Source: Telluria beijingensis (lineage in GTDB: Bacteria > Pseudomonadota > Gammaproteobacteria > Burkholderiales > Burkholderiaceae_D). From it: a stretch of 64,000 nucleotides of DNA. Under the pieces are notes generated by a model that was not told where the DNA came from, made no database searches, and saw nothing but the letters and a program-made list of their open reading frames with translations. The stretch covers positions 540,821 to 604,820 of the forward strand of contig NZ_CP132480.1 in the NCBI RefSeq assembly GCF_030770395.1, written 5' to 3'. The translations under genes were made by a program, and so were the position numbers. This document shows positions 1 to 64,000 of this stretch, in pieces; position 1 is the stretch's first letter; each line of letters starts with the position of its first letter.

Positions 1-240
1 GCCGCTCGAAACTCCCAGCGCACCCAGCTTGACCAGGCCCTTGCCGCGATTGACGAAGCCGTGGGTCGTGCCGCCGACGGGATAGCTGCCGACCACCGCG
101 CCGGCCTGGTTGATGTCGGCGGCGCTGCTGCCCGGCGGGCCGACGATCGTCACCCGGTACTCGGGGTAGGCCGGGGCAGCGGCGGCCAGCATCGTCGCCG
201 AGGCGCACAGGAACAGCGCCATACAATTTCTCATCCACAT
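1..240 (-). CDS. Secreted HAF-repeat-like protein, N-terminal part (continues outside window)
   Basis: Eighty codons run from an ATG at 240 down to base 1 without a stop, so the gene continues beyond the window. An AAGGAG box six bases before the ATG supports this start. The first ~22 residues form a signal peptide (basic start, then ALFLCASATMLAAAAP). The mature part holds DINQAGAVVGSY and THGFVNRGKGLVKLG, which resemble the short repeats of extracellular HAF-repeat proteins. The product is therefore probably exported; its function is unknown. The rest of the gene is needed to confirm the family. Confidence 0.6.
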   Translation of the reverse strand, partial: MWMRNCMALFLCASATMLAAAAPAYPEYRVTIVGPPGSSAADINQAGAVVGSYPVGGTTHGFVNRGKGLVKLGALGVSSG

Positions 241-413
241 GGCAATCTCCTTGAGAAACAAGGGCTTGCAGCAAAGTGGCAGGCCCGTCGTCCAAAGTAC
301 GCCGTCGATGCGCGATGGGTTTGGCGCCGCACAAGTCGAAACGGCGCGTGCTGGCCGCGCATGCCGAATCGATCAGCATGCGCGGCGAACGGGTTGGCAG
401 GAAGAATCGAAGA

Positions 414-2504
414 CTAGACGGGCCCGCTTGCCTGCTTGCGCGCCGTGATGTCGGTGGCCGCGCCGAACCACTCGACGATGTTGCCGTCGTCGTCCAGCAG
501 CGGGATGGCGCGCGAGAAGGTCCAGCCGATCGCGCCGTCGCCGCGGATCACGCGATGCTCGAGTTCGAACACCGCTTTGTGCGCGATGGCTTGCGCGATG
601 GCTTCCTTGACCCGGGCCTGGTCGCTCTCGGGGATATAGGCCTCGAGCCAGTTGGCGCTGGGGTTGTCGGTGTCGGCCAGGAAGGTCTTGCCCTGCAGGC
701 TGTGCTTTGCGCGCCAGTCGGCGCTCATCTTGTACAGCGTGTCCGACACCGCGCTGACGAACAGGCGCAGCCGTTCTTCGCTGGCGCGCAGCGCCTGCTC
801 GGCGGCGCGCCAGTTGCTGATGTCGAAGAAGGTCATCACCGCGCCCTCGATCCGGTCGTGCGTGGTGCGGTAGGGGTGCACGCGCACGATGTAGTCGCGG
901 CCGTCGGTGGCGCGCACCTCGCGCTCCATCGCCTGCAGCGTGTCGAACACCCGCGCCGCTTCCTCGGCCAGTTGCGGATAGTCGAGGCGGTTGGTGATGT
1001 GCGGCAGCGGGCGGCCGATGTCGCCCGGCAGCACGTTGAAGAAGTCGGCGATGCGCGGCGTGTAGCGCAGGATGCGCATGGTGCGGTCGAGGAAGATGGT
1101 GGCCACGTCCGACGAGGCGATCAGGTTGCTCAGGTCGTCGTGCGCCTTGTCGGCTTCGACGATGCGCCGCTGCAGCGCCAGCCTGTCCAGGCCCAGCGCG
1201 CCGTTCTGGCCGTGCAGCGTGTCGCGCTCGTCTTCCAGCCCGGCCACGGTGGCGCGCAACTGCTCGATCGAACTCTGCATTTCTTCGGCCTGCACGCGCA
1301 TGGCATTGTCCGCCGCTTCGGCCTGCCCGACGGCGTCGGCCAGGCTAGCGCGCAGCTGGTGCAGCTCGTCGTCGAGCTGCGCCACCAGGGCGTCATACCC
1401 GGCCGGCGTGGCGTCGGCGACGGGCGGGACGTCCTGCGCCGTGACGAAGCGCACCAGCATCAGGCGGCCTTCGGCCCGCGGATCGTCGAACGGCAGCACC
1501 TGCAGCTCGATTGCTGCATGGCCTTGCCCGGCATGGCGCAGTGGCCCGGTCGTGGCCGGTTCTCCGGTGCGGCGCGCCTGGAACAGCGCCGCGCGCAGCG
1601 GCAGTCGCAGCGGCGGCGGCACCAGCGCGGCCAGCGCCCGGGTCGGTTCGCCGCCGGCCTGGCGCAGGAAGCGCGCGGCGCGCTCGTCGATATACAGGAT
1701 GTCGGCGTTGGCGTCGACCAGGATGGCGGGCGGTCCCAGCGCCACGCTGGCATGGCGGTGGATGTCCGCATGGGAGGGCGGCCGCCCGCGGTCCGCGCCG
1801 GCCGCCTCGTCCCCGGTGGCATGGCGCCGCCTGGCCGCGCCGGCCGCCGGCGGCGCCGTCCATCGGCTCCTTGGCCGGGCCTGGTAGATGCGGTGGGTGG
1901 CGTCCACCGGCGCGAACAGGTCCGGCGCCGCCTCCACCGATTCGGCGCGGCCCAGCAGCAGGTAGCCGCCGGGATTGAGCGCAAAATGGAAGTGCTGCAA
2001 AAGCTGGCGCTGTGCGCCGTGGTCCAGTCGGGCCAGGACGTCGCGGCAAGCGACCAGGTCGAGCTTCGAGAAGGCCGGGTCATGCAGCAGGTCGTGGCGG
2101 GTGAACACGATGCGCTCGCGCAGCGTCTTGCGCACCTGGTAGCCATCGGCGCCGGGCGTGAAATGGCGTTCCAGCCGGGCGGCCGGGAGGTGGGCCACGC
2201 TCGCGGCCGGATACAGGCCGGCGCGGGCCGCCTGTACCGCATGCGCGTCGCCGTCGGAGGCGAACAGCTGCAGGTCGCGCCGCCAGCCGGCGTCATCCGC
2301 GTGATCGGCCAGCAGCATGGCCAGGCCGTAGGCTTGCTCGCCGGCGGCGCAGGCCGCGACCCAGGCCCGCAGCGGCGTGCCCGCCTGTCCGCCCTGGAAC
2401 AGTTCAGGCAGCACCTTGCCGCACAAGATGTCCAGGACGGCGCGGTTGGGGAAGAATTCGGACTCGTCCACGGGTGGCGGTCTGTCTTGTTTCTTGTTTT
2501 TCAT
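414..2504 (-). CDS. CheR-like/PAS sensor protein without kinase or CheB domain
   Basis: This 696-residue protein is a shortened paralogue of the large hybrid kinase encoded divergently next to it. Residues 1-215 are a CheR methyltransferase-like fold without the usual N-terminal helical domain, 258-355 a PAS-like fold, 370-460 a coiled coil, and 462-572 and 580-690 two PAS domains. There is no CheB, histidine kinase or receiver domain. The methyltransferase half looks degenerate: the usual GEE is GEQ (55-57) and the CRN motif is CRD (D155), whereas the paralogue keeps E345-E346 and N444. It may sense a signal and pass it by protein contact, possibly to the neighbouring hybrid kinase, rather than methylate a receptor. 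That role is inference; the domain reading is firm. Confidence 0.85.
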   Translation of the reverse strand: MKNKKQDRPPPVDESEFFPNRAVLDILCGKVLPELFQGGQAGTPLRAWVAACAAGEQAYGLAMLLADHADDAGWRRDLQLFASDGDAHAVQAARAGLYPAASVAHLPAARLERHFTPGADGYQVRKTLRERIVFTRHDLLHDPAFSKLDLVACRDVLARLDHGAQRQLLQHFHFALNPGGYLLLGRAESVEAAPDLFAPVDATHRIYQARPRSRWTAPPAAGAARRRHATGDEAAGADRGRPPSHADIHRHASVALGPPAILVDANADILYIDERAARFLRQAGGEPTRALAALVPPPLRLPLRAALFQARRTGEPATTGPLRHAGQGHAAIELQVLPFDDPRAEGRLMLVRFVTAQDVPPVADATPAGYDALVAQLDDELHQLRASLADAVGQAEAADNAMRVQAEEMQSSIEQLRATVAGLEDERDTLHGQNGALGLDRLALQRRIVEADKAHDDLSNLIASSDVATIFLDRTMRILRYTPRIADFFNVLPGDIGRPLPHITNRLDYPQLAEEAARVFDTLQAMEREVRATDGRDYIVRVHPYRTTHDRIEGAVMTFFDISNWRAAEQALRASEERLRLFVSAVSDTLYKMSADWRAKHSLQGKTFLADTDNPSANWLEAYIPESDQARVKEAIAQAIAHKAVFELEHRVIRGDGAIGWTFSRAIPLLDDDGNIVEWFGAATDITARKQASGPV

Positions 2505-2641
2505 TGGCGCACATCGGCCGCGGTGTCAGCGAAAGACTCATAGTGTAACTGTTGTTCTGGCACTAAGATTTTTCTCGCTTTTCGTCCAAAAATCGTTACA
2601 GATCGTCTAGACTTCATGACACCTTGTTCATAGAGACCGAG
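2505..2641. promoter_or_regulatory. Shared upstream region of two divergent sensor genes
   Basis: These 137 bases separate the divergent CheR-PAS gene and the CheB-CheR hybrid kinase, so both promoters should lie here. The middle is AT-richer than its surroundings (around 2540-2600). I could not assign a clear -35/-10 pair on either strand. Confidence 0.4.
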
Positions 2642-5600
2642 ATGTCCGATTCCGTCTTCGCGACCAGCGCCATGCCCACCGAACCGGGTGTCATTCCTAG
2701 CAATCTGCACTTCCCGGTGGTCGGGATCGGGGCTTCGGCCGGCGGCCTGCCCGCCCTGCAAAGCCTGTTCGAGCACATGCCGGCGGGCCATGGGATGGCC
2801 TTCGTCATCATCCTGCACCTGTCGCCCAAGCATCCCAACTCGGCCTCGTCCATCCTGCAGCGCGTCACCCGCATGCCGGTGGTGCAGGTCACCTCGCGGG
2901 TGCAGATCGAGCCCGGCCATGTCTATGTGATCGCCCCCAACCAACACCTGGCGATGGTGGACGGCCTCCTGATCGTCGAAGAATTGCAGCGTCCGCGCGG
3001 CCAGCACGTGGCGATCGACCTGTTCTTCCGCACGCTGGCCCAGGTGCACCGCGAACGGGCGATCGCGATCGTGCTGTCGGGCACCGGCTCCGACGGCGCG
3101 GTCGGCCTGTCGCGGGTCAAGGAGCAGGGCGGCGTGACGCTCGCGCAATCGCCGGACGACGCCGAGCACGACGGCATGCCAAACGCCGCGATCCGCACCG
3201 GTGCGGTCGACTTCATCCTGCCGGTGAGCGAGATGGCGCAAAAGCTGGTCGACCTGTGGGAAAACGCGCGCCGGATCCAGCTGCCGCCGGTGGGCGATGG
3301 CGAGCCGCCGGCGCAGGCCTTGCCGGCCGAGCCGGACGCCGGCAGCGAGGACGCGCTGCAAGAGATCATCACCTCGCTGCTGAGCCGCACCGGCCATGAC
3401 TTCCGCCACTACAAGCGCGCCACCGTGCTGCGCCGCATCGAGCGGCGCATGCAGGTGCGCCAGATGCATACGCTGCCCGAATACCGCGACCTCCTGGTGA
3501 GCGACATCGGCGAGAACAAGGCGCTGCTGGACGATATGCTGATCGGGGTCACCAATTTTTTCCGCGACCGCGAGGCCTTCGACTCGCTCGAGCGCGACGT
3601 CATGCCCGAGCTGTTCAAGGACCGCGCCGCCGGCGACGAGGTGCGCGCCTGGGTCGCGGCCTGCGCCAGCGGCGAAGAAGCCTATTCGCTGGCGATGCTG
3701 ATGGCCGACCAGGCCGCGCTGAGCGAGAACCCGCCGGCGTTCCAGGTGTTCGCCTCGGACATCGACGACCGCGCCATCGACACCGCGCGCGCCGGCAACT
3801 ATCCGGGCTCGATCATCACCGACGTCACGTCCACCCGCCTGCGCCAGTATTTCAAGCGCGAGGACAGCCGCTACCGCATCCGCAAGCCGCTGCGCGACCG
3901 CATCCTGTTCGCCTCGCACAACCTGCTGCGCGATCCGCCGTTCTCGCGGCTCGACCTGATCTCGTGCCGCAACCTGCTGATCTACCTGAAACGCGACGTC
4001 CAGCTGCGGGTGCTGCAGACCTTCCACTTCGCGCTCAAGCCGGGCGGCTACCTGTTCCTGGGCTCGTCCGAATCGGCGGAGTCGGTGGCCGAATATTTCA
4101 TCCCGGTCGACAAGCGCAACCGCATCTACCGCGCCCGCCCCACAGGCCGCCAGATGCATTACCAGAATCCATCCTCGGCCCTGTACGGCGTGCGCCTGCC
4201 CGAGATCAGCCGGCCCAAGCTGCCCGGCAAGCGCCTGGCCACCTATGCCGACCTGCACCAGCGCGCGCTGGCCCAGTTCGCGCCGCCGTCGGTAGTGGTC
4301 GACCGCGAGGGCAACCTGGTCTATGTGTCCGAACTCGCCGGAAAATACCTGCGCATGGCGGGCGGCGAGCCCTCGCGCAACCTGCTCACCCTGGTGTTGC
4401 CCGAACTGCGCCTCGAACTGCGCTCGGCCATGTACCAGGTGACGCAGAATGGCGGCAGCGTCGAATGCCGGCCGATCGAGCTGGCCGAGGTGCCCGAGCT
4501 GGGCACGGTGGTCACCACGGTGCGCGCCTTCCGCGACGACGAGGCCGAATCCGACTACCTGCTGGTGCTGTTCCAGCGCGTGCCCGATAGTCCCGAGGCC
4601 GTCGCCGAGCCGCGCCCCAACGGCAGCCACGACGTGGTGCTGTCCCAGCTCGAAGCCGAGCTGCAGCGCAAGCGCGAGCAGCTGCAGGAGACGATGGAGT
4701 ATTCCGAGATTTCCACCGAAGAGCTGCGCGCCTCGAACGAAGAACTGCAGGCGATCAACGAAGAACTGCGCTCGGCCACCGAGGAGCTGGAAACCAGCAA
4801 GGAAGAGCTGCAGTCGGTGAACGAAGAACTGGTGACGGTCAATTACGAACTCAAGGTCAAGGTCGAGGAAACCGGCAAGGCCAACGACGTCCTGAACAAC
4901 CTGATCGCGTCCACCGACATCGCCACCATCTTCGTGGACAGCGGCCTGCGCATCAAGCGCTTCACGCCGCGCGCGGCCGACCTGTTCTCGATCATCGCCA
5001 CCGATGTTGGCCGCTCGCTGCTCGACCTGACCCACAAGCTCGACTACGACCAGCTGGCCGAGGACGTCAGCGCCACCTTCGACACCCTGCGCCTGGTCGA
5101 GCGCGAGGTGCGCAGCAACGATGGCCGCTTCTATATCGTGCGCCTGCTGCCCTACCGCACCAACGAAGACCGTATCGAAGGCGCGGTGATGACTTTCTTC
5201 GACATTACGGCGCGGCGCCAGGCCGAGGAGCAGGCGCGCGCCAGCGAGGCGCGCATGCGCATGGTGGCCGAGAGCGCGCGCGACTACGCCATCGTCACGC
5301 TCGACGAAGAGGGCCGGGTCACCAGCTGGAACATGGGCGCCGAGACCCTGTTCGGCTATGGCGCCGACGAGATGCAGGGCCACGACCTGGCGCGCCTGTT
5401 CGTGCCCGAGGACCTGGCTGCCGGCGTGCCAGAGGACGAATTGCGGCGCGCGCGCGAGGATGGCCGCGCCGAGGACGAGCGCTGGCACCTGCGCAAGGAC
5501 GGCAGCCGCTTCTTCTGCAGCGGCGTCACCACCCCGCTGCGCAACGGCTCCTTCTATGGCTACGCAAAGATCGCGCGCGACGAGACCGCGCGCGAACGCC

Positions 5601-6778
5601 AGGGCAAGGAGCGCGAGCAGGCCCTGACCCACGAGCAGGCGGTGCGCTGCGACGCCGAGAGCGCGGCGGCGCTGAAGGACGAATTCCTGGCCGTGATGTC
5701 GCACGAGCTGCGCCATCCGCTCAACATGATCCACATTAACGTCGAGCTGCTGTCGCGCATGCAGGAGCTGCGCCAGTCGCCGACCTTCATGCGCGCCGCA
5801 GCCATCATCCGCAACTCGGTCATGAGCCAGGCCAAGATCATCGACGACCTGATGGACATGTCGCGGGTGCGCACCGGCAAGCTCACGCTCAGCATGGCGC
5901 CGGTGATGCTCGACACCCTGCTGCCGGGGATGGTCGAGGTGGCGCGCAACGACCCGGCGGCCAGGGACTTGCGCATCGGTTTTTCCGGCGGCGCCGACGG
6001 CCTGCCGGTGCTGGCCGACGTGGTGCGCATCGAGCAGGTGGTGATGAACCTGCTCAGCAATGCGATCAAGTTCACCCCGGCCGGCGGCGCCATCGATGTC
6101 CACCTGGCGCACGAGGGCGAGTCGGTGCGGATCGACGTCAACGACAGCGGCCAGGGCATCGCGCCATCCTTCCTGCCGCACGTGTTCGACATGTACGGCC
6201 AGAGCATGGCGGTGACCACACGCTCGAAGGGCGGCCTCGGCATCGGACTGGCGCTGGTGCGCGAGATCGTGTCCCTGCACGGCGGCCGGGTCGAGGCGAC
6301 GTCCGAGGGCCTGGGCAAGGGTTCCCGCTTCTCGGTCTGGCTGCCGCTGTTCGACAGCAAGGCGTCGGCCGGCGGCGCGGCGGAAAGCGGCGGCGACGAC
6401 CTGGCCGGGCTGCGCATCCTGGTGGTCGACGACATGGAAGACATGCTGCTGGTGTTCAAGTCGCTGCTCGAGATGAGCGGCGCCACCGTGTTCGAGGCCA
6501 CCAGCGCGCGCGCCGGCCTGGCGATCCTGGAACGGCGAGAGGTCGACCTGCTGATCTCGGACATCTCGATGCCCGAGATCGACGGCTACGAATTCCTGCG
6601 CATGGTGCGCGCATTGCCCCATGGCGCGCAGCTGCCGGCGATCGCCGTCACCGGCATGCGGCGCGACGCCGACATCGCCGAGGCGCGCGCTGCGGGCTTC
6701 TCGGCCCATCTCGGTAAACCAATGTCGGTCGAGCGCCTGAACGCGGTGGTGCGCGATCTGTTGCCGCGCAAGGATTGA
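2642..6778 (+). CDS. CheB-CheR-PAS hybrid histidine kinase with receiver domain
   Basis: This 1378-residue signalling fusion has, in order: a CheB methylesterase domain (about 20-200) with an intact S32/H59/D151 triad; a CheR methyltransferase domain (about 247-505) with GEE at 344-346 and CRN at N444; a PAS-like segment; a long Glu-rich coiled coil (667-747); two PAS domains (750-860 and 873-987); HisKA with phospho-acceptor H1021 (HELRHPLN); an HATPase domain (1123-1240); and a C-terminal receiver with D1307. Such fusions are thought to combine methylation-type adaptation with phosphorelay, but no chemoreceptor or CheA lies nearby. The ATG at 2642 is chosen because an AGAG box lies 6-9 bases upstream; a TTG at 2624 would add six residues. 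No membrane segment is seen, so it should be cytoplasmic. Confidence 0.92.
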   Translation: MSDSVFATSAMPTEPGVIPSNLHFPVVGIGASAGGLPALQSLFEHMPAGHGMAFVIILHLSPKHPNSASSILQRVTRMPVVQVTSRVQIEPGHVYVIAPNQHLAMVDGLLIVEELQRPRGQHVAIDLFFRTLAQVHRERAIAIVLSGTGSDGAVGLSRVKEQGGVTLAQSPDDAEHDGMPNAAIRTGAVDFILPVSEMAQKLVDLWENARRIQLPPVGDGEPPAQALPAEPDAGSEDALQEIITSLLSRTGHDFRHYKRATVLRRIERRMQVRQMHTLPEYRDLLVSDIGENKALLDDMLIGVTNFFRDREAFDSLERDVMPELFKDRAAGDEVRAWVAACASGEEAYSLAMLMADQAALSENPPAFQVFASDIDDRAIDTARAGNYPGSIITDVTSTRLRQYFKREDSRYRIRKPLRDRILFASHNLLRDPPFSRLDLISCRNLLIYLKRDVQLRVLQTFHFALKPGGYLFLGSSESAESVAEYFIPVDKRNRIYRARPTGRQMHYQNPSSALYGVRLPEISRPKLPGKRLATYADLHQRALAQFAPPSVVVDREGNLVYVSELAGKYLRMAGGEPSRNLLTLVLPELRLELRSAMYQVTQNGGSVECRPIELAEVPELGTVVTTVRAFRDDEAESDYLLVLFQRVPDSPEAVAEPRPNGSHDVVLSQLEAELQRKREQLQETMEYSEISTEELRASNEELQAINEELRSATEELETSKEELQSVNEELVTVNYELKVKVEETGKANDVLNNLIASTDIATIFVDSGLRIKRFTPRAADLFSIIATDVGRSLLDLTHKLDYDQLAEDVSATFDTLRLVEREVRSNDGRFYIVRLLPYRTNEDRIEGAVMTFFDITARRQAEEQARASEARMRMVAESARDYAIVTLDEEGRVTSWNMGAETLFGYGADEMQGHDLARLFVPEDLAAGVPEDELRRAREDGRAEDERWHLRKDGSRFFCSGVTTPLRNGSFYGYAKIARDETARERQGKEREQALTHEQAVRCDAESAAALKDEFLAVMSHELRHPLNMIHINVELLSRMQELRQSPTFMRAAAIIRNSVMSQAKIIDDLMDMSRVRTGKLTLSMAPVMLDTLLPGMVEVARNDPAARDLRIGFSGGADGLPVLADVVRIEQVVMNLLSNAIKFTPAGGAIDVHLAHEGESVRIDVNDSGQGIAPSFLPHVFDMYGQSMAVTTRSKGGLGIGLALVREIVSLHGGRVEATSEGLGKGSRFSVWLPLFDSKASAGGAAESGGDDLAGLRILVVDDMEDMLLVFKSLLEMSGATVFEATSARAGLAILERREVDLLISDISMPEIDGYEFLRMVRALPHGAQLPAIAVTGMRRDADIAEARAAGFSAHLGKPMSVERLNAVVRDLLPRKD

Positions 6779-6791
6779 GACGTGGTCACGG

Positions 6792-6953
6792 TGGAATCCA
6801 CCGTGAGCGCGGAACCCACCGTTAGCGCGAAACCGGTCGTTAGCGCGGAACCCACCGTTAGCGTGGAACCCGTCGTTAGCGCGGAACCCACCGTTAGCGT
6901 GGAACCCATCGTTAGCGTGGAACCCACCGTTAGCGCGGAGACCGTCGTTCCCG
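6792..6953. repeat. 18-bp minisatellite, nine units
   Basis: Nine head-to-tail 18-base units follow the hybrid kinase stop codon. The common form is CGGAACCCACCGTTAGCG, with variants at the first base and at the ACC/GTC/ATC triplet. The ninth unit ends in GTTCCCG and runs directly into the REP element that follows. Because 18 is a multiple of three, all frames stay open and give VSAEPT-like peptides, but there is no ribosome site or family resemblance, so I treat it as non-coding. Confidence 0.9.
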
Positions 6954-7047
6954 CGAAGGCGGGAACCCAAGTCCTTCGCGTAGCCAGCATCGTCCAACGT
7001 AGCGTCAACGCAAGCAAGCTTGGGTTCCCGCCTCCGCGGGAACGACG
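6943..7047. repeat. REP doublet (REPIN-like), copy 1
   Basis: Two inverted 29-base arms lie at 6943-6971 and 7019-7047, separated by 47 bases. Each arm is itself a small hairpin with the core TTCCCGC...GCGGGAA and ends in CCCAAG/CTTGGG. A second member of the family lies at 56632-56710. It occupies the gap between two convergent genes, a typical REP position. Confidence 0.85.
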
Positions 7048-7060
7048 TGGTAATCGGTAG

Positions 7061-8125
7061 CTAGCAGTCTCCCGGCCACACCAGCTCGAACCGCGTCCCG
7101 CCCCCCACCGCATGGCAACGCGCCTCGCCCCCATGCGCCTGGGCGATCGCCCTGACCACGGCCAACCCCAGCCCGCTGCCCGAGCCGCCCTGCAGGCGCG
7201 CCGCATCGCCGCGCTGGAAGGCGTCGAACAGCCTGGAGGCGATGGCCGGGTCGATGCCCGGCCCGCTGTCGGTGACGCTGAGCCGGCAGGTGCCGGCGCG
7301 GCATTCGAGGCCGATCTCGAGCCAGCCCGGCGCCGCGTGGCAGCGCGCGTTCTCGAGCAGCGCCAGCAGGGCCTGGCGCATGCGCGCCGGATCGCAGGCC
7401 GCCAAGCCGTCGTCGACCCGCAGTTCCGGCAGCAGCCCTTTGGCGCGCAGGTCCGGCTCGGTCAGGGCCAGCACGTCGCGGATCCCGGACGCCAGGTCGC
7501 AGCGCTCCACCTGCAAGGTCAGGTGGCCGCTGTCGGCCAGGCCCACCACCCGCAAGTCCTCGATCAGCCGGCCCAGGTTCTCGACCTGGCCCAGCAGCGT
7601 GCGAAACAGCGCTTCGCTGGGCGTGAACACGCCCTCGGCCAGGCCCTGGATGCGGCCGCGAAGGATGGTCACCGGGGTGCGCAACTCGTGGGCGATGGCG
7701 GCGTTCCAGAACACCTGCTCCTTCGCCATGCGCTCCAGCCGTTCGGCCATCACATTGAAGTCTTCCACCAGCAGCGAGGCCTCGCCCAGCGAGCGGTCGT
7801 CGCTCGTCGCGCGCGCCGCCAGGTCGCCATTCGACACCCGGCGCAGGCTGCCTGCCACCGACGTCAATGGCGCCAGGATGCGGCGCGACAGCTTGGTGGC
7901 GGCGAACGCCGCCAGCACCAGCGCGCCCAGGGTCGACAGCACGATCCAGCCCCACTCCGGCCCGGACGGCATCCAGGTGCCGGCCGGGGCCAGGTGGCCG
8001 GGCGCATAGGCGAACATCACGAAGTAGAACACGTAGGAACCGACCGTGATCGCTACCACCACGCTCAACACCAGCAGGGTCACGGTGAGCACGATCTGGC
8101 GGCTCAGGCCATGGACCGGTTTCAC
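7061..8125 (-). CDS. AdeS-like sensor histidine kinase
   Basis: This 354-residue inner-membrane kinase has transmembrane segments at about 10-35 and 58-77, a HAMP region (80-135), the phospho-acceptor H146 in HELRTPVTIL, and a C-terminal ATPase domain ending in a G-rich SGSGLGLAVV box. The stretch around H146 (RTPVTILRGRIQGLAEGVF) closely resembles AdeS/BaeS kinases that control RND pumps. Its ATG overlaps the stop of the response-regulator gene by four bases, so the two are co-translated. The divergent RND pump gene is the obvious target. Stimulus unknown; the periplasmic loop is only about 20 residues, which suggests membrane-level sensing. Confidence 0.9.
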   Translation of the reverse strand: MKPVHGLSRQIVLTVTLLVLSVVVAITVGSYVFYFVMFAYAPGHLAPAGTWMPSGPEWGWIVLSTLGALVLAAFAATKLSRRILAPLTSVAGSLRRVSNGDLAARATSDDRSLGEASLLVEDFNVMAERLERMAKEQVFWNAAIAHELRTPVTILRGRIQGLAEGVFTPSEALFRTLLGQVENLGRLIEDLRVVGLADSGHLTLQVERCDLASGIRDVLALTEPDLRAKGLLPELRVDDGLAACDPARMRQALLALLENARCHAAPGWLEIGLECRAGTCRLSVTDSGPGIDPAIASRLFDAFQRGDAARLQGGSGSGLGLAVVRAIAQAHGGEARCHAVGGGTRFELVWPGDC

Positions 8126-8841
8126 GTCCGGCCGCCGAACTTGTAGCCGACGCCGCGGATCCCGCGCGGCACATCAGGCACGCCGGCTTCTTCCAGCTTG
8201 CGGCGCAGCTTGCTGACGTGGCTGTCGACGGTGCGCTCGAGCGTGTCGCCCTCGGGCAGGCAGTGGGCCAGCAGGTCGGCGCGGCTGAATACCTGGCGCG
8301 GCGCGCGCGCCAGGTAGGCCAGCAGCTTGAATTCGGTCAGGGTCAGGGCCAGCGGCGTCGCCGCGCCGTGTTCCAGGGTCACCTCGTGCTTGTCCAGGTC
8401 GATCACCAGCTCGTCGACCCGGATCACGGCCGCCGCAGCAGCGGCGCCCGCCGCATGGGCCAGCGTGCGGCGCAGCACCGCCTGCGCGCGCGCCACCACC
8501 TCGGCCGGGTTGAAGGGCTTGACCACGTAGTCGTCGGCGCCGATGCGCAGGCCGGTCAGCTTGTCGACGTCCTGGTCCATCGCCGTCACCACGATCACCG
8601 GCGTGCCGCCGCGGCGGCGGAGCTCGGACAGCACCATCCAGCCGTCCACGCCGGGCATCTGCACGTCGAGCAGCACCAGGTCGGGCCGCGCCGACAGGTG
8701 CAGGTCGAGCGCCTGGCGGCCATCCTGCGCGCGCAGCGTGCGAAAGCCGCCGCGCGACAGATACGCCGTCAGGATGGTCGCGATCTCGTCGTCGTCCTCG
8801 GCCACCAGGACCAGGCTGGCGCTGCCAGGCTGCTTCTCCAT
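8122..8841 (-). CDS. AdeR-like OmpR-family response regulator
   Basis: A 239-residue regulator with a receiver domain (acidic pocket E15-D18, phospho-Asp D59 in LLDVQMPG) and a C-terminal winged helix (LERTVDSHVSKLRRKLEE, RGVGYKF). The phrases TAMDQDVDKLTGLRIGADDYVVKPFNP and LERTVDSHVSKLRRKLEE are closer to AdeR/BaeR than to generic OmpR proteins, by recognition rather than search. I chose the ATG at 8841 because GGAG lies five bases upstream; a longer frame to 8889 lacks such a site. It shares a 78-base divergent spacer with the RND pump gene and probably binds there. Confidence 0.9.
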   Translation of the reverse strand: MEKQPGSASLVLVAEDDDEIATILTAYLSRGGFRTLRAQDGRQALDLHLSARPDLVLLDVQMPGVDGWMVLSELRRRGGTPVIVVTAMDQDVDKLTGLRIGADDYVVKPFNPAEVVARAQAVLRRTLAHAAGAAAAAAVIRVDELVIDLDKHEVTLEHGAATPLALTLTEFKLLAYLARAPRQVFSRADLLAHCLPEGDTLERTVDSHVSKLRRKLEEAGVPDVPRGIRGVGYKFGGRT

Positions 8842-8919
8842 CGAATCTCCATACAAGGGCAACCGAATGCCAACGTGCACACCGCACAATCGCCGTTTGC
8901 CCGACCCGCTACTCTACCC

Positions 8920-11900
8920 ATGCCCCAGTTTTTCATCAACCGCCCCGTGTTCGCCTGGGTGATCGCCCTGTTCATCGTGCTGCTCGGCGCGATCGCCATC
9001 CCGCAACTGCCGGTGGAACGCTATCCGACGGTGGCCCCGCCCACGGTCAGCATCACGGCCGTGTATCCGGGCGCCACGCCGCAGACCATGAACGACGCCG
9101 TGGTCGGCCTGATCGAACGCGAACTCTCCAGCGTCAAGAACCTGCTGTATTTCGAATCGTCGACCGACACCACCGGCAGCGCCCAGATCACGGCCACCTT
9201 CCGGCCCGGGGTCGATCCGGACATGGCGCAAGTCGACGTCCAGAACCGCATCAAGGCGGTCGAGCCGCGCCTGCCGCAGACGGTGCGCCAGAACGGCCTG
9301 ATCGTGGAGTCGACGATCTCCAACTTCCTGATGTTCATCGCGCTGACGTCGGAATCCGGCGCGTTCGACGAGACCGACCTGGGCGACTACATGGCGCGCA
9401 ACGTGGTCGAGGAACTGCGCCGGGTGGAAGGCGTCGGCAAGGTGCAGCTGTTCGGCGCCGAGAAGGCGATGCGGATCTGGGTCGATCCGGCGAAACTCAT
9501 TTCGTTCAATCTGTCGATGACGGACGTGACGGGCGCGATCGCGCGCCAGAACGCCCAGATCGCGCCGGGCCGGGTGGGTGACGCGCCGGCGCCGCCAGGG
9601 CAGCAGATCACGGTGCCGCTGACCGTCGAGGGCCAGCTGTCCACGCCCGAACAGTTCCGCGCCATCGTCCTGCGCGCCAACCAGGACGGCTCGAGCGTGC
9701 TGCTGCAGGACGTGGCGCGCATCGAGCTCGGCTCGCAAAGCTATGGCTTCAGCACCCGCGAGAACGGCCACGTCGCCACCGCCGCCGGCGTCCAGATGGC
9801 GCCCGGCGCCAATGCGGTGGCCACTGCCGCCGGCGTGCGCGAACGCCTGGCCGAACTGGGCAAGGCAATGCCGGCCGGGATGAAATACAGCGTGCCGTTC
9901 GATACCGCGCCTTTTGTGGAGATCTCGATCCAGAAAGTGGTGATGACCCTGCTGGAAGCGATGGTGCTGGTATTCCTGGTGATGTACCTGTTCCTGCAGA
10001 ACGTGCGCTATACCCTGATCCCGGCGCTGGTGGCGCCGATCGCGCTGCTCGGCACCTTCACGGTGATGCTGATGGCCGGCTTCTCGGTCAATGTGCTGAC
10101 CATGTTCGGCATGGTGCTGGCGATCGGCATCATCGTCGACGACGCGATCGTGGTGGTCGAGAACGTCGAGCGCCTGATGGCGACCGAGAGCCTGTCGCCC
10201 AAGGAAGCGACCCAGAAGGCGATGCGCGAGATCACCGGCGCGGTGGTCGGCATCACCCTGGTGCTGACCGCCGTGTTCATCCCGATGGCCTTCGCCAGCG
10301 GCTCGGTGGGCGTGATCTACCGCCAGTTCTCGCTGTCGATGGCGGTGGCCATCCTGTTCTCGGCCTTCCTCGCGCTGTCGTTCACGCCGGCCTTGTGCGC
10401 CACCCTGCTCAAACCGATCGAGGGCGGCCACCATGAAAAGAAGGGCTTCTTCGGCTGGTTCAATCGCGGCTTCGAGCGCCTCACGGGGCGCTACAGTTCC
10501 ACCACCGCGGCGCTGGCGAAACGGGCGGGGCGCATGATGCTGGCCTGGCTGGCGATCGGCATCGCGCTGGCCTTCGCCTTCGGCCGGCTGCCGTCGGCCT
10601 TCCTGCCCGAGGAAGACCAGGGCTATTTCATGACCTCGTTCCAGCTGCCGGGTGACGCCACCGTCGAACGCACGCTCGAGGTGGTCAAGGCCTACGAGGC
10701 CCACGTGGCGTCGCGTCCCGGCCTGGGCGACAACGAATCGATCCTGGGCTTCGGCTTCTCGGGTTCGGGCCCGAACGCGGCGCTGGCCTTCACCATGCTC
10801 AAGGACTGGGACCAGCGCGACGGCGCTACCGCCCAGCAAGAAGTGGCGGCGGCCCAGGAAGCGATGAACGCCAGCCGCGAAGGCATGATCATGAGCCTGA
10901 TGCCGCCGGCGATCGACGGCCTGGGCAACTCGTCCGGCTTCGCGCTGCGCCTGCAGGACCGTTCTGGCCAGGGCCAGGCGGCGCTGCTGGCGGCCCAGGA
11001 CAAGCTGCTCGGCCTGGCCGCGCAAAGCCCGCTGCTGGCCGGCGTCTATCCCGAAGGCTTGCCGCCCGGCGTCAGCGTGCGCCTCGACATCGACCGCGCC
11101 AAGGCGCAGGCGCTGGGCGTGTCGTTCGCCGACATCAGCGACACCCTGTCGGCCGCCATGGGCTCGGTGTATGTGAACGACTTCCCGAACGCCGGCCGCA
11201 TGCAGCAGGTGATCGTGCAGGCCGAGGCCAGCGCCCGCATGCAGGTCGACGACGTGCTCAAGCTGAACGTGCGCAATGTGAATGGCGGCATGGTGCCGCT
11301 GGCGGAGGTGGTCAAGCCGGTATGGACCGAGGCGCCGCCGCAGCTGGTGCGCTACCTGGGCTATCCCAGCGTGCGCATCTCGGGCGCGGCGGCGCCGGGC
11401 GCGTCGAGCGGCGAGGCGATGGCCGAGATGGAGCGCCTGGCGGGCCAGCTGGGCCCGGGCTTCGCGGTGGAGTGGACCGGGCAATCGCTGCAGGAGCGCG
11501 AATCGGCGGCCCAGGCGCCGATGCTGATGGCGCTGTCGATGCTGGTCGTGTTCCTGGTGCTGGCCGCGCTGTACGAGAGCTGGTCGATCCCGTTTTCGGT
11601 GATGCTGGTGGTGCCGCTGGGCCTGATCGGCGCGGTGGCGGCGGTGATGCTGCGCGGCCTGCCCAACGATGTGTTCTTCAAGGTTGGCATGATCACCGTG
11701 ATCGGCCTGTCGGCCAAGAACGCGATCCTGATCGTCGAATTCGCCAAGCAGCTGCATGAAGAAGGCAAGGGCTTGCTGGAGTCGGCGGTGGAGGCGGCGC
11801 GCCTGCGCCTGCGGCCGATCCTCATGACGTCGCTCGCGTTCGCGCTGGGCGTGGTGCCGCTGATGATCGCTTCCGGCGCGAGCGCCGAGACCCAGCATGC

Positions 11901-12027
11901 GATCGGCACCGGCGTGTTCGGCGGCATGGTGGCGGCCACCGTGCTGGCGGTGCTGTTCGTGCCGGCCTTCTTTGTGTTCGTGGTCGGGCTGCAGGAACGG
12001 ATCGCGCGCTGGCGCACCCGCAAATAA
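8920..12027 (+). CDS. RND multidrug efflux pump, inner-membrane subunit (HAE1/AdeB type)
   Basis: This 1035-residue protein has the full length and twelve-helix layout of AcrB/AdeB pumps, beginning MPQFFINRPVFAWVIALFI. The proton-relay residues are present: D407 and D408 in GIIVDDAIVVVENVE, and K933 in GLSAKNAILIVEF. Such pumps form trimers that draw drugs from the periplasm and inner leaflet. Unusually, no membrane-fusion protein or outer-membrane channel gene lies upstream or downstream; the next gene, rnz, is convergent three bases later. The start has no convincing ribosome site. Partners must be encoded elsewhere or have been lost. The divergent AdeRS-like pair is its probable regulator. 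Confidence 0.93.
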   Translation: MPQFFINRPVFAWVIALFIVLLGAIAIPQLPVERYPTVAPPTVSITAVYPGATPQTMNDAVVGLIERELSSVKNLLYFESSTDTTGSAQITATFRPGVDPDMAQVDVQNRIKAVEPRLPQTVRQNGLIVESTISNFLMFIALTSESGAFDETDLGDYMARNVVEELRRVEGVGKVQLFGAEKAMRIWVDPAKLISFNLSMTDVTGAIARQNAQIAPGRVGDAPAPPGQQITVPLTVEGQLSTPEQFRAIVLRANQDGSSVLLQDVARIELGSQSYGFSTRENGHVATAAGVQMAPGANAVATAAGVRERLAELGKAMPAGMKYSVPFDTAPFVEISIQKVVMTLLEAMVLVFLVMYLFLQNVRYTLIPALVAPIALLGTFTVMLMAGFSVNVLTMFGMVLAIGIIVDDAIVVVENVERLMATESLSPKEATQKAMREITGAVVGITLVLTAVFIPMAFASGSVGVIYRQFSLSMAVAILFSAFLALSFTPALCATLLKPIEGGHHEKKGFFGWFNRGFERLTGRYSSTTAALAKRAGRMMLAWLAIGIALAFAFGRLPSAFLPEEDQGYFMTSFQLPGDATVERTLEVVKAYEAHVASRPGLGDNESILGFGFSGSGPNAALAFTMLKDWDQRDGATAQQEVAAAQEAMNASREGMIMSLMPPAIDGLGNSSGFALRLQDRSGQGQAALLAAQDKLLGLAAQSPLLAGVYPEGLPPGVSVRLDIDRAKAQALGVSFADISDTLSAAMGSVYVNDFPNAGRMQQVIVQAEASARMQVDDVLKLNVRNVNGGMVPLAEVVKPVWTEAPPQLVRYLGYPSVRISGAAAPGASSGEAMAEMERLAGQLGPGFAVEWTGQSLQERESAAQAPMLMALSMLVVFLVLAALYESWSIPFSVMLVVPLGLIGAVAAVMLRGLPNDVFFKVGMITVIGLSAKNAILIVEFAKQLHEEGKGLLESAVEAARLRLRPILMTSLAFALGVVPLMIASGASAETQHAIGTGVFGGMVAATVLAVLFVPAFFVFVVGLQERIARWRTRK

Positions 12028-12030
12028 GGA

Positions 12031-12993
12031 CTACTCGACCGCGCGCCGCAGTTCGCCCAGGCGGTCGAGCACGTAGTGATCGAGGTCGCGCGCCAGCAGC
12101 AGGTGGCCGTCGTATTGCGCGCGCGCCTCTTCCTCGAGCAGGGCCAGCGGCATCGGGCCGCCTTCCTGGTAGCGCGGGCTGAAATGGGTCAGCACCAGGT
12201 TGCCGACCTTCGCCTCTTGTGCGAAGCGGGCGATCCGCATGGACGAACTGTGCTGCGGGCCGGGGCCGATCTTTTGCAGCACGTCCTCGGTATAGGTTGC
12301 CTCGTGCACCAGCACGTCGGCGCCATGGGCGCTGGCGGCCAGCAGGTCCGGGCTGTCGTTGTCGCCGGCCACGACGATGCGGCGCGCGCGGCGCGGCGGC
12401 AGCAGGTAGTCGCGGGCGGCGATGGCGCGCCCGTCCGGCAAGACCACGTCGCGGCCCTGCTGGATGTCGCCCCATAGCGCCGACGAGGGCACGCCGTCCG
12501 CCCGCAGCTTGTCGGTATCGAGTTTTCGTTCGAGCGCGCCTTCGGTGAAACCATAGGCCCAGGACGGGATGCGGTGCGACAGCGCCGTAGCGTCGACCGC
12601 CAGCTCGGGCAGCAGCGGGCCGTCCGCCAGCTCGTCGGGCGTGAGCCAAGCGAGGGGATAGGGCAGGTTCAACTCGCTGGCCTGCATGATGCATTCGATC
12701 ATGGTGCGCAGCGGCGGCGGGCCGACGATGGTCAAGGGCTCGCTGCGGCCCAGCAGGCCGGCGCTGGCCAGCAGGCCGGGCAGGCCGTAGCAGTGGTCGC
12801 CGTGCATATGGGTGATGAACACGGCGCGCAGGCTCATCACCGACAGCGGGGTGCGCAGGATGCGGTGCTGGGTGCCTTCGGCGCAGTCGACCAGCACCCA
12901 CTGGCGCGCGCCGCGCAGGCGCAGCGCCAGGCCGGACATATTGCGTTGCCGGGTCGGCGTGCCGGACGAGGTGCCGAGGACGATGATTTCCAT
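12031..12993 (-). CDS. rnz: Ribonuclease Z
   Basis: This 320-residue metallo-beta-lactamase-fold nuclease has the classic tRNase Z layout of the short form. The zinc motif THMHGDH is at H62/H64/D66/H67, followed by later ligands in AGDND and HFSPRY. The start MEIIVLGTSSGTPTRQRN is typical of the family. RNase Z cuts the 3' trailer from tRNA precursors, although for tRNAs with an encoded CCA, such as the tRNA-Val in this window, other nucleases usually act. It ends three bases from the convergent RND gene. Confidence 0.95.
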   Translation of the reverse strand: MEIIVLGTSSGTPTRQRNMSGLALRLRGARQWVLVDCAEGTQHRILRTPLSVMSLRAVFITHMHGDHCYGLPGLLASAGLLGRSEPLTIVGPPPLRTMIECIMQASELNLPYPLAWLTPDELADGPLLPELAVDATALSHRIPSWAYGFTEGALERKLDTDKLRADGVPSSALWGDIQQGRDVVLPDGRAIAARDYLLPPRRARRIVVAGDNDSPDLLAASAHGADVLVHEATYTEDVLQKIGPGPQHSSSMRIARFAQEAKVGNLVLTHFSPRYQEGGPMPLALLEEEARAQYDGHLLLARDLDHYVLDRLGELRRAVE

Positions 12994-13155
12994 GAGGTAT
13001 ACCGTTGGGGGCGATGGCCTCCATTATCCATACAACGCGGCCCGGGCCGGCGCGCGTCCGGAACTGTCCAGAACTCGCGATTGGCCGCGGTGTCCTTCAC
13101 AGTCGGAGCGCCGCCACAGGGACGGCCATGCCCGCCTTCGTTCAAGGAGAAAGTC

Positions 13156-13572
13156 ATGCGCATGACATTCGTTGCCGCCGCGGCGGCGACCGGGTTCGCG
13201 GCATTGCTGGGTTCCGGCGCCGCCGGATCGGCCCCGGCGCTGCAAGAGGTACAGGTGCCCGTGGCCGGCATCAACTGTTCGCGCCTGGGGCCGCCGCCGC
13301 GGCGGGTGAGCCCCAGCGCCGAGACGCTCGACGCGATCGACGGCGCCTATCGGCTGTCCAACGGCCAGAAGCTCGAGCTGGACAGCATCGACCAGCAGGT
13401 AGTGGCCGACTTCGGCCGCTGGCACCAGATTCCGCTGGTGGCGACCGGGCCCGAGCGCTTCGAGTCGCGCGATGGCCTGGTCTGGGTGCGTTACGAGGCC
13501 GACGAGCGCACCGAGCGGATCGTGGTCAGCAATCCGGCCGATGCGCGCGGGCGTTATGTGGATGCCTGCTGA
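13156..13572 (+). CDS. Small secreted protein of unknown function
   Basis: A 138-residue protein starts at an ATG preceded by AAGGAGA six bases upstream. A signal peptide of about 25 residues (MRMTFVAAAAATGFAALLGSG) is followed by a mature domain with two cysteines, one near its start (INCSRLG) and one as the last residue (YVDAC), which could form a disulphide. The text SNGQKLELDSIDQQVVADFG is folded-domain-like, but I recognise no family. It stands alone between rnz (divergent) and the convergent flavoprotein gene. Probably periplasmic. Confidence 0.75.
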   Translation: MRMTFVAAAAATGFAALLGSGAAGSAPALQEVQVPVAGINCSRLGPPPRRVSPSAETLDAIDGAYRLSNGQKLELDSIDQQVVADFGRWHQIPLVATGPERFESRDGLVWVRYEADERTERIVVSNPADARGRYVDAC

Positions 13573-13587
13573 CGCCGGAGTGGGCGT

Positions 13588-14505
13588 TCAGTGCGACGCC
13601 GGCGCCAGGCCGAACAGCAGCGAGCGATGGGCGCCGACGCCGGCCATTGCCCCATCGGCCACGGCCAGCGCCACCGAGCTGGCGGCGCGCATGGCGTCGC
13701 CGCCGGCGAACACGCCCGGCACCGAGGTCTGGCGGCCTTCGTCGGTGCGGATGTAGCGGCCCAGTGGGCCTTCCTCGAAGGCGCAGCCGAGGCGCTCGGC
13801 GAGCGGGCTGGCCATGTGCAGGCGGCCGAAGGTGAACAGGCCGGCCATCGCTTCCTGGCGTCCGTCGGCCAGCACCACGGTGGCGGCATCGACCAGGCGC
13901 ACGACCGGCGTCGCGTCGACCTGCACGCCGCGTGCCTGCAGGTCGGCCCGTTGCGCTTCGTCGAGCGGGCACACGCCATTGGTGAACAGCGTTACCTGGC
14001 CCCAGTGCGGCAGCATCTGCGCCTGGTGCACCGACAGCGGGCCGCTGGCCAGCACGCCGATCCGGCCTTCATCGAGTTCATAGCCATGGCAGTAGGGACA
14101 GTGGAACACGCTTTGGCCCCAGCGCTCGGCCAGGCCGTCGATCGGCGGCAGCTCGTCGCGCACGCCAGTGGCCAGCACCAGCCGCTGGCCGCGCGCGCTG
14201 GCGCCGCCGTCGAGGTCGACGACGAAGCCGTCGGCGTCCGGCCGGGCGTCGAGGGCCAGGCCGTCGTGCCAGGCCACGTTGGGATAGGCGGCGACGTTGG
14301 CGCGGCCTTCACGTGCGATGGCGGCCGCCGGCTGGCCGTCGCGCGTCAGGAAGCCATGCGAATCGCTGGCGAAGCGGTTGCGGCGCTGGCCGGCGTCGAC
14401 CACCAGCACCTTGCGCCGCGCGCGCGCCAGTTGCAGCGCGGCCGACAGGCCGGCATAGCTGCCGCCGATGACGATGGCGTCGTAGTCAGTTCGTTGGGTG
14501 TTCAT
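13588..14505 (-). CDS. Thioredoxin-reductase-like FAD/NAD(P) oxidoreductase
   Basis: This 305-residue flavoprotein has the FAD-binding start YDAIVIGGSYAGLSAALQLAR, the redox motif C136-P-Y-C139 in HCPYCHGYEL, and a C-terminal FAD box GVFAGGDAM. The length and fold match bacterial thioredoxin reductases, but CPYC replaces the usual CATC, as in many reductase-like proteins of unknown partner. Its start overlaps the Rrf2 regulator gene by 20 bases, so both are made from one message. No thioredoxin gene is adjacent. Substrate not known; a role in redox or nitrosative stress is inference from the Rrf2 partner. Confidence 0.85.
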   Translation of the reverse strand: MNTQRTDYDAIVIGGSYAGLSAALQLARARRKVLVVDAGQRRNRFASDSHGFLTRDGQPAAAIAREGRANVAAYPNVAWHDGLALDARPDADGFVVDLDGGASARGQRLVLATGVRDELPPIDGLAERWGQSVFHCPYCHGYELDEGRIGVLASGPLSVHQAQMLPHWGQVTLFTNGVCPLDEAQRADLQARGVQVDATPVVRLVDAATVVLADGRQEAMAGLFTFGRLHMASPLAERLGCAFEEGPLGRYIRTDEGRQTSVPGVFAGGDAMRAASSVALAVADGAMAGVGAHRSLLFGLAPASH

Positions 14506-14950
14506 CCTGGGGCCTCCGGTGGGGATGGCGGTCGTAGCCGCGGTTGAAGTCGCGCGACAGGTCGGCCAGCGTGACCTCGCCCAGGCGTTGCACCAGCAGG
14601 GCCTCGGCCTGCTGGAATGCGTCTGCCAGCGAGGCGTTGACCACCTGCTCGACCAGGCAGGCGCTGTGCTCGTTGCGGTTGCCCATCGCGAACACGGTGG
14701 GGGCGCCGACCGCGTCGTAGACGTCGCGCAGGGTCACCGTGGCCAGGTCGCAGGTGATCGACCAGCCGCCGCCGTGGCCGCGCTCCGAGCTGATGTAGCC
14801 GCGCTCGCGCAGGCCGGCCAGCACGCGCCGCACCAGCACCGGGTTGGTGCCGAGCATGGCGGCCATCTGCTCCGACGTCATCGGGCGTTCGCTGTGGGCC
14901 AGGTGCAGCAGCACGTGGAGGACGGAAGAGAGTTTGCTGTCGCGTTTCAT
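14486..14950 (-). CDS. Rrf2-family transcriptional regulator
   Basis: A 154-residue Rrf2 regulator with an N-terminal winged helix (MKRDSKLSSVLHVLLHLA, then the recognition segment TNPVLVRRVLAGLRERGYI) and the family wing GHGGGWSI. Only two cysteines occur (C67 and C98). The three-cysteine cluster-binding loop of IscR and NsrR is absent, so iron-sulphur sensing in that form is unlikely. It overlaps the downstream flavoprotein gene, which it probably controls along with itself. The ATG at 14950 has no clear ribosome site. Confidence 0.88.
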   Translation of the reverse strand: MKRDSKLSSVLHVLLHLAHSERPMTSEQMAAMLGTNPVLVRRVLAGLRERGYISSERGHGGGWSITCDLATVTLRDVYDAVGAPTVFAMGNRNEHSACLVEQVVNASLADAFQQAEALLVQRLGEVTLADLSRDFNRGYDRHPHRRPQDEHPTN

Positions 14951-14975
14951 GTAACTAATGATAGTACAAATTTCG
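14951..14975. promoter_or_regulatory. Candidate Rrf2 operator next to the start codon
   Basis: Directly before the Rrf2 start codon is the imperfect dyad GTAACTAATGATAGTAC (14951-14967), with GTAACT and AGTAC as near-matching arms. The position suits autorepression. A TATCAT hexamer inside it on the minus strand could serve as a -10 box, which would make the message nearly leaderless. Speculative. Confidence 0.3.
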
Positions 14976-14992
14976 CGGCAGCGGGTGGATGG

Positions 14993-15385
14993 TCAGGATT
15001 TTTCGGCTGGATCGGTCTTTGGCGGCAATTTGAGGGTCGGCAGGTAGTACCACATATAAGTGCTCACGCAGGCGCCGATGACGACCATCATGATGAGGAT
15101 CGCGACGCTGTCGAAATGCCGTGTCGACCAGGCCATCGAGCCCCACAGCATGACGGTGGCGACGATCTTGCCTTTCAGGGGGATGCCGTGCCCGGCCTCG
15201 AAATTGGCGAGGTACTTGCCGAACACGGGATGGGCCAGCAGCCAGCGGTGCAGGCGCTCGGAGCCGCGCGCGAAGCAGGCTGAGGCCAGCAGCAGGAAGG
15301 GCGTGGTCGGCAGCAGCGGGAGGAAGATACCGAGGATGCCCAGCAGGACGGCCAGGACCCCGGCCACGTTATAGAACAGTTTCAT
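14993..15385 (-). CDS. YbaN-like DUF454 inner-membrane protein
   Basis: A 130-residue membrane protein of the YbaN/DUF454 family. The start MKLFYNVAGVLAVLLGILGIFLPLLPTTPF and the segment CFARGSERLHRWLLAHP are family hallmarks. About three to four hydrophobic segments are visible, at roughly 5-35, 75-95 and 95-112. The ATG at 15385 begins the first membrane helix directly. Family function is unknown. It stands upstream of the Rrf2 gene on the same strand with a 42-base gap. Confidence 0.85.
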   Translation of the reverse strand: MKLFYNVAGVLAVLLGILGIFLPLLPTTPFLLLASACFARGSERLHRWLLAHPVFGKYLANFEAGHGIPLKGKIVATVMLWGSMAWSTRHFDSVAILIMMVVIGACVSTYMWYYLPTLKLPPKTDPAEKS

Positions 15386-15522
15386 GCCGCCACTCTAGCA
15401 TCCGGCGCGGCTGCGCAGGTGCGGCCACCGGCTTGCCGATCTGCTTATGCAAAAAGGAAACACTCAAGCATATCAAAATGCAACTTTAAGTTCTGCTCTG
15501 CAACTTAATGTAGTTAACTCGG

Positions 15523-15528
15523 TATAAT
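15523..15528 (+). promoter_or_regulatory. Perfect TATAAT -10 hexamer upstream of the diguanylate cyclase
   Basis: A consensus -10 box sits in an AT-rich stretch (15460-15528) that stands out from the GC-rich surroundings. The -35 side is weak (a CTGCAAC-like sequence about 18 bases upstream). The hexamer overlaps the first ATG of the downstream frame (15527), so that ATG cannot be translated from this promoter. Confidence 0.5.
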
Positions 15529-15643
15529 GTCCGGCTCGACGACGGGCGCGTCTGTTCGGCAGTGGCAGGAATCGTTCTACGCCCGGCCATCCTTTCCGCC
15601 TGCTGTCCGATTGCCGCCTGGCTTGCGCCGGCCATCGTCTTCC

Positions 15644-17560
15644 ATGCCTTATCCCACATCGTCCAATCCCGTCGTGGCCATGTTCGGCGGCTACTTCCGC
15701 CGCCGGGTGCTGCGCCAGCTCGCGCTGTACCTGGCGCTAATGCTGGCGCTCGTCTGGGGCGGGGTGGCGGTGGAGCAGGCGCGTTTCGCCACGCTGGCCG
15801 AGAGCGGCGGCAAGGCCAATGTGCAGAACCTGTCGCGCGCCTTTTCCGAAGAGGTCAAGGCGACCGTCGGCCTGGTCGACCTGTCGCTGGTCCAGCTGCG
15901 CGCCACCTGGCAGCGCGACCCCGCCAACTTCGCGCGCAGCGTGGCCGAGCATGCGCGCCACCTGCGGGTGCCGATGCACATTACCGTCACCGACGCCGCC
16001 GGCCGCCTGCTGTACACCGACGCCGTGGCCGGCGGCAGCGCCGCCCCGCAGGGCCTGGCGCTGGGCGACCTGCGCCAGTTCGCGATCCACCGCGAGCATG
16101 GCGGCGACCGGCTCTACGTCAGCCGCGCGGAGCGCAGCCGCATCTCGCACCAGTGGACGGTCCAGTTCACGCGCCCGATCCGCGCCGCCGATGGCCGCCT
16201 GGCGGGCGTGATCGCGGTGGCGGTCCCGCCGGATTACTTCCTGCGCTTCTACGACAGCATCGACCTGGGCCCGGACGCCACGGTCAGCCTGCTGCGCCTG
16301 GACGCCACCGTGATCGCGCGCAGCTCGCGCGCGGACGGCAACCGCCACATGGGCGCGACGCTGCCCGACGCGCCGCAGACGCGCGACGCGAGCACGAGCG
16401 GCGCCTTCCGCCGGGTGAGCCACCTGGACGGCATCGAGCGCTTCTATGCCTGGCACAAGCTGCCCGAGTACGGCCTGGTGGTCACGGTGGGCCAGGCGGT
16501 GGCCGATGCCGAGGCGCGCTTCGCCCAGCAGCGCGAGGTGATGCGCAGCGCCGGCGCGGTCGTGTCGCTGGTGCTGGCGTTGCTGGGCTGGGCGGCGATC
16601 GGCGCGGCCGACCGCCGCCGGCGTGCGCTCAAGGCCCTGGCCGCGGCCGAGGCGCGCTGGAAGCTGGCGCTGAACGCCGCCGGCGACGGGGTCTGGGACA
16701 GCGACGTCACGACCGGCCTGGTGACGCTGTCGCCGAACGCCCAGCGCATCCTGGACAGCGAGCATCCGGTGGTGTCCTGGTTCGGCAACGACAGCCTGGC
16801 CGGCCTGGTGCACCCGGACGAGCTGCCGGCGGTGCGCGCGGCGCTGCGCGCCCACGTCGACGGCTTGACGGCCGACTACGCGATCGAACACCGGCTGCGC
16901 ACGCGCGACGGCGGCTGGCGCTGGATCGAGGCGCGCGGCACGGTCACCGAGCGGGGCGAGCGCGGCGAGCCGCTGCGCATGATCGGCACCTTCTCGAACA
17001 TCGACGCGCGCAAGCGCGAAGAGCAGCGCATGCGGCGCATGGCGCACGAGGACGCGCTGACCGGCCTGCCCAACCGCGTGCTGCTGCACGACCGCATGCG
17101 CCAGGCGATCCTGGTCGCGCAGCGCGAGGGCCACAAGGTCGGCCTGGTCTATTTTGACCTGGACAACTTCAAACCGGTCAACGACACCCACGGCCACGCG
17201 GTCGGCGACCGCCTGCTACGCATGGTGGCGCAACGCGTACGCGCCGCGCTGCGCGAATCCGACACGCTGGCGCGGATAGGCGGCGACGAATTCGCGGTCC
17301 TGCTCCCGCGCTGTCACCAGCCCCAGGACGCCGAGCGGGTAGCCGCCACGATCCTGGCGCACCTGGAACACCCGTTCGACGACGCCGAACGCACGCTGCG
17401 CATCTCCGGCAGCCTGGGCTACGCCCTCTACCCCGACTCCGGCCCCGGCGACGGCGACCCCGCCGAATCCCTCCTGCACTGCGCCGACCTCGCCATGTAC
17501 GACGCCAAAGCCCACGGCCGCAACCGCATCTCCGGCAGCTACCGCACCCGCATCACCTAA
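15644..17560 (+). CDS. Membrane-bound PAS-GGDEF diguanylate cyclase
   Basis: This protein makes cyclic di-GMP from two GTP. From the ATG at 15644 it has 638 residues: a membrane segment at about 22-42, a periplasmic Cache-like sensing domain to about 300, a second membrane segment (300-322), a PAS domain (340-460) and a GGDEF domain (470-635). The active motif is GGDEF at 546-550. An inhibitory I-site RESD lies five residues before it, so product feedback is expected. No EAL domain follows. The open frame extends to an ATG at 15527, but that codon overlaps a TATAAT box, so a downstream start (15644 or 15680) is more likely; neither has a strong ribosome site. Confidence 0.88.
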   Translation: MPYPTSSNPVVAMFGGYFRRRVLRQLALYLALMLALVWGGVAVEQARFATLAESGGKANVQNLSRAFSEEVKATVGLVDLSLVQLRATWQRDPANFARSVAEHARHLRVPMHITVTDAAGRLLYTDAVAGGSAAPQGLALGDLRQFAIHREHGGDRLYVSRAERSRISHQWTVQFTRPIRAADGRLAGVIAVAVPPDYFLRFYDSIDLGPDATVSLLRLDATVIARSSRADGNRHMGATLPDAPQTRDASTSGAFRRVSHLDGIERFYAWHKLPEYGLVVTVGQAVADAEARFAQQREVMRSAGAVVSLVLALLGWAAIGAADRRRRALKALAAAEARWKLALNAAGDGVWDSDVTTGLVTLSPNAQRILDSEHPVVSWFGNDSLAGLVHPDELPAVRAALRAHVDGLTADYAIEHRLRTRDGGWRWIEARGTVTERGERGEPLRMIGTFSNIDARKREEQRMRRMAHEDALTGLPNRVLLHDRMRQAILVAQREGHKVGLVYFDLDNFKPVNDTHGHAVGDRLLRMVAQRVRAALRESDTLARIGGDEFAVLLPRCHQPQDAERVAATILAHLEHPFDDAERTLRISGSLGYALYPDSGPGDGDPAESLLHCADLAMYDAKAHGRNRISGSYRTRIT

Positions 17561-17702
17561 CCCCCTCCCAATTAGGGTCAGAGTGAGATGCACCGGAATG
17601 GTGGACAACCGTCGGCGCCGGCGTCGTGGCAAAGATCATCGCCTAATTCATCGGGCTATCGATCGCTGACCGGACACCTTTGGGTGTCTTGTCAGCACCA
17701 CG

Positions 17703-17734
17703 GATGGGGACAGACTTTTTGGTCTGTCCCCATC
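17703..17734. repeat. Perfect 13-bp inverted repeat upstream of rpsJ
   Basis: GATGGGGACAGAC at 17703-17715 pairs exactly with 17722-17734 around a six-base T-rich loop. It could end transcription from the cyclase side, but no T run follows the stem. The GGGGACAGAC core resembles the small palindromes that accompany REP-associated transposases in many GC-rich Proteobacteria, so it may be a dispersed element. Another short dyad (GACACC/GGTGTC) lies just upstream. The rest of 17561-17838 shows no gene. Confidence 0.6.
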
Positions 17735-17751
17735 TGTTTGAGCGGGAACGA

Positions 17752-17760
17752 TGATATACT
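17752..17760 (+). promoter_or_regulatory. Extended -10 promoter of rpsJ
   Basis: TGATATACT is an extended -10 element (TG, one base, TATACT) placed 78 bases before the rpsJ ATG. No clear -35 is seen, as is common with extended -10 promoters. The leader that follows contains a short CCGGC...GCCGG hairpin and ends in an AAAGGA ribosome site. It gives rpsJ its own transcription start. Confidence 0.5.
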
Positions 17761-17838
17761 CCCGCCTCTTGAGCAGTACCGAAGTACCTTTACCACATTG
17801 CCGGCAACAAGCCGGAACGTTCTTTTAAAGGAATTAGC

Positions 17839-18156
17839 ATGTCCGCTCCAAACCAGAAAATCCGTATCCGCCTGAAAGCGTTCGACTACAAGCTGATCGA
17901 CCAGTCCGCACTGGAAATCGTCGACACCGCCAAGCGCACCGGCGCCGTCGTCAAGGGCCCAGTCCCACTGCCGACCCGCATCCAGCGTTTCGACGTGCTG
18001 CGTTCGCCACACGTGAACAAGACCTCGCGCGACCAGTTCGAAATCCGTACGCACCAGCGTCTGATGGACATCGTGGACCCGACCGACAAGACCGTTGACG
18101 CACTGATGAAGCTGGACCTGCCAGCTGGCGTCGACGTCGAAATCAAGCTGCAGTAA
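17839..18156 (+). CDS. rpsJ: 30S ribosomal protein S10, isolated from the S10 operon
   Basis: A 105-residue S10 protein ([48 protein letters not shown]), full length and intact. S10 sits in the 30S head and also joins the NusB antitermination complex. AAAGGAATTAGC before the ATG gives a good ribosome site. In most bacteria rpsJ leads the S10 operon and is followed by rplC. Here rplC is about 26 kb downstream, no tuf gene lies upstream, and rpsJ has its own promoter and a strong hairpin behind it. It is therefore transcribed alone. Confidence 0.97.
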
Positions 18157-18196
18157 TACCAGATCAAGTGCCGGCGGATTCATCCGCCAGTGCTGC

Positions 18197-18234
18197 AAGG
18201 GCCGGATCGACCTTCAAAGGACGATCCGGCCCTT
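18197..18234 (+). terminator. Hairpin terminator after rpsJ
   Basis: AAGGGCCGGATCG (18197-18209) pairs perfectly with 18222-18234 across a 12-base loop, 40 bases after the rpsJ stop. The following GTCATTTC is only moderately T-rich. The strong stem supports monocistronic transcription of rpsJ. Confidence 0.75.
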
Positions 18235-18352
18235 GTCATTTCAGGGGTGGCGCATGCGCAGTGCATGAACTGGGCGCCGACACACATCAATCGTTGTCCG
18301 CCAGGCATTGGCATGATGTAATCGACAGGTTTCGTTGTCCGATTGCCGCCGC

Positions 18353-19255
18353 ATGCCCCAGCTTCCCTTCGTCCAGACCCTGCGCGCCACCTCATGGCGC
18401 GATCTCGCCGGCTGGGGCGTAGCCTCCCTGTTCCTGGTTTCCATCGTCAAGGCGTTCGCCCCCGAAGTCTTGAAGCCCTTCCTGCGTAGTGCCGGCCTGG
18501 CAATACCCTTGCTGCTGCTGATGGCAAAAGATATCGCCCACGCGCCTGACGCCTGGCAGCGCCTGCGCGGCGCGCATGCCGCCCGGGCGCCATGGCATGC
18601 GCGCGTGGCGGCGCTGCTGCCGCCCGAGCTGGTGGGAATGCTGAGGCTCGACCGCCTGCTGTGGATCGGTTGCTGGCAGCGCCTGCGGCGCCAGCCTGCG
18701 CCGCGTCCGCTGCCGGATGGCATCGCGCTAGGCTATCTCGAACGCGGCGCCTACGGCACCGCGACCGCCGTGGTGTTTGTGAGCCTGCTGCTGGAGCTGC
18801 CGGTCCATGTCCTGCTGCTGAACCTGTTCATCGAGGACGCCGCTAAGCTGGTCCTGCTGCATGTCGTCGGCGCCGCCGCGGTGCTGTACACGCTGGCCTG
18901 GATGCTGGGCGACCGCTGGCATATCGGGGCCGGGCGCCATGTCATGACCGATGACGCGCTCCACCTGCGCGTGGGCGTCCGCGTCGATGGCGTGCTGCCG
19001 CTGGCGGCGATCGCGCGCCTCGAGACGGTCGATGCGCCGCTGCCGGCCTGGCGCCGGCGTCACCGCGTGGCGCGCTGCGACATGCTGCTGGTGACGCCGT
19101 TCGACCAGCCCAACTGCGTGCTGGTGCTCGAAGAAGATGTACGGATTGACATCCTGCACTGGCAGGTCGAGAGGCGGCTGCCGCGTTACGTCTTCCTGTA
19201 TCTTGACCGTCCCGAGCTGCTGGCGACGCGGCTGCGCCGGCGGGTGACTGCGTGA
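18353..19255 (+). CDS. Membrane protein of unknown function
   Basis: A 300-residue protein with hydrophobic segments near residues 25-60 and 140-190 (VVFVSLLLELPVHVLLLNLF; LLHVVGAAAVLYTLAWML) and a charged C-terminal half with strand-like segments (RCDMLLVTPFDQPNCVLVLEEDVRID). The C-terminal part resembles membrane-anchored PH-like domains, but only loosely. The ATG at 18353 is used; a TTG at 18335 would extend it. It overlaps the next gene by four bases (GTGA), so the two are coupled. No known family recognised. Confidence 0.7.
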   Translation: MPQLPFVQTLRATSWRDLAGWGVASLFLVSIVKAFAPEVLKPFLRSAGLAIPLLLLMAKDIAHAPDAWQRLRGAHAARAPWHARVAALLPPELVGMLRLDRLLWIGCWQRLRRQPAPRPLPDGIALGYLERGAYGTATAVVFVSLLLELPVHVLLLNLFIEDAAKLVLLHVVGAAAVLYTLAWMLGDRWHIGAGRHVMTDDALHLRVGVRVDGVLPLAAIARLETVDAPLPAWRRRHRVARCDMLLVTPFDQPNCVLVLEEDVRIDILHWQVERRLPRYVFLYLDRPELLATRLRRRVTA

Positions 19256-19815
19256 GGCGGTTCCCGTTGCCGCGGATCGGGCCCGGTGCGCTGATCGTCC
19301 TGGGCCATGTACTGCTCGGGTTCGCGTTGCTGCATCACGGCGGCGCACCGACGCGCGGTCCCGAGCCGGCGCCGGCCGACTACATCGAGCTTGCCTTCAT
19401 CAAGGCGACCAGGATGCCAGCGCCCGCGGCAGCAGCCGACCCTCGGCCGACCGTCGCGCCACGCTCGGCGGCACGACGTCCAGCGGCAACGGTACCCGTC
19501 GAATCGGCGCTGGTGGCGGTGCCTGTCCTGGCCAGCGAGGAAACCCACGCGGCCGAGGCGCCGGACGTGGCGGCACGGCCGGGACGAATCGATATGGAGT
19601 CATTGCGCGCGGCGGCGCGCCAGGTGGACAGCGAACGCGGTCCGGTCGCACTGGAGCCGCTGCGCGCCAGCGACGACAGCGAGTTGTCGCGTGCGGTGAG
19701 AAGGGCGAAGGTCCCGGATTGCCAGACCAAGTATGCCGGCGGCGAAAAGGCCAATATTCTGCTCCTGGTCCCCCTCGCCATCGACACCATCACGGGCAAG
19801 GGCTGCAACTGGTAG
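19252..19815 (+). CDS. Single-pass periplasmic protein of unknown function
   Basis: A 187-residue protein with a GTG start overlapping the preceding stop. Residues 12-28 form one membrane anchor (GALIVLGHVLLGFALL). A long Pro/Ala-rich linker (40-110) follows, then a short C-terminal domain with two cysteines in DCQTKYAGG and KGCNW, which probably form a disulphide. The anchor-linker-small-domain layout recalls TonB-like or envelope-spanning adaptors, but I cannot name a family. It likely works with the coupled membrane protein. It is convergent with the Ter cluster (17-base gap). Confidence 0.7.
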   Translation: MRRFPLPRIGPGALIVLGHVLLGFALLHHGGAPTRGPEPAPADYIELAFIKATRMPAPAAAADPRPTVAPRSAARRPAATVPVESALVAVPVLASEETHAAEAPDVAARPGRIDMESLRAAARQVDSERGPVALEPLRASDDSELSRAVRRAKVPDCQTKYAGGEKANILLLVPLAIDTITGKGCNW

Positions 19816-19832
19816 CCCTGCCGTCAATCGGC

Positions 19833-21140
19833 TTATTTACTGCCCGTCTTCCAGCGCATGCCGAAGCCGTAATGGCGGTCCATCAGCTCGTGCGCGCTGG
19901 TCATGCCCTGCTGCTGGAAGTATTCGGCCAGCTTGGTGATTACCAGGTTGCCGCCGCGGTTCTCGATCAGCGCGATGGCGCACATGATCTGGCGGTCGCC
20001 GCCGTCGAGTTTCACTTCGACTGGCGCCTGGCCCGGCGCCGTCACCGTCACCACGCCATTGGTCACGCCCCAGTTGGCCGCGCCTTCGTAGATGAAGGAG
20101 AAGATCACCGCGCGCTTGATCTTGTCGAAGCGTTCGCCGTTGATGAACAGATTCTCGCCATTGGCGGCGGCGCCGGTGCGGTCGTCGGCGTCGAGCTGGA
20201 TGAAGGGCTCGCGCTCGTAGTCGCCGAAGGTATTGCCCAGCGCCTGCACCAGGCCGCGGCGGCCGTCGGCCAGCTCGTACATGCAGCCGAGATCGAGGTC
20301 GATGCCGCTGCGGCCCTTGCGCGCCGCGCCGGCCTTGTTGGCCATCTCGCCCGCCTTGTTAGCGAGGTCGCCCGCCATGCTGGTGAGGCGGTCGAAGAAG
20401 CCGCCGCCGCGCGCGGCCGAGGAAGGCGGTGGCGGCGAGGCCGGCGGCGGCGCGATGGCGGCCTGGTTCCAGTTCAGGTTGACGTGGATGCGGCCGTAGC
20501 CGCCGCCCGCGCGCTTGTCGAGCGAGATCTTGTCGCCCCGCTTGTCGAGCGTGACCTTGGACAGCGACACCGTCGGCTTGGGTGCAGGTGCAGGTGTCGG
20601 CGCAGGTGCCGGAGCCGCCGGCGTCGATGAACCTGCCTCGGTGCCGCCGAAGTTCGCCAGCAGCGCCGACAGGCCGCCATTGAAGCCCTGGCCGACCGCG
20701 CCGAAGCGCCACTGGCCGTCACGGCGATACAGTTCCGCCACGATCAGCGCCTTCTCGTCGCCGAAGTCGGCGCCCGACCATGGGAAGCGCAGCGCGCTGC
20801 CCAGCGACAGCGAGCTGGCGCCCAGGGTGCGCATGGTGGCCGCGCCGTCGATCGCCGCCACGAACACGAGCTTCGCGATCGAGGCCGGCAGCTGGTCGAG
20901 GTTCACCGCGAAGCGCGCGCGGCCGCCGCCCAGCTCCAGGCGCACTGCGCCTTCGGGGCTGGCCAGCTGGTTATAGAACACCATGTAGCGGTCGTCCGAC
21001 AGCTTGTCGTTGGCGTCCAGGCCAAAGCAGGAGACGTCGACCGAGGCGCCGTTGGCGGCGATCTCGACGTCGACATTGAACACGTGGCCGGTGCCGAGGT
21101 CGGACAGCTTGCCCTTCTGTCCGCGCGAATAGGTAGTCAT
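19833..21140 (-). CDS. TerA-like protein with two TerD-type domains
   Basis: A 435-residue cytoplasmic protein and the last gene of the Ter cluster. Residues 1-165 form a TerD-like domain ending GAVGQGFNGGLSALLANFG, matching the end of the TerD protein in this window. A Pro/Ala linker (170-190) follows, then VSLSKVTLDKRGDKISL begins a second TerD/TerA-like domain with a Gly/Pro insert (230-248) and an acidic DLDLGCMYEL segment. TerD-type domains bind calcium through acidic loops in characterised members. The ATG at 21140 has AAGGAG upstream and overlaps the CitE-like gene stop by four bases. The second-domain assignment is less certain than the first. Confidence 0.85.
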   Translation of the reverse strand: MTTYSRGQKGKLSDLGTGHVFNVDVEIAANGASVDVSCFGLDANDKLSDDRYMVFYNQLASPEGAVRLELGGGRARFAVNLDQLPASIAKLVFVAAIDGAATMRTLGASSLSLGSALRFPWSGADFGDEKALIVAELYRRDGQWRFGAVGQGFNGGLSALLANFGGTEAGSSTPAAPAPAPTPAPAPKPTVSLSKVTLDKRGDKISLDKRAGGGYGRIHVNLNWNQAAIAPPPASPPPPSSAARGGGFFDRLTSMAGDLANKAGEMANKAGAARKGRSGIDLDLGCMYELADGRRGLVQALGNTFGDYEREPFIQLDADDRTGAAANGENLFINGERFDKIKRAVIFSFIYEGAANWGVTNGVVTVTAPGQAPVEVKLDGGDRQIMCAIALIENRGGNLVITKLAEYFQQQGMTSAHELMDRHYGFGMRWKTGSK

Positions 21141-22051
21141 GAGGGTTCTCCTTCCAGGAATGGTTTGTGGTCCAGGTCGACGCGCGAGCCGAACAGGCGC
21201 GATTGCTCGAGGGTGCGTTCGGCCCAGGCGCGGTGGGTCGCGACTTCCTGCATCGCGTCGTTCATGCGGAACACCGCCGGGCTCGAGGCGTCGAGGATGG
21301 CGCGCGCCACCGCCAGGTCTTGCGGCGTCACCTGGAAGTGCTGCTCGATCGGCGCGATCTGGGTCGGATGGATGGCGGTCTTGCCGACCATGCCATGGGC
21401 CAGGTCTTCGATCACTTCCTGGTCCAGCAGCTCGGGCAGGTCGAGGTATTCGAACACGGGCGCGGTCAGCATGAAGCCATACGGCCGGAAGGTCGTCACC
21501 AGGCGCGAAATCACCGGCCCAAGGGGCGTGCGGTACAGGGTCATGCCGCGCGGGCGGCGCAGGCCGAGCAGCGCCAGCAGGTCGTTGCCGCCGACGCGCA
21601 GCGCCAGGATGCGATGCCGCACGCCGGGCGCTTCCAGGGCGGCGCGCAGGCCCTGCATCTCGGCGTCGTCGAAGGCTTCGGCCGTCTCCAGGGTCGGCAT
21701 CAACACGTGTTCGGTGTGGCGCACCAGCCTGAAATAGCTGTCGAAGTTGTGGCGCGTGATCTTGGGCAGCACGAAGCCGGTCAGCTTCTCGGCGCCCGGC
21801 ATGGCCAGCACGCGCGCCAGCACGTCGGGATTGCGCACCCGCACGAAGCGGTCGGCCGCCACGTCCAGGCGCATGTTCGCCAGCACCACCGACAGGTTGA
21901 ACAGCGACCAACTCAGCTCGCGGTCGGCGATCGAATCCTCGGTGCAGAAGATCAGCGAGCGGGCATGCGGCAGGCGCTCGCCATTGGCGATTGCGGTCAG
22001 GTTCTTGTGATTGGCCGGCACGTACAGCGACGCGCCCAGTGATTTAGCCAT
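21137..22051 (-). CDS. HpcH/HpaI-CitE-like aldolase/lyase of a Ter cluster
   Basis: A 304-residue TIM-barrel protein of the HpcH/HpaI-citrate lyase beta family: SLYVPANHKN at the start, RSLIFCTEDSIADRE for the acidic metal-binding strand, VRVRNPD, LPKI, and GMVGKTAIHPTQIAPI near the end. The family cleaves C-C bonds of CoA esters or oxo-acids with magnesium. In Ter clusters this member is proposed to act in synthesis of a small metabolite. Its ATG at 22051 overlaps the StiP stop by eight bases and its stop overlaps the TerA-like start. Substrate unknown. Confidence 0.88.
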   Translation of the reverse strand: MAKSLGASLYVPANHKNLTAIANGERLPHARSLIFCTEDSIADRELSWSLFNLSVVLANMRLDVAADRFVRVRNPDVLARVLAMPGAEKLTGFVLPKITRHNFDSYFRLVRHTEHVLMPTLETAEAFDDAEMQGLRAALEAPGVRHRILALRVGGNDLLALLGLRRPRGMTLYRTPLGPVISRLVTTFRPYGFMLTAPVFEYLDLPELLDQEVIEDLAHGMVGKTAIHPTQIAPIEQHFQVTPQDLAVARAILDASSPAVFRMNDAMQEVATHRAWAERTLEQSRLFGSRVDLDHKPFLEGEPS

Positions 22052-23141
22052 CCGATGCACTCCGGATCAGGGATACTGCGTGATAGGGCAGGTGCGGGTC
22101 GACCTCGACCGGCACCCGTTTTTCTTCGGCCAGCGCGACCAGATGCGCCACGTCCGGCGCGTGCGGGTCGCGCAGCACCACCAGGCGCGGCGCGCGGCGC
22201 AGCAGCACGCGCGTGGCTTCGCCGATGCCGGGCTTGACCAGGTTGACGTCGGCCACGCCGTAGCGCCGCATGGCGCCGGCGATATAGGTCTGCGAGCGCG
22301 CGCGCGCCGCCGGCGCATCGATCGCCTGCGCGCGCGGCTGCGCTTGCGCCTGTTCCAGCGCCAGGCGCACCAGCGCGTCGGCGAACGATTGCGAGCGGTC
22401 CACCGCGGCGAACTGCTCGTAGAACACGCAGCCGTGGAAGTCGTCAGCGCGCATGTCCTCGCTCATCACGGTGCGGCTCACCAGGCCCGACACCGTGGCG
22501 TTCAGGATGCTCGACGGGATCAGGTAGTCGTCGCACGAAGCCGCGCAGGCGGCGGCGCCGGCCAGGTCGGACAGCACGTGCAGGCCGGCGTCGACATGGG
22601 TGCCGTGGCGCACGTTGAACACGTCGATCGAACTCGCCAGCTCGCGCGCAATCACGCCCTTGCCGGTCCAGCCGTCGACGAACACGATCGAATCCGGATG
22701 GTGGCCCAGCGCCAGGACATGGCGCAGGGCGGCGGCGTCGATGCCGCGGTCGCGCACGATCGATACCGAGTAGTGCACGGCGTCTCGTCCGAACAGCTCG
22801 CGCAGCAGCCGCGCGACGACCACGCCGACCGGGGTGCCGCCGCGCGCCAGCGACACGATCGCCAGCCGGTGCTGGCTGCGCTGCGCGATCAGCGAGGCCA
22901 GGCGCAGGCAGTCCTGCGCCATGCGCGCATTATTGGCGCGGCAGGCCGCATCGAACAGCGCCATGTAGCGCTCGGACGGCGTCGACTCGGGCGACAGCAT
23001 CTGGCTGTAGTGGCGGCGCCCGCTCTGGATCAGCGCTTCTTTCTCGGCGACGTCGACGAAGTTCGCCTGCGGCAGGCGGCGCAGCAGGAAATCCACGTCG
23101 CCCGGGCGATAGCTGCCGGAGAAGCGCTCGCGGTCGCTCAC
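22044..23141 (-). CDS. StiP-family protein (PRTase-related) of a Ter cluster
   Basis: A 365-residue protein starting at a GTG that overlaps the HAD gene stop by four bases. RFSGSYRPGDVDFLLRRL, SLARGGTPVGVVVARLL, FVDGWTGKGVIARELA and DDYLIPSSILNATVSGLVSRTV are signatures of the family often named cysteine protease StiP, whose core looks like a phosphoribosyltransferase fold. The protease name comes from annotation and should be treated with care. In Ter clusters it always accompanies the TRSP/PRTase, HAD and ATP-grasp genes, as here, suggesting a shared biosynthetic pathway. Confidence 0.85.
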   Translation of the reverse strand: MSDRERFSGSYRPGDVDFLLRRLPQANFVDVAEKEALIQSGRRHYSQMLSPESTPSERYMALFDAACRANNARMAQDCLRLASLIAQRSQHRLAIVSLARGGTPVGVVVARLLRELFGRDAVHYSVSIVRDRGIDAAALRHVLALGHHPDSIVFVDGWTGKGVIARELASSIDVFNVRHGTHVDAGLHVLSDLAGAAACAASCDDYLIPSSILNATVSGLVSRTVMSEDMRADDFHGCVFYEQFAAVDRSQSFADALVRLALEQAQAQPRAQAIDAPAARARSQTYIAGAMRRYGVADVNLVKPGIGEATRVLLRRAPRLVVLRDPHAPDVAHLVALAEEKRVPVEVDPHLPYHAVSLIRSASDG

Positions 23142-23902
23142 AGCGCCCCCACGGTGATGCCCGCGAGCTGGGTGCCGCGCGGGACGATGGCGTAGTCGCA
23201 GGCGGCCATGAAGCGCGCGTCCGAGCGGCTGTCGCCCATGCCGAAGGTGACGATCTCTCCATGCTCCGCCTTCAGGCGCGCGGTGACGTGGGCCACCGCA
23301 TTGGCCTTGTTCAGCGCCTTCGGCAGGATCGCCAGGTTGTTGCCGTTGCGGTGGATGAAGTAGTCGCGGTCGCCATCTTCGATCCAGGGCCGCACGACGT
23401 TTTCCTCGAGCGGCGCCAGGCGCTCGGCCTGCTTGTCGGGATCCTTCACCACCAGGAAGAACGGGGTGCCGAAATCCTCGATCATGCGCGCGCGGCCGCC
23501 ATACCCGGTGCGCGCGCCATGCTCGTCGATGTGGGCCGCCAGCTCTTGCAGGCCGGGCAGGGCAGCGTGCATCGCCGTGCGCATGCCGTCCAGCCAGGGC
23601 TGGTCGACCGCGCCGCCGGGTTCGAGCACCACGCCGCCATAGTTGATGATGGCGTAGCTGTCGAACGGCAGCGACACGCGGCGCAGGCCGTCGAGGTCGC
23701 GCGCCGTGGTCGGGATCATCGTCATCCCGTCCTGCAGCAGCGCCAGCAGGGAGCGCTGCGAGGGCGTGGTGTAGGAACAGATGCTGCCGTCCTTGTAATA
23801 GGCGGCCGGCGCCAGCGCGCCGGGGATGTCCCGGTGCGCGCCGCATTTGCCGATGGTCTGGAACAGCGTATCGTCCAGGTCAGCGAACAGGAACTTCTTC
23901 AA
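23138..23902 (-). CDS. HAD-family phosphatase of a Ter cluster
   Basis: A 254-residue HAD hydrolase with the nucleophile motif FADLDDTLF at its start, TTARD as motif II and GDSRSD as the metal-binding motif IV. A cap domain lies between. I prefer the TTG start at 23902: GAGG lies seven bases upstream, and it begins just before the HAD motif. This overlaps the upstream PRTase-TRSP gene by 23 bases. It likely removes a phosphate from the intermediate made by neighbouring enzymes. Inference from context; the enzyme class is clear. Confidence 0.87.
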   Translation of the reverse strand: MKKFLFADLDDTLFQTIGKCGAHRDIPGALAPAAYYKDGSICSYTTPSQRSLLALLQDGMTMIPTTARDLDGLRRVSLPFDSYAIINYGGVVLEPGGAVDQPWLDGMRTAMHAALPGLQELAAHIDEHGARTGYGGRARMIEDFGTPFFLVVKDPDKQAERLAPLEENVVRPWIEDGDRDYFIHRNGNNLAILPKALNKANAVAHVTARLKAEHGEIVTFGMGDSRSDARFMAACDYAIVPRGTQLAGITVGAL

Positions 23903-25067
23903 CGTGGTCCTCGGACTGGAAGTGGAATAGCCGCGCGTGCAATTGGCCGGCAAGCTGGATCAGCGCCGGGCCGGGCGCCGTCTCGTGGCACACCAGCACC
24001 TGGTCGTACTGGCCGGGCGCGACGTTGTACAGGTAGTTGGCGATGCCTTCGCCGTAGTTGTCGGGGAAGGTCAAGGCATGGCCCACCGCGCCCCAGGTCA
24101 GGATCGGGGAGCGCGTGGTCGATTGCACCACAGTGTCGACGCCATGGCGCTGCAGGGCGTCCCCGAGCAGGGTCGAGACGTGCATGAATTCGCCGGTGCC
24201 CAGCACCAGCACCCGGTTCCCTGGGGCGAATTCGCCCGCCAGTTGCGCGGCGAGCGCCTCGGGCGCCTTGATGGCCCGCGCGGCGCCCAGGCGTCCGAAG
24301 GCGGTGCTGGCGCCACGGTCGGCATCGAGTTCGAAGCGTTGCGCCGCGCCCTGGTCGGGCGGCAGCGCGCCTTGCACGAAGCTGAACTCGCCCTCGACCA
24401 GGGCGCCGCTCGTGACCGGCATGCCGAAGCGCGCATCGAGCAGCTCGGTCGCGGCGCGGCCCATGAAATTGGTGATGGTGGCCAGGTGCACACGCTCCAG
24501 GCCGGGATTCAGGCGGCGGCAGGCGGCGGCCAGGTTGACGAAGGTGTTGCCGGTGCTGGCTTCGTCGTCGACCAGCACCAGGGTGCGCGCCGCCAGCAGC
24601 AGTTCGCGCAGCGCCGGGTCTTGTGGCTCATGCAGGAACTGGCGCGGCGCGTGGCTGTGCGCTTCCTCGAATTCGATCAGCGGGCCGTTGCCGACCCGGT
24701 AGCGGGTGGTGTGCAGGAACAGCGCCTGCTGGTCCGGATGGGCGCGCAGCCAGGCTTCGAACACGCCCTGGCCCAGGCCGACCGCGGTTTCCGCCATGGC
24801 GATGAAGACCACCGGGCCCTGCACCGCGCCGCCGAGCGGCGGCACGGTCGCTGCCAGGCGCTCGTGCACCATCAGCATGTCGATCGGGTTGGCCGGCCAG
24901 TGCTTGCCCAGCACCTTGCTCAAGAACAGGAAGCCGCGCTTGGCGTTGGCGCGCGCGGCGAAGCCGAGCAGGGCGTCGAGTTCGGCGGCGCCGCTGTCGA
25001 TGCGCAGGTCGAGCGTCCCGGTCGGTAACTCGATCCGTTGAACTGGAACGGGATGCGGCGCGTTCAT
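23880..25067 (-). CDS. Phosphoribosyltransferase-TRSP protein of a Ter cluster
   Basis: A 395-residue two-domain protein. The N-terminal half is a phosphoribosyltransferase with the PRPP loop LVLVDDEASTGNT; the C-terminal half (about 250-380) is the TRSP domain (NRVLVLGTGEFMHVSTLLGDALQ; STTRSPILTWGAVGH; FPDNYGEGIANYLYNV). This pair is characteristic of Ter-linked operons, where comparative-genomic work proposes synthesis of a nucleoside-like metabolite. The ATG at 25067 overlaps the ATP-grasp stop by four bases. Confidence 0.88.
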   Translation of the reverse strand: MNAPHPVPVQRIELPTGTLDLRIDSGAAELDALLGFAARANAKRGFLFLSKVLGKHWPANPIDMLMVHERLAATVPPLGGAVQGPVVFIAMAETAVGLGQGVFEAWLRAHPDQQALFLHTTRYRVGNGPLIEFEEAHSHAPRQFLHEPQDPALRELLLAARTLVLVDDEASTGNTFVNLAAACRRLNPGLERVHLATITNFMGRAATELLDARFGMPVTSGALVEGEFSFVQGALPPDQGAAQRFELDADRGASTAFGRLGAARAIKAPEALAAQLAGEFAPGNRVLVLGTGEFMHVSTLLGDALQRHGVDTVVQSTTRSPILTWGAVGHALTFPDNYGEGIANYLYNVAPGQYDQVLVCHETAPGPALIQLAGQLHARLFHFQSEDHVEEVPVR

Positions 25068-26083
25068 GCCAGCTCCGTCGCGACGCTGACTTCGGCCACC
25101 CGCATGCCGTGGCGCGGCGTCGGGATATCGAGGCCGTCGTAACCTTCGGCGAAGCCGCGCAGCGCGATGTACGGCAGGTTGGGGCCGGCCAGGCAGGCCA
25201 TGCCGATCCCGCCCGACATGCGCGGATTGATCTCCAGCAGGCGCGGCCGCCCGCCGCCCTCGCGGAACTGGGCGTTGAACACGCCATTCAACTGGTAGTC
25301 GGCGCACAGGCGGCTGGTGGCGTCCAGGATGTCCTGGCGCATGTCGATCAGCTGGCCGCTGCCGGCCTGCGGCAGCTTGCGGCGCACCACGGCCGATACC
25401 AGGCGGCCGTGGTCGCCCACGCAGTCGACGCTGTATTCGGGGCCATCCAGGAATTCCATCAGCAGCATGGTGGCGAAGTTATCCAGTTCGCCCAGCCCAC
25501 GGCGCAGGTCCTGGTAGCCGATGTGGTGTTCGACGCCTTTCATCAGGAGCGCGGCGCTGCTGCGCTCCTCGTCGACGATGGCGAAACCCAGGCCGTAGAT
25601 GCCGTGCGCCGGCTTGACGCACAACTTCGCATGCTGCGGGCGCAGTTCGGCGTACGCCGCATCGAACTGTTCCAGGTTCTCGAAGGGCCGGAAGGCGGCC
25701 ACCGGCGCTTCCGGCAGCACGGTGGCGGCATAGAAGTCGGCCTTGTCGTGGATGCGTTTCAGCGCGGCCGGCGGGGCGGCGCTGAGCACGCGGGTGCCCA
25801 CGTCGGCGAAGCGCGCGTGTTCCGCGGCCAGGGTGGTGGCTTCGCGGCCGGGCACGAAGATGTCGATCTTCTGGTCACGGCAGAAGGTCAGGCACCAGTC
25901 GACGTAGGCGTCGCCCTTGAGGCCGGTGGGCTCGACGTGGAATTCATGGGCCAGGCGCGCGGCCGGCGCATGGCGGTTGGCATTGCTGTGGATGATGGTG
26001 AAACGGCCTTCGGTATCGGCCTCGCGGATCAGCTTGATCGCCGCATTCACGGACGAAAACGTCCTGTTGTACCAGACGCGCAT
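25064..26083 (-). CDS. ATP-grasp ligase of a Ter cluster
   Basis: A 339-residue ATP-grasp protein. MRVWYNRTFSSVNAAIKLIRE forms the first nucleotide-fold strand, KLCVKPAHGIYGLGFAIV the ATP-clamp lysine loop, and RLLEINPRMSGGIGM the Mg-ATP carboxylate motif. The length fits a biosynthetic ligase joining a carboxylate to an amine. It is the first of six overlapping genes, 94 bases after terD. Substrate unknown; the family assignment is firm. Confidence 0.9.
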   Translation of the reverse strand: MRVWYNRTFSSVNAAIKLIREADTEGRFTIIHSNANRHAPAARLAHEFHVEPTGLKGDAYVDWCLTFCRDQKIDIFVPGREATTLAAEHARFADVGTRVLSAAPPAALKRIHDKADFYAATVLPEAPVAAFRPFENLEQFDAAYAELRPQHAKLCVKPAHGIYGLGFAIVDEERSSAALLMKGVEHHIGYQDLRRGLGELDNFATMLLMEFLDGPEYSVDCVGDHGRLVSAVVRRKLPQAGSGQLIDMRQDILDATSRLCADYQLNGVFNAQFREGGGRPRLLEINPRMSGGIGMACLAGPNLPYIALRGFAEGYDGLDIPTPRHGMRVAEVSVATELA

Positions 26084-26177
26084 GTGGGCTCTCTTGATGG
26101 ATGATCGGCCACTGGCGTGGCGTTGCAGGCCCGCGCCGGGCGGCGCGGACCGTCAGGGATAAGTCCCTGTGTGATGC

Positions 26178-26753
26178 TTAGACGTTGACGCCGAACGAAC
26201 GTGCCAGCGGACCGAGGCCGCCCTTGAAGCCCTGGCCGACGGCGCGGAATTTCCATTCGCTGCCGGCGCGGTACAGCTCGCCGAAGATCATCGCGGTTTC
26301 GGTCGAGCTGTCTTCGGACAGGTCGTAGCGCGCGATCTCGGCTTCGCCGGCGGCGTTCAGGCAGCGGATATAGGCCTTGCCGACCTGGCCGAAGTTCTGG
26401 CGGCGCGCATCGGCGTCGTGGATGGTGACGCAGAACGAGATCTTGTCGATGTCGGCCGGCACGCGCGCCAGGTCGACGGTCAGCTTTTCGTCGTCGCCTT
26501 CGCCCTGGCCGGTGGTGTTGTCGCCGGCGTGGGTCACCGAGCCGTCGGTCGACTTCAGGTTGTTGTAGAAGATGAAGTCGGTATCGCCGCGCACCTTGGC
26601 GTCGGTCTTCAGCATGAAGGCGCTGCCGTCCAGGTCGAAGGCCGAACCGTCGGTCGAGCGCGGATCCCAGCCCAGGCCGATGATGACCTTGGTCAGGCCC
26701 GGTGCTTCCTTGCTCAGGTTGACGTTGCCGCCTTTTTGCAGACTGATTGCCAT
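26178..26753 (-). CDS. terD: Tellurium-resistance/stress protein TerD
   Basis: A 191-residue TerD protein (MAISLQKGGNVNLSKEAP; VIIGLGWDPRSTDGSAFDLDGSAFML; STETAMIFGELYR; GQGFKGGLGPLARSFGV). The acidic loops match those that bind calcium in characterised TerD proteins. The length is normal. The ATG at 26753 has AAGGAG upstream. It leads the Ter biosynthetic cluster. No TerB, TerC or TerZ gene lies in the window, so classic tellurite resistance cannot be assumed; a stress role tied to the biosynthetic genes is more likely. Confidence 0.93.
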   Translation of the reverse strand: MAISLQKGGNVNLSKEAPGLTKVIIGLGWDPRSTDGSAFDLDGSAFMLKTDAKVRGDTDFIFYNNLKSTDGSVTHAGDNTTGQGEGDDEKLTVDLARVPADIDKISFCVTIHDADARRQNFGQVGKAYIRCLNAAGEAEIARYDLSEDSSTETAMIFGELYRAGSEWKFRAVGQGFKGGLGPLARSFGVNV

Positions 26754-27110
26754 GCGAACTCCTTTGTAGTCAGGGTGGATCAACACTCCCGCCGTCGCGC
26801 GCGAGACGCGGCCAACGTCGGGACGATATCGAAACGAGGGCCGGTGAGGATGCCCAACCAGCCGATTGTACACGCTCCGGATTTCACATTAGCTCTTCTT
26901 GCAATGTCCATACACCAATAAATGTGCCGACACAATGTGAATATAAATACAGCAGGAAGGCAGGGGCGTAAGCGCCGCAGTCGAACGGCCACGACATTTT
27001 TCCATTGCAGAAAACAGACACTATATTTTTCTAATTTTTAATTTTATAGAAATAATGTAGTATTTTGGAAAATGTCGTATCGATCGCGGTTCCCTCTGGA
27101 GGAGTGCATC
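26754..27110. promoter_or_regulatory. AT-rich divergent promoter region between terD and the TonB receptor
   Basis: This 357-base gap has no gene. The part from 26880 to 27080 is very AT-rich for this genome. Two exact inverted octamers, TTCACATT (26883-26890) and AATGTGAA (26934-26941), may be an operator. TACAAT-like -10 boxes can be found on the terD strand and several A/T runs on the receptor strand, but I cannot assign either promoter with confidence. GGAGGAG before 27111 sets the receptor start. Confidence 0.55.
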
Positions 27111-29348
27111 ATGTACCGAAGCGTTTTGCAGCTGTCGAACACCGTTTCCAACGACGTCATGCCCGGACAGCGCCGCAAGGCGGTGGCGTTGGCGGTTGCC
27201 TCCCTGGCCTGGCTGGCCAGCGCCCCGGCCTCCGCCCAGCAGCCGCCGGCCCCGGCACAGGATGCCCCCACCGCGATCGAAGCCGCCGAAGTCGTTACCG
27301 TGTCCGCCACCCGGCGCCGCGAACCGGTGCGCGACGTGCCGCTGCGGGTCGAGACCATCAGCGCCGAGGCGCTCGAACGCTCCGGCGCGGCGTCGTTGAG
27401 CGACTACGTGGGCACGCTGCCGGGCGTGCACGTGCACAGCGATGGCGGTCCGGGACGCGGCCAGGTCAAGATCCGCGGCATCACGGTGGGCGGGCTGAGT
27501 TCCCCGACCGTCGGCGTGTACATCGACGACGTGGCCTTCGGCTCCAGCACCGGCTTCGTCGGCGAAGCGGTATCGGCGCTCGACCTGTCGCTGCTCGACC
27601 TGCGCCACGTCGAACTGCTGCGCGGCCCGCAGGGAACGCTGTACGGCGCCGGCGCCATGGGCGGCCTGCTGAAGTACGTGACCAACGACCCCGACCCGAG
27701 CGGCTTCTCGGGCAAGGCCGGCCTGGCGCTGCGCCAGAGCAAGGGCGGCGCGCTGGGCCATATCGAGAACGCGGTCGTCAACGTGCCGCTGAGCGCCGGC
27801 ACGGCGGCCTTGCGGGTCGCCGCCTTCAATGAACACGACGGCGGCTACATCAAGTCGGTCGGCCGGGTCGCGGGCGACCATGCCAACGACGGCGATACGC
27901 GCGGCGTGCGGGTGTCGATGCTGTTCGATCCGAGCTCCAAGCTGCGGGTGCGCCTGACCGCCACCCAGCAGGACATCGAGCGCGATGGCACCAGCATCGC
28001 GCAGTACGACGCCCGCACCGGGCTGCCGCTGCACGGCGACCTGACCCAGCTGCTGTACCGGCCGGAGCCCTATACCATCAAGACCGGGGTCTTGTCGGGC
28101 ACCGTCGAATACGAAATGGGCTGGGCGCGCCTGAACGTGATCACCTCGGCCCAGCGCTTCAAGGGCGAGACGGCGCTGGATGCCACCGAGATCGTGGGCA
28201 TCCCCGGCATCGACTTCGGTGGGCTCGACAACGACATCGACCTGCGCAAGCGCAGCGCCGAAGTGCGCCTGACGTCCGCCCGCGGCCCGCTCGAATGGCT
28301 GCTCGGCTTCTACCACAACAAGGAAACCGGCAGCCGCTCGCAGCGCCTGTGGATCCAGCTGCCCGGCGGTTCGGCGAACGACCTGGTGCGCTCCAGCCAG
28401 CCCTCGCGCTTCCAGGAAAACGCGGTGTATGGCGACATCACCTGGAATCCGGCGCCGGAATGGTCGTTCACCGTCGGCGCGCGCAGCGCGCGCAACCGCC
28501 AGGTGTATGGCACCGAGACCAATGGCGTGAAGGACTTCGAATCGACCGGCAAGGACAGTTCCAAGACCTACCTGGCGACGGCGCGCTACTCGATCGACAA
28601 GACCAGCAGCGTGTACTTCCGCGCCGCCAGCGGCTATCGCCCGGGCGGCCCGAATCCGCCGGCGATCGACCAGGACGGGCAAGTGGTGCCGGGCGCGCCG
28701 CTGACCTTCGAACCCGACAAGCTGTGGAGCTATGAAGTCGGCTACAAGGCGGATTTGCTGCAGCGCCGCCTGTTCCTGGAAGCGGCACTGTTCAGCATTC
28801 GCTGGAAAGACCTGCAATTGCCGATGGCGGTCGGCGTGACTTCGCTGACAGGCAATGCGGGCGAGGCCGAGTCCAATGGCCTGGAACTGGCCGTGCGCTA
28901 CAAGCTCAACGAAAGCTTCAGCCTCGACGGCAGCCTGGCCTGGACCGATGCCACGCTGACCGAGGATGCCCCGGGCCTGGGCCCGTCCGGAGCGCGCCTG
29001 CCGAATTCGGCCCGGCTGTCGGCCACGGTGGGCGGCCGCTACGACTTCCAGCTGGCCGGCAACCGGGCCTGGGCCGGCGTGACCGTGCGCGGCGTCGGCC
29101 AGCGCAATGCCGGCTTCGATACGCCGGTGACCTCGGTGCCGTACTTCAGCATGGCGGGTTATACGCTGGCCGACCTGCAGATGGGCGTGGACGTCAATGG
29201 CTGGGAAGTCGGCGCCTTCGTGCGCAACCTGGCCGACAAGCGCGCGCTGAACAGCGCCGACACCAACCTGACCGCGTTCGGCGGTCCGCTGCGCGCCACG
29301 CCGGTGCAGCCGCGCACCTTCGGCCTGAACCTGACGAGGGCATTCTGA
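27111..29348 (+). CDS. TonB-dependent outer-membrane receptor
   Basis: A 745-residue receptor that would import a ligand using TonB energy. The ATG at 27111 has GGAGGAG at the right distance; an earlier ATG at 27072 lacks one. A signal peptide ends near ASAQQ (about residue 43). A TonB-box-like segment EVVTVSATRRRE precedes the plug (VPLRVETISAEALERSG; LPGVHVHSDGG; GVYIDDVAFG), and a 22-strand-type barrel follows, ending in Phe (NLTRAF), as outer-membrane barrels do. The next gene overlaps its stop by one base, so it belongs to the peptide locus. Siderophore motifs are not evident; a peptide or glycopeptide ligand is inferred from the neighbours. Confidence 0.92.
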   Translation: MYRSVLQLSNTVSNDVMPGQRRKAVALAVASLAWLASAPASAQQPPAPAQDAPTAIEAAEVVTVSATRRREPVRDVPLRVETISAEALERSGAASLSDYVGTLPGVHVHSDGGPGRGQVKIRGITVGGLSSPTVGVYIDDVAFGSSTGFVGEAVSALDLSLLDLRHVELLRGPQGTLYGAGAMGGLLKYVTNDPDPSGFSGKAGLALRQSKGGALGHIENAVVNVPLSAGTAALRVAAFNEHDGGYIKSVGRVAGDHANDGDTRGVRVSMLFDPSSKLRVRLTATQQDIERDGTSIAQYDARTGLPLHGDLTQLLYRPEPYTIKTGVLSGTVEYEMGWARLNVITSAQRFKGETALDATEIVGIPGIDFGGLDNDIDLRKRSAEVRLTSARGPLEWLLGFYHNKETGSRSQRLWIQLPGGSANDLVRSSQPSRFQENAVYGDITWNPAPEWSFTVGARSARNRQVYGTETNGVKDFESTGKDSSKTYLATARYSIDKTSSVYFRAASGYRPGGPNPPAIDQDGQVVPGAPLTFEPDKLWSYEVGYKADLLQRRLFLEAALFSIRWKDLQLPMAVGVTSLTGNAGEAESNGLELAVRYKLNESFSLDGSLAWTDATLTEDAPGLGPSGARLPNSARLSATVGGRYDFQLAGNRAWAGVTVRGVGQRNAGFDTPVTSVPYFSMAGYTLADLQMGVDVNGWEVGAFVRNLADKRALNSADTNLTAFGGPLRATPVQPRTFGLNLTRAF

Positions 29349-31267
29349 TGCTCGGCCTGCGGCTTGCACGCTGGCGCATCGCGCTGTGCGGATTCGCCCT
29401 GGCGCTGGCCGGGGGCCTGTGCGCGCCGCTTGCGGCGCAGGCCCAGGCCCAGGCGCCGGCCGGCCACGCCTTGACCGCGGCCGACCTCGAAACCTGGCTC
29501 GACGGCCTGATGCCCGCCGCTCTGCGCAGCGCCGGCGTGCCCGGCGCGGTGGTGGTGGTGGTCAAGGATGGCCAGCCGCTGCTCGAGAAAGGCTATGGCT
29601 ACGCCGACTGGGAGCGCGGGGTGCCGGTCGATCCGGCGCGCACCTTGTTCCGGCCGGGATCGATCTCCAAGCTGTTCACCTGGACCGCGGTGATGCAACT
29701 GGTCGAGCAGGGCAAGCTCGACCTGGACGCCGACCTGAATCGCTACCTGGACTTCACGGTGCCGGCCTACCGGGGCAAGGCCATGACCCTGCGCCACGTG
29801 ATGACCCACACCACCGGGCTCGAGGAGACCGGGCGCGGGCTGATCGTGTATGGCGAGTCGACGCCGGACAACGGCGCGGTCCTGAAGGGCTATATTCCTC
29901 CTTATCTGTATGAGCCAGGCACCACCCAGGGGTATTCGAACTGGGCCACGGGGCTGGCCGGCTACATCGTGCAGCGCGTGAGCGGGCAATCGTTCGACGA
30001 CTATGTGGAGCAGCGCATCTTCGCGCCGCTGGGCATGCGCCAGTCGACCTTTCGCCAGCCGCTGCCAACGGCGCTGCGCGGCCAGATGTCGCAGGGCTAC
30101 CTGAGCGTGGACGGCAAGCCGAAAGGCTTCGAGATCGTCAGCATGCCGCCGGCCGGCAGCATGGCGGCAACCGGTTCCGACATGGCGCGCTTCATGCTCG
30201 CTTACCTGCAGGGAGGACAGCTCGATGGCCAACGCATCCTGCAGCCGGACACCGTCGCCCGCATGCATTCGACGATCACGCGCGGCCTGCCTGGCCTGAA
30301 CGGCATCGGCCTGGGCTTTTATCAACAAGACCTCAACGGCCACCGCGCCGTCGGCCATGGCGGCGACACCATCCTGTTCCACTCCGACCTGGTCCTGCTG
30401 CCCGACCAGGGCATCGGCCTGTACGTATCGGTCAACGCGGCCGGGCGCCACGACCTGGGCAAGTGGCTGCGCGACCGCGTCTACCACGGCTTCGCCGACC
30501 GCTACCTGCCGGATACGCGCCCGCCCGCCGGGCCCGGCGTCGACCAGGCCACGGCCGAGGCCCACGCGCGTCTGCTGGCCGGCGCCTACCGCAATTCGCG
30601 GCGCGAGGATTCGACCTTCCTCTCGATCCTGCAGCTGGTCAGCCCGTTGCGCATCGAGGACGCCGGGCAGGGCAAGGTGGCGCTGACCATCGGCGGCAGC
30701 CGCAGCGAGTTCCGCGAAGTCCAGCCCTTCCTGTGGCAGGAAGTGAACGGTAAGCGGCGCCTGCAGGCGCTGGTCGAGGACGGGAAAGTCACGCGCTGGG
30801 GCCTGGAGCCGTATGTGTTCGCCTTCGTGTTCGAGCCGGTCCCCTTCATGGCGAGCGGCGCGGTGCTGGCCCTGCTGCTCGGCGCGCTCGGCGTGGCGCT
30901 GGCAACCGCGCTGGCCTGGCCGGTGGCGGCACGCGTGCGGCGCCGCCACGGCCTGGCGCCGCCTCCGCGTTCGCTGGCCTGGGTGCGGATCGCCTGCTGC
31001 CTGGTGCTGGTGAGCGTGGTCTTGTGGACGCTGGTGTTCGTCCTGATCGAGGACAGCGAACCTGGCCTGGTGCTGGTGCTGGCCCAGGCTAGCAGTTGGC
31101 TCGCCTTCGGCGGCGGGCTGCTGGCGGCGCTGTGGCATGCGCGCACCGTGGCGGCGGCCGGCGCCAGGAAGGCGCTGGCGCTGCCCCTGCTGTGGGTGCT
31201 GTGCTTCGCGCTGCTGGTGGCGGTGGGGCTCTATCACCACCTGATGAGCTTCAATCCCCATTTCTGA
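29348..31267 (+). CDS. Class-C beta-lactamase-like serine hydrolase with membrane tail (copy 1)
   Basis: A 639-residue exported enzyme. Signal peptide 1-32, then a class-C beta-lactamase/D-aminopeptidase fold with S105-I-S-K108, Y196-S-N198 and the HGG triad at H337 (GHGGDT). A middle domain (about 400-500) follows, then three to four membrane helices from about 500 to 635. This fusion tethers the catalytic domain to the inner membrane facing the periplasm. The fold includes D-aminopeptidases, esterases and MlrB. The start overlaps the receptor stop (TGATG). The next gene is a paralogue of the same layout. Confidence 0.9.
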   Translation: MLGLRLARWRIALCGFALALAGGLCAPLAAQAQAQAPAGHALTAADLETWLDGLMPAALRSAGVPGAVVVVVKDGQPLLEKGYGYADWERGVPVDPARTLFRPGSISKLFTWTAVMQLVEQGKLDLDADLNRYLDFTVPAYRGKAMTLRHVMTHTTGLEETGRGLIVYGESTPDNGAVLKGYIPPYLYEPGTTQGYSNWATGLAGYIVQRVSGQSFDDYVEQRIFAPLGMRQSTFRQPLPTALRGQMSQGYLSVDGKPKGFEIVSMPPAGSMAATGSDMARFMLAYLQGGQLDGQRILQPDTVARMHSTITRGLPGLNGIGLGFYQQDLNGHRAVGHGGDTILFHSDLVLLPDQGIGLYVSVNAAGRHDLGKWLRDRVYHGFADRYLPDTRPPAGPGVDQATAEAHARLLAGAYRNSRREDSTFLSILQLVSPLRIEDAGQGKVALTIGGSRSEFREVQPFLWQEVNGKRRLQALVEDGKVTRWGLEPYVFAFVFEPVPFMASGAVLALLLGALGVALATALAWPVAARVRRRHGLAPPPRSLAWVRIACCLVLVSVVLWTLVFVLIEDSEPGLVLVLAQASSWLAFGGGLLAALWHARTVAAAGARKALALPLLWVLCFALLVAVGLYHHLMSFNPHF

Positions 31268-31286
31268 TCCTGCACGGAGGAAGACC

Positions 31287-33278
31287 ATGACAGTACGTAC
31301 CCGATTGCTGTCCCTGTTCGCGGCCGGCGTGCTGCTCGGAGCCGGCCCGGCCCTGGCCGCGCAGTCCGATCCGCCGGCGGTGCAGACGCCGCAGGCGCCG
31401 AGTGCCCCCGAATCTGCCCCCGAACCTGCCGCCGTCGCTCACACGCTCGACGCCGCCGACCTCGCGGCCTGGCTCGACGGCCAGGTGCCGTATTCGCTCG
31501 AAAGCGGCGACATCGCCGGCATGGCGATCAGCGTGGTCAAGGACGGCAAGGTCCTGCTGCAGAAAGGGTATGGCCTGGCCGACGTCGAGGCCAAGGTCCC
31601 GATGGATCCCGCGACCACCCTGCTGCGGCCCGGCTCGACCTCCAAGCTGTTCACCTGGACCGCCGTCATGCAACTGGTCCAGCAGGGCAGGATCGATCTC
31701 GACCGCAACGTCAACGACTACCTCGACTTCAGGATCGAGGAAGCGTTCGGCAAGCCGGTGACCATGCGCCACCTGATGAACCACCGCGCCGGCTTCGAGG
31801 AGGGGCTGAAGGACTTGCTGGGCTACGATCCGGCCCTGGCCCAGAGCACCGAACAGTACCTGAAGGGGCATCCGCGGCCGATGCTGTTCGCGCCCGGCGC
31901 GGTGCCCGGCTATTCGAACTACGGCGTGGCGCTGGCCGGCTACATCGTGCAGCGCGTCTCCGGCATGCCGTTCGAGACCTATGTCGAGCGCCATATCTTT
32001 GCGCCGCTGGGCATGCGCCACTCGACCTTCGTCCAGCCGCTGCCCGCGAACTTCCCCGGCCGGCTGTCGAAAGGCTACCGCACTACCGACGCCCCGCCGT
32101 CGCCGTTCGAGATCGTGATCACGGCGCCCGCCGGTTCGGTCACCACCACCGCGGCCGACATGGCGCGCTTCATGCTGGCCCACCTGCAGCAGGGCAGCCT
32201 GGAGGGCTACCAGATGCTGGACGCGGCCACCACCGCGCGCATGCACAGCCCCAGCGTCGACGGCCTGCCGGGCTTCGGCACGATGGCGCACGGATTCTTT
32301 CGCCTGACGCACAACGGCCGCACGCTGCTCGGGCACGGCGGCGACACGGTGGTCTACCACACCGACATGAACCTGCTGCCCGACGAAGGCGTGGGCATCT
32401 ATTTCACCTACAACGGCCTGGGCAAGGATGGGGCGGTGTATGGCGCGCGCAAGGAACTGATGGACGGCTTCATGCGGCGCTACTTCCCGGCGGCTGCCGG
32501 CACAGCGCCGCCGCCGGCACTGGCGTCGGCCGTGGAAGACGCGCAGCGCATCGCCGGCCGCTACCAGAGTTCGCGCCGGGTCGAGAACGGCTTCCTGCGC
32601 TTCTTCTACCTGCTGCAGCAGACCGTCATCACTGCCAACCCGGACGGCACCATCGAAGTGCCCGATGGCCTGGGCGGCGTGGACACCATGCGCGCGGTGG
32701 GCCCGCAACTGTGGCGCGCGGTCGATGGCGCTCGGATGGTGGCGCTGAAGGAGGTCGACGGCGTCAGGACCGTGATCGACAGCGAGAACCCGGTCGCGGT
32801 GCTGCAGCAGGACAGCTTCGCCAACTCGGCGCCGCTGAACGTGAGCATCCTGCTGCTATCCTTCCTGGTGCTGGCGGGCACGCTGGCGGCCTGGCCGCTG
32901 GGGGCCTTGCTGCGCCGCGCCGACCGCGCCACCAGCGGCGCCACGCCGGCGCAGCGCCGGCCGCGCACCGTCCAGCGCGTGGCTGCGGCGGTTGCGCTGG
33001 CCTATATGGCGGCCTGGTTCATGCTGATCACGCCGGTGCTGAGCACCGATCTCGCGGTCTACCATAGCGGGATCGACTGGATCGTCGGCCTGCTGCAGGC
33101 GAGCGGCCTGCTGGCCATCGGCGCGGCCGCGGCCGGGCTGTGGGCCACCTGGCGCCTGTGGCGCGGCGATGCCTCGCGCCTGCGCCGCAGCTGGGCGATA
33201 CTGGTGGCGCTGGCGCTGCTGGGCGTGGTCTGGCTGGGCATCGTCGGCGAGCTGATAACCTGGAACCTGAACTACTGA
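31287..33278 (+). CDS. Class-C beta-lactamase-like serine hydrolase with membrane tail (copy 2)
   Basis: A 663-residue paralogue of the preceding gene with the same order: signal peptide (to about 25, ending ALAAQ), a Pro-rich linker, and a hydrolase domain with S117-T-S-K120, YSN in PGYSNYG and a later GHGGDT. A C-terminal region of about four membrane helices begins near residue 515. A ribosome site (GGAGG) lies before the ATG. The two copies probably arose by tandem duplication and may cut different bonds. The MlrC-like gene starts on its last stop base (TGATG). Confidence 0.9.
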   Translation: MTVRTRLLSLFAAGVLLGAGPALAAQSDPPAVQTPQAPSAPESAPEPAAVAHTLDAADLAAWLDGQVPYSLESGDIAGMAISVVKDGKVLLQKGYGLADVEAKVPMDPATTLLRPGSTSKLFTWTAVMQLVQQGRIDLDRNVNDYLDFRIEEAFGKPVTMRHLMNHRAGFEEGLKDLLGYDPALAQSTEQYLKGHPRPMLFAPGAVPGYSNYGVALAGYIVQRVSGMPFETYVERHIFAPLGMRHSTFVQPLPANFPGRLSKGYRTTDAPPSPFEIVITAPAGSVTTTAADMARFMLAHLQQGSLEGYQMLDAATTARMHSPSVDGLPGFGTMAHGFFRLTHNGRTLLGHGGDTVVYHTDMNLLPDEGVGIYFTYNGLGKDGAVYGARKELMDGFMRRYFPAAAGTAPPPALASAVEDAQRIAGRYQSSRRVENGFLRFFYLLQQTVITANPDGTIEVPDGLGGVDTMRAVGPQLWRAVDGARMVALKEVDGVRTVIDSENPVAVLQQDSFANSAPLNVSILLLSFLVLAGTLAAWPLGALLRRADRATSGATPAQRRPRTVQRVAAAVALAYMAAWFMLITPVLSTDLAVYHSGIDWIVGLLQASGLLAIGAAAAGLWATWRLWRGDASRLRRSWAILVALALLGVVWLGIVGELITWNLNY

Positions 33279-34750
33279 TGAAATTCTTTATCGCCCACCT
33301 GGCCACCGAGACCAATACCTTTGCCGCCGCGCCGACCGGGCTAGGCGACTTCGAGGAAGTCGGCGTCTATCACGGCGACGCCAGCGTGCGCGACCCCGAA
33401 GGCGCGGGCGCCTTCCTGCGCCATCTGCGTGGCCTGGTCGAGGCCGACGGCGGCGAGGTGGTCGAAAGCCTGTGCACGCTGGCCCAGCCGGGCGGACGCA
33501 CGCTGCGCCCGGTGTACGAGGCGCTGCGCGACGAGATACTGGCCGACCTGCGGGCAGCGCTGCCGGTCGACGCGGTGCAGTTGCTGCTGCATGGCGCGAT
33601 GGCGGCCGAGGGCTACGACGATTGCGAAGGCGACCTGGCGGCCCGCATCCGCGAGATCGTCGGGCCCGGGGTGCCGGTCGGGATGGTGCTCGACCTGCAC
33701 TGCCATTTCACGGAGTTGATGCACAGTTCGAGCGACGCGATCGTCGCCCTCAAGGAATACCCGCACACCGACACCGACGAGCGCGGGCGGGAACTGTACC
33801 GGATCCTGAAGGACACCGTGGCCGGCCGCGTGCGGCCCGTGACCGCGGTGTTCGACTGCAGGATGGTCGGCCTGTGGCACACCACCCGCGAGCCGATGCA
33901 GGGTTTTGTCAGGCGCATGCAGGAGGTCGAACGGATGCCCGGCGTGCTGTCGGTCTCGCTCGGCCACGGCTTCCCCTGGGGCGACGTGCCGGAAGCGGGC
34001 GCCAAGCTGTGGGTGGTGACCGATAACGACCCGGCGCTGGCCGCGACCCTGGCGCGCCAGCTGGGCGCCGAGTTCTGGGCCCTGCGCACGCGGATCGGGC
34101 CCGAGGTGCTGGACGTCGACGCGGCGCTCGACCTGGTCCCCGCGAAGGTGGATCGGGCAGGGCCGCTGGTACTGGCCGACATCGCCGACAATCCCGGCGG
34201 CGGCGCCGCCGGCGACAGCACCTTCATCCTGCGCCGGATCGTCGAGCGCGGGATCGCGAACGTGGCCATCGGCGCGTTCTGGGACCTGGGCGCGGTCCAC
34301 ATCTGCAAGAGCGCGGGCGTGGGCGCCCGGATCGACCTGCGCATCGGCGGCAAGTGCGGGCCGGCGTCGGGCCTGCCGGTCGACCTGCGCGTGACCGTGC
34401 GCGCGATCGTGTTGAATCACACCCAGAGCGCGCTCGGCGCCCGCGAGCGCCTGGGCGACTGCGTGTGGGTCGAGGCGGCCAACGGCCTGCACATCCTGCT
34501 GGCCTCGATCCGCACCCAGACCTATGGCCTGGACGCCTTCACCGGCCTGGGCATCGGCCTGGCCGACAAGGCGCTGGTGGTGGTGAAGTCAACGCAGCAC
34601 TTTTACGCCGAGTTCGCGCCGCTGGCGCGCCAGGTCGGCTACGTCACCACGCCGGGCGCGATGAGCTTCGACTTCGCCGCCATTCCCTATCGCCTGCGAA
34701 CAGGGGGTTACTGGCCGCGCGTGACCGATCCGCATGACGCGGAACTATAA
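33278..34750 (+). CDS. M81-family (MlrC-like) metallopeptidase
   Basis: A 490-residue cytoplasmic metallopeptidase of family M81, whose namesake is microcystinase C. Family features: the start FIAHLATETNTFAAAPTGL, the zinc-site strand GMVLDLHCHFTELM, KEYPHTDTDERG, and the second domain PLVLADIADNPGGGAAGDST. No signal peptide. Length is in the family range (about 490-510). MlrC cuts short linear peptides inside the cell. Translationally coupled to the preceding hydrolase. Substrate specificity cannot be read from the sequence. Confidence 0.92.
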   Translation: MKFFIAHLATETNTFAAAPTGLGDFEEVGVYHGDASVRDPEGAGAFLRHLRGLVEADGGEVVESLCTLAQPGGRTLRPVYEALRDEILADLRAALPVDAVQLLLHGAMAAEGYDDCEGDLAARIREIVGPGVPVGMVLDLHCHFTELMHSSSDAIVALKEYPHTDTDERGRELYRILKDTVAGRVRPVTAVFDCRMVGLWHTTREPMQGFVRRMQEVERMPGVLSVSLGHGFPWGDVPEAGAKLWVVTDNDPALAATLARQLGAEFWALRTRIGPEVLDVDAALDLVPAKVDRAGPLVLADIADNPGGGAAGDSTFILRRIVERGIANVAIGAFWDLGAVHICKSAGVGARIDLRIGGKCGPASGLPVDLRVTVRAIVLNHTQSALGARERLGDCVWVEAANGLHILLASIRTQTYGLDAFTGLGIGLADKALVVVKSTQHFYAEFAPLARQVGYVTTPGAMSFDFAAIPYRLRTGGYWPRVTDPHDAEL

Positions 34751-34774
34751 TAGGCGCTCTACAGAGGACACTGC

Positions 34775-35497
34775 ATGGCAACCAAACGCGCGATCAATCA
34801 CGGGCCTGGACCGGACGGCAACCTGGGCGAATCGCTCAGGCGCATCCGCAAGGAGCGTGGCATGACACTGACCGAGGCGGGCGAGAAGAGCGGCATGCCC
34901 ATGTCCACCATTTCCAAGATCGAAAACAACAAGATGTCGCTCAGCTACGACAAGCTGCTGCGCATCTGTAATGCGCTGGAGATCGACATCTCGCAGTTGT
35001 TCAGCGGCGGCCCGGCGGTGGACAAGGCGCCGGTGCCGGCGTCCAGCGGGCGCCGCAGCATCAACCGGCGCGACACCGGCTACGTGATCGACACGCCCAA
35101 TTATTCGCACCTGTATCCGGCGGCCGACCTGCTGAACAAGCGCGCGGTGCCGGTGTTCGCCGAAATCCACGTGCGCTCGCTGGCCGAGTTCGGCGAGCTG
35201 ATTCGCCATCCGGGCGAGGAATTCGCCCTGGTCCTCGAAGGCGCGATCGACATGTACACCGACCTGTACGCGCCGCTGCGGCTCGAGACGGGCGACTCCA
35301 TCTATTTCGACAGCGGCATGGCGCACGCCTATATCGCGGTCGGCGAAGGCACCTGCCGCCTGCTGTCGGTGTGCATCTCGGACGAACCGAACTCCGAGGC
35401 CGCTTTTGCTTCGCTGTTCGATGGGGCCGAGCCGGCGCCGGTGCCCGCGCCTCCGCCGGCGCCGGGAAAGCCGAAGAAGCAGTCCTCCAAGCCGTAG
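34775..35497 (+). CDS. XRE-family regulator with cupin sensor domain
   Basis: A 240-residue regulator: helix-turn-helix at about 17-72 (LGESLRRIRKERGMTLTEAGE; MPMSTISKIENNKMS) and a cupin beta-barrel at about 110-205 (HPGEEFALVLEGAIDMYTD; LETGDSIYFDSGMAHAY). It ends in a Pro/Lys tail. XRE-cupin proteins usually control amino-acid or polyamine use and bind the small molecule in the cupin. It lies 24 bases after the M81 gene and before the oxidase, so it probably controls this locus. AGAGGA precedes the ATG. Confidence 0.9.
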   Translation: MATKRAINHGPGPDGNLGESLRRIRKERGMTLTEAGEKSGMPMSTISKIENNKMSLSYDKLLRICNALEIDISQLFSGGPAVDKAPVPASSGRRSINRRDTGYVIDTPNYSHLYPAADLLNKRAVPVFAEIHVRSLAEFGELIRHPGEEFALVLEGAIDMYTDLYAPLRLETGDSIYFDSGMAHAYIAVGEGTCRLLSVCISDEPNSEAAFASLFDGAEPAPVPAPPPAPGKPKKQSSKP

Positions 35498-35523
35498 TTT
35501 TCCAGAAAAGAAAAGGTATGCGT

Positions 35524-35541
35524 CCCGTGCTCCGGCACGGG
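35524..35541 (+). terminator. Possible hairpin after the XRE-cupin gene
   Basis: CCCGTGC pairs with GCACGGG around a four-base loop, 27 bases after the stop. A second CCGTGC further on offers alternative pairing. No T run follows, so it may attenuate rather than end transcription into the oxidase gene. Confidence 0.35.
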
Positions 35542-35653
35542 CACGGACGGCCCGTGCGCGCGCGATTTCCGGCCCGCCGCCGGGCGTCGCAGGCCGCGTC
35601 AGAAAACGCTTGCACGCGCCTTGTCGATGGCATATCTTTCATTTGCAGAATAA

Positions 35654-35672
35654 TTTTTCTCCAATCGAAAAA
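35654..35672. promoter_or_regulatory. Candidate operator before the oxidase gene
   Basis: An exact dyad TTTTTC-7-GAAAAA lies in a short AT-rich patch (35630-35680) 37 bases before the oxidase start. The position suits control by the XRE-cupin protein encoded upstream. Assignment is by position only. Confidence 0.3.
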
Positions 35673-35709
35673 CAATGATCGACCGGGATGAAAGGCGAGC
35701 AGTAACCAC

Positions 35710-36846
35710 ATGAATCAAGACACTGCGGATTTCATCGTGATCGGCGCCGGGATCGGCGGCGCCTCGGTCGCCTACTGGCTGTCGCAGCGCGCGCGCGTGA
35801 TCGTGCTGGAAGGCGAGACCCAGCCCGGCTACCACAGCACCGGACGCTCGGCCGCGCTGTTCATGGAAAGCTACGGGCCGGACCAGGTGCGCGCGCTGAC
35901 CCGGGCCAGCCTCGGTTTCTTCCGTAACCCGCCGCCGGGATTCGGCGAGCATGCGCTGCTGTCGCCGCGCGGCGCCTTCATGTTCGCCGCCCCCGGCCAG
36001 GAAGCCGCCCTCGACGCCCATGAAGCCACGGTGCGCGCGACCTCCTCGGCGGTGCAGCGCCTCGACGCCCGGGCCGCGCTGGAACTGCTGCCGGTGCTGC
36101 GTCCTGGCCAGGTGGCGGGCGGCGTGCTGGAACAGGATGCCGCCGACATCGACGTCGACGCCCTGCTGCAGGGCTTCCTGCGCGGCGTGCGCCGGCAGGG
36201 CGGTCGCATCGTGTGCGACGCCCGCGTCGGCGCCATGCGGCGCAGCGGCGGCCTGTGGGAAGTGTCTGCCGCCGGCACGACCTTCCGCGCGCCGGTGGTC
36301 GTCAACGCCGCTGGCGCCTGGGCCGACGCGGTCGCGCGCCTGGCCGGCGCCGATCCGGTGGGATTGGTGCCCAAGCGCCGCTCGGCCTTCCTGTTCGCGC
36401 CGCCCGAAGGTATGGACACGGCCCGCTGGCCGATGGTACTGGACGTGACGGAATCGTTCTATATCAAGCCGGATGCCGGCATGCTGCTGGGTTCCCCCTG
36501 CAATGCCGATCCGGCGCCGCCGCACGACGTGCAGGCCGAGGAACTCGATATCGCGCTCGCCATCGACCAGATCGAGCGCCAGACCACCCTGCGCATCCGC
36601 CGGCCGACCCACGTGTGGGCCGGGCTGCGCAGCTTCGTCGCCGACGGCGAACTGGTGGGCGGACACGACGCGAAGCTGCCCGGATTCTTCTGGGCCGCCG
36701 GGCAGGGCGGCTACGGCATCCAGTCCGCGCCCGGCGCGGGGCGCTACTACGCCTCGGTCCTGCTGGGCGCGGCGCCCGATCCGCAACTGGCGGCGTCCGG
36801 CTTCGATCCGGCCCGCATCAGCCCATCGCGTTTCACTCTTCCATGA
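35710..36846 (+). CDS. DAO-family FAD-dependent oxidoreductase
   Basis: A 378-residue flavoenzyme of the glycine/D-amino-acid oxidase (DadA/DAO) family. The FAD motif is FIVIGAGIGGASVAYWLS, followed by ARVIVLEGETQPGYHSTGRSA, VVNAAGAWADAVARLAG and the late FFWAAGQGGYGIQSAPGAG. Members oxidise amines or D-amino acids to imines. No signal peptide, so cytoplasmic. It is followed directly by the peptide transporter gene, whose frame carries an ATG overlapping this stop. Linked by position to the peptidases, it could process released D- or N-modified residues. Confidence 0.88.
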   Translation: MNQDTADFIVIGAGIGGASVAYWLSQRARVIVLEGETQPGYHSTGRSAALFMESYGPDQVRALTRASLGFFRNPPPGFGEHALLSPRGAFMFAAPGQEAALDAHEATVRATSSAVQRLDARAALELLPVLRPGQVAGGVLEQDAADIDVDALLQGFLRGVRRQGGRIVCDARVGAMRRSGGLWEVSAAGTTFRAPVVVNAAGAWADAVARLAGADPVGLVPKRRSAFLFAPPEGMDTARWPMVLDVTESFYIKPDAGMLLGSPCNADPAPPHDVQAEELDIALAIDQIERQTTLRIRRPTHVWAGLRSFVADGELVGGHDAKLPGFFWAAGQGGYGIQSAPGAGRYYASVLLGAAPDPQLAASGFDPARISPSRFTLP

Positions 36847-36866
36847 CCGCCACCGGAGACACCACC

Positions 36867-38165
36867 ATGCGTGACAAGGATAGCTGGTTCGGCCAGCCCA
36901 AGGGCCTGACGATTCTGTTCCTGACCGAGATGTGGGAGAAGTTCTCGTTCTTCGGCATGCGCGCGCTGCAGATCTATTACATGACGAAGGAGCTGCAGTT
37001 CACGCACGCGTCCGCGTCGCTGATCTTCGGCGCCTACGCGGCCGGGGTGTACCTGACGCCGATCTTCGGCGGCATCATCGCCGACCGCTGGCTGGGACGG
37101 CGTCCGGCCGTGATCCTCGGCGGGCTCCTGATGGCGCTGGGCCACTTCATGATGGCTTTCGAGTCGCTGTTCTTCCCGGCGATGGTGGTGATCGCGATCG
37201 GCAACGGCCTGTTCCTGCCGAACCTGCCGAGCCAGGTCAATCTGCTGTACGCGAAAAACGATCCGCGCGCCGGCTCCGCCTTCAATGTCTATTACGTGGG
37301 CATCAACCTGGGCGCCTTCCTGGCGCCGCTGATCTGCGGCACGCTGGGCGAAGTGTATGGCTGGCACTACGGCTTCGGCGCCGCCGGCATCGGCATGTGC
37401 CTGGGCCTGGCGATCTATGTCTGGGGCGGCAAGTACCTGCCGCCCGAGGCCTCGAAGCCGGCCGCCCGCACCCCTCCGGTCCAGGGTGCGGAAGGGTATG
37501 GCACGATCCCGCTGCTGGCCGGTGTCGCGGTAGCGGTCATGCTGTTCCGGATCGCCTATGAACAGACCGGGAATACCTTCGCCATCTGGGCCGATGGCGC
37601 CGTCGACCGCCAGGCCTTCGGCATGACGATCCCCGTCACCTGGTTCCAGTCGCTCAACCCGATGTTCGTGTTCCTGCTCAGCCCCCTGCTGGTGCGCATG
37701 TGGAACGCCCGCGCCGCCCGCGGCCACGCGGTGCCGGCGCTGGAGCGCATGACCCTGGGCGCGTTCGGCATCGGCGTGGCCTATGCCTTGCTGGCCGGGC
37801 TGATCCTGATGGGCGCCGGCGCCGGCTATACCCTCGGCTGGATCTGGATGGTGGGCTTCTTCGCCGTCTTCACCCTGGCCGAGCTGTACATCCTGCCGGT
37901 GGGGCTGGGCCTGTTCGCGACCCTGGCGCCGAAGCGCTTCGCCGCCACCACGGTCGCCGCCTGGTTCTTCTGCTCCTTCGTCGGCAACCTGCTGTCGGGC
38001 GTGATCGGCGCGTTCTGGACCCGCACCAGCCCGCATATATTCTTCCTGCTCATGGCCGCGATCTGCGCCGTGTCGAGCCTGATGCTGTACCGGATCCACC
38101 GGATCCACCGGGCCAGTCCGGTGTCGCAGGCGGTCGTGGTGCCGCCGGTCGAGAAGGCGCTGTAA
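36867..38165 (+). CDS. POT/PTR-family proton-peptide symporter
   Basis: A 432-residue MFS transporter of the proton-dependent oligopeptide family. The signature near the start, FLTEMWEKFSFFGMRALQIYYM, carries the ExxEK/R proton-coupling motif. Later GAYAAGVYLTPIFGGIIADRWLGRR and NVYYVGINLGAFLAPL fit the family. Twelve or so helices are visible. The ATG at 36867 is preferred because CGGAG lies nine bases upstream; an ATG at 36843 overlaps the oxidase stop but lacks a ribosome site. It is shorter than DtpA (about 500). It should import di- or tripeptides and is the counterpart of MlrD in microcystin clusters. Confidence 0.9.
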   Translation: MRDKDSWFGQPKGLTILFLTEMWEKFSFFGMRALQIYYMTKELQFTHASASLIFGAYAAGVYLTPIFGGIIADRWLGRRPAVILGGLLMALGHFMMAFESLFFPAMVVIAIGNGLFLPNLPSQVNLLYAKNDPRAGSAFNVYYVGINLGAFLAPLICGTLGEVYGWHYGFGAAGIGMCLGLAIYVWGGKYLPPEASKPAARTPPVQGAEGYGTIPLLAGVAVAVMLFRIAYEQTGNTFAIWADGAVDRQAFGMTIPVTWFQSLNPMFVFLLSPLLVRMWNARAARGHAVPALERMTLGAFGIGVAYALLAGLILMGAGAGYTLGWIWMVGFFAVFTLAELYILPVGLGLFATLAPKRFAATTVAAWFFCSFVGNLLSGVIGAFWTRTSPHIFFLLMAAICAVSSLMLYRIHRIHRASPVSQAVVVPPVEKAL

Positions 38166-38270
38166 TCTCCGTATTGGAGGAATAGGCAAAAGACGTCCAG
38201 CTTCCGGCAACGCGGGCCGCTGCGCGAAATCGATACTGAGTGCTCTTCCCATCCCCTGAAGGAGCACAGC

Positions 38271-39026
38271 ATGAACAAGATCGCACTCGTCACCGGCGCC
38301 AGCCGCGGCCTTGGCCGCAACACCGCACTGCACATCGCGCGCCGCGGCGGCGACGTGATCGTCACCTACCAAAGCCGCGAGCAGGAGGCCCAGGCCGTGG
38401 TCGACGAGATCCGCGCGCTGGGCCGCCGGGCGCTGGCGCTGCGGCTCGACGTCGGCAATGTCGCCGGTTTCCCGGCCTTCGCCGCCAGCCTGCGCGCCGG
38501 CTTGCAGGAAACCTGGGGCCGCGACAGCTTCGACCACCTGGTCAACAACGCCGGCCATGGCGACATGGCGCCGATCGCGGACACCACCGAAGCCCGGTTC
38601 GACCGACTGGTCGACGTCCATTTCAAGGGCGTTTTCTTCCTGACCCAGGCCCTGCTGCCGCTGCTGGCCGATGGTGGGCGCATCGTCAACCTGTCGAGCG
38701 GCCTGACCCGCGTTTCCTTCCCTGGCTTCGGCGCCTATGCGGCGGTAAAGGGGGCGGTCGAGGTGCTGAGCGTCTACCTGGCCAGGGAACTGGGCAGCCG
38801 CGGCATCGCCGTCAACACGGTGGCGCCGGGCGCGATCGAGACCGACTTCCTGGGCGGCGCGGTGCGCGATACGCCGGACCTGAATGGCGTCTTCGCCGGC
38901 ATGACGGCGCTGGGGCGGGTGGGGGTTCCGGACGATATCGGGCCGATGATCGCCAGCCTGCTGGGCGAGGACAATCGGTGGGTCAATGGCCAGCGCATCG
39001 AGGTCTCGGGCGGGCAGGTGATCTGA
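38271..39026 (+). CDS. Short-chain dehydrogenase/reductase
   Basis: A 251-residue classical SDR: cofactor motif TGASRGLG, NNAG, catalytic Ser in NLSSG and the YAAVK pair (Y-x-x-x-K), ending in a GGQVI tail. RHYQSRE-type residues after the second strand suggest NADP preference, weakly. AAGGAG precedes the ATG. A 105-base gap separates it from the peptide transporter, so it may be its own unit. It ends back to back with the convergent AraC gene. Substrate unknown. Confidence 0.9.
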   Translation: MNKIALVTGASRGLGRNTALHIARRGGDVIVTYQSREQEAQAVVDEIRALGRRALALRLDVGNVAGFPAFAASLRAGLQETWGRDSFDHLVNNAGHGDMAPIADTTEARFDRLVDVHFKGVFFLTQALLPLLADGGRIVNLSSGLTRVSFPGFGAYAAVKGAVEVLSVYLARELGSRGIAVNTVAPGAIETDFLGGAVRDTPDLNGVFAGMTALGRVGVPDDIGPMIASLLGEDNRWVNGQRIEVSGGQVI

Positions 39027-39905
39027 TCAGGCGGCCTGCAGGCGTCTCACTTCGCGCACCGGCGGCAGCCCGAACATGCGCCCGTATTCGCGCGTGAACT
39101 GCTGCACGCTCTCGTAGCCGACCGTATGCGCGGCCAGGCTCGCGCTGGCGCCTTCGGCCAGCATCAGGCGGCGCGCCTCGATCAGGCGCAGCTGCTTCTG
39201 GAATTGCAGCGGCGTGAGCGAGGTCACGGCGCGGAAGTGGTGGTGGAAGGACGATGGACTCATGCCGGCCAGGGCCGCCAGCTCCTCGACCGGCAGGCGG
39301 CGCGCATATTCGCGGCGCAGGACGGCGACCGCGCGCGCCACGCGCCGCACATGGCTGTCGGGCAGGCCCAGGCGCCGGATCGCGGCGCCGTGGCGCCCCA
39401 GCAGCAGCCAGTAATGGAATTCACGGACCAGGGCGTCCTTCAGCACCGGGATCGAGGCCGGCCGCTCCAGGAGGCGCATCAGTCGCAGGGCGGTGTCGTG
39501 CAGGTGTGCGTCGGTGGGTTCGGCGCGCACCGGCGCCTGGCCGTCATCGTCCAGCGCCGCCATCTCGGTCGACAGGCCGGCGATCACCGCCGGGTCGAGG
39601 TCGAGCACCAGCGAGCAATAGGGAGCGGAAGCACTGGCTTGGGTCACCTGGCTGACGGTCGGCACGTCGGCCATGACCAGGAGCGAGTCGCCGGCCGCGA
39701 AGGTAAACGACTGGCTGCCCATCGTGACGTGCTTGCGGCCTTGCAGCACCAGGCAGGCCAGCGGCCGTGCGATCTGGTAGCTGAGGGCCGAGCGTTCGGT
39801 GGCGCGGATCGCCACCAGGCCCGGGATCGGCGTGCGCGCCACGCCGTCCCGGTCCGCCAGGTGGTCCGCATGGCGCAGCACGGTGTCGAGAAGTTCGCTC
39901 TTCAT
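39027..39905 (-). CDS. AraC-family transcriptional regulator
   Basis: A 292-residue regulator with an N-terminal ligand-binding beta domain (RPLACLVLQGRKHVTMGSQSF; DSLLVMADVPTVSQV) of the AraC_N type and a C-terminal double helix-turn-helix (LPVEELAALAGMSPSSFHHHFRAVTSLTPLQFQKQLRL; VGYESVQQFTREYGRMFG is the second). Its stop codon abuts the SDR stop. AraC regulators of this class often control an adjacent oxidoreductase, but here the genes converge, so the target is uncertain. Confidence 0.9.
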   Translation of the reverse strand: MKSELLDTVLRHADHLADRDGVARTPIPGLVAIRATERSALSYQIARPLACLVLQGRKHVTMGSQSFTFAAGDSLLVMADVPTVSQVTQASASAPYCSLVLDLDPAVIAGLSTEMAALDDDGQAPVRAEPTDAHLHDTALRLMRLLERPASIPVLKDALVREFHYWLLLGRHGAAIRRLGLPDSHVRRVARAVAVLRREYARRLPVEELAALAGMSPSSFHHHFRAVTSLTPLQFQKQLRLIEARRLMLAEGASASLAAHTVGYESVQQFTREYGRMFGLPPVREVRRLQAA

Positions 39906-39929
39906 GTGCGCCAGTGTAGACCATCTGCG

Positions 39930-41036
39930 CTACGCTGCTCTCGCTTCGCCGGTGTCGGGCTTTTGCAGCGACGTCATCGATGCCGATTCCGCAGGCGCAG
40001 CTTCGCGCGCCAGCTTCACCGTCTGCACCGGCAGCGCCAGCGCCACGCCGCGCTGTTCCAGTCCGGCCAGGATGGCCAGGTAGATTTCCTGCTGCGTCGT
40101 CATGTAGACGGCATAGTCGGTGTTGTCGACGTAGTACACCGTTTCGTAGTTGAAGCTGGGTGCGGCGATGCTGCTCAGGTGGGCGCGGTCGAAGCGCACC
40201 TGCGGCTGGGCGCTGACGATCTCCTTGATCATCTCCGGCAGTTCGCGCAGCACCGACGCCGGCGTCAGGTGCGATACCGCGAACTGGAACACGACCCGGC
40301 GCGATTCCATGCGGCGCAGGTTCTGCACGCGGCTCGTAAGCAGGTCGTTGTTCGAGAACACGATCTGCTCGCCGGAGAGGCTGCGCACGCGGGTGGTCTT
40401 GAGGCCGATCTTTTCCACCGTACCCAGCATGGTGCCGACGATGATGAAGTCGCCGACCACGAAGGGCTTGTCGAGCACGATCGAGAGCGAGGCGAACAGG
40501 TCGCCCAGGATGCTCTGCACCGCCAGCGCGATGGCGATGCCGCCGATGCCCAGGCTGGCCACCAGGGTGGTGATGTTCACGCCCAGGTTGTCCAGCACCA
40601 TCAGGGCCAGCACCGCCCACAGCAGCACCCTGACCAGGAAGGTGATCGCGGCCGAGGAGGTGATGCGGTCCGGGTCTTCGCTGCGCTCGGCGCGCTTCGC
40701 CCTGAGCCAGGTGCGTAGCGCGTGGTCGCCCCAGATCGCGACCTGGAACAGCACCGCCGTGATCGCGACCCGGCTCAGGAACAGCTGGGCCTTGTCGGAC
40801 AAGGCCAGGAAACTGGCGCCGGCATAGATGCCGACGATGACCAGCACCAGCAGCTTGGTCGAGCGCAGCGCGGCCACGGCGATATCGTCCCACTTGGCCT
40901 CGGTACGGGCCGCGAGCACGGCCAGGCGCCGCGCCAGGATCGATTTGACGGCGTCCAGTCCGGCCGCGACGGCGGCCACCACGACCAGCGCGACCAGCCA
41001 GTCGGCGACGGGATTCTTGAGGATGACGTATTCCAT
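39930..41036 (-). CDS. MscS-family mechanosensitive ion channel
   Basis: A 368-residue small-conductance mechanosensitive channel. Four or five hydrophobic segments precede the pore-lining helix with ASLGIGGIAIALAVQSILGDLFASL, the MscS hallmark. KPFVVGDFIIVG and the beta domain follow (GTVEKIGLKTTRVRSLSGEQIVFSNNDLL). It opens on hypo-osmotic shock to release solutes. A GTG one codon upstream of the ATG is an alternative start; AAAGGA lies a little far from both. It follows the glucosylglycerol-phosphate enzyme gene on the same strand with a 29-base gap, an obvious osmotic pair. Confidence 0.92.
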   Translation of the reverse strand: MEYVILKNPVADWLVALVVVAAVAAGLDAVKSILARRLAVLAARTEAKWDDIAVAALRSTKLLVLVIVGIYAGASFLALSDKAQLFLSRVAITAVLFQVAIWGDHALRTWLRAKRAERSEDPDRITSSAAITFLVRVLLWAVLALMVLDNLGVNITTLVASLGIGGIAIALAVQSILGDLFASLSIVLDKPFVVGDFIIVGTMLGTVEKIGLKTTRVRSLSGEQIVFSNNDLLTSRVQNLRRMESRRVVFQFAVSHLTPASVLRELPEMIKEIVSAQPQVRFDRAHLSSIAAPSFNYETVYYVDNTDYAVYMTTQQEIYLAILAGLEQRGVALALPVQTVKLAREAAPAESASMTSLQKPDTGEARAA

Positions 41037-41065
41037 CACTGTTTCATATTCCTTTCAGTCGAGGT

Positions 41066-43384
41066 TCAGGCAGCGGAGCGTTCGTCCAGCGCGTCGTCCA
41101 GGCCGGATGCCGGCAGCGTCGCCAGCGCCGCCAGGAAGTCGTCGCCCCAGCGCGCCACGTCGCGGTCGTTGACGATCGCGGCCATGCGCCCGGAGCGGTA
41201 GGCCACTTCGTCGGCGCCCATGGTCAGCGCGTGGTACAGGGTCGCGCTCATCGCGTTGCGGTCGTACGGGTTCACCAGCAGCGCGCCGTGCAGTTCTACC
41301 GCGGCGCCGGCGAATTCCGACAGCACCAGCGTGCCCGGGCGCCCGCTGGCGTGGCGGGTGGCGACGTATTCCTTGGCCACCAGGTTCAGGCCGTCGCGCA
41401 GCGGCGTGATCCAGGCGATGCCGCAGGCGGCGTAGTGGGCCACCACGTCCTCGAACGGCAGCGAACGGTAGAAGTAGCGCACCGGCACCCAGTCGAGGGT
41501 CGAGAAGCGGCCGTTGATGCGGCCCACGACCCGGTCCAGCTCCTCGCGCAGGCTGTCGTAGATCTCCATGCCCGACGCCGCCGGCGTGATGATATTGATC
41601 AGCATGACCTTGCCCAGCAGCTCGGGATGCTGTTCCAGCATCCGCTCATACGCTTGCAACTTCTCCAGCGACCCTTTCACATAATCGAGGCGTTCGATCG
41701 AGATGATGCCGGTGCGGCCGTCCAGGTAGTCGTCCCATTCGGCGATCTGGCGCTGGACGTCGTCGGTGCGCACCAGTTCTTCGATCAGCTGCGCATTGGT
41801 GCCGACCGGATGCGCGCCCAGGCTCACGCGGCGCCCGCCCACTTCGAGCGCGGTATGCATGCGGTCGACCCCGAGCGCGCAGCCGAAGGTCAGGTAGCGC
41901 GGCGCGCACGGCACCGCGTCGAGCACCTCGACCGGCGCGCAGGAGCGCGCGGCGTCGACGAAGTTCTCGACGTAGCGCGGGATGTGGAAGCCCACGTAGT
42001 CGCATTGCAGCAGGCTGCCGATGATGTCGTTCCGCCACGGCAGGATGTTGAACACGTCGGACGACGGAAACGCGGTATGGTGGAAGAAGGCGATCGTCAG
42101 GTCGGGCCGCAGCGGGCGCAGGAAGGCCGGCACCATCCACAGGTTGTAGTCGTGGATCCAGACGGTGGCGCCGGGCGCCGCTTCGCGCGCGGTCTGCTCG
42201 GCGAACAGGCGGTTCACTTCAAGATAACGTTCCCAGTGGTCCTGGCGGAACTCGGCCTTGTCGGGGAAGGAGAAGATGATCGGCCAGAACGCCTCTTTCG
42301 AGAATTTTTTGTAGAACTGGTCGATGTCGTCCGCCGTCAATGGAATGCGGGCCGCCTTCAGTTGCGGATAGCGCTGCGCGTCGACGGCGACGTGGGGGAT
42401 AAAGCTGTTTGGTGTCCTGCTCGCCTGCTGCGACCAGGCGACCCACGAGCCCTTGCGGCCGCCGGCGAAGAAGCTGAGCAGGGTCGGCATGATGCCGTTC
42501 GGGCTTTTCGGGCGCCGCTGATAGGTCACGCCGTCCTCGACCACCTCGTCGTAGGGCAGGCGGTGATACACCATCACCAGTTCGGCCTCGCCGTAGGAGG
42601 TCGCCTCGGTGGCCGCGGCGCCGCCGTCGAGGCGCAGCCCGTGGCGGTCGAAAGCCTGCAGGATGCCGCCGCAGCCGGCGGCGTCGGCCACCACCACGCG
42701 CGGCATCTTGCGCACCGCCTGCACCAGCGCCGGTTCGGCGGCGCCGACCACCACGCCGCGGAAGCCCGCCTCGAACATCGACAGGTCGTTCAGCGTGTCG
42801 CCCGCTACCACGATATGGGCCGGATCGAAGCCGGCCACTTCGGCCAGGCGCCGCACCGCCACGCCCTTGCCGACGCCGCGCGGCAGCACGTCCAGGTAGC
42901 GCCCGGCCGAGAACAGCAGGTCGCAGCCGAGGGCGTCGACCGCAGCGCGCAGCGCGGGCGTGATCGCCTCTTCGGTCGCGTAGAACGAGACGCGGCGTTC
43001 CTGCGGCACCGACTGGCGCACCAGGTCGGGGAAATCGGCCAGCGCTTTCAATACGGCCTGGCTGCCCGGCCAGCGCGCCGCGATCTCGTGCGCCAGCGGC
43101 TCGACCGGGCGCAGGTCGGCGTCGACGATGGTGGCGCCGACGTCGGCGATGATGTAGTGGGGGCGGGGGACGGTCGGATCGGACAGCAGGGGAATGACGG
43201 TTTCCAGGCCGCGGCCGGTGACGAACACCAGCGTCGCCTCCGGCAGGGCGCCGGAAAACAGTTCGCGGACATGGCGCCGCGCCTCGTGGGTGCCGGCCAG
43301 CAGCGTACCGTCGAGATCGGTGGCGAGCACCAGGCGTGAGGGATCGAGCTGGCGCGGCCAGTGGCGGGATTCAATGACGGTCAT
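41066..43384 (-). CDS. Glucosylglycerol-phosphate synthase/phosphatase fusion (GgpPS-like)
   Basis: A 772-residue two-domain enzyme. Residues 1-260 are an HAD phosphatase (LATDLDGTLLAG; GDTLNDLSMFEAGF). Residues 270-755 are a GT20 glycosyltransferase with PKSPNGIMPTLLSFFAGG and SWVAWSQQ, phrases typical of glucosylglycerol-phosphate synthase rather than OtsA, plus IERLDYVKG. The phosphatase-first order also differs from trehalose-type TPS-TPP fusions and matches GgpPS. It would make the osmolyte glucosylglycerol from ADP-glucose and glycerol-3-phosphate. AAGGA lies before the ATG. Trehalose-phosphate synthesis is the alternative, less likely. Confidence 0.82.
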   Translation of the reverse strand: MTVIESRHWPRQLDPSRLVLATDLDGTLLAGTHEARRHVRELFSGALPEATLVFVTGRGLETVIPLLSDPTVPRPHYIIADVGATIVDADLRPVEPLAHEIAARWPGSQAVLKALADFPDLVRQSVPQERRVSFYATEEAITPALRAAVDALGCDLLFSAGRYLDVLPRGVGKGVAVRRLAEVAGFDPAHIVVAGDTLNDLSMFEAGFRGVVVGAAEPALVQAVRKMPRVVVADAAGCGGILQAFDRHGLRLDGGAAATEATSYGEAELVMVYHRLPYDEVVEDGVTYQRRPKSPNGIMPTLLSFFAGGRKGSWVAWSQQASRTPNSFIPHVAVDAQRYPQLKAARIPLTADDIDQFYKKFSKEAFWPIIFSFPDKAEFRQDHWERYLEVNRLFAEQTAREAAPGATVWIHDYNLWMVPAFLRPLRPDLTIAFFHHTAFPSSDVFNILPWRNDIIGSLLQCDYVGFHIPRYVENFVDAARSCAPVEVLDAVPCAPRYLTFGCALGVDRMHTALEVGGRRVSLGAHPVGTNAQLIEELVRTDDVQRQIAEWDDYLDGRTGIISIERLDYVKGSLEKLQAYERMLEQHPELLGKVMLINIITPAASGMEIYDSLREELDRVVGRINGRFSTLDWVPVRYFYRSLPFEDVVAHYAACGIAWITPLRDGLNLVAKEYVATRHASGRPGTLVLSEFAGAAVELHGALLVNPYDRNAMSATLYHALTMGADEVAYRSGRMAAIVNDRDVARWGDDFLAALATLPASGLDDALDERSAA

Positions 43385-43716
43385 TCTTCATCCTTTGCAG
43401 CGATGCGTCCGCCCAAGCAGCCGTGGGCTGGGTGGCGGACCGGGTCTGGGCCTGCGATGCTCGCCGGGGAGGCGCGCGGGCCGGAGAAAGGCGGGGCTGC
43501 GGATCGGCGCTCTTTTATGAGAGGAATGCGCGATCTACGCAGGGGAACCGCCAGGCGGAAGAAGGAAGGGGGCGCCGGCATGGATGCCGGAAAATCACGT
43601 GCGCCAGGTGCGCGCGACGCAACCGACCTTCAGATACATTTGTACAATAGCATTTCATGCCGGCATCTTCAACCCGCCATTCCGTATCATGGAAAGCGCG
43701 CCGTCGAAAAAAGCTA
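43385..43716. other. Non-coding gap between the ggpPS-like gene and the tRNA promoter
   Basis: No gene is supported here. The first half is GC-rich; the second half (43615-43716) is AT-richer and includes TTTGTACAATAGC, a -10-like sequence. The promoter of the ggpPS-like gene should lie here on the minus strand, but I could not fix a -35/-10 pair. Open frames crossing this stretch run through the tRNA and are not genes. Confidence 0.5.
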
Positions 43717-43746
43717 TTGCAAAACTTTAAGCGGGGCACTTATAAT
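43717..43746 (+). promoter_or_regulatory. Promoter of tRNA-Val
   Basis: TTGCAA at 43717 and a perfect TATAAT at 43741-43746 with an 18-base spacer lie ten bases before the tRNA. The GC-rich GGCTCCCC after the -10 is like a stringent discriminator, common for stable RNA promoters. Confidence 0.85.
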
Positions 43747-43756
43747 TCGGCTCCCC

Positions 43757-43833
43757 GGGCGGTTAGTTCAGCTGGTTAGAATACTTGGTCGACATCCAAG
43801 GGGTCGCAGGTTCGAATCCTGCACCGCCCACCA
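43757..43833 (+). tRNA. tRNA-Val (anticodon GAC)
   Basis: A complete cloverleaf with CCA encoded. Acceptor GGGCGGT/ACCGCCC, D-arm GTTC/GAAT, anticodon stem CTTGG/CCAAG (43784-43788 with 43796-43800), T-arm GCAGG-TTCGAAT-CCTGC, discriminator A. All stems pair. The anticodon loop is TCGACAT, placing GAC at 43791-43793 (valine) and C at position 33, where U is nearly universal. The body resembles tRNA-Asp genes (AGTTCAG, GGTTAGAATAC), so the valine identity rests on the anticodon. It stands 274 bases before rplC. Confidence 0.9.
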
Positions 43834-43876
43834 GACTTCCAGATCGCAGGCTCCCAGTAATGGTCGTAGCCTGTAG

Positions 43877-43904
43877 AGAAAAGGCGCAGCGGTGTGCCTT
43901 TTCT
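43877..43904 (+). terminator. Hairpin downstream of tRNA-Val
   Basis: AGAAAAGGC pairs exactly with GCCTTTTCT across a ten-base loop. The stem's own T run (TTTTCT) could serve for release. It would stop tRNA transcription before the ribosomal genes. Confidence 0.45.
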
Positions 43905-43987
43905 GTGCCGCTCGGCTAGAGCGGATTCTTCTTTCTCCAGATACTGCGAAAAGCGCAACAGGCCGGTCTCGACTCCGATTTTTCCTG

Positions 43988-44016
43988 TTGCGCTGAAGCC
44001 TTTTGCGCGCTATACT
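43988..44016 (+). promoter_or_regulatory. Promoter of the rplC ribosomal gene run
   Basis: TTGCGC at 43988, a 17-base spacer and TATACT at 44011-44016 form a good sigma-70 promoter. It lies 91 bases before the rplC start, giving a leader of about 85 bases. This gives the ribosomal genes a start independent of rpsJ. Confidence 0.75.
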
Positions 44017-44107
44017 AGCCGGCTTCGGTATGGGTCTGTCTTTTTTGACCCGTATTTTTTAGTAGTTCAACTACCCCCGCCCAATCGTAGGTGGGAATGG
44101 AGAAAAA

Positions 44108-44764
44108 ATGAGCCTGGGCCTCCTCGGTCGCAAGGTTGGCATGATGCGTATCTTCACGGATGACGGCGATTCGATCCCTGTCACTGTGCTGGACGTGTCG
44201 AACAACCGTGTCGCACAAGTCAAAACCCCTGAAACTGATGGCTACACCGCAGTTCAGGTCGTCTACGGCCAACGTCGCGCTTCGCGCGTGACCAAAGCTG
44301 CTGCCGGTCACTTCGCCAAAGCTGGCGTCGAAGCCGGTACGATGCTGAAAGAATTCCGCATCGATTCCACCAAAGCCGCCGAACTCAAAGCCGGTGACAC
44401 CATCGATGCTTCGATGTTCGAAGTGGGCCAGAAAATCGACGTGCAAGGCACCTCGATCGGTAAGGGCTACGCCGGTACCATCAAGCGTCACAACTTCGCC
44501 TCGGGTCGCCAGACCCACGGTAACTCGCGTTCGCACAACGTTCCTGGCTCGATCGGTATGGCCCAGGATCCAGGCCGCGTGTTCCCAGGCAAGCGCATGA
44601 CCGGTCACATGGGCGACGTTACCGTCACCACCCAGAACCTGGAAGTGGCTCGCATCGACACCGAACGTCAGCTGCTGCTGATCAAGGGTGCCGTTCCTGG
44701 CGCGAAGAACGGCCAAGTGGTCGTCAAGCCAGCTGTCAAAACCAAAGCCAAGAAAGGAGCGTAA
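44108..44764 (+). CDS. rplC: 50S ribosomal protein L3
   Basis: A 218-residue L3 ([16 protein letters not shown] start; [21 protein letters not shown] region here [27 protein letters not shown]). It helps begin 50S assembly and approaches the peptidyl-transferase centre. GGAGA precedes the ATG. It is the first gene of the long ribosomal run here, because rpsJ, which normally precedes it, lies 26 kb upstream. The ending is Lys-rich (TKAKKGA). Confidence 0.98.
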
Positions 44765-44766
44765 GC

Positions 44767-45387
44767 ATGGAACTGAAGCTCCTGAATGAGCAAGGTCAAG
44801 CTGGCGCCAACGTTGCAGCAACCGACGAAGTGTTCGGTCGTGAATACAACGAAGCCCTGATCCACCAGATCGTCGTCGCCTACGCTGCCAACGCACGTAG
44901 CGGCAACCGCAAGCAGAAGGACCGTGAAGAAGTCCACCACACGACCAAGAAGCCATGGCGCCAGAAAGGCACCGGCCGCGCTCGTGCTGGTATGTCGTCG
45001 TCGCCACTGTGGCGCGGCGGTGGTCGCATCTTCCCGAACACCCCGGACGAGAACTTCTCGCACAAAGTCAACAAGAAGATGTTCCGTGCAGGTATCTGCT
45101 CGATCTTCTCGCAACTGGCCCGCGAAGACCGCCTGAACGTGGTCGAAAACCTGTCGATCGAAGCGCCAAAGACCAAGCTGCTGTCGCAAAAGCTGCAGAG
45201 CATGGGCCTGGAATCGGTCCTGGTGATCACCGACACCATCGACGAGAACCTCGAGCTGGCATCGCGCAACCTGCCGCACGTGCTGGTCGTCGAGCCGAAG
45301 CACGCTGATCCGATGTCGCTGGTGTTCTACAAAAAAGTCCTGGTCACGAAAGCTGCTCTGGCCAAGATCGAGGAGATGTACGCATGA
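44767..45387 (+). CDS. rplD: 50S ribosomal protein L4
   Basis: A 206-residue L4 with the conserved loop [15 protein letters not shown] that lines the exit tunnel. In E. coli L4 also represses its own operon through the leader upstream of rpsJ. With rpsJ split away here, any such control must act on the rplC leader instead, or on neither. It follows rplC by two bases and overlaps rplW by four (ATGA). Confidence 0.98.
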
Positions 45388-45701
45388 GCGCCGCAATCAA
45401 ATTCAGCGAAGAGCGCCTGATGAAGGTGCTGCTGGCTCCGATCATTTCCGAGAAGGCTACCTTCGTCGCGGAAAAGAACGAGCAGATCGTGTTCAAGGTC
45501 CTGCCTGACGCGACCAAGCCAGAAATCAAGGCTGCCGTCGAACTGCTGTTCAAGGTCGAAGTGGAATCGGTGCAAACCGTGAACCGCGAAGGCAAGCAAA
45601 AGCGTTCGGGTCGTTTCACCGGCCGTCGCAACCACACCAAGCGTGCTTTCGTGTGCCTTAAGCCAGGCCAGGAAATCAATTTTGTCGAGGAGGCTAAATA
45701 A
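45384..45701 (+). CDS. rplW: 50S ribosomal protein L23
   Basis: A 105-residue L23 ([47 protein letters not shown]). It sits at the exit of the tunnel and is the docking site for trigger factor and SRP. Its ATG overlaps the rplD stop; its stop shares a base with the rplB start. Confidence 0.97.
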
Positions 45702-46528
45702 TGGCACTCGTAAAGATGAAGCCAACCTCCCCAGGCCGTCGCGGCATGGTGAAAGTTGTGACCGAAGGCCTGTACAAAGGCCGTCCGTTCGCAGCCCTGG
45801 TTGAAAAGAAATCGAAGACTGCTGGCCGTAACAACAACGGTCACATCACCACCCGTCACATCGGCGGTGGCCACAAGCAGCACTACCGTCTGGTCGACTT
45901 CAAGCGCCAGAAGGACGGCATTCCTGCCAAGGTCGAGCGTATCGAATACGACCCGAACCGTACCGCGCACATCGCACTGCTGTGCTACGCGGACGGCGAG
46001 CGTCAGTACATCATCGCCACCAAGGGCATGGCTGTCGGCGACAGCGTCATGAACGGCTCGGAAGCGCCGATCAAGGCCGGTAACTGCCTGCCAATCCGCA
46101 ACATCCCGGTCGGTACCGTGATGAACTGCGTCGAAATGCTGCCAGGTAAGGGTGCCCAGATGGCCCGTACCGCCGGCGCCGGCGTCGTGCTGATGGCCCG
46201 TGAAGGCACCTACGCCCAGGTTCGCCTGCGCTCGGGTGAAGTCCGTCGCGTGCACATCGAGTGCCGTGCAACCGTGGGTGAAGTCGGCAACGCCGAGCAC
46301 AGCCTGCGCAAGATCGGTAAGGCTGGCGCGATGCGCTGGCGCGGTGTTCGTCCTACCGTCCGCGGTGTGGTCATGAACCCGATCGATCACCCGCACGGTG
46401 GTGGTGAAGGTCGTACGGCAGCTGGTCGTCATCCAGTGTCGCCATGGGGCCAGCAGACCAAGGGCAAGAAGACGCGTTCGAACAAACGCACTTCGTCGAT
46501 GATCGTCTCGCGCCGCGGCAAGAAATAA
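45701..46528 (+). CDS. rplB: 50S ribosomal protein L2
   Basis: A 275-residue L2 ([19 protein letters not shown]; the C-terminal [19 protein letters not shown] with the conserved His near the peptidyl-transferase centre). Needed for subunit joining. Length is normal. Overlaps the rplW stop by one base. Confidence 0.98.
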
Positions 46529-46537
46529 GGATAAATC

Positions 46538-46813
46538 ATGACTCGTTCATTGAAAAAAGGGCCGTTCATTGACGCCCACCTGGTGAAGAAGGTCGAAGCC
46601 GCGCAAGCGTCGAAAGACAAGAAGCCAGTCAAAACCTGGTCGCGCCGCTCGACGATCACCCCTGACTTCATCGGTCTGACGATCGCCGTCCACAACGGCA
46701 AGCTGCACGTGCCTGTGTACGTGTCGGAGAACATGGTCGGCCACAAGCTCGGCGAATTCGCGCTGACCCGTACGTTCAAGGGCCACGCCGCTGACAAGAA
46801 GGCGAAACGATAA
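46538..46813 (+). CDS. rpsS: 30S ribosomal protein S19
   Basis: A 91-residue S19 ([56 protein letters not shown]). Located in the 30S head with S13, contacting the large subunit. Its stop shares a base with the rplV start. Confidence 0.98.
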
Positions 46814-47142
46814 TGGAAACTAAAGCAATCCTCAAAGGCGTGCGCCTGTCGGAACAAAAAGGCCGTCTGGTCGCCGACCTGATCCGTGGCAAGAAAGTTG
46901 ACGCAGCACTCAACATTCTGCAATTCAGCCCGAAAAAGGGCGCGACCATCATCAAGAAGGTTCTCGAGTCGGCGATCGCCAACGCGGAACACAACGATGG
47001 CGCGGACATCGACGAGCTGAAAGTCACCCAGATCTACGTCGAAAAGGGCCCGATCCTGAAGCGCTTCACCGCACGTGCGAAGGGCCGCGGCGATCGTATT
47101 TCGAAACAATCCTGTCACATCTACGTGACTGTCGGTAACTAA
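46813..47142 (+). CDS. rplV: 50S ribosomal protein L22
   Basis: A 109-residue L22 ([20 protein letters not shown]; tunnel hairpin region [20 protein letters not shown]). The hairpin lines the exit tunnel near the macrolide site; the residues look ordinary. Overlaps rpsS by one base. Confidence 0.98.
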
Positions 47143-47153
47143 GGAGTCACACG

Positions 47154-47951
47154 ATGGGTCAGAAAATCCACCCAACCGGCTTCCGCCTGGCGGTCACCCG
47201 TAACTGGGCATCGCGCTGGTACGCTGGTAACGGCAACTTCGCTGACATGCTGAAGGAAGACCTGGAAGCTCGCGCTTTCCTGAAAAAGAAGCTGAAGAAC
47301 GCTTCGGTCGGCCGCATCGTCATCGAGCGTCCTGCCAAGAACGCACGCTTCACCATCTACTCGTCGCGTCCAGGTGTCGTGATCGGTAAAAAGGGCGAAG
47401 ACATCGAAGTGCTGAAGTCGTCGCTGACGAAGATCATGGGCGTGCCTGTGCACGTCAATATCGAAGAGATCCGCAAGCCGGAAATCGATTCGCAGCTGAT
47501 CGCCGATTCGATCTCGCAGCAGCTCGAAAAGCGCATCATGTTCCGTCGCGCCATGAAGCGCGCAATGCAAAATGCAATGCGCCTGGGCGCCGTCGGCATC
47601 AAGATCATGTCGTCGGGCCGCCTGAACGGCATCGAAATCGCACGTACCGAATGGTACCGCGAAGGCCGTGTGCCTCTGCACACCCTGCGCGCCGATATCG
47701 ACTACGGCACCAGCGAAGCATCGACCACCTACGGCATCATCGGCGTCAAGGTCTGGGTCTACAAGGGCGACCGCTCCCCAACGGGCGAAGCACCTGTGAT
47801 CGACACCCCGCCGGACGAGAAGAAGCCACGCGGCCCACGTCGTGACGACGGCAAGCCAGGCAGCCGTCCACGTCCAGGCGCGAAGCCAGGTGCCGCTCCA
47901 GCGGGCCGCCGCGCCGCTGCCAAGCCGGCAGCTGAGAAAGCAGGAGAATAA
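47154..47951 (+). CDS. rpsC: 30S ribosomal protein S3, with extended C-terminus
   Basis: A 265-residue S3 ([20 protein letters not shown] domain [32 protein letters not shown]). The core ends near residue 205. Beyond it is a tail of about 60 residues rich in Pro, Lys, Arg and Ala, longer than the 233-residue E. coli protein. S3 lies at the mRNA entry and has helicase activity with S4 and S5. The tail is probably disordered and could touch RNA. AAGGAG precedes the ATG. Confidence 0.97.
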
Positions 47952-47953
47952 GC

Positions 47954-48373
47954 ATGCTGCAGCCATCGCGCAGGAAATATCGTAAAGAGCAGAAAGGCCG
48001 TAACACCGGCATTTCGCACACCCGCGGCACCGCTGTGTCGTTCGGTGAGTTCGGCCTGAAGGCAGTCGCCCGCGGCCGTATCACCGCTCGCCAGATCGAA
48101 GCGGCCCGTCGTGCCATGACCCGTCACATCAAGCGTGGCGGTCGTATCTGGATCCGTATCTTCCCGGACAAGCCGATTTCGAACAAGCCGGCCGAAGTCC
48201 GTATGGGTAACGGTAAGGGTAACCCGGAGTACTACGTCGCTGAAATCCAGCCAGGCAAAGTCCTGTACGAGATGGACGGCGTCGCTGAAGAACTGGCGCG
48301 CGAAGCGTTCCGCCTGGCCGCTGCCAAACTGCCACTGGCTACCACCTTCGTGGTGCGCCAGGTCGGCCAATAA
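47954..48373 (+). CDS. rplP: 50S ribosomal protein L16
   Basis: A 139-residue L16 ([43 protein letters not shown]). Organises the A-site of the large subunit. The GRNTG and [11 protein letters not shown] loops are ordinary. It starts two bases after rpsC. Confidence 0.98.
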
Positions 48374-48385
48374 CAGGAGTTGAAT

Positions 48386-48577
48386 ATGAAAGCATCGGAA
48401 CTCCGCGGCAAGGACCAGGAAGCGCTGCAGAAGGAGCTGAACGAGCTGCTGAAGGCCCAGTTCGGTCTGCGCATGCAAGTCGCCACCCAGCAGCTCGGTA
48501 ACACCGCGCAGCTCAAGAAAGTACGTCGCGATATCGCGCGTGTGAAGACTGTGATGAACCAGAAGGAAGCCAAATGA
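48386..48577 (+). CDS. rpmC: 50S ribosomal protein L29
   Basis: A 63-residue L29 ([33 protein letters not shown]). The ATG at 48386 is chosen because CAGGAG lies seven bases before it; the frame extends to a TTG at 48380. A two-helix protein next to L23 at the tunnel exit. It overlaps rpsQ by four bases (ATGA). Confidence 0.96.
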
Positions 48578-48846
48578 ACGACACCACTAAAACGGCGCTG
48601 AAGCGTACGCTGGTCGGCAAAGTCGTGTCCGACAAAATGGACAAGACGGTGACCGTGCTGATCGAACGTCACGTCAAGCACCCGCTGTACGGCAAGATCA
48701 TCGTGCGCTCGAACAAGTATCACGCGCACGACGAAGCGAACGAAGCGAAAATCGGTGACACCGTCGAGATCGCAGAAGGTCGCCCGATCTCGAAGACGAA
48801 GGCGTGGACTGTGACCAAAGTGTTGCAAGTCGCACAGGTACTGTAA
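48574..48846 (+). CDS. rpsQ: 30S ribosomal protein S17
   Basis: A 90-residue S17 ([33 protein letters not shown] OB fold; [18 protein letters not shown]). Early-binding 16S rRNA protein. It is the last gene before a hairpin and a 238-base gap, matching the S10/spc boundary of E. coli. Confidence 0.97.
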
Positions 48847-48871
48847 GTATCTAGAAAATTTGTCTTGCGTG

Positions 48872-48906
48872 GCCCGCTGGTATCTGGGATACTAGCGGGC
48901 TTCGTT
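48872..48906 (+). terminator. Hairpin at the S10/spc boundary
   Basis: A 13-pair stem with one G-T pair: GCCCGCTGGTATC (48872-48884) with 48888-48900, loop TGG, followed by TTCGTT. It lies 26 bases after the rpsQ stop. It probably reduces read-through into rplN. The remaining gap to 49084 shows no gene; a new promoter there is likely but not identified. Confidence 0.65.
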
Positions 48907-49084
48907 CATGTGTTGCCGCAGTTTGTCCCCTCGGCAAGTGCGGCCTGTAACGAATGCGTTATTGGAAAGTCCAATCACCCAATCGTGGTGCTCCAGCAGG
49001 GGCGGCACGGCGGGACCAAGACTGACCGCAGGCCCATGGGTTTCCGTGGGGTTTTCTACGGCTTAAGTTGGGAAAGAAAATACT

Positions 49085-49453
49085 ATGATTCAAACCGAAA
49101 GCCGGCTCGAAGTAGCCGACAACACCGGTGCCAAGGAAGTTCTGTGCATCAAGGTGTTGGGCGGCTCGAAGCGCCGTTACGCGAGCATTGGCGACATCAT
49201 CAAGGTCACCGTGAAAGTCGCTGCCCCACGTGGCCGCGTCAAGAAAGGTGAAATTTACAATGCCGTGGTTGTGCGTACCGCCAAGGGTGTGCGCCGCCAG
49301 GATGGTTCCCTGGTCAAGTTCGACGGCAATGCCGCCGTCCTGCTGAACGCCAAGCTGGAGCCGATCGGTACCCGTATCTTCGGACCGGTGACGCGCGAGC
49401 TGCGTACCGAGAAGTTCATGAAGATCGTGTCCCTGGCACCTGAAGTTCTGTAA
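49085..49453 (+). CDS. rplN: 50S ribosomal protein L14
   Basis: A 122-residue L14 ([57 protein letters not shown]). Contacts the small subunit and is the docking site of the silencing factor RsfS. First gene after the 238-base gap, equal to the start of the spc operon. Confidence 0.98.
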
Positions 49454-49464
49454 GGATACGCGAC

Positions 49465-49779
49465 ATGGATAAGATTCGTAAAAACGACGAAGTCATCGTT
49501 CTGACCGGTAAGGACAAGGGCAAGCGTGGCGTCGTTCAGAAGCGTGTAGACGCTGAACACGTCATCGTCGAAGGCGTCAACGTTGCCAAGAAGGCGACCA
49601 AGCCGAACCCGATGACCGGTGTTACTGGTGGTATCGTCGACAAGACTATGCCGATTCACGTGTCGAACGTCGCGCTGTTCAACGCTGCGACCGGCAAGGC
49701 AGATCGCGTTGGCTTCAAAGACCAGGACGGCAAGAAAGTCCGCGTCTTCAAGTCGAACGGCGAAGTAGTGAAAGGGTAA
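49465..49779 (+). CDS. rplX: 50S ribosomal protein L24
   Basis: A 104-residue L24 with a KOW motif ([41 protein letters not shown]). Early assembly protein near the tunnel exit. It begins 11 bases after rplN. Confidence 0.97.
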
Positions 49780-49785
49780 TAAGAA

Positions 49786-50325
49786 ATGGCCCGTCTCCAA
49801 GCAATTTACAAAGACAAAGTCGTTGCCGAACTGACCGAGAAATTCGGCTACAAGTCGGTGATGGAAGTGCCGCGCCTGACCAAGATCACCCTGAACATGG
49901 GTCTGTCGGAAGCAGTCGCCGACAAGAAGATCATCGAGCACGCAACCGGCGACCTGACCAAGATCGCTGGCCAGAAGCCAGTCGTGACCAAGGCTCGCAA
50001 GGCAATCGCAGGTTTCAAGATCCGCGAAGGCTACCCGATCGGCACGATGGTGACCCTGCGCGGCGCCCGCATGTACGAATTCCTGGACCGTTTCATCACC
50101 GTGGCCCTGCCGCGCGTGCGTGACTTCCGTGGCGTGAGCGGCAAATCGTTCGATGGCCGTGGCAACTACAACATCGGTGTCAAAGAGCAGATCATCTTCC
50201 CAGAGATCGACTACGACAAGATCGATGCGCTGCGTGGCATGAACATCTCGATCACCACGACCGCTAAGACCGACGAAGAAGCCAAAGCGCTGCTCGCCGC
50301 CTTCAAATTCCCGTTCAGGAACTAA
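49786..50325 (+). CDS. rplE: 50S ribosomal protein L5
   Basis: A 179-residue L5 ([59 protein letters not shown]). Binds 5S rRNA in the central protuberance. It begins six bases after rplX. Confidence 0.98.
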
Positions 50326-50329
50326 GAGC

Positions 50330-50635
50330 ATGGCAAAACTTGCACTGATTAACCGCGAACAGAAGCGTGCAGACCTGGTGGAGAAATTCGCCGCGAAGCG
50401 TGCCGCTCTGAAAGCAATCATCGACGACCAGTCGAAGTCGGAAGAAGAACGTTACGAAGCGCGCCTGAAGCTGCAGGCTCTGCCGCGCAACTCGGCCCCG
50501 ACCCGCCAGCGTAACCGCTGCGCCATGACCGGCCGTCCACGTGGCACTTTCCGTAAATTCGGTCTGGCCCGTACCAAACTCCGCGAATTCGCCATGAAAG
50601 GCGAAATCCCGGGTATGACCAAAGCTAGCTGGTAA
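50330..50635 (+). CDS. rpsN: 30S ribosomal protein S14, zinc-free form
   Basis: A 101-residue S14 of the long type without the CxxC zinc motif ([54 protein letters not shown]). It sits in the 30S head next to S3 and S10. It begins four bases after rplE. Confidence 0.97.
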
Positions 50636-50649
50636 TAGGAGAACAAGCA

Positions 50650-51045
50650 ATGAGTATGAGCGATCCTATCGCCGATATGCTGACCCGCATTCGCAACGCC
50701 CAAACTGTCCAGAAAACCTCGGTCGCAATGCCGTCGTCGAAAGTGAAGGTTGCCATTGCCAACGTCCTGAAGGACGAGGGTTACATTGAAGATTTCGCCG
50801 TGTCGTCGGAAGGTGGCAAAGCGGAACTGAAGATCGGTTTGAAGTATTACACCGGCCGTCCGGTCATCGAGCGCCTCGAGCGCGTGTCCCGTCCTGGCCT
50901 GCGCATCTACAAGGGCAAGGATGAAATCCCGTCGGTCATGAATGGCCTGGGCGTGGCAATCGTCTCGACCCCGCAAGGCGTCATGACTGACCGCAAAGCA
51001 CGTGCTACCGGCGTCGGTGGCGAAGTGATTTGCTACGTGGCTTAA
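50650..51045 (+). CDS. rpsH: 30S ribosomal protein S8
   Basis: A 131-residue S8 ([50 protein letters not shown]). Central 16S binder and, in E. coli, the repressor of the spc operon through a site near rplE; I did not find that site. GGAG precedes the ATG; a second ATG two codons on is possible. Confidence 0.97.
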
Positions 51046-51055
51046 GGAGTAGACG

Positions 51056-51589
51056 ATGTCTCGAGTAGCTAAGATGCCAATCGCCGTCCCAGCCGGTGCC
51101 GAAGTCGCGATCAACGCGTCGTCGATCACCGTCAAGGGCCCGCTGGGCACCCTGACCCAGGCCCTGAACGGCCTGGTCAAAGTGGAAAACAACAATGGCA
51201 CGCTGACCTTCGACGTGATCGACGATTCGCGTGAATCGAACGCCATGTCGGGCACCCTGCGCGCCCTGGTCAACAACATGGTCACCGGCGTCACCAAGGG
51301 TTTCGAGCGCAAGCTGAACCTGGTCGGCGTGGGCTACAAGGCAGCAGTGCAGGGCAACGCCCTGAACCTGTCGCTGGGCTTCTCGCACCCGGTCCTGCAC
51401 GCGATGCCTGAAGGCGTCACCGCAGTGACCCCGACCCCGACCGAAATCGTGATCAAGGGTATCGATCGCCAGAAGGTCGGCCAGGTTGCCGCTGAAGTTC
51501 GCGCTTACCGCGCTCCCGAGCCTTACAAGGGCAAGGGCGTCCGTTATTCGGACGAAGTGGTCAAGCTTAAAGAAACCAAGAAGAAATAA
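51056..51589 (+). CDS. rplF: 50S ribosomal protein L6
   Basis: A 177-residue L6 ([63 protein letters not shown]). Supports the GTPase-associated centre. AAGGAG precedes the ATG. Confidence 0.98.
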
Positions 51590-51600
51590 TCGGAGCAGAC

Positions 51601-51963
51601 ATGGACAAGAAACAATCCCGTCTGCGTCGTGGCCGTCAGACCCGCATCAAGATTGCCCAGCTGGGCGTGAATCGCCTGTCGGTTCACCGCACCAACCTGC
51701 ACATCTACGCAAACCTGATCAGCCCGGACGCAAAAGTACTGGTGTCGGCTTCGACCCTGGAAGCGGAAGTGCGCGCCGAACTGGCTGGCCAGACCGGCGC
51801 CGGCGGCAACGCTGCTGCAGCTGCCCTGGTTGGCAAGCGCGTCGCAGAGAAAGCACTGAAAGCAGGAATCACCGAAGTTGCGTTCGATCGCTCGGGTTTC
51901 CGTTACCACGGCCGTGTGAAGGCGCTGGCGGAAGCCGCGCGTGAAGCCGGTCTGAAGTTCTAA
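51601..51963 (+). CDS. rplR: 50S ribosomal protein L18
   Basis: A 120-residue L18 ([48 protein letters not shown] end). Binds 5S rRNA together with L5. It begins eleven bases after rplF. Confidence 0.97.
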
Positions 51964-51975
51964 GGAAGAATCGTC

Positions 51976-52494
51976 ATGGCAAAAATGCAAGCGAAAATGG
52001 CAAGCGACAAGCCGGATGATGGCATGCGCGAAAAAATGATCGCGATCAACCGCGTGACCAAAGTGGTCAAGGGTGGTCGTATCATGGGTTTTGCAGCGCT
52101 GACCGTTGTCGGTGACGGCGATGGCCGCATCGGCATGGGCAAGGGCAAGTCGAAGGAAGTTCCAGTCGGCGTGCAAAAAGCGATGGAAGAAGCCCGCCGC
52201 AACCTGATCAAGGTGCCGCTCAAGAACGGTACCCTGCATCACACCGTGTCCGGTCGTCACGGCGCCTCGCGCGTCATGATGATGCCAGCGAAACCTGGTA
52301 CCGGCGTGATCGCTGGTGGCGCAATGCGCGCTATCTTCGAAGTGATGGGCGTGACCGACGTGGTCGCCAAGTCGACCGGTTCGTCGAATCCTTACAACCT
52401 GGTGCGCGCAACCCTCGACGGCCTGTCGAAGATGAGCACCGCGGCTGACATCGCTGCCAAGCGCGGCAAGTCGGTCGAAGACATCGTCGGTTAA
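51976..52494 (+). CDS. rpsE: 30S ribosomal protein S5
   Basis: A 172-residue S5 ([47 protein letters not shown]-type core here [18 protein letters not shown]). Decoding fidelity and mRNA entry. Has about ten extra N-terminal residues before the conserved core ([14 protein letters not shown]). Ordinary in this group. Confidence 0.97.
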
Positions 52495-52505
52495 GGAGAA
52501 CTCAC

Positions 52506-52685
52506 ATGGCAAACACCGTTAAAGTTCAGCTCGTCAAGGGCCTGATCGGTACCCGTCAAGACCACCGCGCTACCGTGCGTGGCCTGGGCCTGCGTCGCGT
52601 CAACTCGGTCTCCGAGCTGCAAGACACCCCAGCCGTGCGTGGCATGATCAACAAAGTCGCGTACCTCGTGAAAGTTGTGTCGTAA
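52506..52685 (+). CDS. rpmD: 50S ribosomal protein L30
   Basis: A 59-residue L30 ([40 protein letters not shown]). AAGGAG lies eight bases before the ATG. Small two-strand, two-helix protein of the large subunit. Between rpsE and rplO as usual. Confidence 0.97.
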
Positions 52686-52713
52686 GCCCTCGGGCTTGCG
52701 AACGGAGAAATCA

Positions 52714-53145
52714 ATGGAACTCAATACCATTCAACCAGCCGAAGGCGCGAAACACGCCAAGCGTCGCGTCGGTCGCGGCATCGGCTCCGGCCTGGGCAAG
52801 ACTGCCGGCCGTGGTCACAAGGGTCAGAAATCGCGTTCGGGCGGCTTCCACAAAGTCGGCTTCGAAGGCGGTCAGATGCCTCTGCAGCGCCGTCTGCCGA
52901 AGCGCGGCTTCAAATCGCTGAACGCGACCTTCAAGGCTGAAGTCCGCCTGTCCGACCTGAACAACCTGGCCGTCGGCGACGTCGACATCCTGGTGCTCAA
53001 GCAGGCAGGCATCCTGCCGGTCGTGGCACGCGACGTGCGCGTCATCCTGTCCGGCGAGATCACCAAGGCGGTGAACCTCAAGGGCCTGAAAGCGACCGCT
53101 GGCGCGAAAGCAGCGATCGAAGCAGCTGGCGGCTCGGTCGCGTAA
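52714..53145 (+). CDS. rplO: 50S ribosomal protein L15
   Basis: A 143-residue L15 ([59 protein letters not shown]). Assembly protein contacting 23S domain II. CGGAGA precedes the ATG at 52714; the longer frame to 52675 lacks a site. Confidence 0.98.
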
Positions 53146-53173
53146 AGCGACCGCTGCCTGATCGGAGCAAAAA

Positions 53174-54508
53174 TTGGCGACTAATTCACAACTTGGTAAA
53201 AGCGCCGCTTCCGGATTCCCCTGGGGCCGGCTGTGGTTTTTGCTTGGCGCATTGGTCGTGTACCGCATCGGTGCTCACATCCCGGTTCCCGGGATTGACC
53301 CGGTGCAGCTCGCTGCGCTGTTCAAGCAGAACGAGGGCGGCATCCTGGGCATGTTCAACATGTTCTCGGGTGGCGCCTTGTCCCGCTTTACCGTGTTCGC
53401 GCTCGGCATCATGCCTTACATTTCGGCTTCGATCATCATGCAGCTCGCATCGATCGTCTCGCCGCAACTCGAGGCGTTGAAGAAAGAGGGCGAGGCCGGC
53501 CGCCGCAAGATCACCCAGTACACCCGTTACTTCACGGTGGCACTGGCGCTGTTCCAGGCGTTCGGCATCGCAGTCGCGCTCGAGGCGCAACCTGGCCTGG
53601 TCATCGACCCGGGTCTCGGTTTCCGCTTCGTGACCGTCGTTACCCTCCTGACCGGCACCATGTTCCTCATGTGGCTGGGCGAGCAGATCACCGAGCGTGG
53701 TCTTGGCAACGGCATTTCGATCATCATCTTCGCCGGTATCGCAGCAGGTCTGCCGTCGGCCCTGGGCGGCTTGTTCACCCTGGTCTCGAACGGTTCGATC
53801 GGCAGCTTCTCGGCCATCCTGATCGTGGTCCTGGTGGCTGCGGTGACGTATGCGGTGGTGTTCGTGGAACGCGGGCAGCGCAAGATCCTGGTCAATTACG
53901 CGAAACGCCAGGTCGGCAACAAGATCTACGGTGGCCAAACCAGCCACCTGCCCTTGAAGCTGAACATGGCAGGCGTGATCCCGCCGATCTTCGCATCGTC
54001 GATCATTCTGTTCCCGGCGACGATCGTCGACTGGTTCACGCGCGGCAAGGATTCGTCCGGCCCCGTGATCGGGTTCCTGAAGGATCTGGCGGCGTCGATG
54101 GCGCCAGGCGAGCCAATCCACGCTTTGCTGTATGCGGTGGCGATCGTGTTCTTCTGCTTCTTCTACACCGCGCTGGTATTCAACAGCAAGGAAACGGCGG
54201 ACAACTTGAAGAAGAGCGGCGCGTTTGTTCCGGGCATCCGTCCGGGCGAGCAGACCGCGCGCTACATCGACAAGATCCTGATGCGCCTGACCCTGGCCGG
54301 TGCAGTCTATATCACCCTGGTGTGCCTGGTGCCGGAGTTCATGACCGCCCAGTGGAAGGTTCCCTTCTACTTCGGTGGCACGTCGCTCCTGATCATCGTG
54401 GTGGTGACGATGGACTTCATGGCACAAGTGCAGAACTACGTCATGTCGCAGCAATATGATTCCCTGCTGCGTAAGGCTAACTTCAAGGGTGGAGTTCCTA
54501 CGCGATAA
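53174..54508 (+). CDS. secY: Protein translocase subunit SecY (TTG start)
   Basis: A 444-residue ten-helix channel of the Sec translocon ([80 protein letters not shown]). It moves unfolded proteins across or into the inner membrane with SecE and SecG. The start is TTG at 53174, with CGGAG seven bases upstream and no nearby in-frame ATG before the first helix. Follows rplO by 28 bases. Confidence 0.97.
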
Positions 54509-54529
54509 GCGTCGGAGTGCATAGAGCGA

Positions 54530-54748
54530 ATGGCAAAAGACGACGTCATCCAAATGCAGGGGGAGATCCTCGAGAATCTCCCAAACGCGACGTTCCGCGT
54601 AAAGCTGGAAAACGGCCATGTGGTCCTGGGGCATATCTCGGGTAAAATGCGGATGAACTATATCCGCATCCTCCCGGGTGACAAGGTAACGGTGGAGTTG
54701 ACGCCGTACGATCTGTCCCGGGCCCGCATCGTGTTCCGCACCAAGTAA
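54530..54748 (+). CDS. infA: Translation initiation factor IF-1
   Basis: A 72-residue IF-1 ([59 protein letters not shown]). OB-fold protein that occupies the A-site during initiation. Placement between secY and rpmJ is common in Betaproteobacteria. Normal length. The ribosome site before the ATG is weak (GGAG lies farther off). Confidence 0.96.
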
Positions 54749-54785
54749 AAACATCATCAAGTAAACGAACCGAAGAGAGTGCAAA

Positions 54786-54899
54786 ATGAAAGTTAACGCT
54801 TCAGTCAAGCGGATCTGCCGCAACTGCAAGATCATCAAGCGCAAGGGCGTGGTCCGTGTGATCTGCGTCGAGCCGCGTCACAAGCAGCGTCAAGGTTAA
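54786..54899 (+). CDS. rpmJ: 50S ribosomal protein L36, zinc form
   Basis: A 37-residue L36 ([33 protein letters not shown] end). C11, C14, C27 and H32 make the zinc ribbon, so this is the zinc-dependent type. AGAG lies before the ATG. It is followed by rpsM after 14 bases. Confidence 0.96.
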
Positions 54900-54913
54900 T
54901 CGAGGAATAACGA

Positions 54914-55279
54914 ATGGCACGTATTGCAGGGGTTAACATCCCAAATCATCAGCACACCGTTATCGGCCTGACGGCTATCTACGGTATTGGCCGTCCGCGT
55001 TCGCAGAAGATCTGCGACGCAACCGGTATCGCGACCAACAAGAAGGTCAAGGACCTGGACGATAACGAACTCGAGAAACTGCGCGACGAAGTCGGCAAGT
55101 TTGTCGTGGAAGGCGACCTGCGCCGCGAACTGTCCATGAACATCAAGCGTCTGATGGACCTGGGTTGCTACCGCGGCATGCGTCACCGTAAGGGCCTGCC
55201 GGTCCGCGGTCAGCGTACCCGCACCAATGCACGTACCCGTAAAGGTCCGCGCAAGGCAGCTCAATCGCTCAAGAAATAA
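54914..55279 (+). CDS. rpsM: 30S ribosomal protein S13
   Basis: A 121-residue S13 ([47 protein letters not shown]). In the 30S head at the subunit bridge. First gene of the alpha-operon part. Confidence 0.98.
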
Positions 55280-55293
55280 TCTAGGAACCGACC

Positions 55294-55698
55294 ATGGCCA
55301 AGCAACAAAGCAGCGCAGCAGCAGCACGCGTGCGCAAGAAAGTGAAGAAGAACGTTGCCGAGGGCATCGCCCACGTGCACGCATCGTTCAACAACACGAT
55401 CATCACCATCACCGACCGTCAGGGCAACGCCCTGTCGTGGGCAACCTCCGGCGGCGCCGGCTTCAAGGGTTCGCGCAAATCGACCCCGTTCGCGGCTCAG
55501 GTCGCTGCCGAAGCTGCAGGCAAGGTCGCTCAGGAATCGGGCGTCAAGAACCTGGAAGTGCGTATCAAGGGCCCAGGCCCAGGCCGTGAATCGGCTGTGC
55601 GCGCACTGAACAACCTCGGCATCAAGATCACCGAGATCCAGGACGTGACCCCAGTTCCACACAACGGCTGCCGTCCGCCGAAGCGTCGCCGTATCTAA
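55294..55698 (+). CDS. rpsK: 30S ribosomal protein S11
   Basis: A 134-residue S11 ([55 protein letters not shown] end). Platform protein shaping the E-site. A hairpin terminator and a 274-base gap follow before rpsD, an uncommon break in the alpha operon. Confidence 0.98.
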
Positions 55699-55762
55699 GA
55701 CATCGGGCAGTCGGATCGCCGCCCGGCGGTTCGCCGCCCGATCCGTGTCTTGATATCGACGC

Positions 55763-55788
55763 ACGGGGCGCAAGCCCCGTTGTGTTTT
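55763..55788 (+). terminator. Hairpin terminator after rpsK
   Basis: ACGGGGC pairs with GCCCCGT around GCAA, followed by TGTGTTTT. It lies 65 bases after the rpsK stop. A larger dyad CGGATCG...CGATCCG (55712-55745) precedes it. Read-through to rpsD would be reduced. Confidence 0.6.
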
Positions 55789-55822
55789 ACGAGATCGCCG
55801 GTGCAGTTGCCCAGAAATGGGT

Positions 55823-55828
55823 TATACT
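55823..55828 (+). promoter_or_regulatory. Candidate -10 box upstream of rpsD
   Basis: TATACT at 55823-55828 lies after the rpsK hairpin, 145 bases before rpsD. The -35 region is weak. The remaining leader to 55972 could also hold an S4 control site, which I could not identify. Confidence 0.35.
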
Positions 55829-55972
55829 GCCCGGCTCTTGTCGCCTGTCGTCCTGACGGCGGGCGATGTTGTAAGCCACGTCCGGCCTCATGCAGAGCCG
55901 GACTAGCGCCTGGGTGCATATGATTTTCATATGCGCTTCTGGGGCGTGATCAAATATTAAAGGAAATCTAAC

Positions 55973-56596
55973 GTGGCACGTTATATCGGACCAAAAGCAA
56001 AACTGTCGCGCCGTGAAGGCACCGACCTGTTCCTGAAGAGCGCACGTCGTTCGCTCGATTCGAAGTGCAAACTGGACGTCAAGCCAGGCCAGCACGGTGT
56101 CAAGTCGGGTGCCCGCACCTCGGACTACGGCAACCAGCTGCGCGAAAAGCAGAAGGTCAAGCGTATCTACGGCGTGCTGGAGCGTCAGTTCCGCCGCTAC
56201 TTCGCAGAAGCGTCGCGCCGCAAGGGCAACACCGGCGAAACCCTGCTGAAGCTGCTGGAATCGCGCCTGGACAACGTCGCTTACCGCATGGGCTTCGGCT
56301 CGACCCGCTCGGAAGCGCGTCAGCTGGTGAGCCACAAGGCCTTCACCGTGAACGGCAACGTCGTGAACATCGCGTCGTACCAGGTCAAGACCGGCGACGT
56401 GATCGCTGTGCGCGAAAAAGCCAAGAAGCAAGTGCGTATCGCTGAAGCGCTGTCGCTGGCTGAGCAAGTCGGTTTCCCGAGCTGGGTGTCGGTCGACGCG
56501 AAGAAGCTGGAAGGCACCTTCCGTTCGTTCCCAGAGCGTAACGAAATCGCTGCTGACGTCAACGAAGCGCTGATCGTCGAACTGTACTCGCGTTGA
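55973..56596 (+). CDS. rpsD: 30S ribosomal protein S4
   Basis: A 207-residue S4 ([65 protein letters not shown]). Primary 16S binder; in E. coli it represses the alpha operon. The leader here (145 bases after the -10 box) is long enough for such control. AAAGGAAA precedes the GTG-like context of the ATG. Confidence 0.98.
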
Positions 56597-56603
56597 TTGA
56601 CGC

Positions 56604-56631
56604 ATGAAGGGACAGCTAGCTGTCCCTTCAT
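56604..56631. repeat. Perfect 28-bp palindrome after rpsD
   Basis: From 56604 to 56631 the sequence equals its own reverse complement, with the half ATGAAGGGACAGCT. It begins eight bases after the rpsD stop. No T run follows. It could act as a transcription or mRNA-end hairpin, or be part of the adjoining REP element. Confidence 0.85.
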
Positions 56632-56710
56632 CGTCATCCCCGCGCAGGCGGGGATCCAAGTTTGCTGGCTAAGTCGAGAAACTTGGGTTCCCGCCTGCGC
56701 GGGAACGACG
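56632..56710. repeat. REP doublet (REPIN-like), copy 2
   Basis: Inverted arms at 56632-56660 and 56682-56710 around a 21-base spacer, of the same family as 6943-7047 (CCCGC...GCGGG cores with CCAAG ends). It lies inside the rpsD-rpoA gap, so inserted within the ribosomal transcription unit. The rest of the gap to 56896 shows no gene. Confidence 0.85.
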
Positions 56711-56896
56711 TGGTGGTGGTGCGAGTGCAGCGATCCAGGATCGGCACTTGCAGCGAACAGCAAATTCTCAGGAATTCAAGTTTCCATCACTCCCGTCGCA
56801 CAGAATTCGTTTTACCGCCTGCTCTCGCAGGCGTTCTCTTTAAAGCCATCAGCCTTATCGGTGTAACGAGCCGAGGGTATTGAAAAGGACTCATTC

Positions 56897-57874
56897 ATGC
56901 AAAATAGTTTGTTGAAGCCACGTATCATCGACGTCGAAGCACTGGGCGCCGGCCACGCGAAAGTCGTGATGGAGCCGTTCGAGCGTGGCTATGGCCACAC
57001 CCTCGGCAACGCCCTGCGCCGCGTGCTGCTGTCGTCGATGGTGGGCTATGCGCCGACCGAAGTGACGATCGCTGGTGTCGTGCATGAATACTCGTCGCTG
57101 GATGGCGTGCAGGAAGATGTCGTCGACCTGCTGCTGAACCTGAAGGGCGTGGTCTTCAAGGTCCACAACCGCGATTCCGTCACCCTGACCCTGAAGAAGG
57201 AAGGCGAAGGCGCCGTCCTGGCTTCGGACATCGACCTGCCGCACGACGTCGAACTGATCAACCCTGACCACGTCATCGCCCACCTGACCGCAGGCGGCAA
57301 GCTGGACATGCAGATCAAGGTCGAGAAGGGCCGCGGCTATGTGCCGGGCAACGTCCGTCGTCTGTCGGAAGACACCAACAAGACCATCGGCCGCATCATC
57401 CTGGACGCATCGTTCTCGCCAGTGCGCCGCGTGTCGTACGCCGTGGAATCGGCCCGTGTCGAACAGCGTACCGACCTGGACAAGCTGATCATCAACATCG
57501 AAACCAACGGCGTCATCACCCCGGAAGAAGCGATCCGCCAGTCGGCCCGCGTCCTGGTCGACCAGCTGAACGTGTTCGCCGCCCTGGAAGGCACCGAAGC
57601 CGCTGCCGAAGCCCCATCGCGCGCACCGCTGGTCGATCCGATCCTGCTGCGTCCGGTCGACGACCTGGAGCTGACCGTGCGTTCGGCCAACTGCCTGAAA
57701 GCGGAAAACATCTACTACATCGGCGACCTGATCCAGCGTTCGGAAAACGAACTGCTCAAGACGCCGAACCTGGGTCGCAAGTCGCTCAACGAAATCAAGG
57801 AAGTCCTTGCTTCGCGCGGCCTGACCCTGGGCATGAAGCTGGAAAACTGGCCGCCTGCCGGCCTCGAGAAGTAA
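56897..57874 (+). CDS. rpoA: RNA polymerase alpha subunit
   Basis: A 325-residue alpha subunit. The N-terminal assembly domain ([25 protein letters not shown]) and the C-terminal DNA-binding domain ([43 protein letters not shown]) are joined by an acidic/Ala linker near 235. Contacts UP elements and activators. Unusually, 300 bases with a palindrome and REP doublet separate it from rpsD. AAAAGGAC lies before the ATG. Confidence 0.98.
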
Positions 57875-57993
57875 TTTGTCGTACCCCGCCCGGGCACAGT
57901 GCCTGGGCGGATTTAACCCTGAACCGGTCCGCGGTCATACGCAAGTGTGAACGATCGAAGAACTGGATTTGAAAACACCCGAAAGGAAATACC

Positions 57994-58389
57994 ATGCGTC
58001 ACCGTCACGGCCTTCGTAAACTGAACCGTACCTCGTCCCACCGTCTGGCAATGCTGCGCAACATGACTGTTTCGCTGCTGCGTCACGAAGCCATCAAGAC
58101 CACCGTCCCGAAAGCCAAGGAACTGCGTCGCGTCATCGAACCGATCCTGACTCTGGGCAAGACCGACACCCTGGCCAACAAGCGCCTGGCCTTCGCTCGC
58201 CTGCGCGACCGCGAAATGGTCCAGAAGCTGTTCGCTGAACTGGGTCCTCGCTACGCAAACCGCAACGGCGGCTACCTGCGTATCCTGAAGATGGGCTTCC
58301 GCGTTGGCGACAATGCTCCTATGGCCTACGTCGAACTGCTGGACCGTCCAGAAGTCACCTCGGCTGAAGAAGCACCGACTGCCGAGTAA
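57994..58389 (+). CDS. rplQ: 50S ribosomal protein L17
   Basis: A 131-residue L17 ([68 protein letters not shown]). Last gene of the ribosomal run, followed by a strong terminator. AAAGGAA precedes the ATG. Confidence 0.98.
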
Positions 58390-58427
58390 TACGGCGTCAC
58401 TCGTTGGAAATACGGGCCTCGGCCCAG

Positions 58428-58460
58428 ATGCCGTCCAGTCAAACCGGGCGGCATTTTTTT
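58428..58460 (+). terminator. Terminator of the ribosomal gene run
   Basis: ATGCCGTCC pairs with GGGCGGCAT (one G-T pair) around a nine-base loop and is followed by seven T. A textbook intrinsic terminator 39 bases after rplQ. Confidence 0.9.
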
Positions 58461-58495
58461 CGCCCCTGCGCGTCAGCCTGATGCGGGCAGCGCAT

Positions 58496-58531
58496 AAAAA
58501 AGCGGCCCGACCGCTGTCGCGATCGGGCCGC
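58496..58531 (-). terminator. Terminator of the PEP-CTERM gene
   Basis: On the minus strand GCGGCCCGA/TCGGGCCGC forms a nine-pair stem with a 12-base loop, followed by six T (AAAAAA at 58496-58501 on the plus strand). It lies 30 bases after the stop of the PEP-CTERM gene. Confidence 0.88.
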
Positions 58532-58560
58532 CAGGCCGGTGTGGCGGATGCGGGCGTCGA

Positions 58561-59190
58561 TCAGGCGCGGCGACGGCGCGCCATCAAGCCAACGCCGGCC
58601 AGGCCAAGGCCCAGCAGGGCCAGCGAACCTGGCTCAGGGACGTCAGCCGGTGCCTTGACAGCGCTGATCTTGGTGCTGAAATAGGCCTTGTTATTGTTCC
58701 AGTTGTCGCCAGCCCAGATCCACTGCGCATCGCTGGAAATGCCGTTGGTGGAGCCCCACGATTCCTTGATCTGCTGCGCGGTTGCGGCGGATGGGGTGGC
58801 GTAGTTCTTGCCGAAGCCGGTCGTGCTGGCCGACCAGTTAATGGTGTTGGTCAGCAGGTTCTGGGTGCCGTTCGCGAACTGGAAGTTGGTGCCGGTCAGC
58901 GAGAACTGACCGAGCATGCCGGCGATGCCACCGGTATCTTCGGCGAAGATGTGCAGGTAGTAATCGGTGCCGGCCGTCAAACCGGTCGAAAACGAATTGA
59001 CAGCGTTGTAATTGTCGACGCCACCGATGCGGGTGCCATTCTGGCTATCGCTGGTCGACAGGTACATGGTGTACTTGTTGTCGACGCGCAGGGTCGATTT
59101 CAGGGTGTCGGTCGACGCAACCGGGGTGGCTGCAGCGAAAGACGAAGCGAAGGCGGTGGCGATAAGGATAGTGACGACCAGCTTTTTCAT
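58561..59190 (-). CDS. PEP-CTERM sorted extracellular protein
   Basis: A 209-residue exported protein. Signal peptide 1-21 (MKKLVVTILIATAFASSFA), a Ser/Thr/Asn-rich body like a small adhesive or matrix protein, and the sorting tail VPEPGSLALLGLGLAG then an Arg cluster at the end. Exosortase cleaves such tails; the class is tied to exopolysaccharide-producing, floc- or biofilm-forming bacteria. The gene stands alone, has a sigma-54 promoter upstream and its own terminator. The body matches no known enzyme. Confidence 0.93.
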   Translation of the reverse strand: MKKLVVTILIATAFASSFAAATPVASTDTLKSTLRVDNKYTMYLSTSDSQNGTRIGGVDNYNAVNSFSTGLTAGTDYYLHIFAEDTGGIAGMLGQFSLTGTNFQFANGTQNLLTNTINWSASTTGFGKNYATPSAATAQQIKESWGSTNGISSDAQWIWAGDNWNNNKAYFSTKISAVKAPADVPEPGSLALLGLGLAGVGLMARRRRA

Positions 59191-59226
59191 TTTATTCCTA
59201 GTACATTGATTGGACTCTGCACACTA

Positions 59227-59242
59227 AGCAATGTTTGTGCCA
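59227..59242 (-). promoter_or_regulatory. Sigma-54 promoter of the PEP-CTERM gene
   Basis: Read on the minus strand, TGGCACAAACATTGCT matches the -24/-12 consensus (TGGCAC, spacer, TTGCT) exactly, with correct GG-GC spacing. It places the start about 25-30 bases before the ATG. The 150 bases upstream are AT-rich, room for activator sites. PEP-CTERM genes are often controlled by RpoN with PrsK/PrsR. Confidence 0.85.
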
Positions 59243-59399
59243 GGAAATAAATAGTCCTTTAAATCAATCACTTATTTTTTTCTTCAGGGAATTTTATATT
59301 CCTTCTGTAAAATTTTCCGGCAGTGTCTATCCTTTGACGCCGGCGTCAATCGGGCAGCGGGTGTACCATGTGCAGTGCAGTAACTTTCCTATAGATATC

Positions 59400-61223
59400 A
59401 TGCTTCGATTCTCCCCGCGCAGCCTGCAACTGGTCTGCCTGATACTGGTCGCTGTATTTTCCCTGATCATCGCCCGTCCTGGACAAGCTGCCGAGCAAGA
59501 CTTCCTGGACCCCGCAGTCGCATTCCGCTTCGAAGCGCGCATGGCAGACCCGCAGACCGCGGAAATCACCTACGTCATCGCCCCCGAGTACTACATGTAC
59601 CGCGAGCGCTTCGCCTTCAAGGCCAGCGGCGCCGGCATCACGCTGGGCGAGCCGCAGATCCCGCCGGGCAAGGTCAAGTACGATCCGACGTTCGAGAAGG
59701 ACCTCGAAACCCATACCGGCACGCTGACGATCCGGATCCCGGTCGAGGGCGCCGGCCCGTTCACCCTGCTTGCGACCAGCCAGGGCTGCGCCGATGCCGG
59801 CCTGTGCTATCCGCCGCAGGAACACAGCCTCAACCTGGGCGCCGGCGGCGCCGCGCCTGCGTCCGGCCTGCCGATCGGCGCCGGGGCGGGCGGCATGTCC
59901 AGCCCGCTGTCGTCGGCGCTGGCCGCCGACGCGCCGGCCACCCCGGCCGCCGCGCCACAATCGGACCTGTCGAACATCGCCGGCATCCTCGGCGGCGGCA
60001 GCCTGCTGGCCATCGTGCCGGCCTTCATCCTGCTCGGCCTGGGCCTCGCCTTCACGCCCTGCGTGCTGCCGATGGTGCCGATCCTGTCCTCGATCATCGT
60101 CGGCGAAGGCAAGGGCGTGAGCCGCTCGCGCGGCTTCGTGCTGTCGCTGGCCTACTCGCTGGGCATGGCCATCGTCTACACGCTGCTCGGCATCGCAGCC
60201 GGCCTGGCCGGCGAAGGCCTGGCCGCGGCGCTGCAGAATCCCTGGGTGCTGGGCGCCTTCGGCCTGCTGATCGTGGCCATGTCGCTGTCGATGTTCGGTT
60301 TCTATGAGTTACAACTTCCTAACACCTTGCAGACCCGTTTGACGCAGGCATCCAACAGCCAGCAGGGCGGCAAGCTGGTCGGCGTGTTCATCATGGGCGC
60401 GATTTCGGCCCTGATTGTCGGTCCTTGCGTGGCCGCGCCGCTGGCCGGCGCCCTGGTCTACATCAGCCAGACGCGCGACGTCTTCATCGGCGGGGCGGCG
60501 CTGTTCTCGATGGCGGTCGGGATGAGCATCCCGCTGCTGCTGGTAGGCCTGTCGGCCGGCTCGCTGCTGCCGCGCGTGGGGCCGTGGATGGAATCGGTGA
60601 AACGCCTGTTCGGCGTGCTGATGCTGGCGATGGCGATCTGGCTGGTGTCGCCGGTGCTGCCGCCGGTGGCCCAGATGCTGCTGTGGGCGCTGCTGCTGCT
60701 GGGTTACGGTTTCTATCTGCTGCGCCATACCCGGCACTGGGCGGCGATGGCCTTCGGGGCGGCGTTTGCCGTGCTGGGGGCGACGCAGCTGGTCGGCCTG
60801 GCCAGTGGTGGCCGCGATGCTTACGCGCCGCTGGCGCACCTCGGTGGCGCGCCGCAGGGGCATGGGTTGACGTTCACCCGGGTCAAGACCGTGGACCAGC
60901 TGGATGCGGCGCTGGCGGCGAATGCCGGCAAGACCGTGATGCTCGATTTTTATGCGGACTGGTGCGTGTCGTGCATCGAGATGGAGAAGTTCACCTTCGT
61001 GGATCCGGCGGTGCAGCAGAAGCTGGCCGATACCGTGCTGCTGCAGGTGGATGTGACGGCCAACGATGCGGATGACAAGGCGATGCTCAAGCGCTTCGGG
61101 CTGTTCGGGCCGCCGGGGATCATCCTGTTCGACGGGCGGGGGAAGGAGATTGCGGATAGCCGGGTGATTGGCTTCCAGAATGCGGAGAAGTTTTTGGGAT
61201 CGTTGCAGCGGCTGGCGCCGTAA
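59400..61223 (+). CDS. dsbD: Thiol:disulfide interchange protein DsbD
   Basis: A 607-residue three-domain reductant carrier. Signal peptide 1-30; alpha domain (about 31-150) with CADAGLC; membrane domain of eight helices with cysteines in [12 protein letters not shown] and [12 protein letters not shown]; and a C-terminal thioredoxin domain with [12 protein letters not shown]. It carries electrons from cytoplasmic thioredoxin to periplasmic DsbC, DsbG and others. The ATG at 59400 begins the signal peptide; a longer frame to 59235 overlaps the sigma-54 promoter and is unlikely. It converges on the Spy-like gene. Confidence 0.95.
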
Positions 61224-61283
61224 CGCGGCGGTGGGTTGGACGCGTGGACGGCGTAGCCGTCCACCCCACAATCCAGGCGACGT

Positions 61284-61814
61284 TTATGCGCTAGCGCGCT
61301 GGCCGTGGTGGCCATGATGACGCGGGCCCTTGCGGTGCTTGGCCTGCGCATCGAAGGTCTTGCGCTGCTCGGGCGTCAGCTGGGCGTAGAAGGTGTTCAG
61401 CGCGGCCAGGCGCTGCTCCATGCGCGCGGTGCGCTGCTTCTGCATGTCGATGCCTTTCTGCATGCGCTCCGGTGCACTCATGCTGGCCCAGGCGGCGCGG
61501 TCCGGACGCGCGGCGCGCTCACCCTTCTTCTGCGGCGCCTGGCTCGCCACGAAGGCGTCCCAGGCCGGCTGCTGCCGTGCATCGAGCTTGAGAGAATCGC
61601 GCAGCTTGGCCTGGCGTTCGGCGCGGTGCTTTTCCATTTTCGCGCGGCGCTCGCCGGCCTTGGCCTGCCACTCGGCCTTCTTGGCCAGGCGCTGCTCCGC
61701 CGTCAAGGCCGGGCGGGTCTCGGGTGCGGCGGTCTGGGCCTGGGCGCCGAAGGTGGCGCCGAGCAGACCGGCGGCGGCGAGGGCGATCACGAGGTTCTTG
61801 CGGAGGGTAATCAT
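61284..61814 (-). CDS. Spy/CpxP-like periplasmic LTxxQ-type protein
   Basis: A 176-residue protein: signal peptide 1-26 (MITLRKNLVIALAAAGLLGATFGAQAQ), then a long, highly charged helical part (LTAEQRLAKKAEWQAKAGERR; LTPEQRKTFDAQ), with two LTxEQ motifs like Spy and CpxP, and a His-rich end (RHHGHHGQ) that might bind metal. Spy-type proteins are periplasmic chaperones or sensor inhibitors. AAAGGAAG lies before the ATG. It is divergent from an OmpR/EnvZ-type system, as cpxP is from cpxRA. Confidence 0.8.
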   Translation of the reverse strand: MITLRKNLVIALAAAGLLGATFGAQAQTAAPETRPALTAEQRLAKKAEWQAKAGERRAKMEKHRAERQAKLRDSLKLDARQQPAWDAFVASQAPQKKGERAARPDRAAWASMSAPERMQKGIDMQKQRTARMEQRLAALNTFYAQLTPEQRKTFDAQAKHRKGPRHHGHHGQRASA

Positions 61815-62011
61815 GGTTCTTCCTTTGGTGAGAGTCTGGTTGGCTGTGCATCCGAAACGCTCGCTGCACGGTTCCCATCTTGGGCACAAACTGTAACCGC
61901 CGGGTTTCCCCTGTCGCGTACATTGTATCAATATGTTTCCGGCCTAAAGGCTTATACACAGCGATACAAAATGCTCCTCCGGTCTTGTCATAAACTCGGA
62001 TAATTGAGGTT
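61815..62011. promoter_or_regulatory. Divergent control region between the Spy-like gene and the two-component system
   Basis: These 197 bases are shared by two divergent transcripts. AT-rich parts near 61915-62010 hold TACAAT- and GATAAT-like boxes on the two strands, without clear -35 partners. Regulation of both by the response regulator is the simplest inference. Confidence 0.4.
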
Positions 62012-62740
62012 ATGGACAATCCCTCTACGATTCTGATCGTCGACGACGACCGCGACATCCGGACCCTGCTGGCCGACTATCTCGAGTCGAACGGCTACCG
62101 GACGCTGGCCGCCGCCGACGGCAACGCGATGTGGAAGGCGCTCGACGAAACGCGTCCCGATCTCGTGGTGCTCGACCTGAACATGCCCGGCGACGACGGG
62201 CTGACCCTGTGCCGCAAGCTGCGCGCCACCTCGACCCTGCCGGTCATCATGCTGACCGCCCGCAACGAACCGCTGGACCGCATCCTCGGCCTCGAGATGG
62301 GCGCCGACGACTACTTGCCGAAGCCTTTCGAACCGCGCGAACTGCTGGCGCGCATCCGCAGCGTGCTGCGCCGCTCGCACGCCATGCCATCGAACACGCC
62401 ATCCGAGAACGTGCAGCAGATGCGCTTCTCTGGCTGGACCCTGGACCTCACCGCGCGCCACCTGCTGAATCCGGACGGCATCGTGATCATGCTGTCGGGC
62501 GCCGAATTCCGCCTGCTGCGCGTGTTCCTCGAACACCCGAACCGCGTGCTCAACCGCGACCAGCTGCTCAACCTCACGCAGGGCCGTGACGCCGATCCGT
62601 TCGACCGCTCGATCGACATCCAGATCAGCCGCCTGCGCCAGAAGCTGGGCGAGGACGCGCGCATGCCCCAGATCATCAAGACGGTACGCAACGGCGGCTA
62701 CGTGCTGGCCGGCCAGGTGGCGGTGGAGCCGGCGGCGTGA
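62012..62740 (+). CDS. OmpR-family response regulator
   Basis: A 242-residue regulator: receiver (D11-D13 pocket, phospho-Asp D55 in VLDLNMPG) and winged-helix domain (LTARHLLNPDGIVIMLSGAEF; DRSIDIQISRLRQKLGED; IKTVRNGGYVLAG). Its end overlaps the kinase GTG start by four bases. Its divergent Spy-like neighbour suggests envelope or metal stress as signal, not proven. Confidence 0.93.
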   Translation: MDNPSTILIVDDDRDIRTLLADYLESNGYRTLAAADGNAMWKALDETRPDLVVLDLNMPGDDGLTLCRKLRATSTLPVIMLTARNEPLDRILGLEMGADDYLPKPFEPRELLARIRSVLRRSHAMPSNTPSENVQQMRFSGWTLDLTARHLLNPDGIVIMLSGAEFRLLRVFLEHPNRVLNRDQLLNLTQGRDADPFDRSIDIQISRLRQKLGEDARMPQIIKTVRNGGYVLAGQVAVEPAA

Positions 62741-64000
62741 AAGCCTTCTTCGGCTCGATGACCGGCCGCGTGTTCCTGACCCTGCTGCTGGGCGTGTGGA
62801 TCTCGGCCGCGCTCACCCAGCTGGCGGCCGACTACCAGCGCTGGCGCGAATGGGAAGGCCAGCGCGAGCAGCATCTGCTGGAACGCGCCGAGCAGCTGAC
62901 CATGGCCACCGAGATCGTGCCGGCCTCGGCGCGCTCGATCTACCTCGAGGTGGCCAATCGCCCGGGCCTGGTGATGGAGGTCAGCGATACCGCACCGGCG
63001 CCGGGACCGAGCACCCCGTTCGCGCAGGCACTGGCGGCGCGCCTGGGCAAGGGCTACAAGGTCGAATCGGTCACCACGCGGCCGGCCGCCTGCAGCACCA
63101 CCCAATACCTGCCGATGATGTACGGCCTGCTCAGCACGGCATACCGCGGCGCCTGCGAATCGCTCAACGTCCACCTGCGCGACGGCGCCGAGCTGCGCCT
63201 GTCGGTGCTGCCGCCGCGCCAGGCGACGCCCGGCGACCTCGACCTGCGCGCGCTGGTCGCCCTGTTCATGATCAGCATCGCGGTGCTGGCCTACCTGGTG
63301 GCGCGCATGACCGCGCGTCCGTTCCGCCAGCTGGCCCAGGCCGCGCAAGACCTCGGCCAGGACATCAACCGGCCGCCGCTCGACCTGACGGGCGCCAGCG
63401 AGATCCGCCAGGCCAGCGCCGCCTTCAACGCGATGCAGGCGCGCATCCGCCAGTACATCTTCCAGCGCACGCAGATGCTGGCCGCGATCACCCACGACCT
63501 GCAGACGCCGCTCACGCGCATGCGCCTGCGGCTCGAAAAAGTATCGGATGCCGAGCTGCAGGAACGCCTGATCGGCGACCTGTCGGCGATGCAGGAAATG
63601 GTGCGCGAAGGCCTGGTGCTGGCGCGCAGCATGGACACCACCGAGGCGATGCAGATGCTGGATCTGGATTCGCTGCTCGATTCGGTCTGCGACGACGCCA
63701 GCGACGCCGGCCAGGAAGTCACGCTCGAAGGAAAAGCCACGATGGCGGTGCTGGGCCGGCCGCTGGACCTGCGCCGCTGCCTGGGCAACCTGATCGACAA
63801 CGCGGTCAAGTACGGCCACGATGCGCGCGTCTGCGTCGACCGCATCAACGGCACGGCGCGCATCCGCATCCGCGACAGCGGGCCGGGCATCCCGCGCAGC
63901 GAGCTGGGGCGGGTATTCGACCCCTTCTACCGGATCGAGACCTCGCGCTCGCGCGCCTCGGGCGGCACCGGGCTGGGCTTGACGATCGCCCGCAACATCA
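62737..64000 (+). CDS. EnvZ-type sensor histidine kinase (cut by window end)
   Basis: The GTG at 62737 overlaps the regulator stop (GTGA). 421 codons are visible. Membrane segments at about 11-30 and 172-190 enclose a periplasmic domain with two cysteines (C119, C140). A HAMP region (190-240), H253 in ITHDLQTPLTRM and the ATPase N-box (NLIDNAVKYGHDA) and G-box (GGTGLGLTIA) follow; only the last residues lie outside. The HDLQTPLTRMRLRLE phrase is typical of EnvZ-like kinases of Betaproteobacteria. Confidence 0.92.
   Translation, partial: MKAFFGSMTGRVFLTLLLGVWISAALTQLAADYQRWREWEGQREQHLLERAEQLTMATEIVPASARSIYLEVANRPGLVMEVSDTAPAPGPSTPFAQALAARLGKGYKVESVTTRPAACSTTQYLPMMYGLLSTAYRGACESLNVHLRDGAELRLSVLPPRQATPGDLDLRALVALFMISIAVLAYLVARMTARPFRQLAQAAQDLGQDINRPPLDLTGASEIRQASAAFNAMQARIRQYIFQRTQMLAAITHDLQTPLTRMRLRLEKVSDAELQERLIGDLSAMQEMVREGLVLARSMDTTEAMQMLDLDSLLDSVCDDASDAGQEVTLEGKATMAVLGRPLDLRRCLGNLIDNAVKYGHDARVCVDRINGTARIRIRDSGPGIPRSELGRVFDPFYRIETSRSRASGGTGLGLTIARNI

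Follow-up and report, generated by a model that had tools for sequence, protein, structure and literature searches.

A conserved TonB-linked gene set in Telluria beijingensis with a candidate role in the catabolism of D-amino-acid-containing peptides

Gene content and protein features

The locus lies within a 64,000-nucleotide stretch of the Telluria beijingensis genome (hereafter the window) and comprises seven genes, whose families were called from the listing of open reading frames and Pfam. The original prediction had named a receptor, two membrane-tethered serine hydrolases, an M81 metallopeptidase, an XRE-cupin regulator, a D-amino-acid oxidase (DAO) and a POT transporter, and Pfam places all seven on the plus strand, at the named positions and in the named families (Table 1). 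The five consecutive genes from the TonB-dependent receptor (TBDR) to the regulator have gaps no larger than 24 bp and appear to form a single transcription unit; a second unit, about 210 bp downstream of the regulator gene, comprises DAO and POT, which overlap by 4 bp provided that POT starts at 36843. The overlapping starts ascribed to the first four genes were correct in part: TBDR and SH1 share a single base, as do SH2 and M81, and the claim fails for SH1 and SH2 since these are 19 bp apart. The downstream SDR gene (38271-39026) was excluded from the set because no SDR match of at least 60 bits was found across eight related loci (L032/L033, L042, L046, L100, L102, L126, L128 and L129).

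Table 1. Genes and operator-like palindromes of the locus (window coordinates)
Feature	Position	Strand	Basis or remark
TonB-dependent receptor (TBDR; plug and barrel)	27111..29348	+	PF07715, PF00593
SH1, S12 hydrolase, predicted periplasmic, four C-terminal TM helices as tether	29348..31267	+	PF00144
SH2, second tethered S12 hydrolase	31287..33278	+	PF00144
M81 metallopeptidase (DUF1485 and MlrC_C)	33278..34750	+	PF07364, PF07171
XRE-cupin regulator	34775..35497	+	HTH_3 and Cupin_2
DauA-type FAD-dependent D-amino-acid dehydrogenase (DAO)	35710..36846	+	match to 3nyc
POT/PTR2 proton-peptide symporter	36843 (or 36867)..38165	+	PF00854, TIGR00924
Operator-like palindrome TTTTC-N7-GAAAA, upstream of receptor gene	26998..27014	+	overlaps sigma-70-like match 26999-27027
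Second operator-like palindrome, immediately 3' of regulator gene	35498..35514	+	pattern match
Third operator-like palindrome, upstream of oxidase gene	35655..35671	+	abuts sigma-70-like match 35627-35654

Peptidases of the S12 family are defined by the motifs SxxK, YxN and a third H/K-x-G. The complete set is present in both hydrolases, as SISK105, YSN196 and HGG (H337) in SH1 and as STSK, YSN and HGG in SH2, and the two proteins are 41% identical. Their membrane tether stands as a prediction because hydropathy analysis reveals in each a hydrophobic N-terminal segment and four C-terminal hydrophobic stretches, and the AlphaFold2 model of SH1 (pLDDT 85) folds the latter as helices at residues 504-534, 541-567, 573-603 and 607-629. 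Among curated models, SH1 scores highest against the DD-carboxypeptidase/endopeptidase AmpH, at 87.5 bits and thus far below the cutoff of 266, and SH2 against class C beta-lactamase. Structural searches with the SH1 model retrieved the D-acting peptidases Pab87, Lip3 and full-length ClbP, together with esterases and beta-lactamases. PMC13188892 describes Lip3 and a second DL-peptidase of Paenibacillus, both of which the lipopeptide syringafactin induces, and ClbP, according to PMC9889270, removes N-myristoyl-D-Asn; both papers report action on amide bonds at D-residues. SH1 shares with these enzymes the S12 fold, over an aligned range that extends into the C-terminal helices, but differs from them in its identity of about 20% and in context, as they serve in predator defence and colibactin maturation and belong to no uptake operon. 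By structural likeness to the ClbP/Lip3 type, SH1 and SH2 may act at D-residues.

The DAO call was borne out and can be refined to a DauA-type D-amino-acid dehydrogenase, given a full-length match (416 bits over 370 residues) to the D-arginine dehydrogenase DauA of Pseudomonas aeruginosa (3nyc). Residues Y53, R222, E246, Y249 and R305 (DauA numbering) are retained, whereas nonpolar residues replace E87 (Ala89 here) and H48 (Leu). Since E87 binds the guanidinium group in DauA, as stated in PMC11193025, and is Ala here, a preference for D-arginine was discarded; Glu was found at this position in none of 53 aligned rows. The small, nonpolar residues of the pocket predict nonpolar D-amino acids as substrates. 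The window enzyme further departs from DauA in its linkage to M81 and XRE-cupin genes. In four relatives (G269, G820, L046 and G870), a divergent Rid-family gene sits between the XRE and DAO genes, a position where the window and G749 have none, and such a gene also lies close to DAO in L038, L040 and L139. The one Rid protein scanned scored 94 bits for TIGR00004, slightly below its cutoff of 106. According to PMC5619798, the product of DauA is deaminated by some members of the Rid family.

The transporter contains a PTR2 domain and passes TIGR00924 (266.9 bits, cutoff 130.2). ExxERFxYYG is the signature motif of POT carriers, and it is present in the form EMWEKFSFFG. The family also has an important lysine in TM4 (GTGxxKPN), which is replaced by Leu in the window protein (GNGLFLPN); each of the 12 related rows compared has either Leu or Met at this position.

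Conservation of the gene set and of its palindrome

When the window proteins were compared by tblastn with loci fetched from other genomes, all six families (TBDR, S12, M81, XRE, DAO and POT) were found together in eight of them. The original prediction, which a lack of co-conservation would have refuted, passes this test. Six of these loci come from the window's order, namely L032/L033 (G269), L042 (G250), L046 (a Massilia MAG) and, within the window's family, L126 (G820), L128 (G749) and L129 (G870); the other two (L100, from Rhizomicrobium, and L102) are alphaproteobacterial MAGs. L042 has a single S12 gene and an M81 of a second kind only, and gene positions in some relatives (e.g., L032 and L102) rest on tblastn. 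The closest named loci belong to Roseateles and Massilia. Literature searches in open PubMed Central brought up no title or abstract that described such a locus.

The set is sparsely distributed. SH1-type proteins (E<=1e-70) occur in 3 of 300 genomes of the order, the window's own counted, and in 5 of 398 phylum and 10 of 245 family genomes, these samples being overlapping. In the order sample, the gene set was found in the window locus, G269 and G250, and an extra SH1-type copy is located elsewhere in the window's genome. Among 17 distinct SH1-type loci, six carry M81, DAO, XRE, POT and TBDR, another six combine a TonB receptor with genes resembling DgcA, DgcN or both, and five (L127, L132, L133, L134 and L137) have neither set. 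Viewed from the peptidase, 80 named M81 loci include DAO in 20, XRE in 19, both in 15, S12 in 15, TBDR in 10 and POT in 3, counts that cover matches above threshold with weaker ones hidden; the full set is therefore rare, and M81, DAO and XRE make up a commoner core. In the order sample, 6 of the 13 places with a close M81 (E ~1e-113 or better) have one of the 30 DAO matches (E<=1e-70) no more than 10 kb away, against about 0.007 expected at random if 4 Mb per genome is assumed. An XRE-cupin neighbour accompanies 20 of 28 M81-linked DAO genes and 2 of the 24 DAO loci away from M81, all from one order, where no TBDR, S12 or POT match was found.

The palindrome TTTTC-N7-GAAAA occurs at five places in the 6-Mb genome, compared with one for the reversed control pattern; the two outside the window (G000, 2.13 and 4.02 Mb) have no clear tie to the system. 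Two sigma-70-like matches were detected in the region against 1.0 expected, and both overlap or abut palindromes. Seven of the eight relatives carry the palindrome, which precedes both TBDR and DAO in L032, L046, L126, L128 and L129; L100 and L102 each have a single copy, immediately ahead of M81. No copy is present in L042, in the sister loci L125, L130 and L131, or in L072, L086, L090, L103, L105, L119 and L120.

A receptor-hydrolase operon that happens to lie beside an unrelated oxidase-transporter operon would account for the two transcription units and for the 210 bp or so between the regulator and oxidase genes. Such a chance neighbourhood is highly improbable, and we rejected it: the set is kept in loci from two classes, the same palindrome precedes both units, and the recurrence of the set elsewhere, together with three palindromes in the window against 0.01 expected from shuffles, places the grouping beyond chance. 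The locus is a real, conserved set and is probably co-regulated. Judging from the motif, the palindrome-bearing TBDR-XRE and DAO-POT units are best read as one regulon, and the XRE-cupin protein may repress both at the palindromes.

Relation to the mlr cluster and to a paralogous locus

The original prediction drew a parallel with the mlr genes (MlrA-F) of microcystin-degrading sphingomonads. The likeness lies in gene classes and logic: a serine hydrolase in the periplasm (MlrB), an M81 zinc peptidase (MlrC) and a peptide carrier (MlrD), classes tabulated in PMC12474180, a compartment order like the one proposed there, and a substrate carrying D-residues. The window M81 scores 286 bits for DUF1485 (cutoff 22.8) and 166 bits for MlrC_C (cutoff 27.2) and is the only MlrC_C-family protein of the 6,017,275-base, single-contig genome. 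It aligns with 7ylq (E 9e-97), and its E11, D139, H141 and H163 correspond to the MlrC zinc ligands E39, D167, H169 and H191, as named in PMC9982164, all four being kept.

These shared classes and ligands could be taken as signs that the locus is a genuine mlr system directed at microcystin or nodularin, an explanation that we find barely credible. The M81 reaches 345.5 bits against a curated cutoff of 999 for NCBIfam MlrC. An MlrA-like CaaX protease had been reported as not seen, and the Pfam scan of ten ORFs (27111-40715) confirmed that none has a match to this family. The dipeptidase mlrE and the D-aminoacylase mlrF, so named in PMC4520899, are absent from the seven genes. For MlrB, PMC12474180 gives 0 TM helices, unlike the window S12 proteins with their C-terminal TM region, and the window locus adds a TonB receptor, an XRE-cupin regulator and a D-amino-acid dehydrogenase. 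A search of the plasmid collection with MlrC for an annotated mlr cluster gave no match at E<=1e-120. In a tree of 126 M81 proteins, MlrC lies within the broad clade (support 100, with 20 rows as outgroup) but is separated from the window protein by a long branch, a placement that is unsure given the quick method, the simple model and the risk of long-branch effects. The locus is not a member of mlr.

In the same tree, the window protein clusters with six further proteins whose loci all have DAO and TBDR (SH-aLRT 100), and the second M81 of L032, L046, L126 and L129 forms a separate clade with the M81 of L042 (SH-aLRT 99). The combination of DAO and TBDR requires at least five changes on this tree; the set has therefore been assembled or lost repeatedly.

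A paralogous locus at 1.45 Mb of the same genome carries dgcA/dgcN-like genes in place of M81 and DAO. It includes a divergent XRE-cupin gene, a tethered S12 (45% identical to SH1), a POT (56%) and a TBDR (31%), along with an S12+DUF3471 gene and an M19 dipeptidase gene. Its DgcA-like (343 bits, cutoff 400) and DgcN-like (427 bits, cutoff 480) proteins fall just under their curated cutoffs; following the NCBIfam names, we take DgcA and DgcN to serve D-glutamate use. The whole set is also found in G793 and G874, all of it but a POT match in G504, part of it in G512 and G623, and further copies on plasmids of Croceicoccus marinus and Sphingobium yanoikuyae, the latter with POT neither annotated nor found. 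Both disposal sets are joined in the mixed loci L045, L052, L064 and L100; relatives of the D-glutamate pathway, which is not part of the window locus, are found in its paralogue and in mixed loci. The MFS proteins of L045, L050 and L100 were considered as AmpG muropeptide carriers and discarded (no match at E<=1e-20). DgcN was detected among 240 family genomes in the window's genome (G000), G874 and G793, and marginally in G812; it is absent from the listed window-type relatives G269 and G820, and the window-type locus therefore exists in genomes lacking DgcN.

Other partners are seen in Rhizobiales. M55 peptidases act on D-residues, and they accompany M81 in L086, L111 and the Ensifer plasmid locus L167, as well as in L072 and L112 at 35% identity. 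Four Rhizobiales M81 loci encode a relative of the 3-hydroxy-D-aspartate aldolase BhcC; the one scanned, in L072, scored 80.7 of 690 bits.

A model for D-peptide catabolism

We consider it quite probable that the locus is one regulon for the catabolism, and incidental detoxification, of short D-amino-acid-containing peptides. This reading builds on the families, gene order, co-conservation, motif conservation, active-site residues and structural matches, from which we infer the substrate, direction of transport, repression, order of steps and enzyme activities. The TonB receptor would bring the peptide across the outer membrane, and SH1 and SH2, held in the inner membrane with periplasmic active sites, would cleave it at D-residues. 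Fragments would then be moved into the cytoplasm by the POT symporter and broken down by the M81 zinc peptidase. The DauA-type dehydrogenase would convert the freed nonpolar D-amino acids into imino acids, which may hydrolyse alone or via a Rid protein in the four relatives that encode one in their loci, unlike the window's. The XRE-cupin protein would occupy the TTTTC-N7-GAAAA sites at both promoters until released by a substrate-derived ligand. Co-conservation and the motif before both units support the import-cut-transport-finish-oxidise logic originally proposed for D-residue substrates.

As for the substrate, we lean toward nonribosomal (lipo)peptides first and peptidoglycan stem peptides next. 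TonB receptors frequently take up nonribosomal products, and the locus might import and degrade lipopeptides or other nonribosomal peptides of competitors, for food and protection. We hold this possibility tentatively, a little short of an even chance: the structural matches to the syringafactin-induced Lip3 and to ClbP, the membrane tether, which fits acyl peptides, and the nonpolar DAO pocket, which suits D-Leu or D-Val, speak for it, but S12 structural similarity is broad and neither a producer nor a substrate is tied to the locus. It is rather unlikely that the locus instead scavenges stem peptides or muropeptides of dead neighbours. The S12 enzymes would then remove D-Ala, M81 would cut before D-iso-Glu, much as MlrC splits the microcystin tetrapeptide between Adda and Glu, and D-Ala would be burned by the DauA-type enzyme, as its small, nonpolar pocket would allow. 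D-Glu-type genes repeatedly adjoin M81 and S12 genes, AmpH is the best curated match of SH1 despite its low score, and a nagA-type gene lies 0.7 kb past the last S12 gene in L100. Against this, the lack of DgcN in G269 and G820 makes D-Glu release by the window locus not obvious, and no muropeptide amidase, L,D-peptidase or AmpG-type carrier was found among the flanking genes scanned, a minority of the flanks.

Beyond this locus, we see an even chance that these loci belong to a class that has not been described before, TonB-linked 'D-peptide utilisation loci', which would be to peptides what polysaccharide utilisation loci are to polysaccharides. Its members would share a core for uptake, made up of TonB receptor, XRE-cupin regulator, POT carrier and TM-tethered S12 peptidase, and would differ in their interchangeable disposal cassettes: DgcA/DgcN with an M19 dipeptidase in some, M81 with the DauA-type dehydrogenase, and optionally Rid, in others. 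Both kinds could coexist in one genome, and the mlr cluster would be a specialised offshoot of this design.

D-residues are the source of the durability of peptidoglycan peptides and nonribosomal antibiotics in soil and water. If our reading is true, a dedicated and regulated locus for uptake and oxidation would identify genes that bacteria use to recycle D-residue peptides, suggest a way in which competitors destroy peptide antibiotics, and hint at a possible origin of microcystin-degradation genes. TTTTC-N7-GAAAA and the gene set together provide a handle for finding and testing such loci.

Transporter and paralogous locus

In the GTGxxKPN motif of the window's POT protein, a PTR2-type proton-peptide symporter, the TM4 lysine is replaced by Leu or Met, as it is in all of the related matches compared (12/12). 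The same genome also carries a second, paralogous TonB/S12/POT set, accompanied by DgcA/DgcN-like genes and an M19 dipeptidase.

Neighbours of M81 in other loci

On an Ensifer plasmid, M81 is adjoined by an M55 peptidase, in a locus with an XRE regulator and an ABC importer, whose permease is annotated as D,D-dipeptide. In Methylobacterium loci, the adjoining gene belongs to the penicillin-amidase family, which was scanned in L060 and extended to L063, L069 and L070 by sequence cluster; in the fetched locus L057, an M20 peptidase adjoins M81.

Other features of the genome

One copy of the operator-like palindrome (TTTTCCGATACAGAAAA) lies far from the window locus, upstream of what appears by eye to be a sugar ABC importer. 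Within the window, a minus-strand gene run resembles a tellurium-resistance-type cluster.

Coordinates of the features (G000, genome of the window; C1, its contig; L, fetched loci)
Feature	Location	Strand	Basis
POT, TM4 lysine replaced	window 36843-38165	+	comparison with 12 related POT matches
Paralogous TonB/S12/POT locus	L125 687-11971 = G000 C1 about 1446686-1457970		
M55/M81/XRE/ABC importer locus, Ensifer plasmid	L167 8065-15136		
Penicillin-amidase-family gene beside M81	L060 7609-9966		family scan of L060
Distant palindrome TTTTCCGATACAGAAAA	L163 5572-5588 = G000 C1:4019571		
Apparent tellurium-resistance-type (TerD-like) gene run	window 19833-26753	-	translations, by eye
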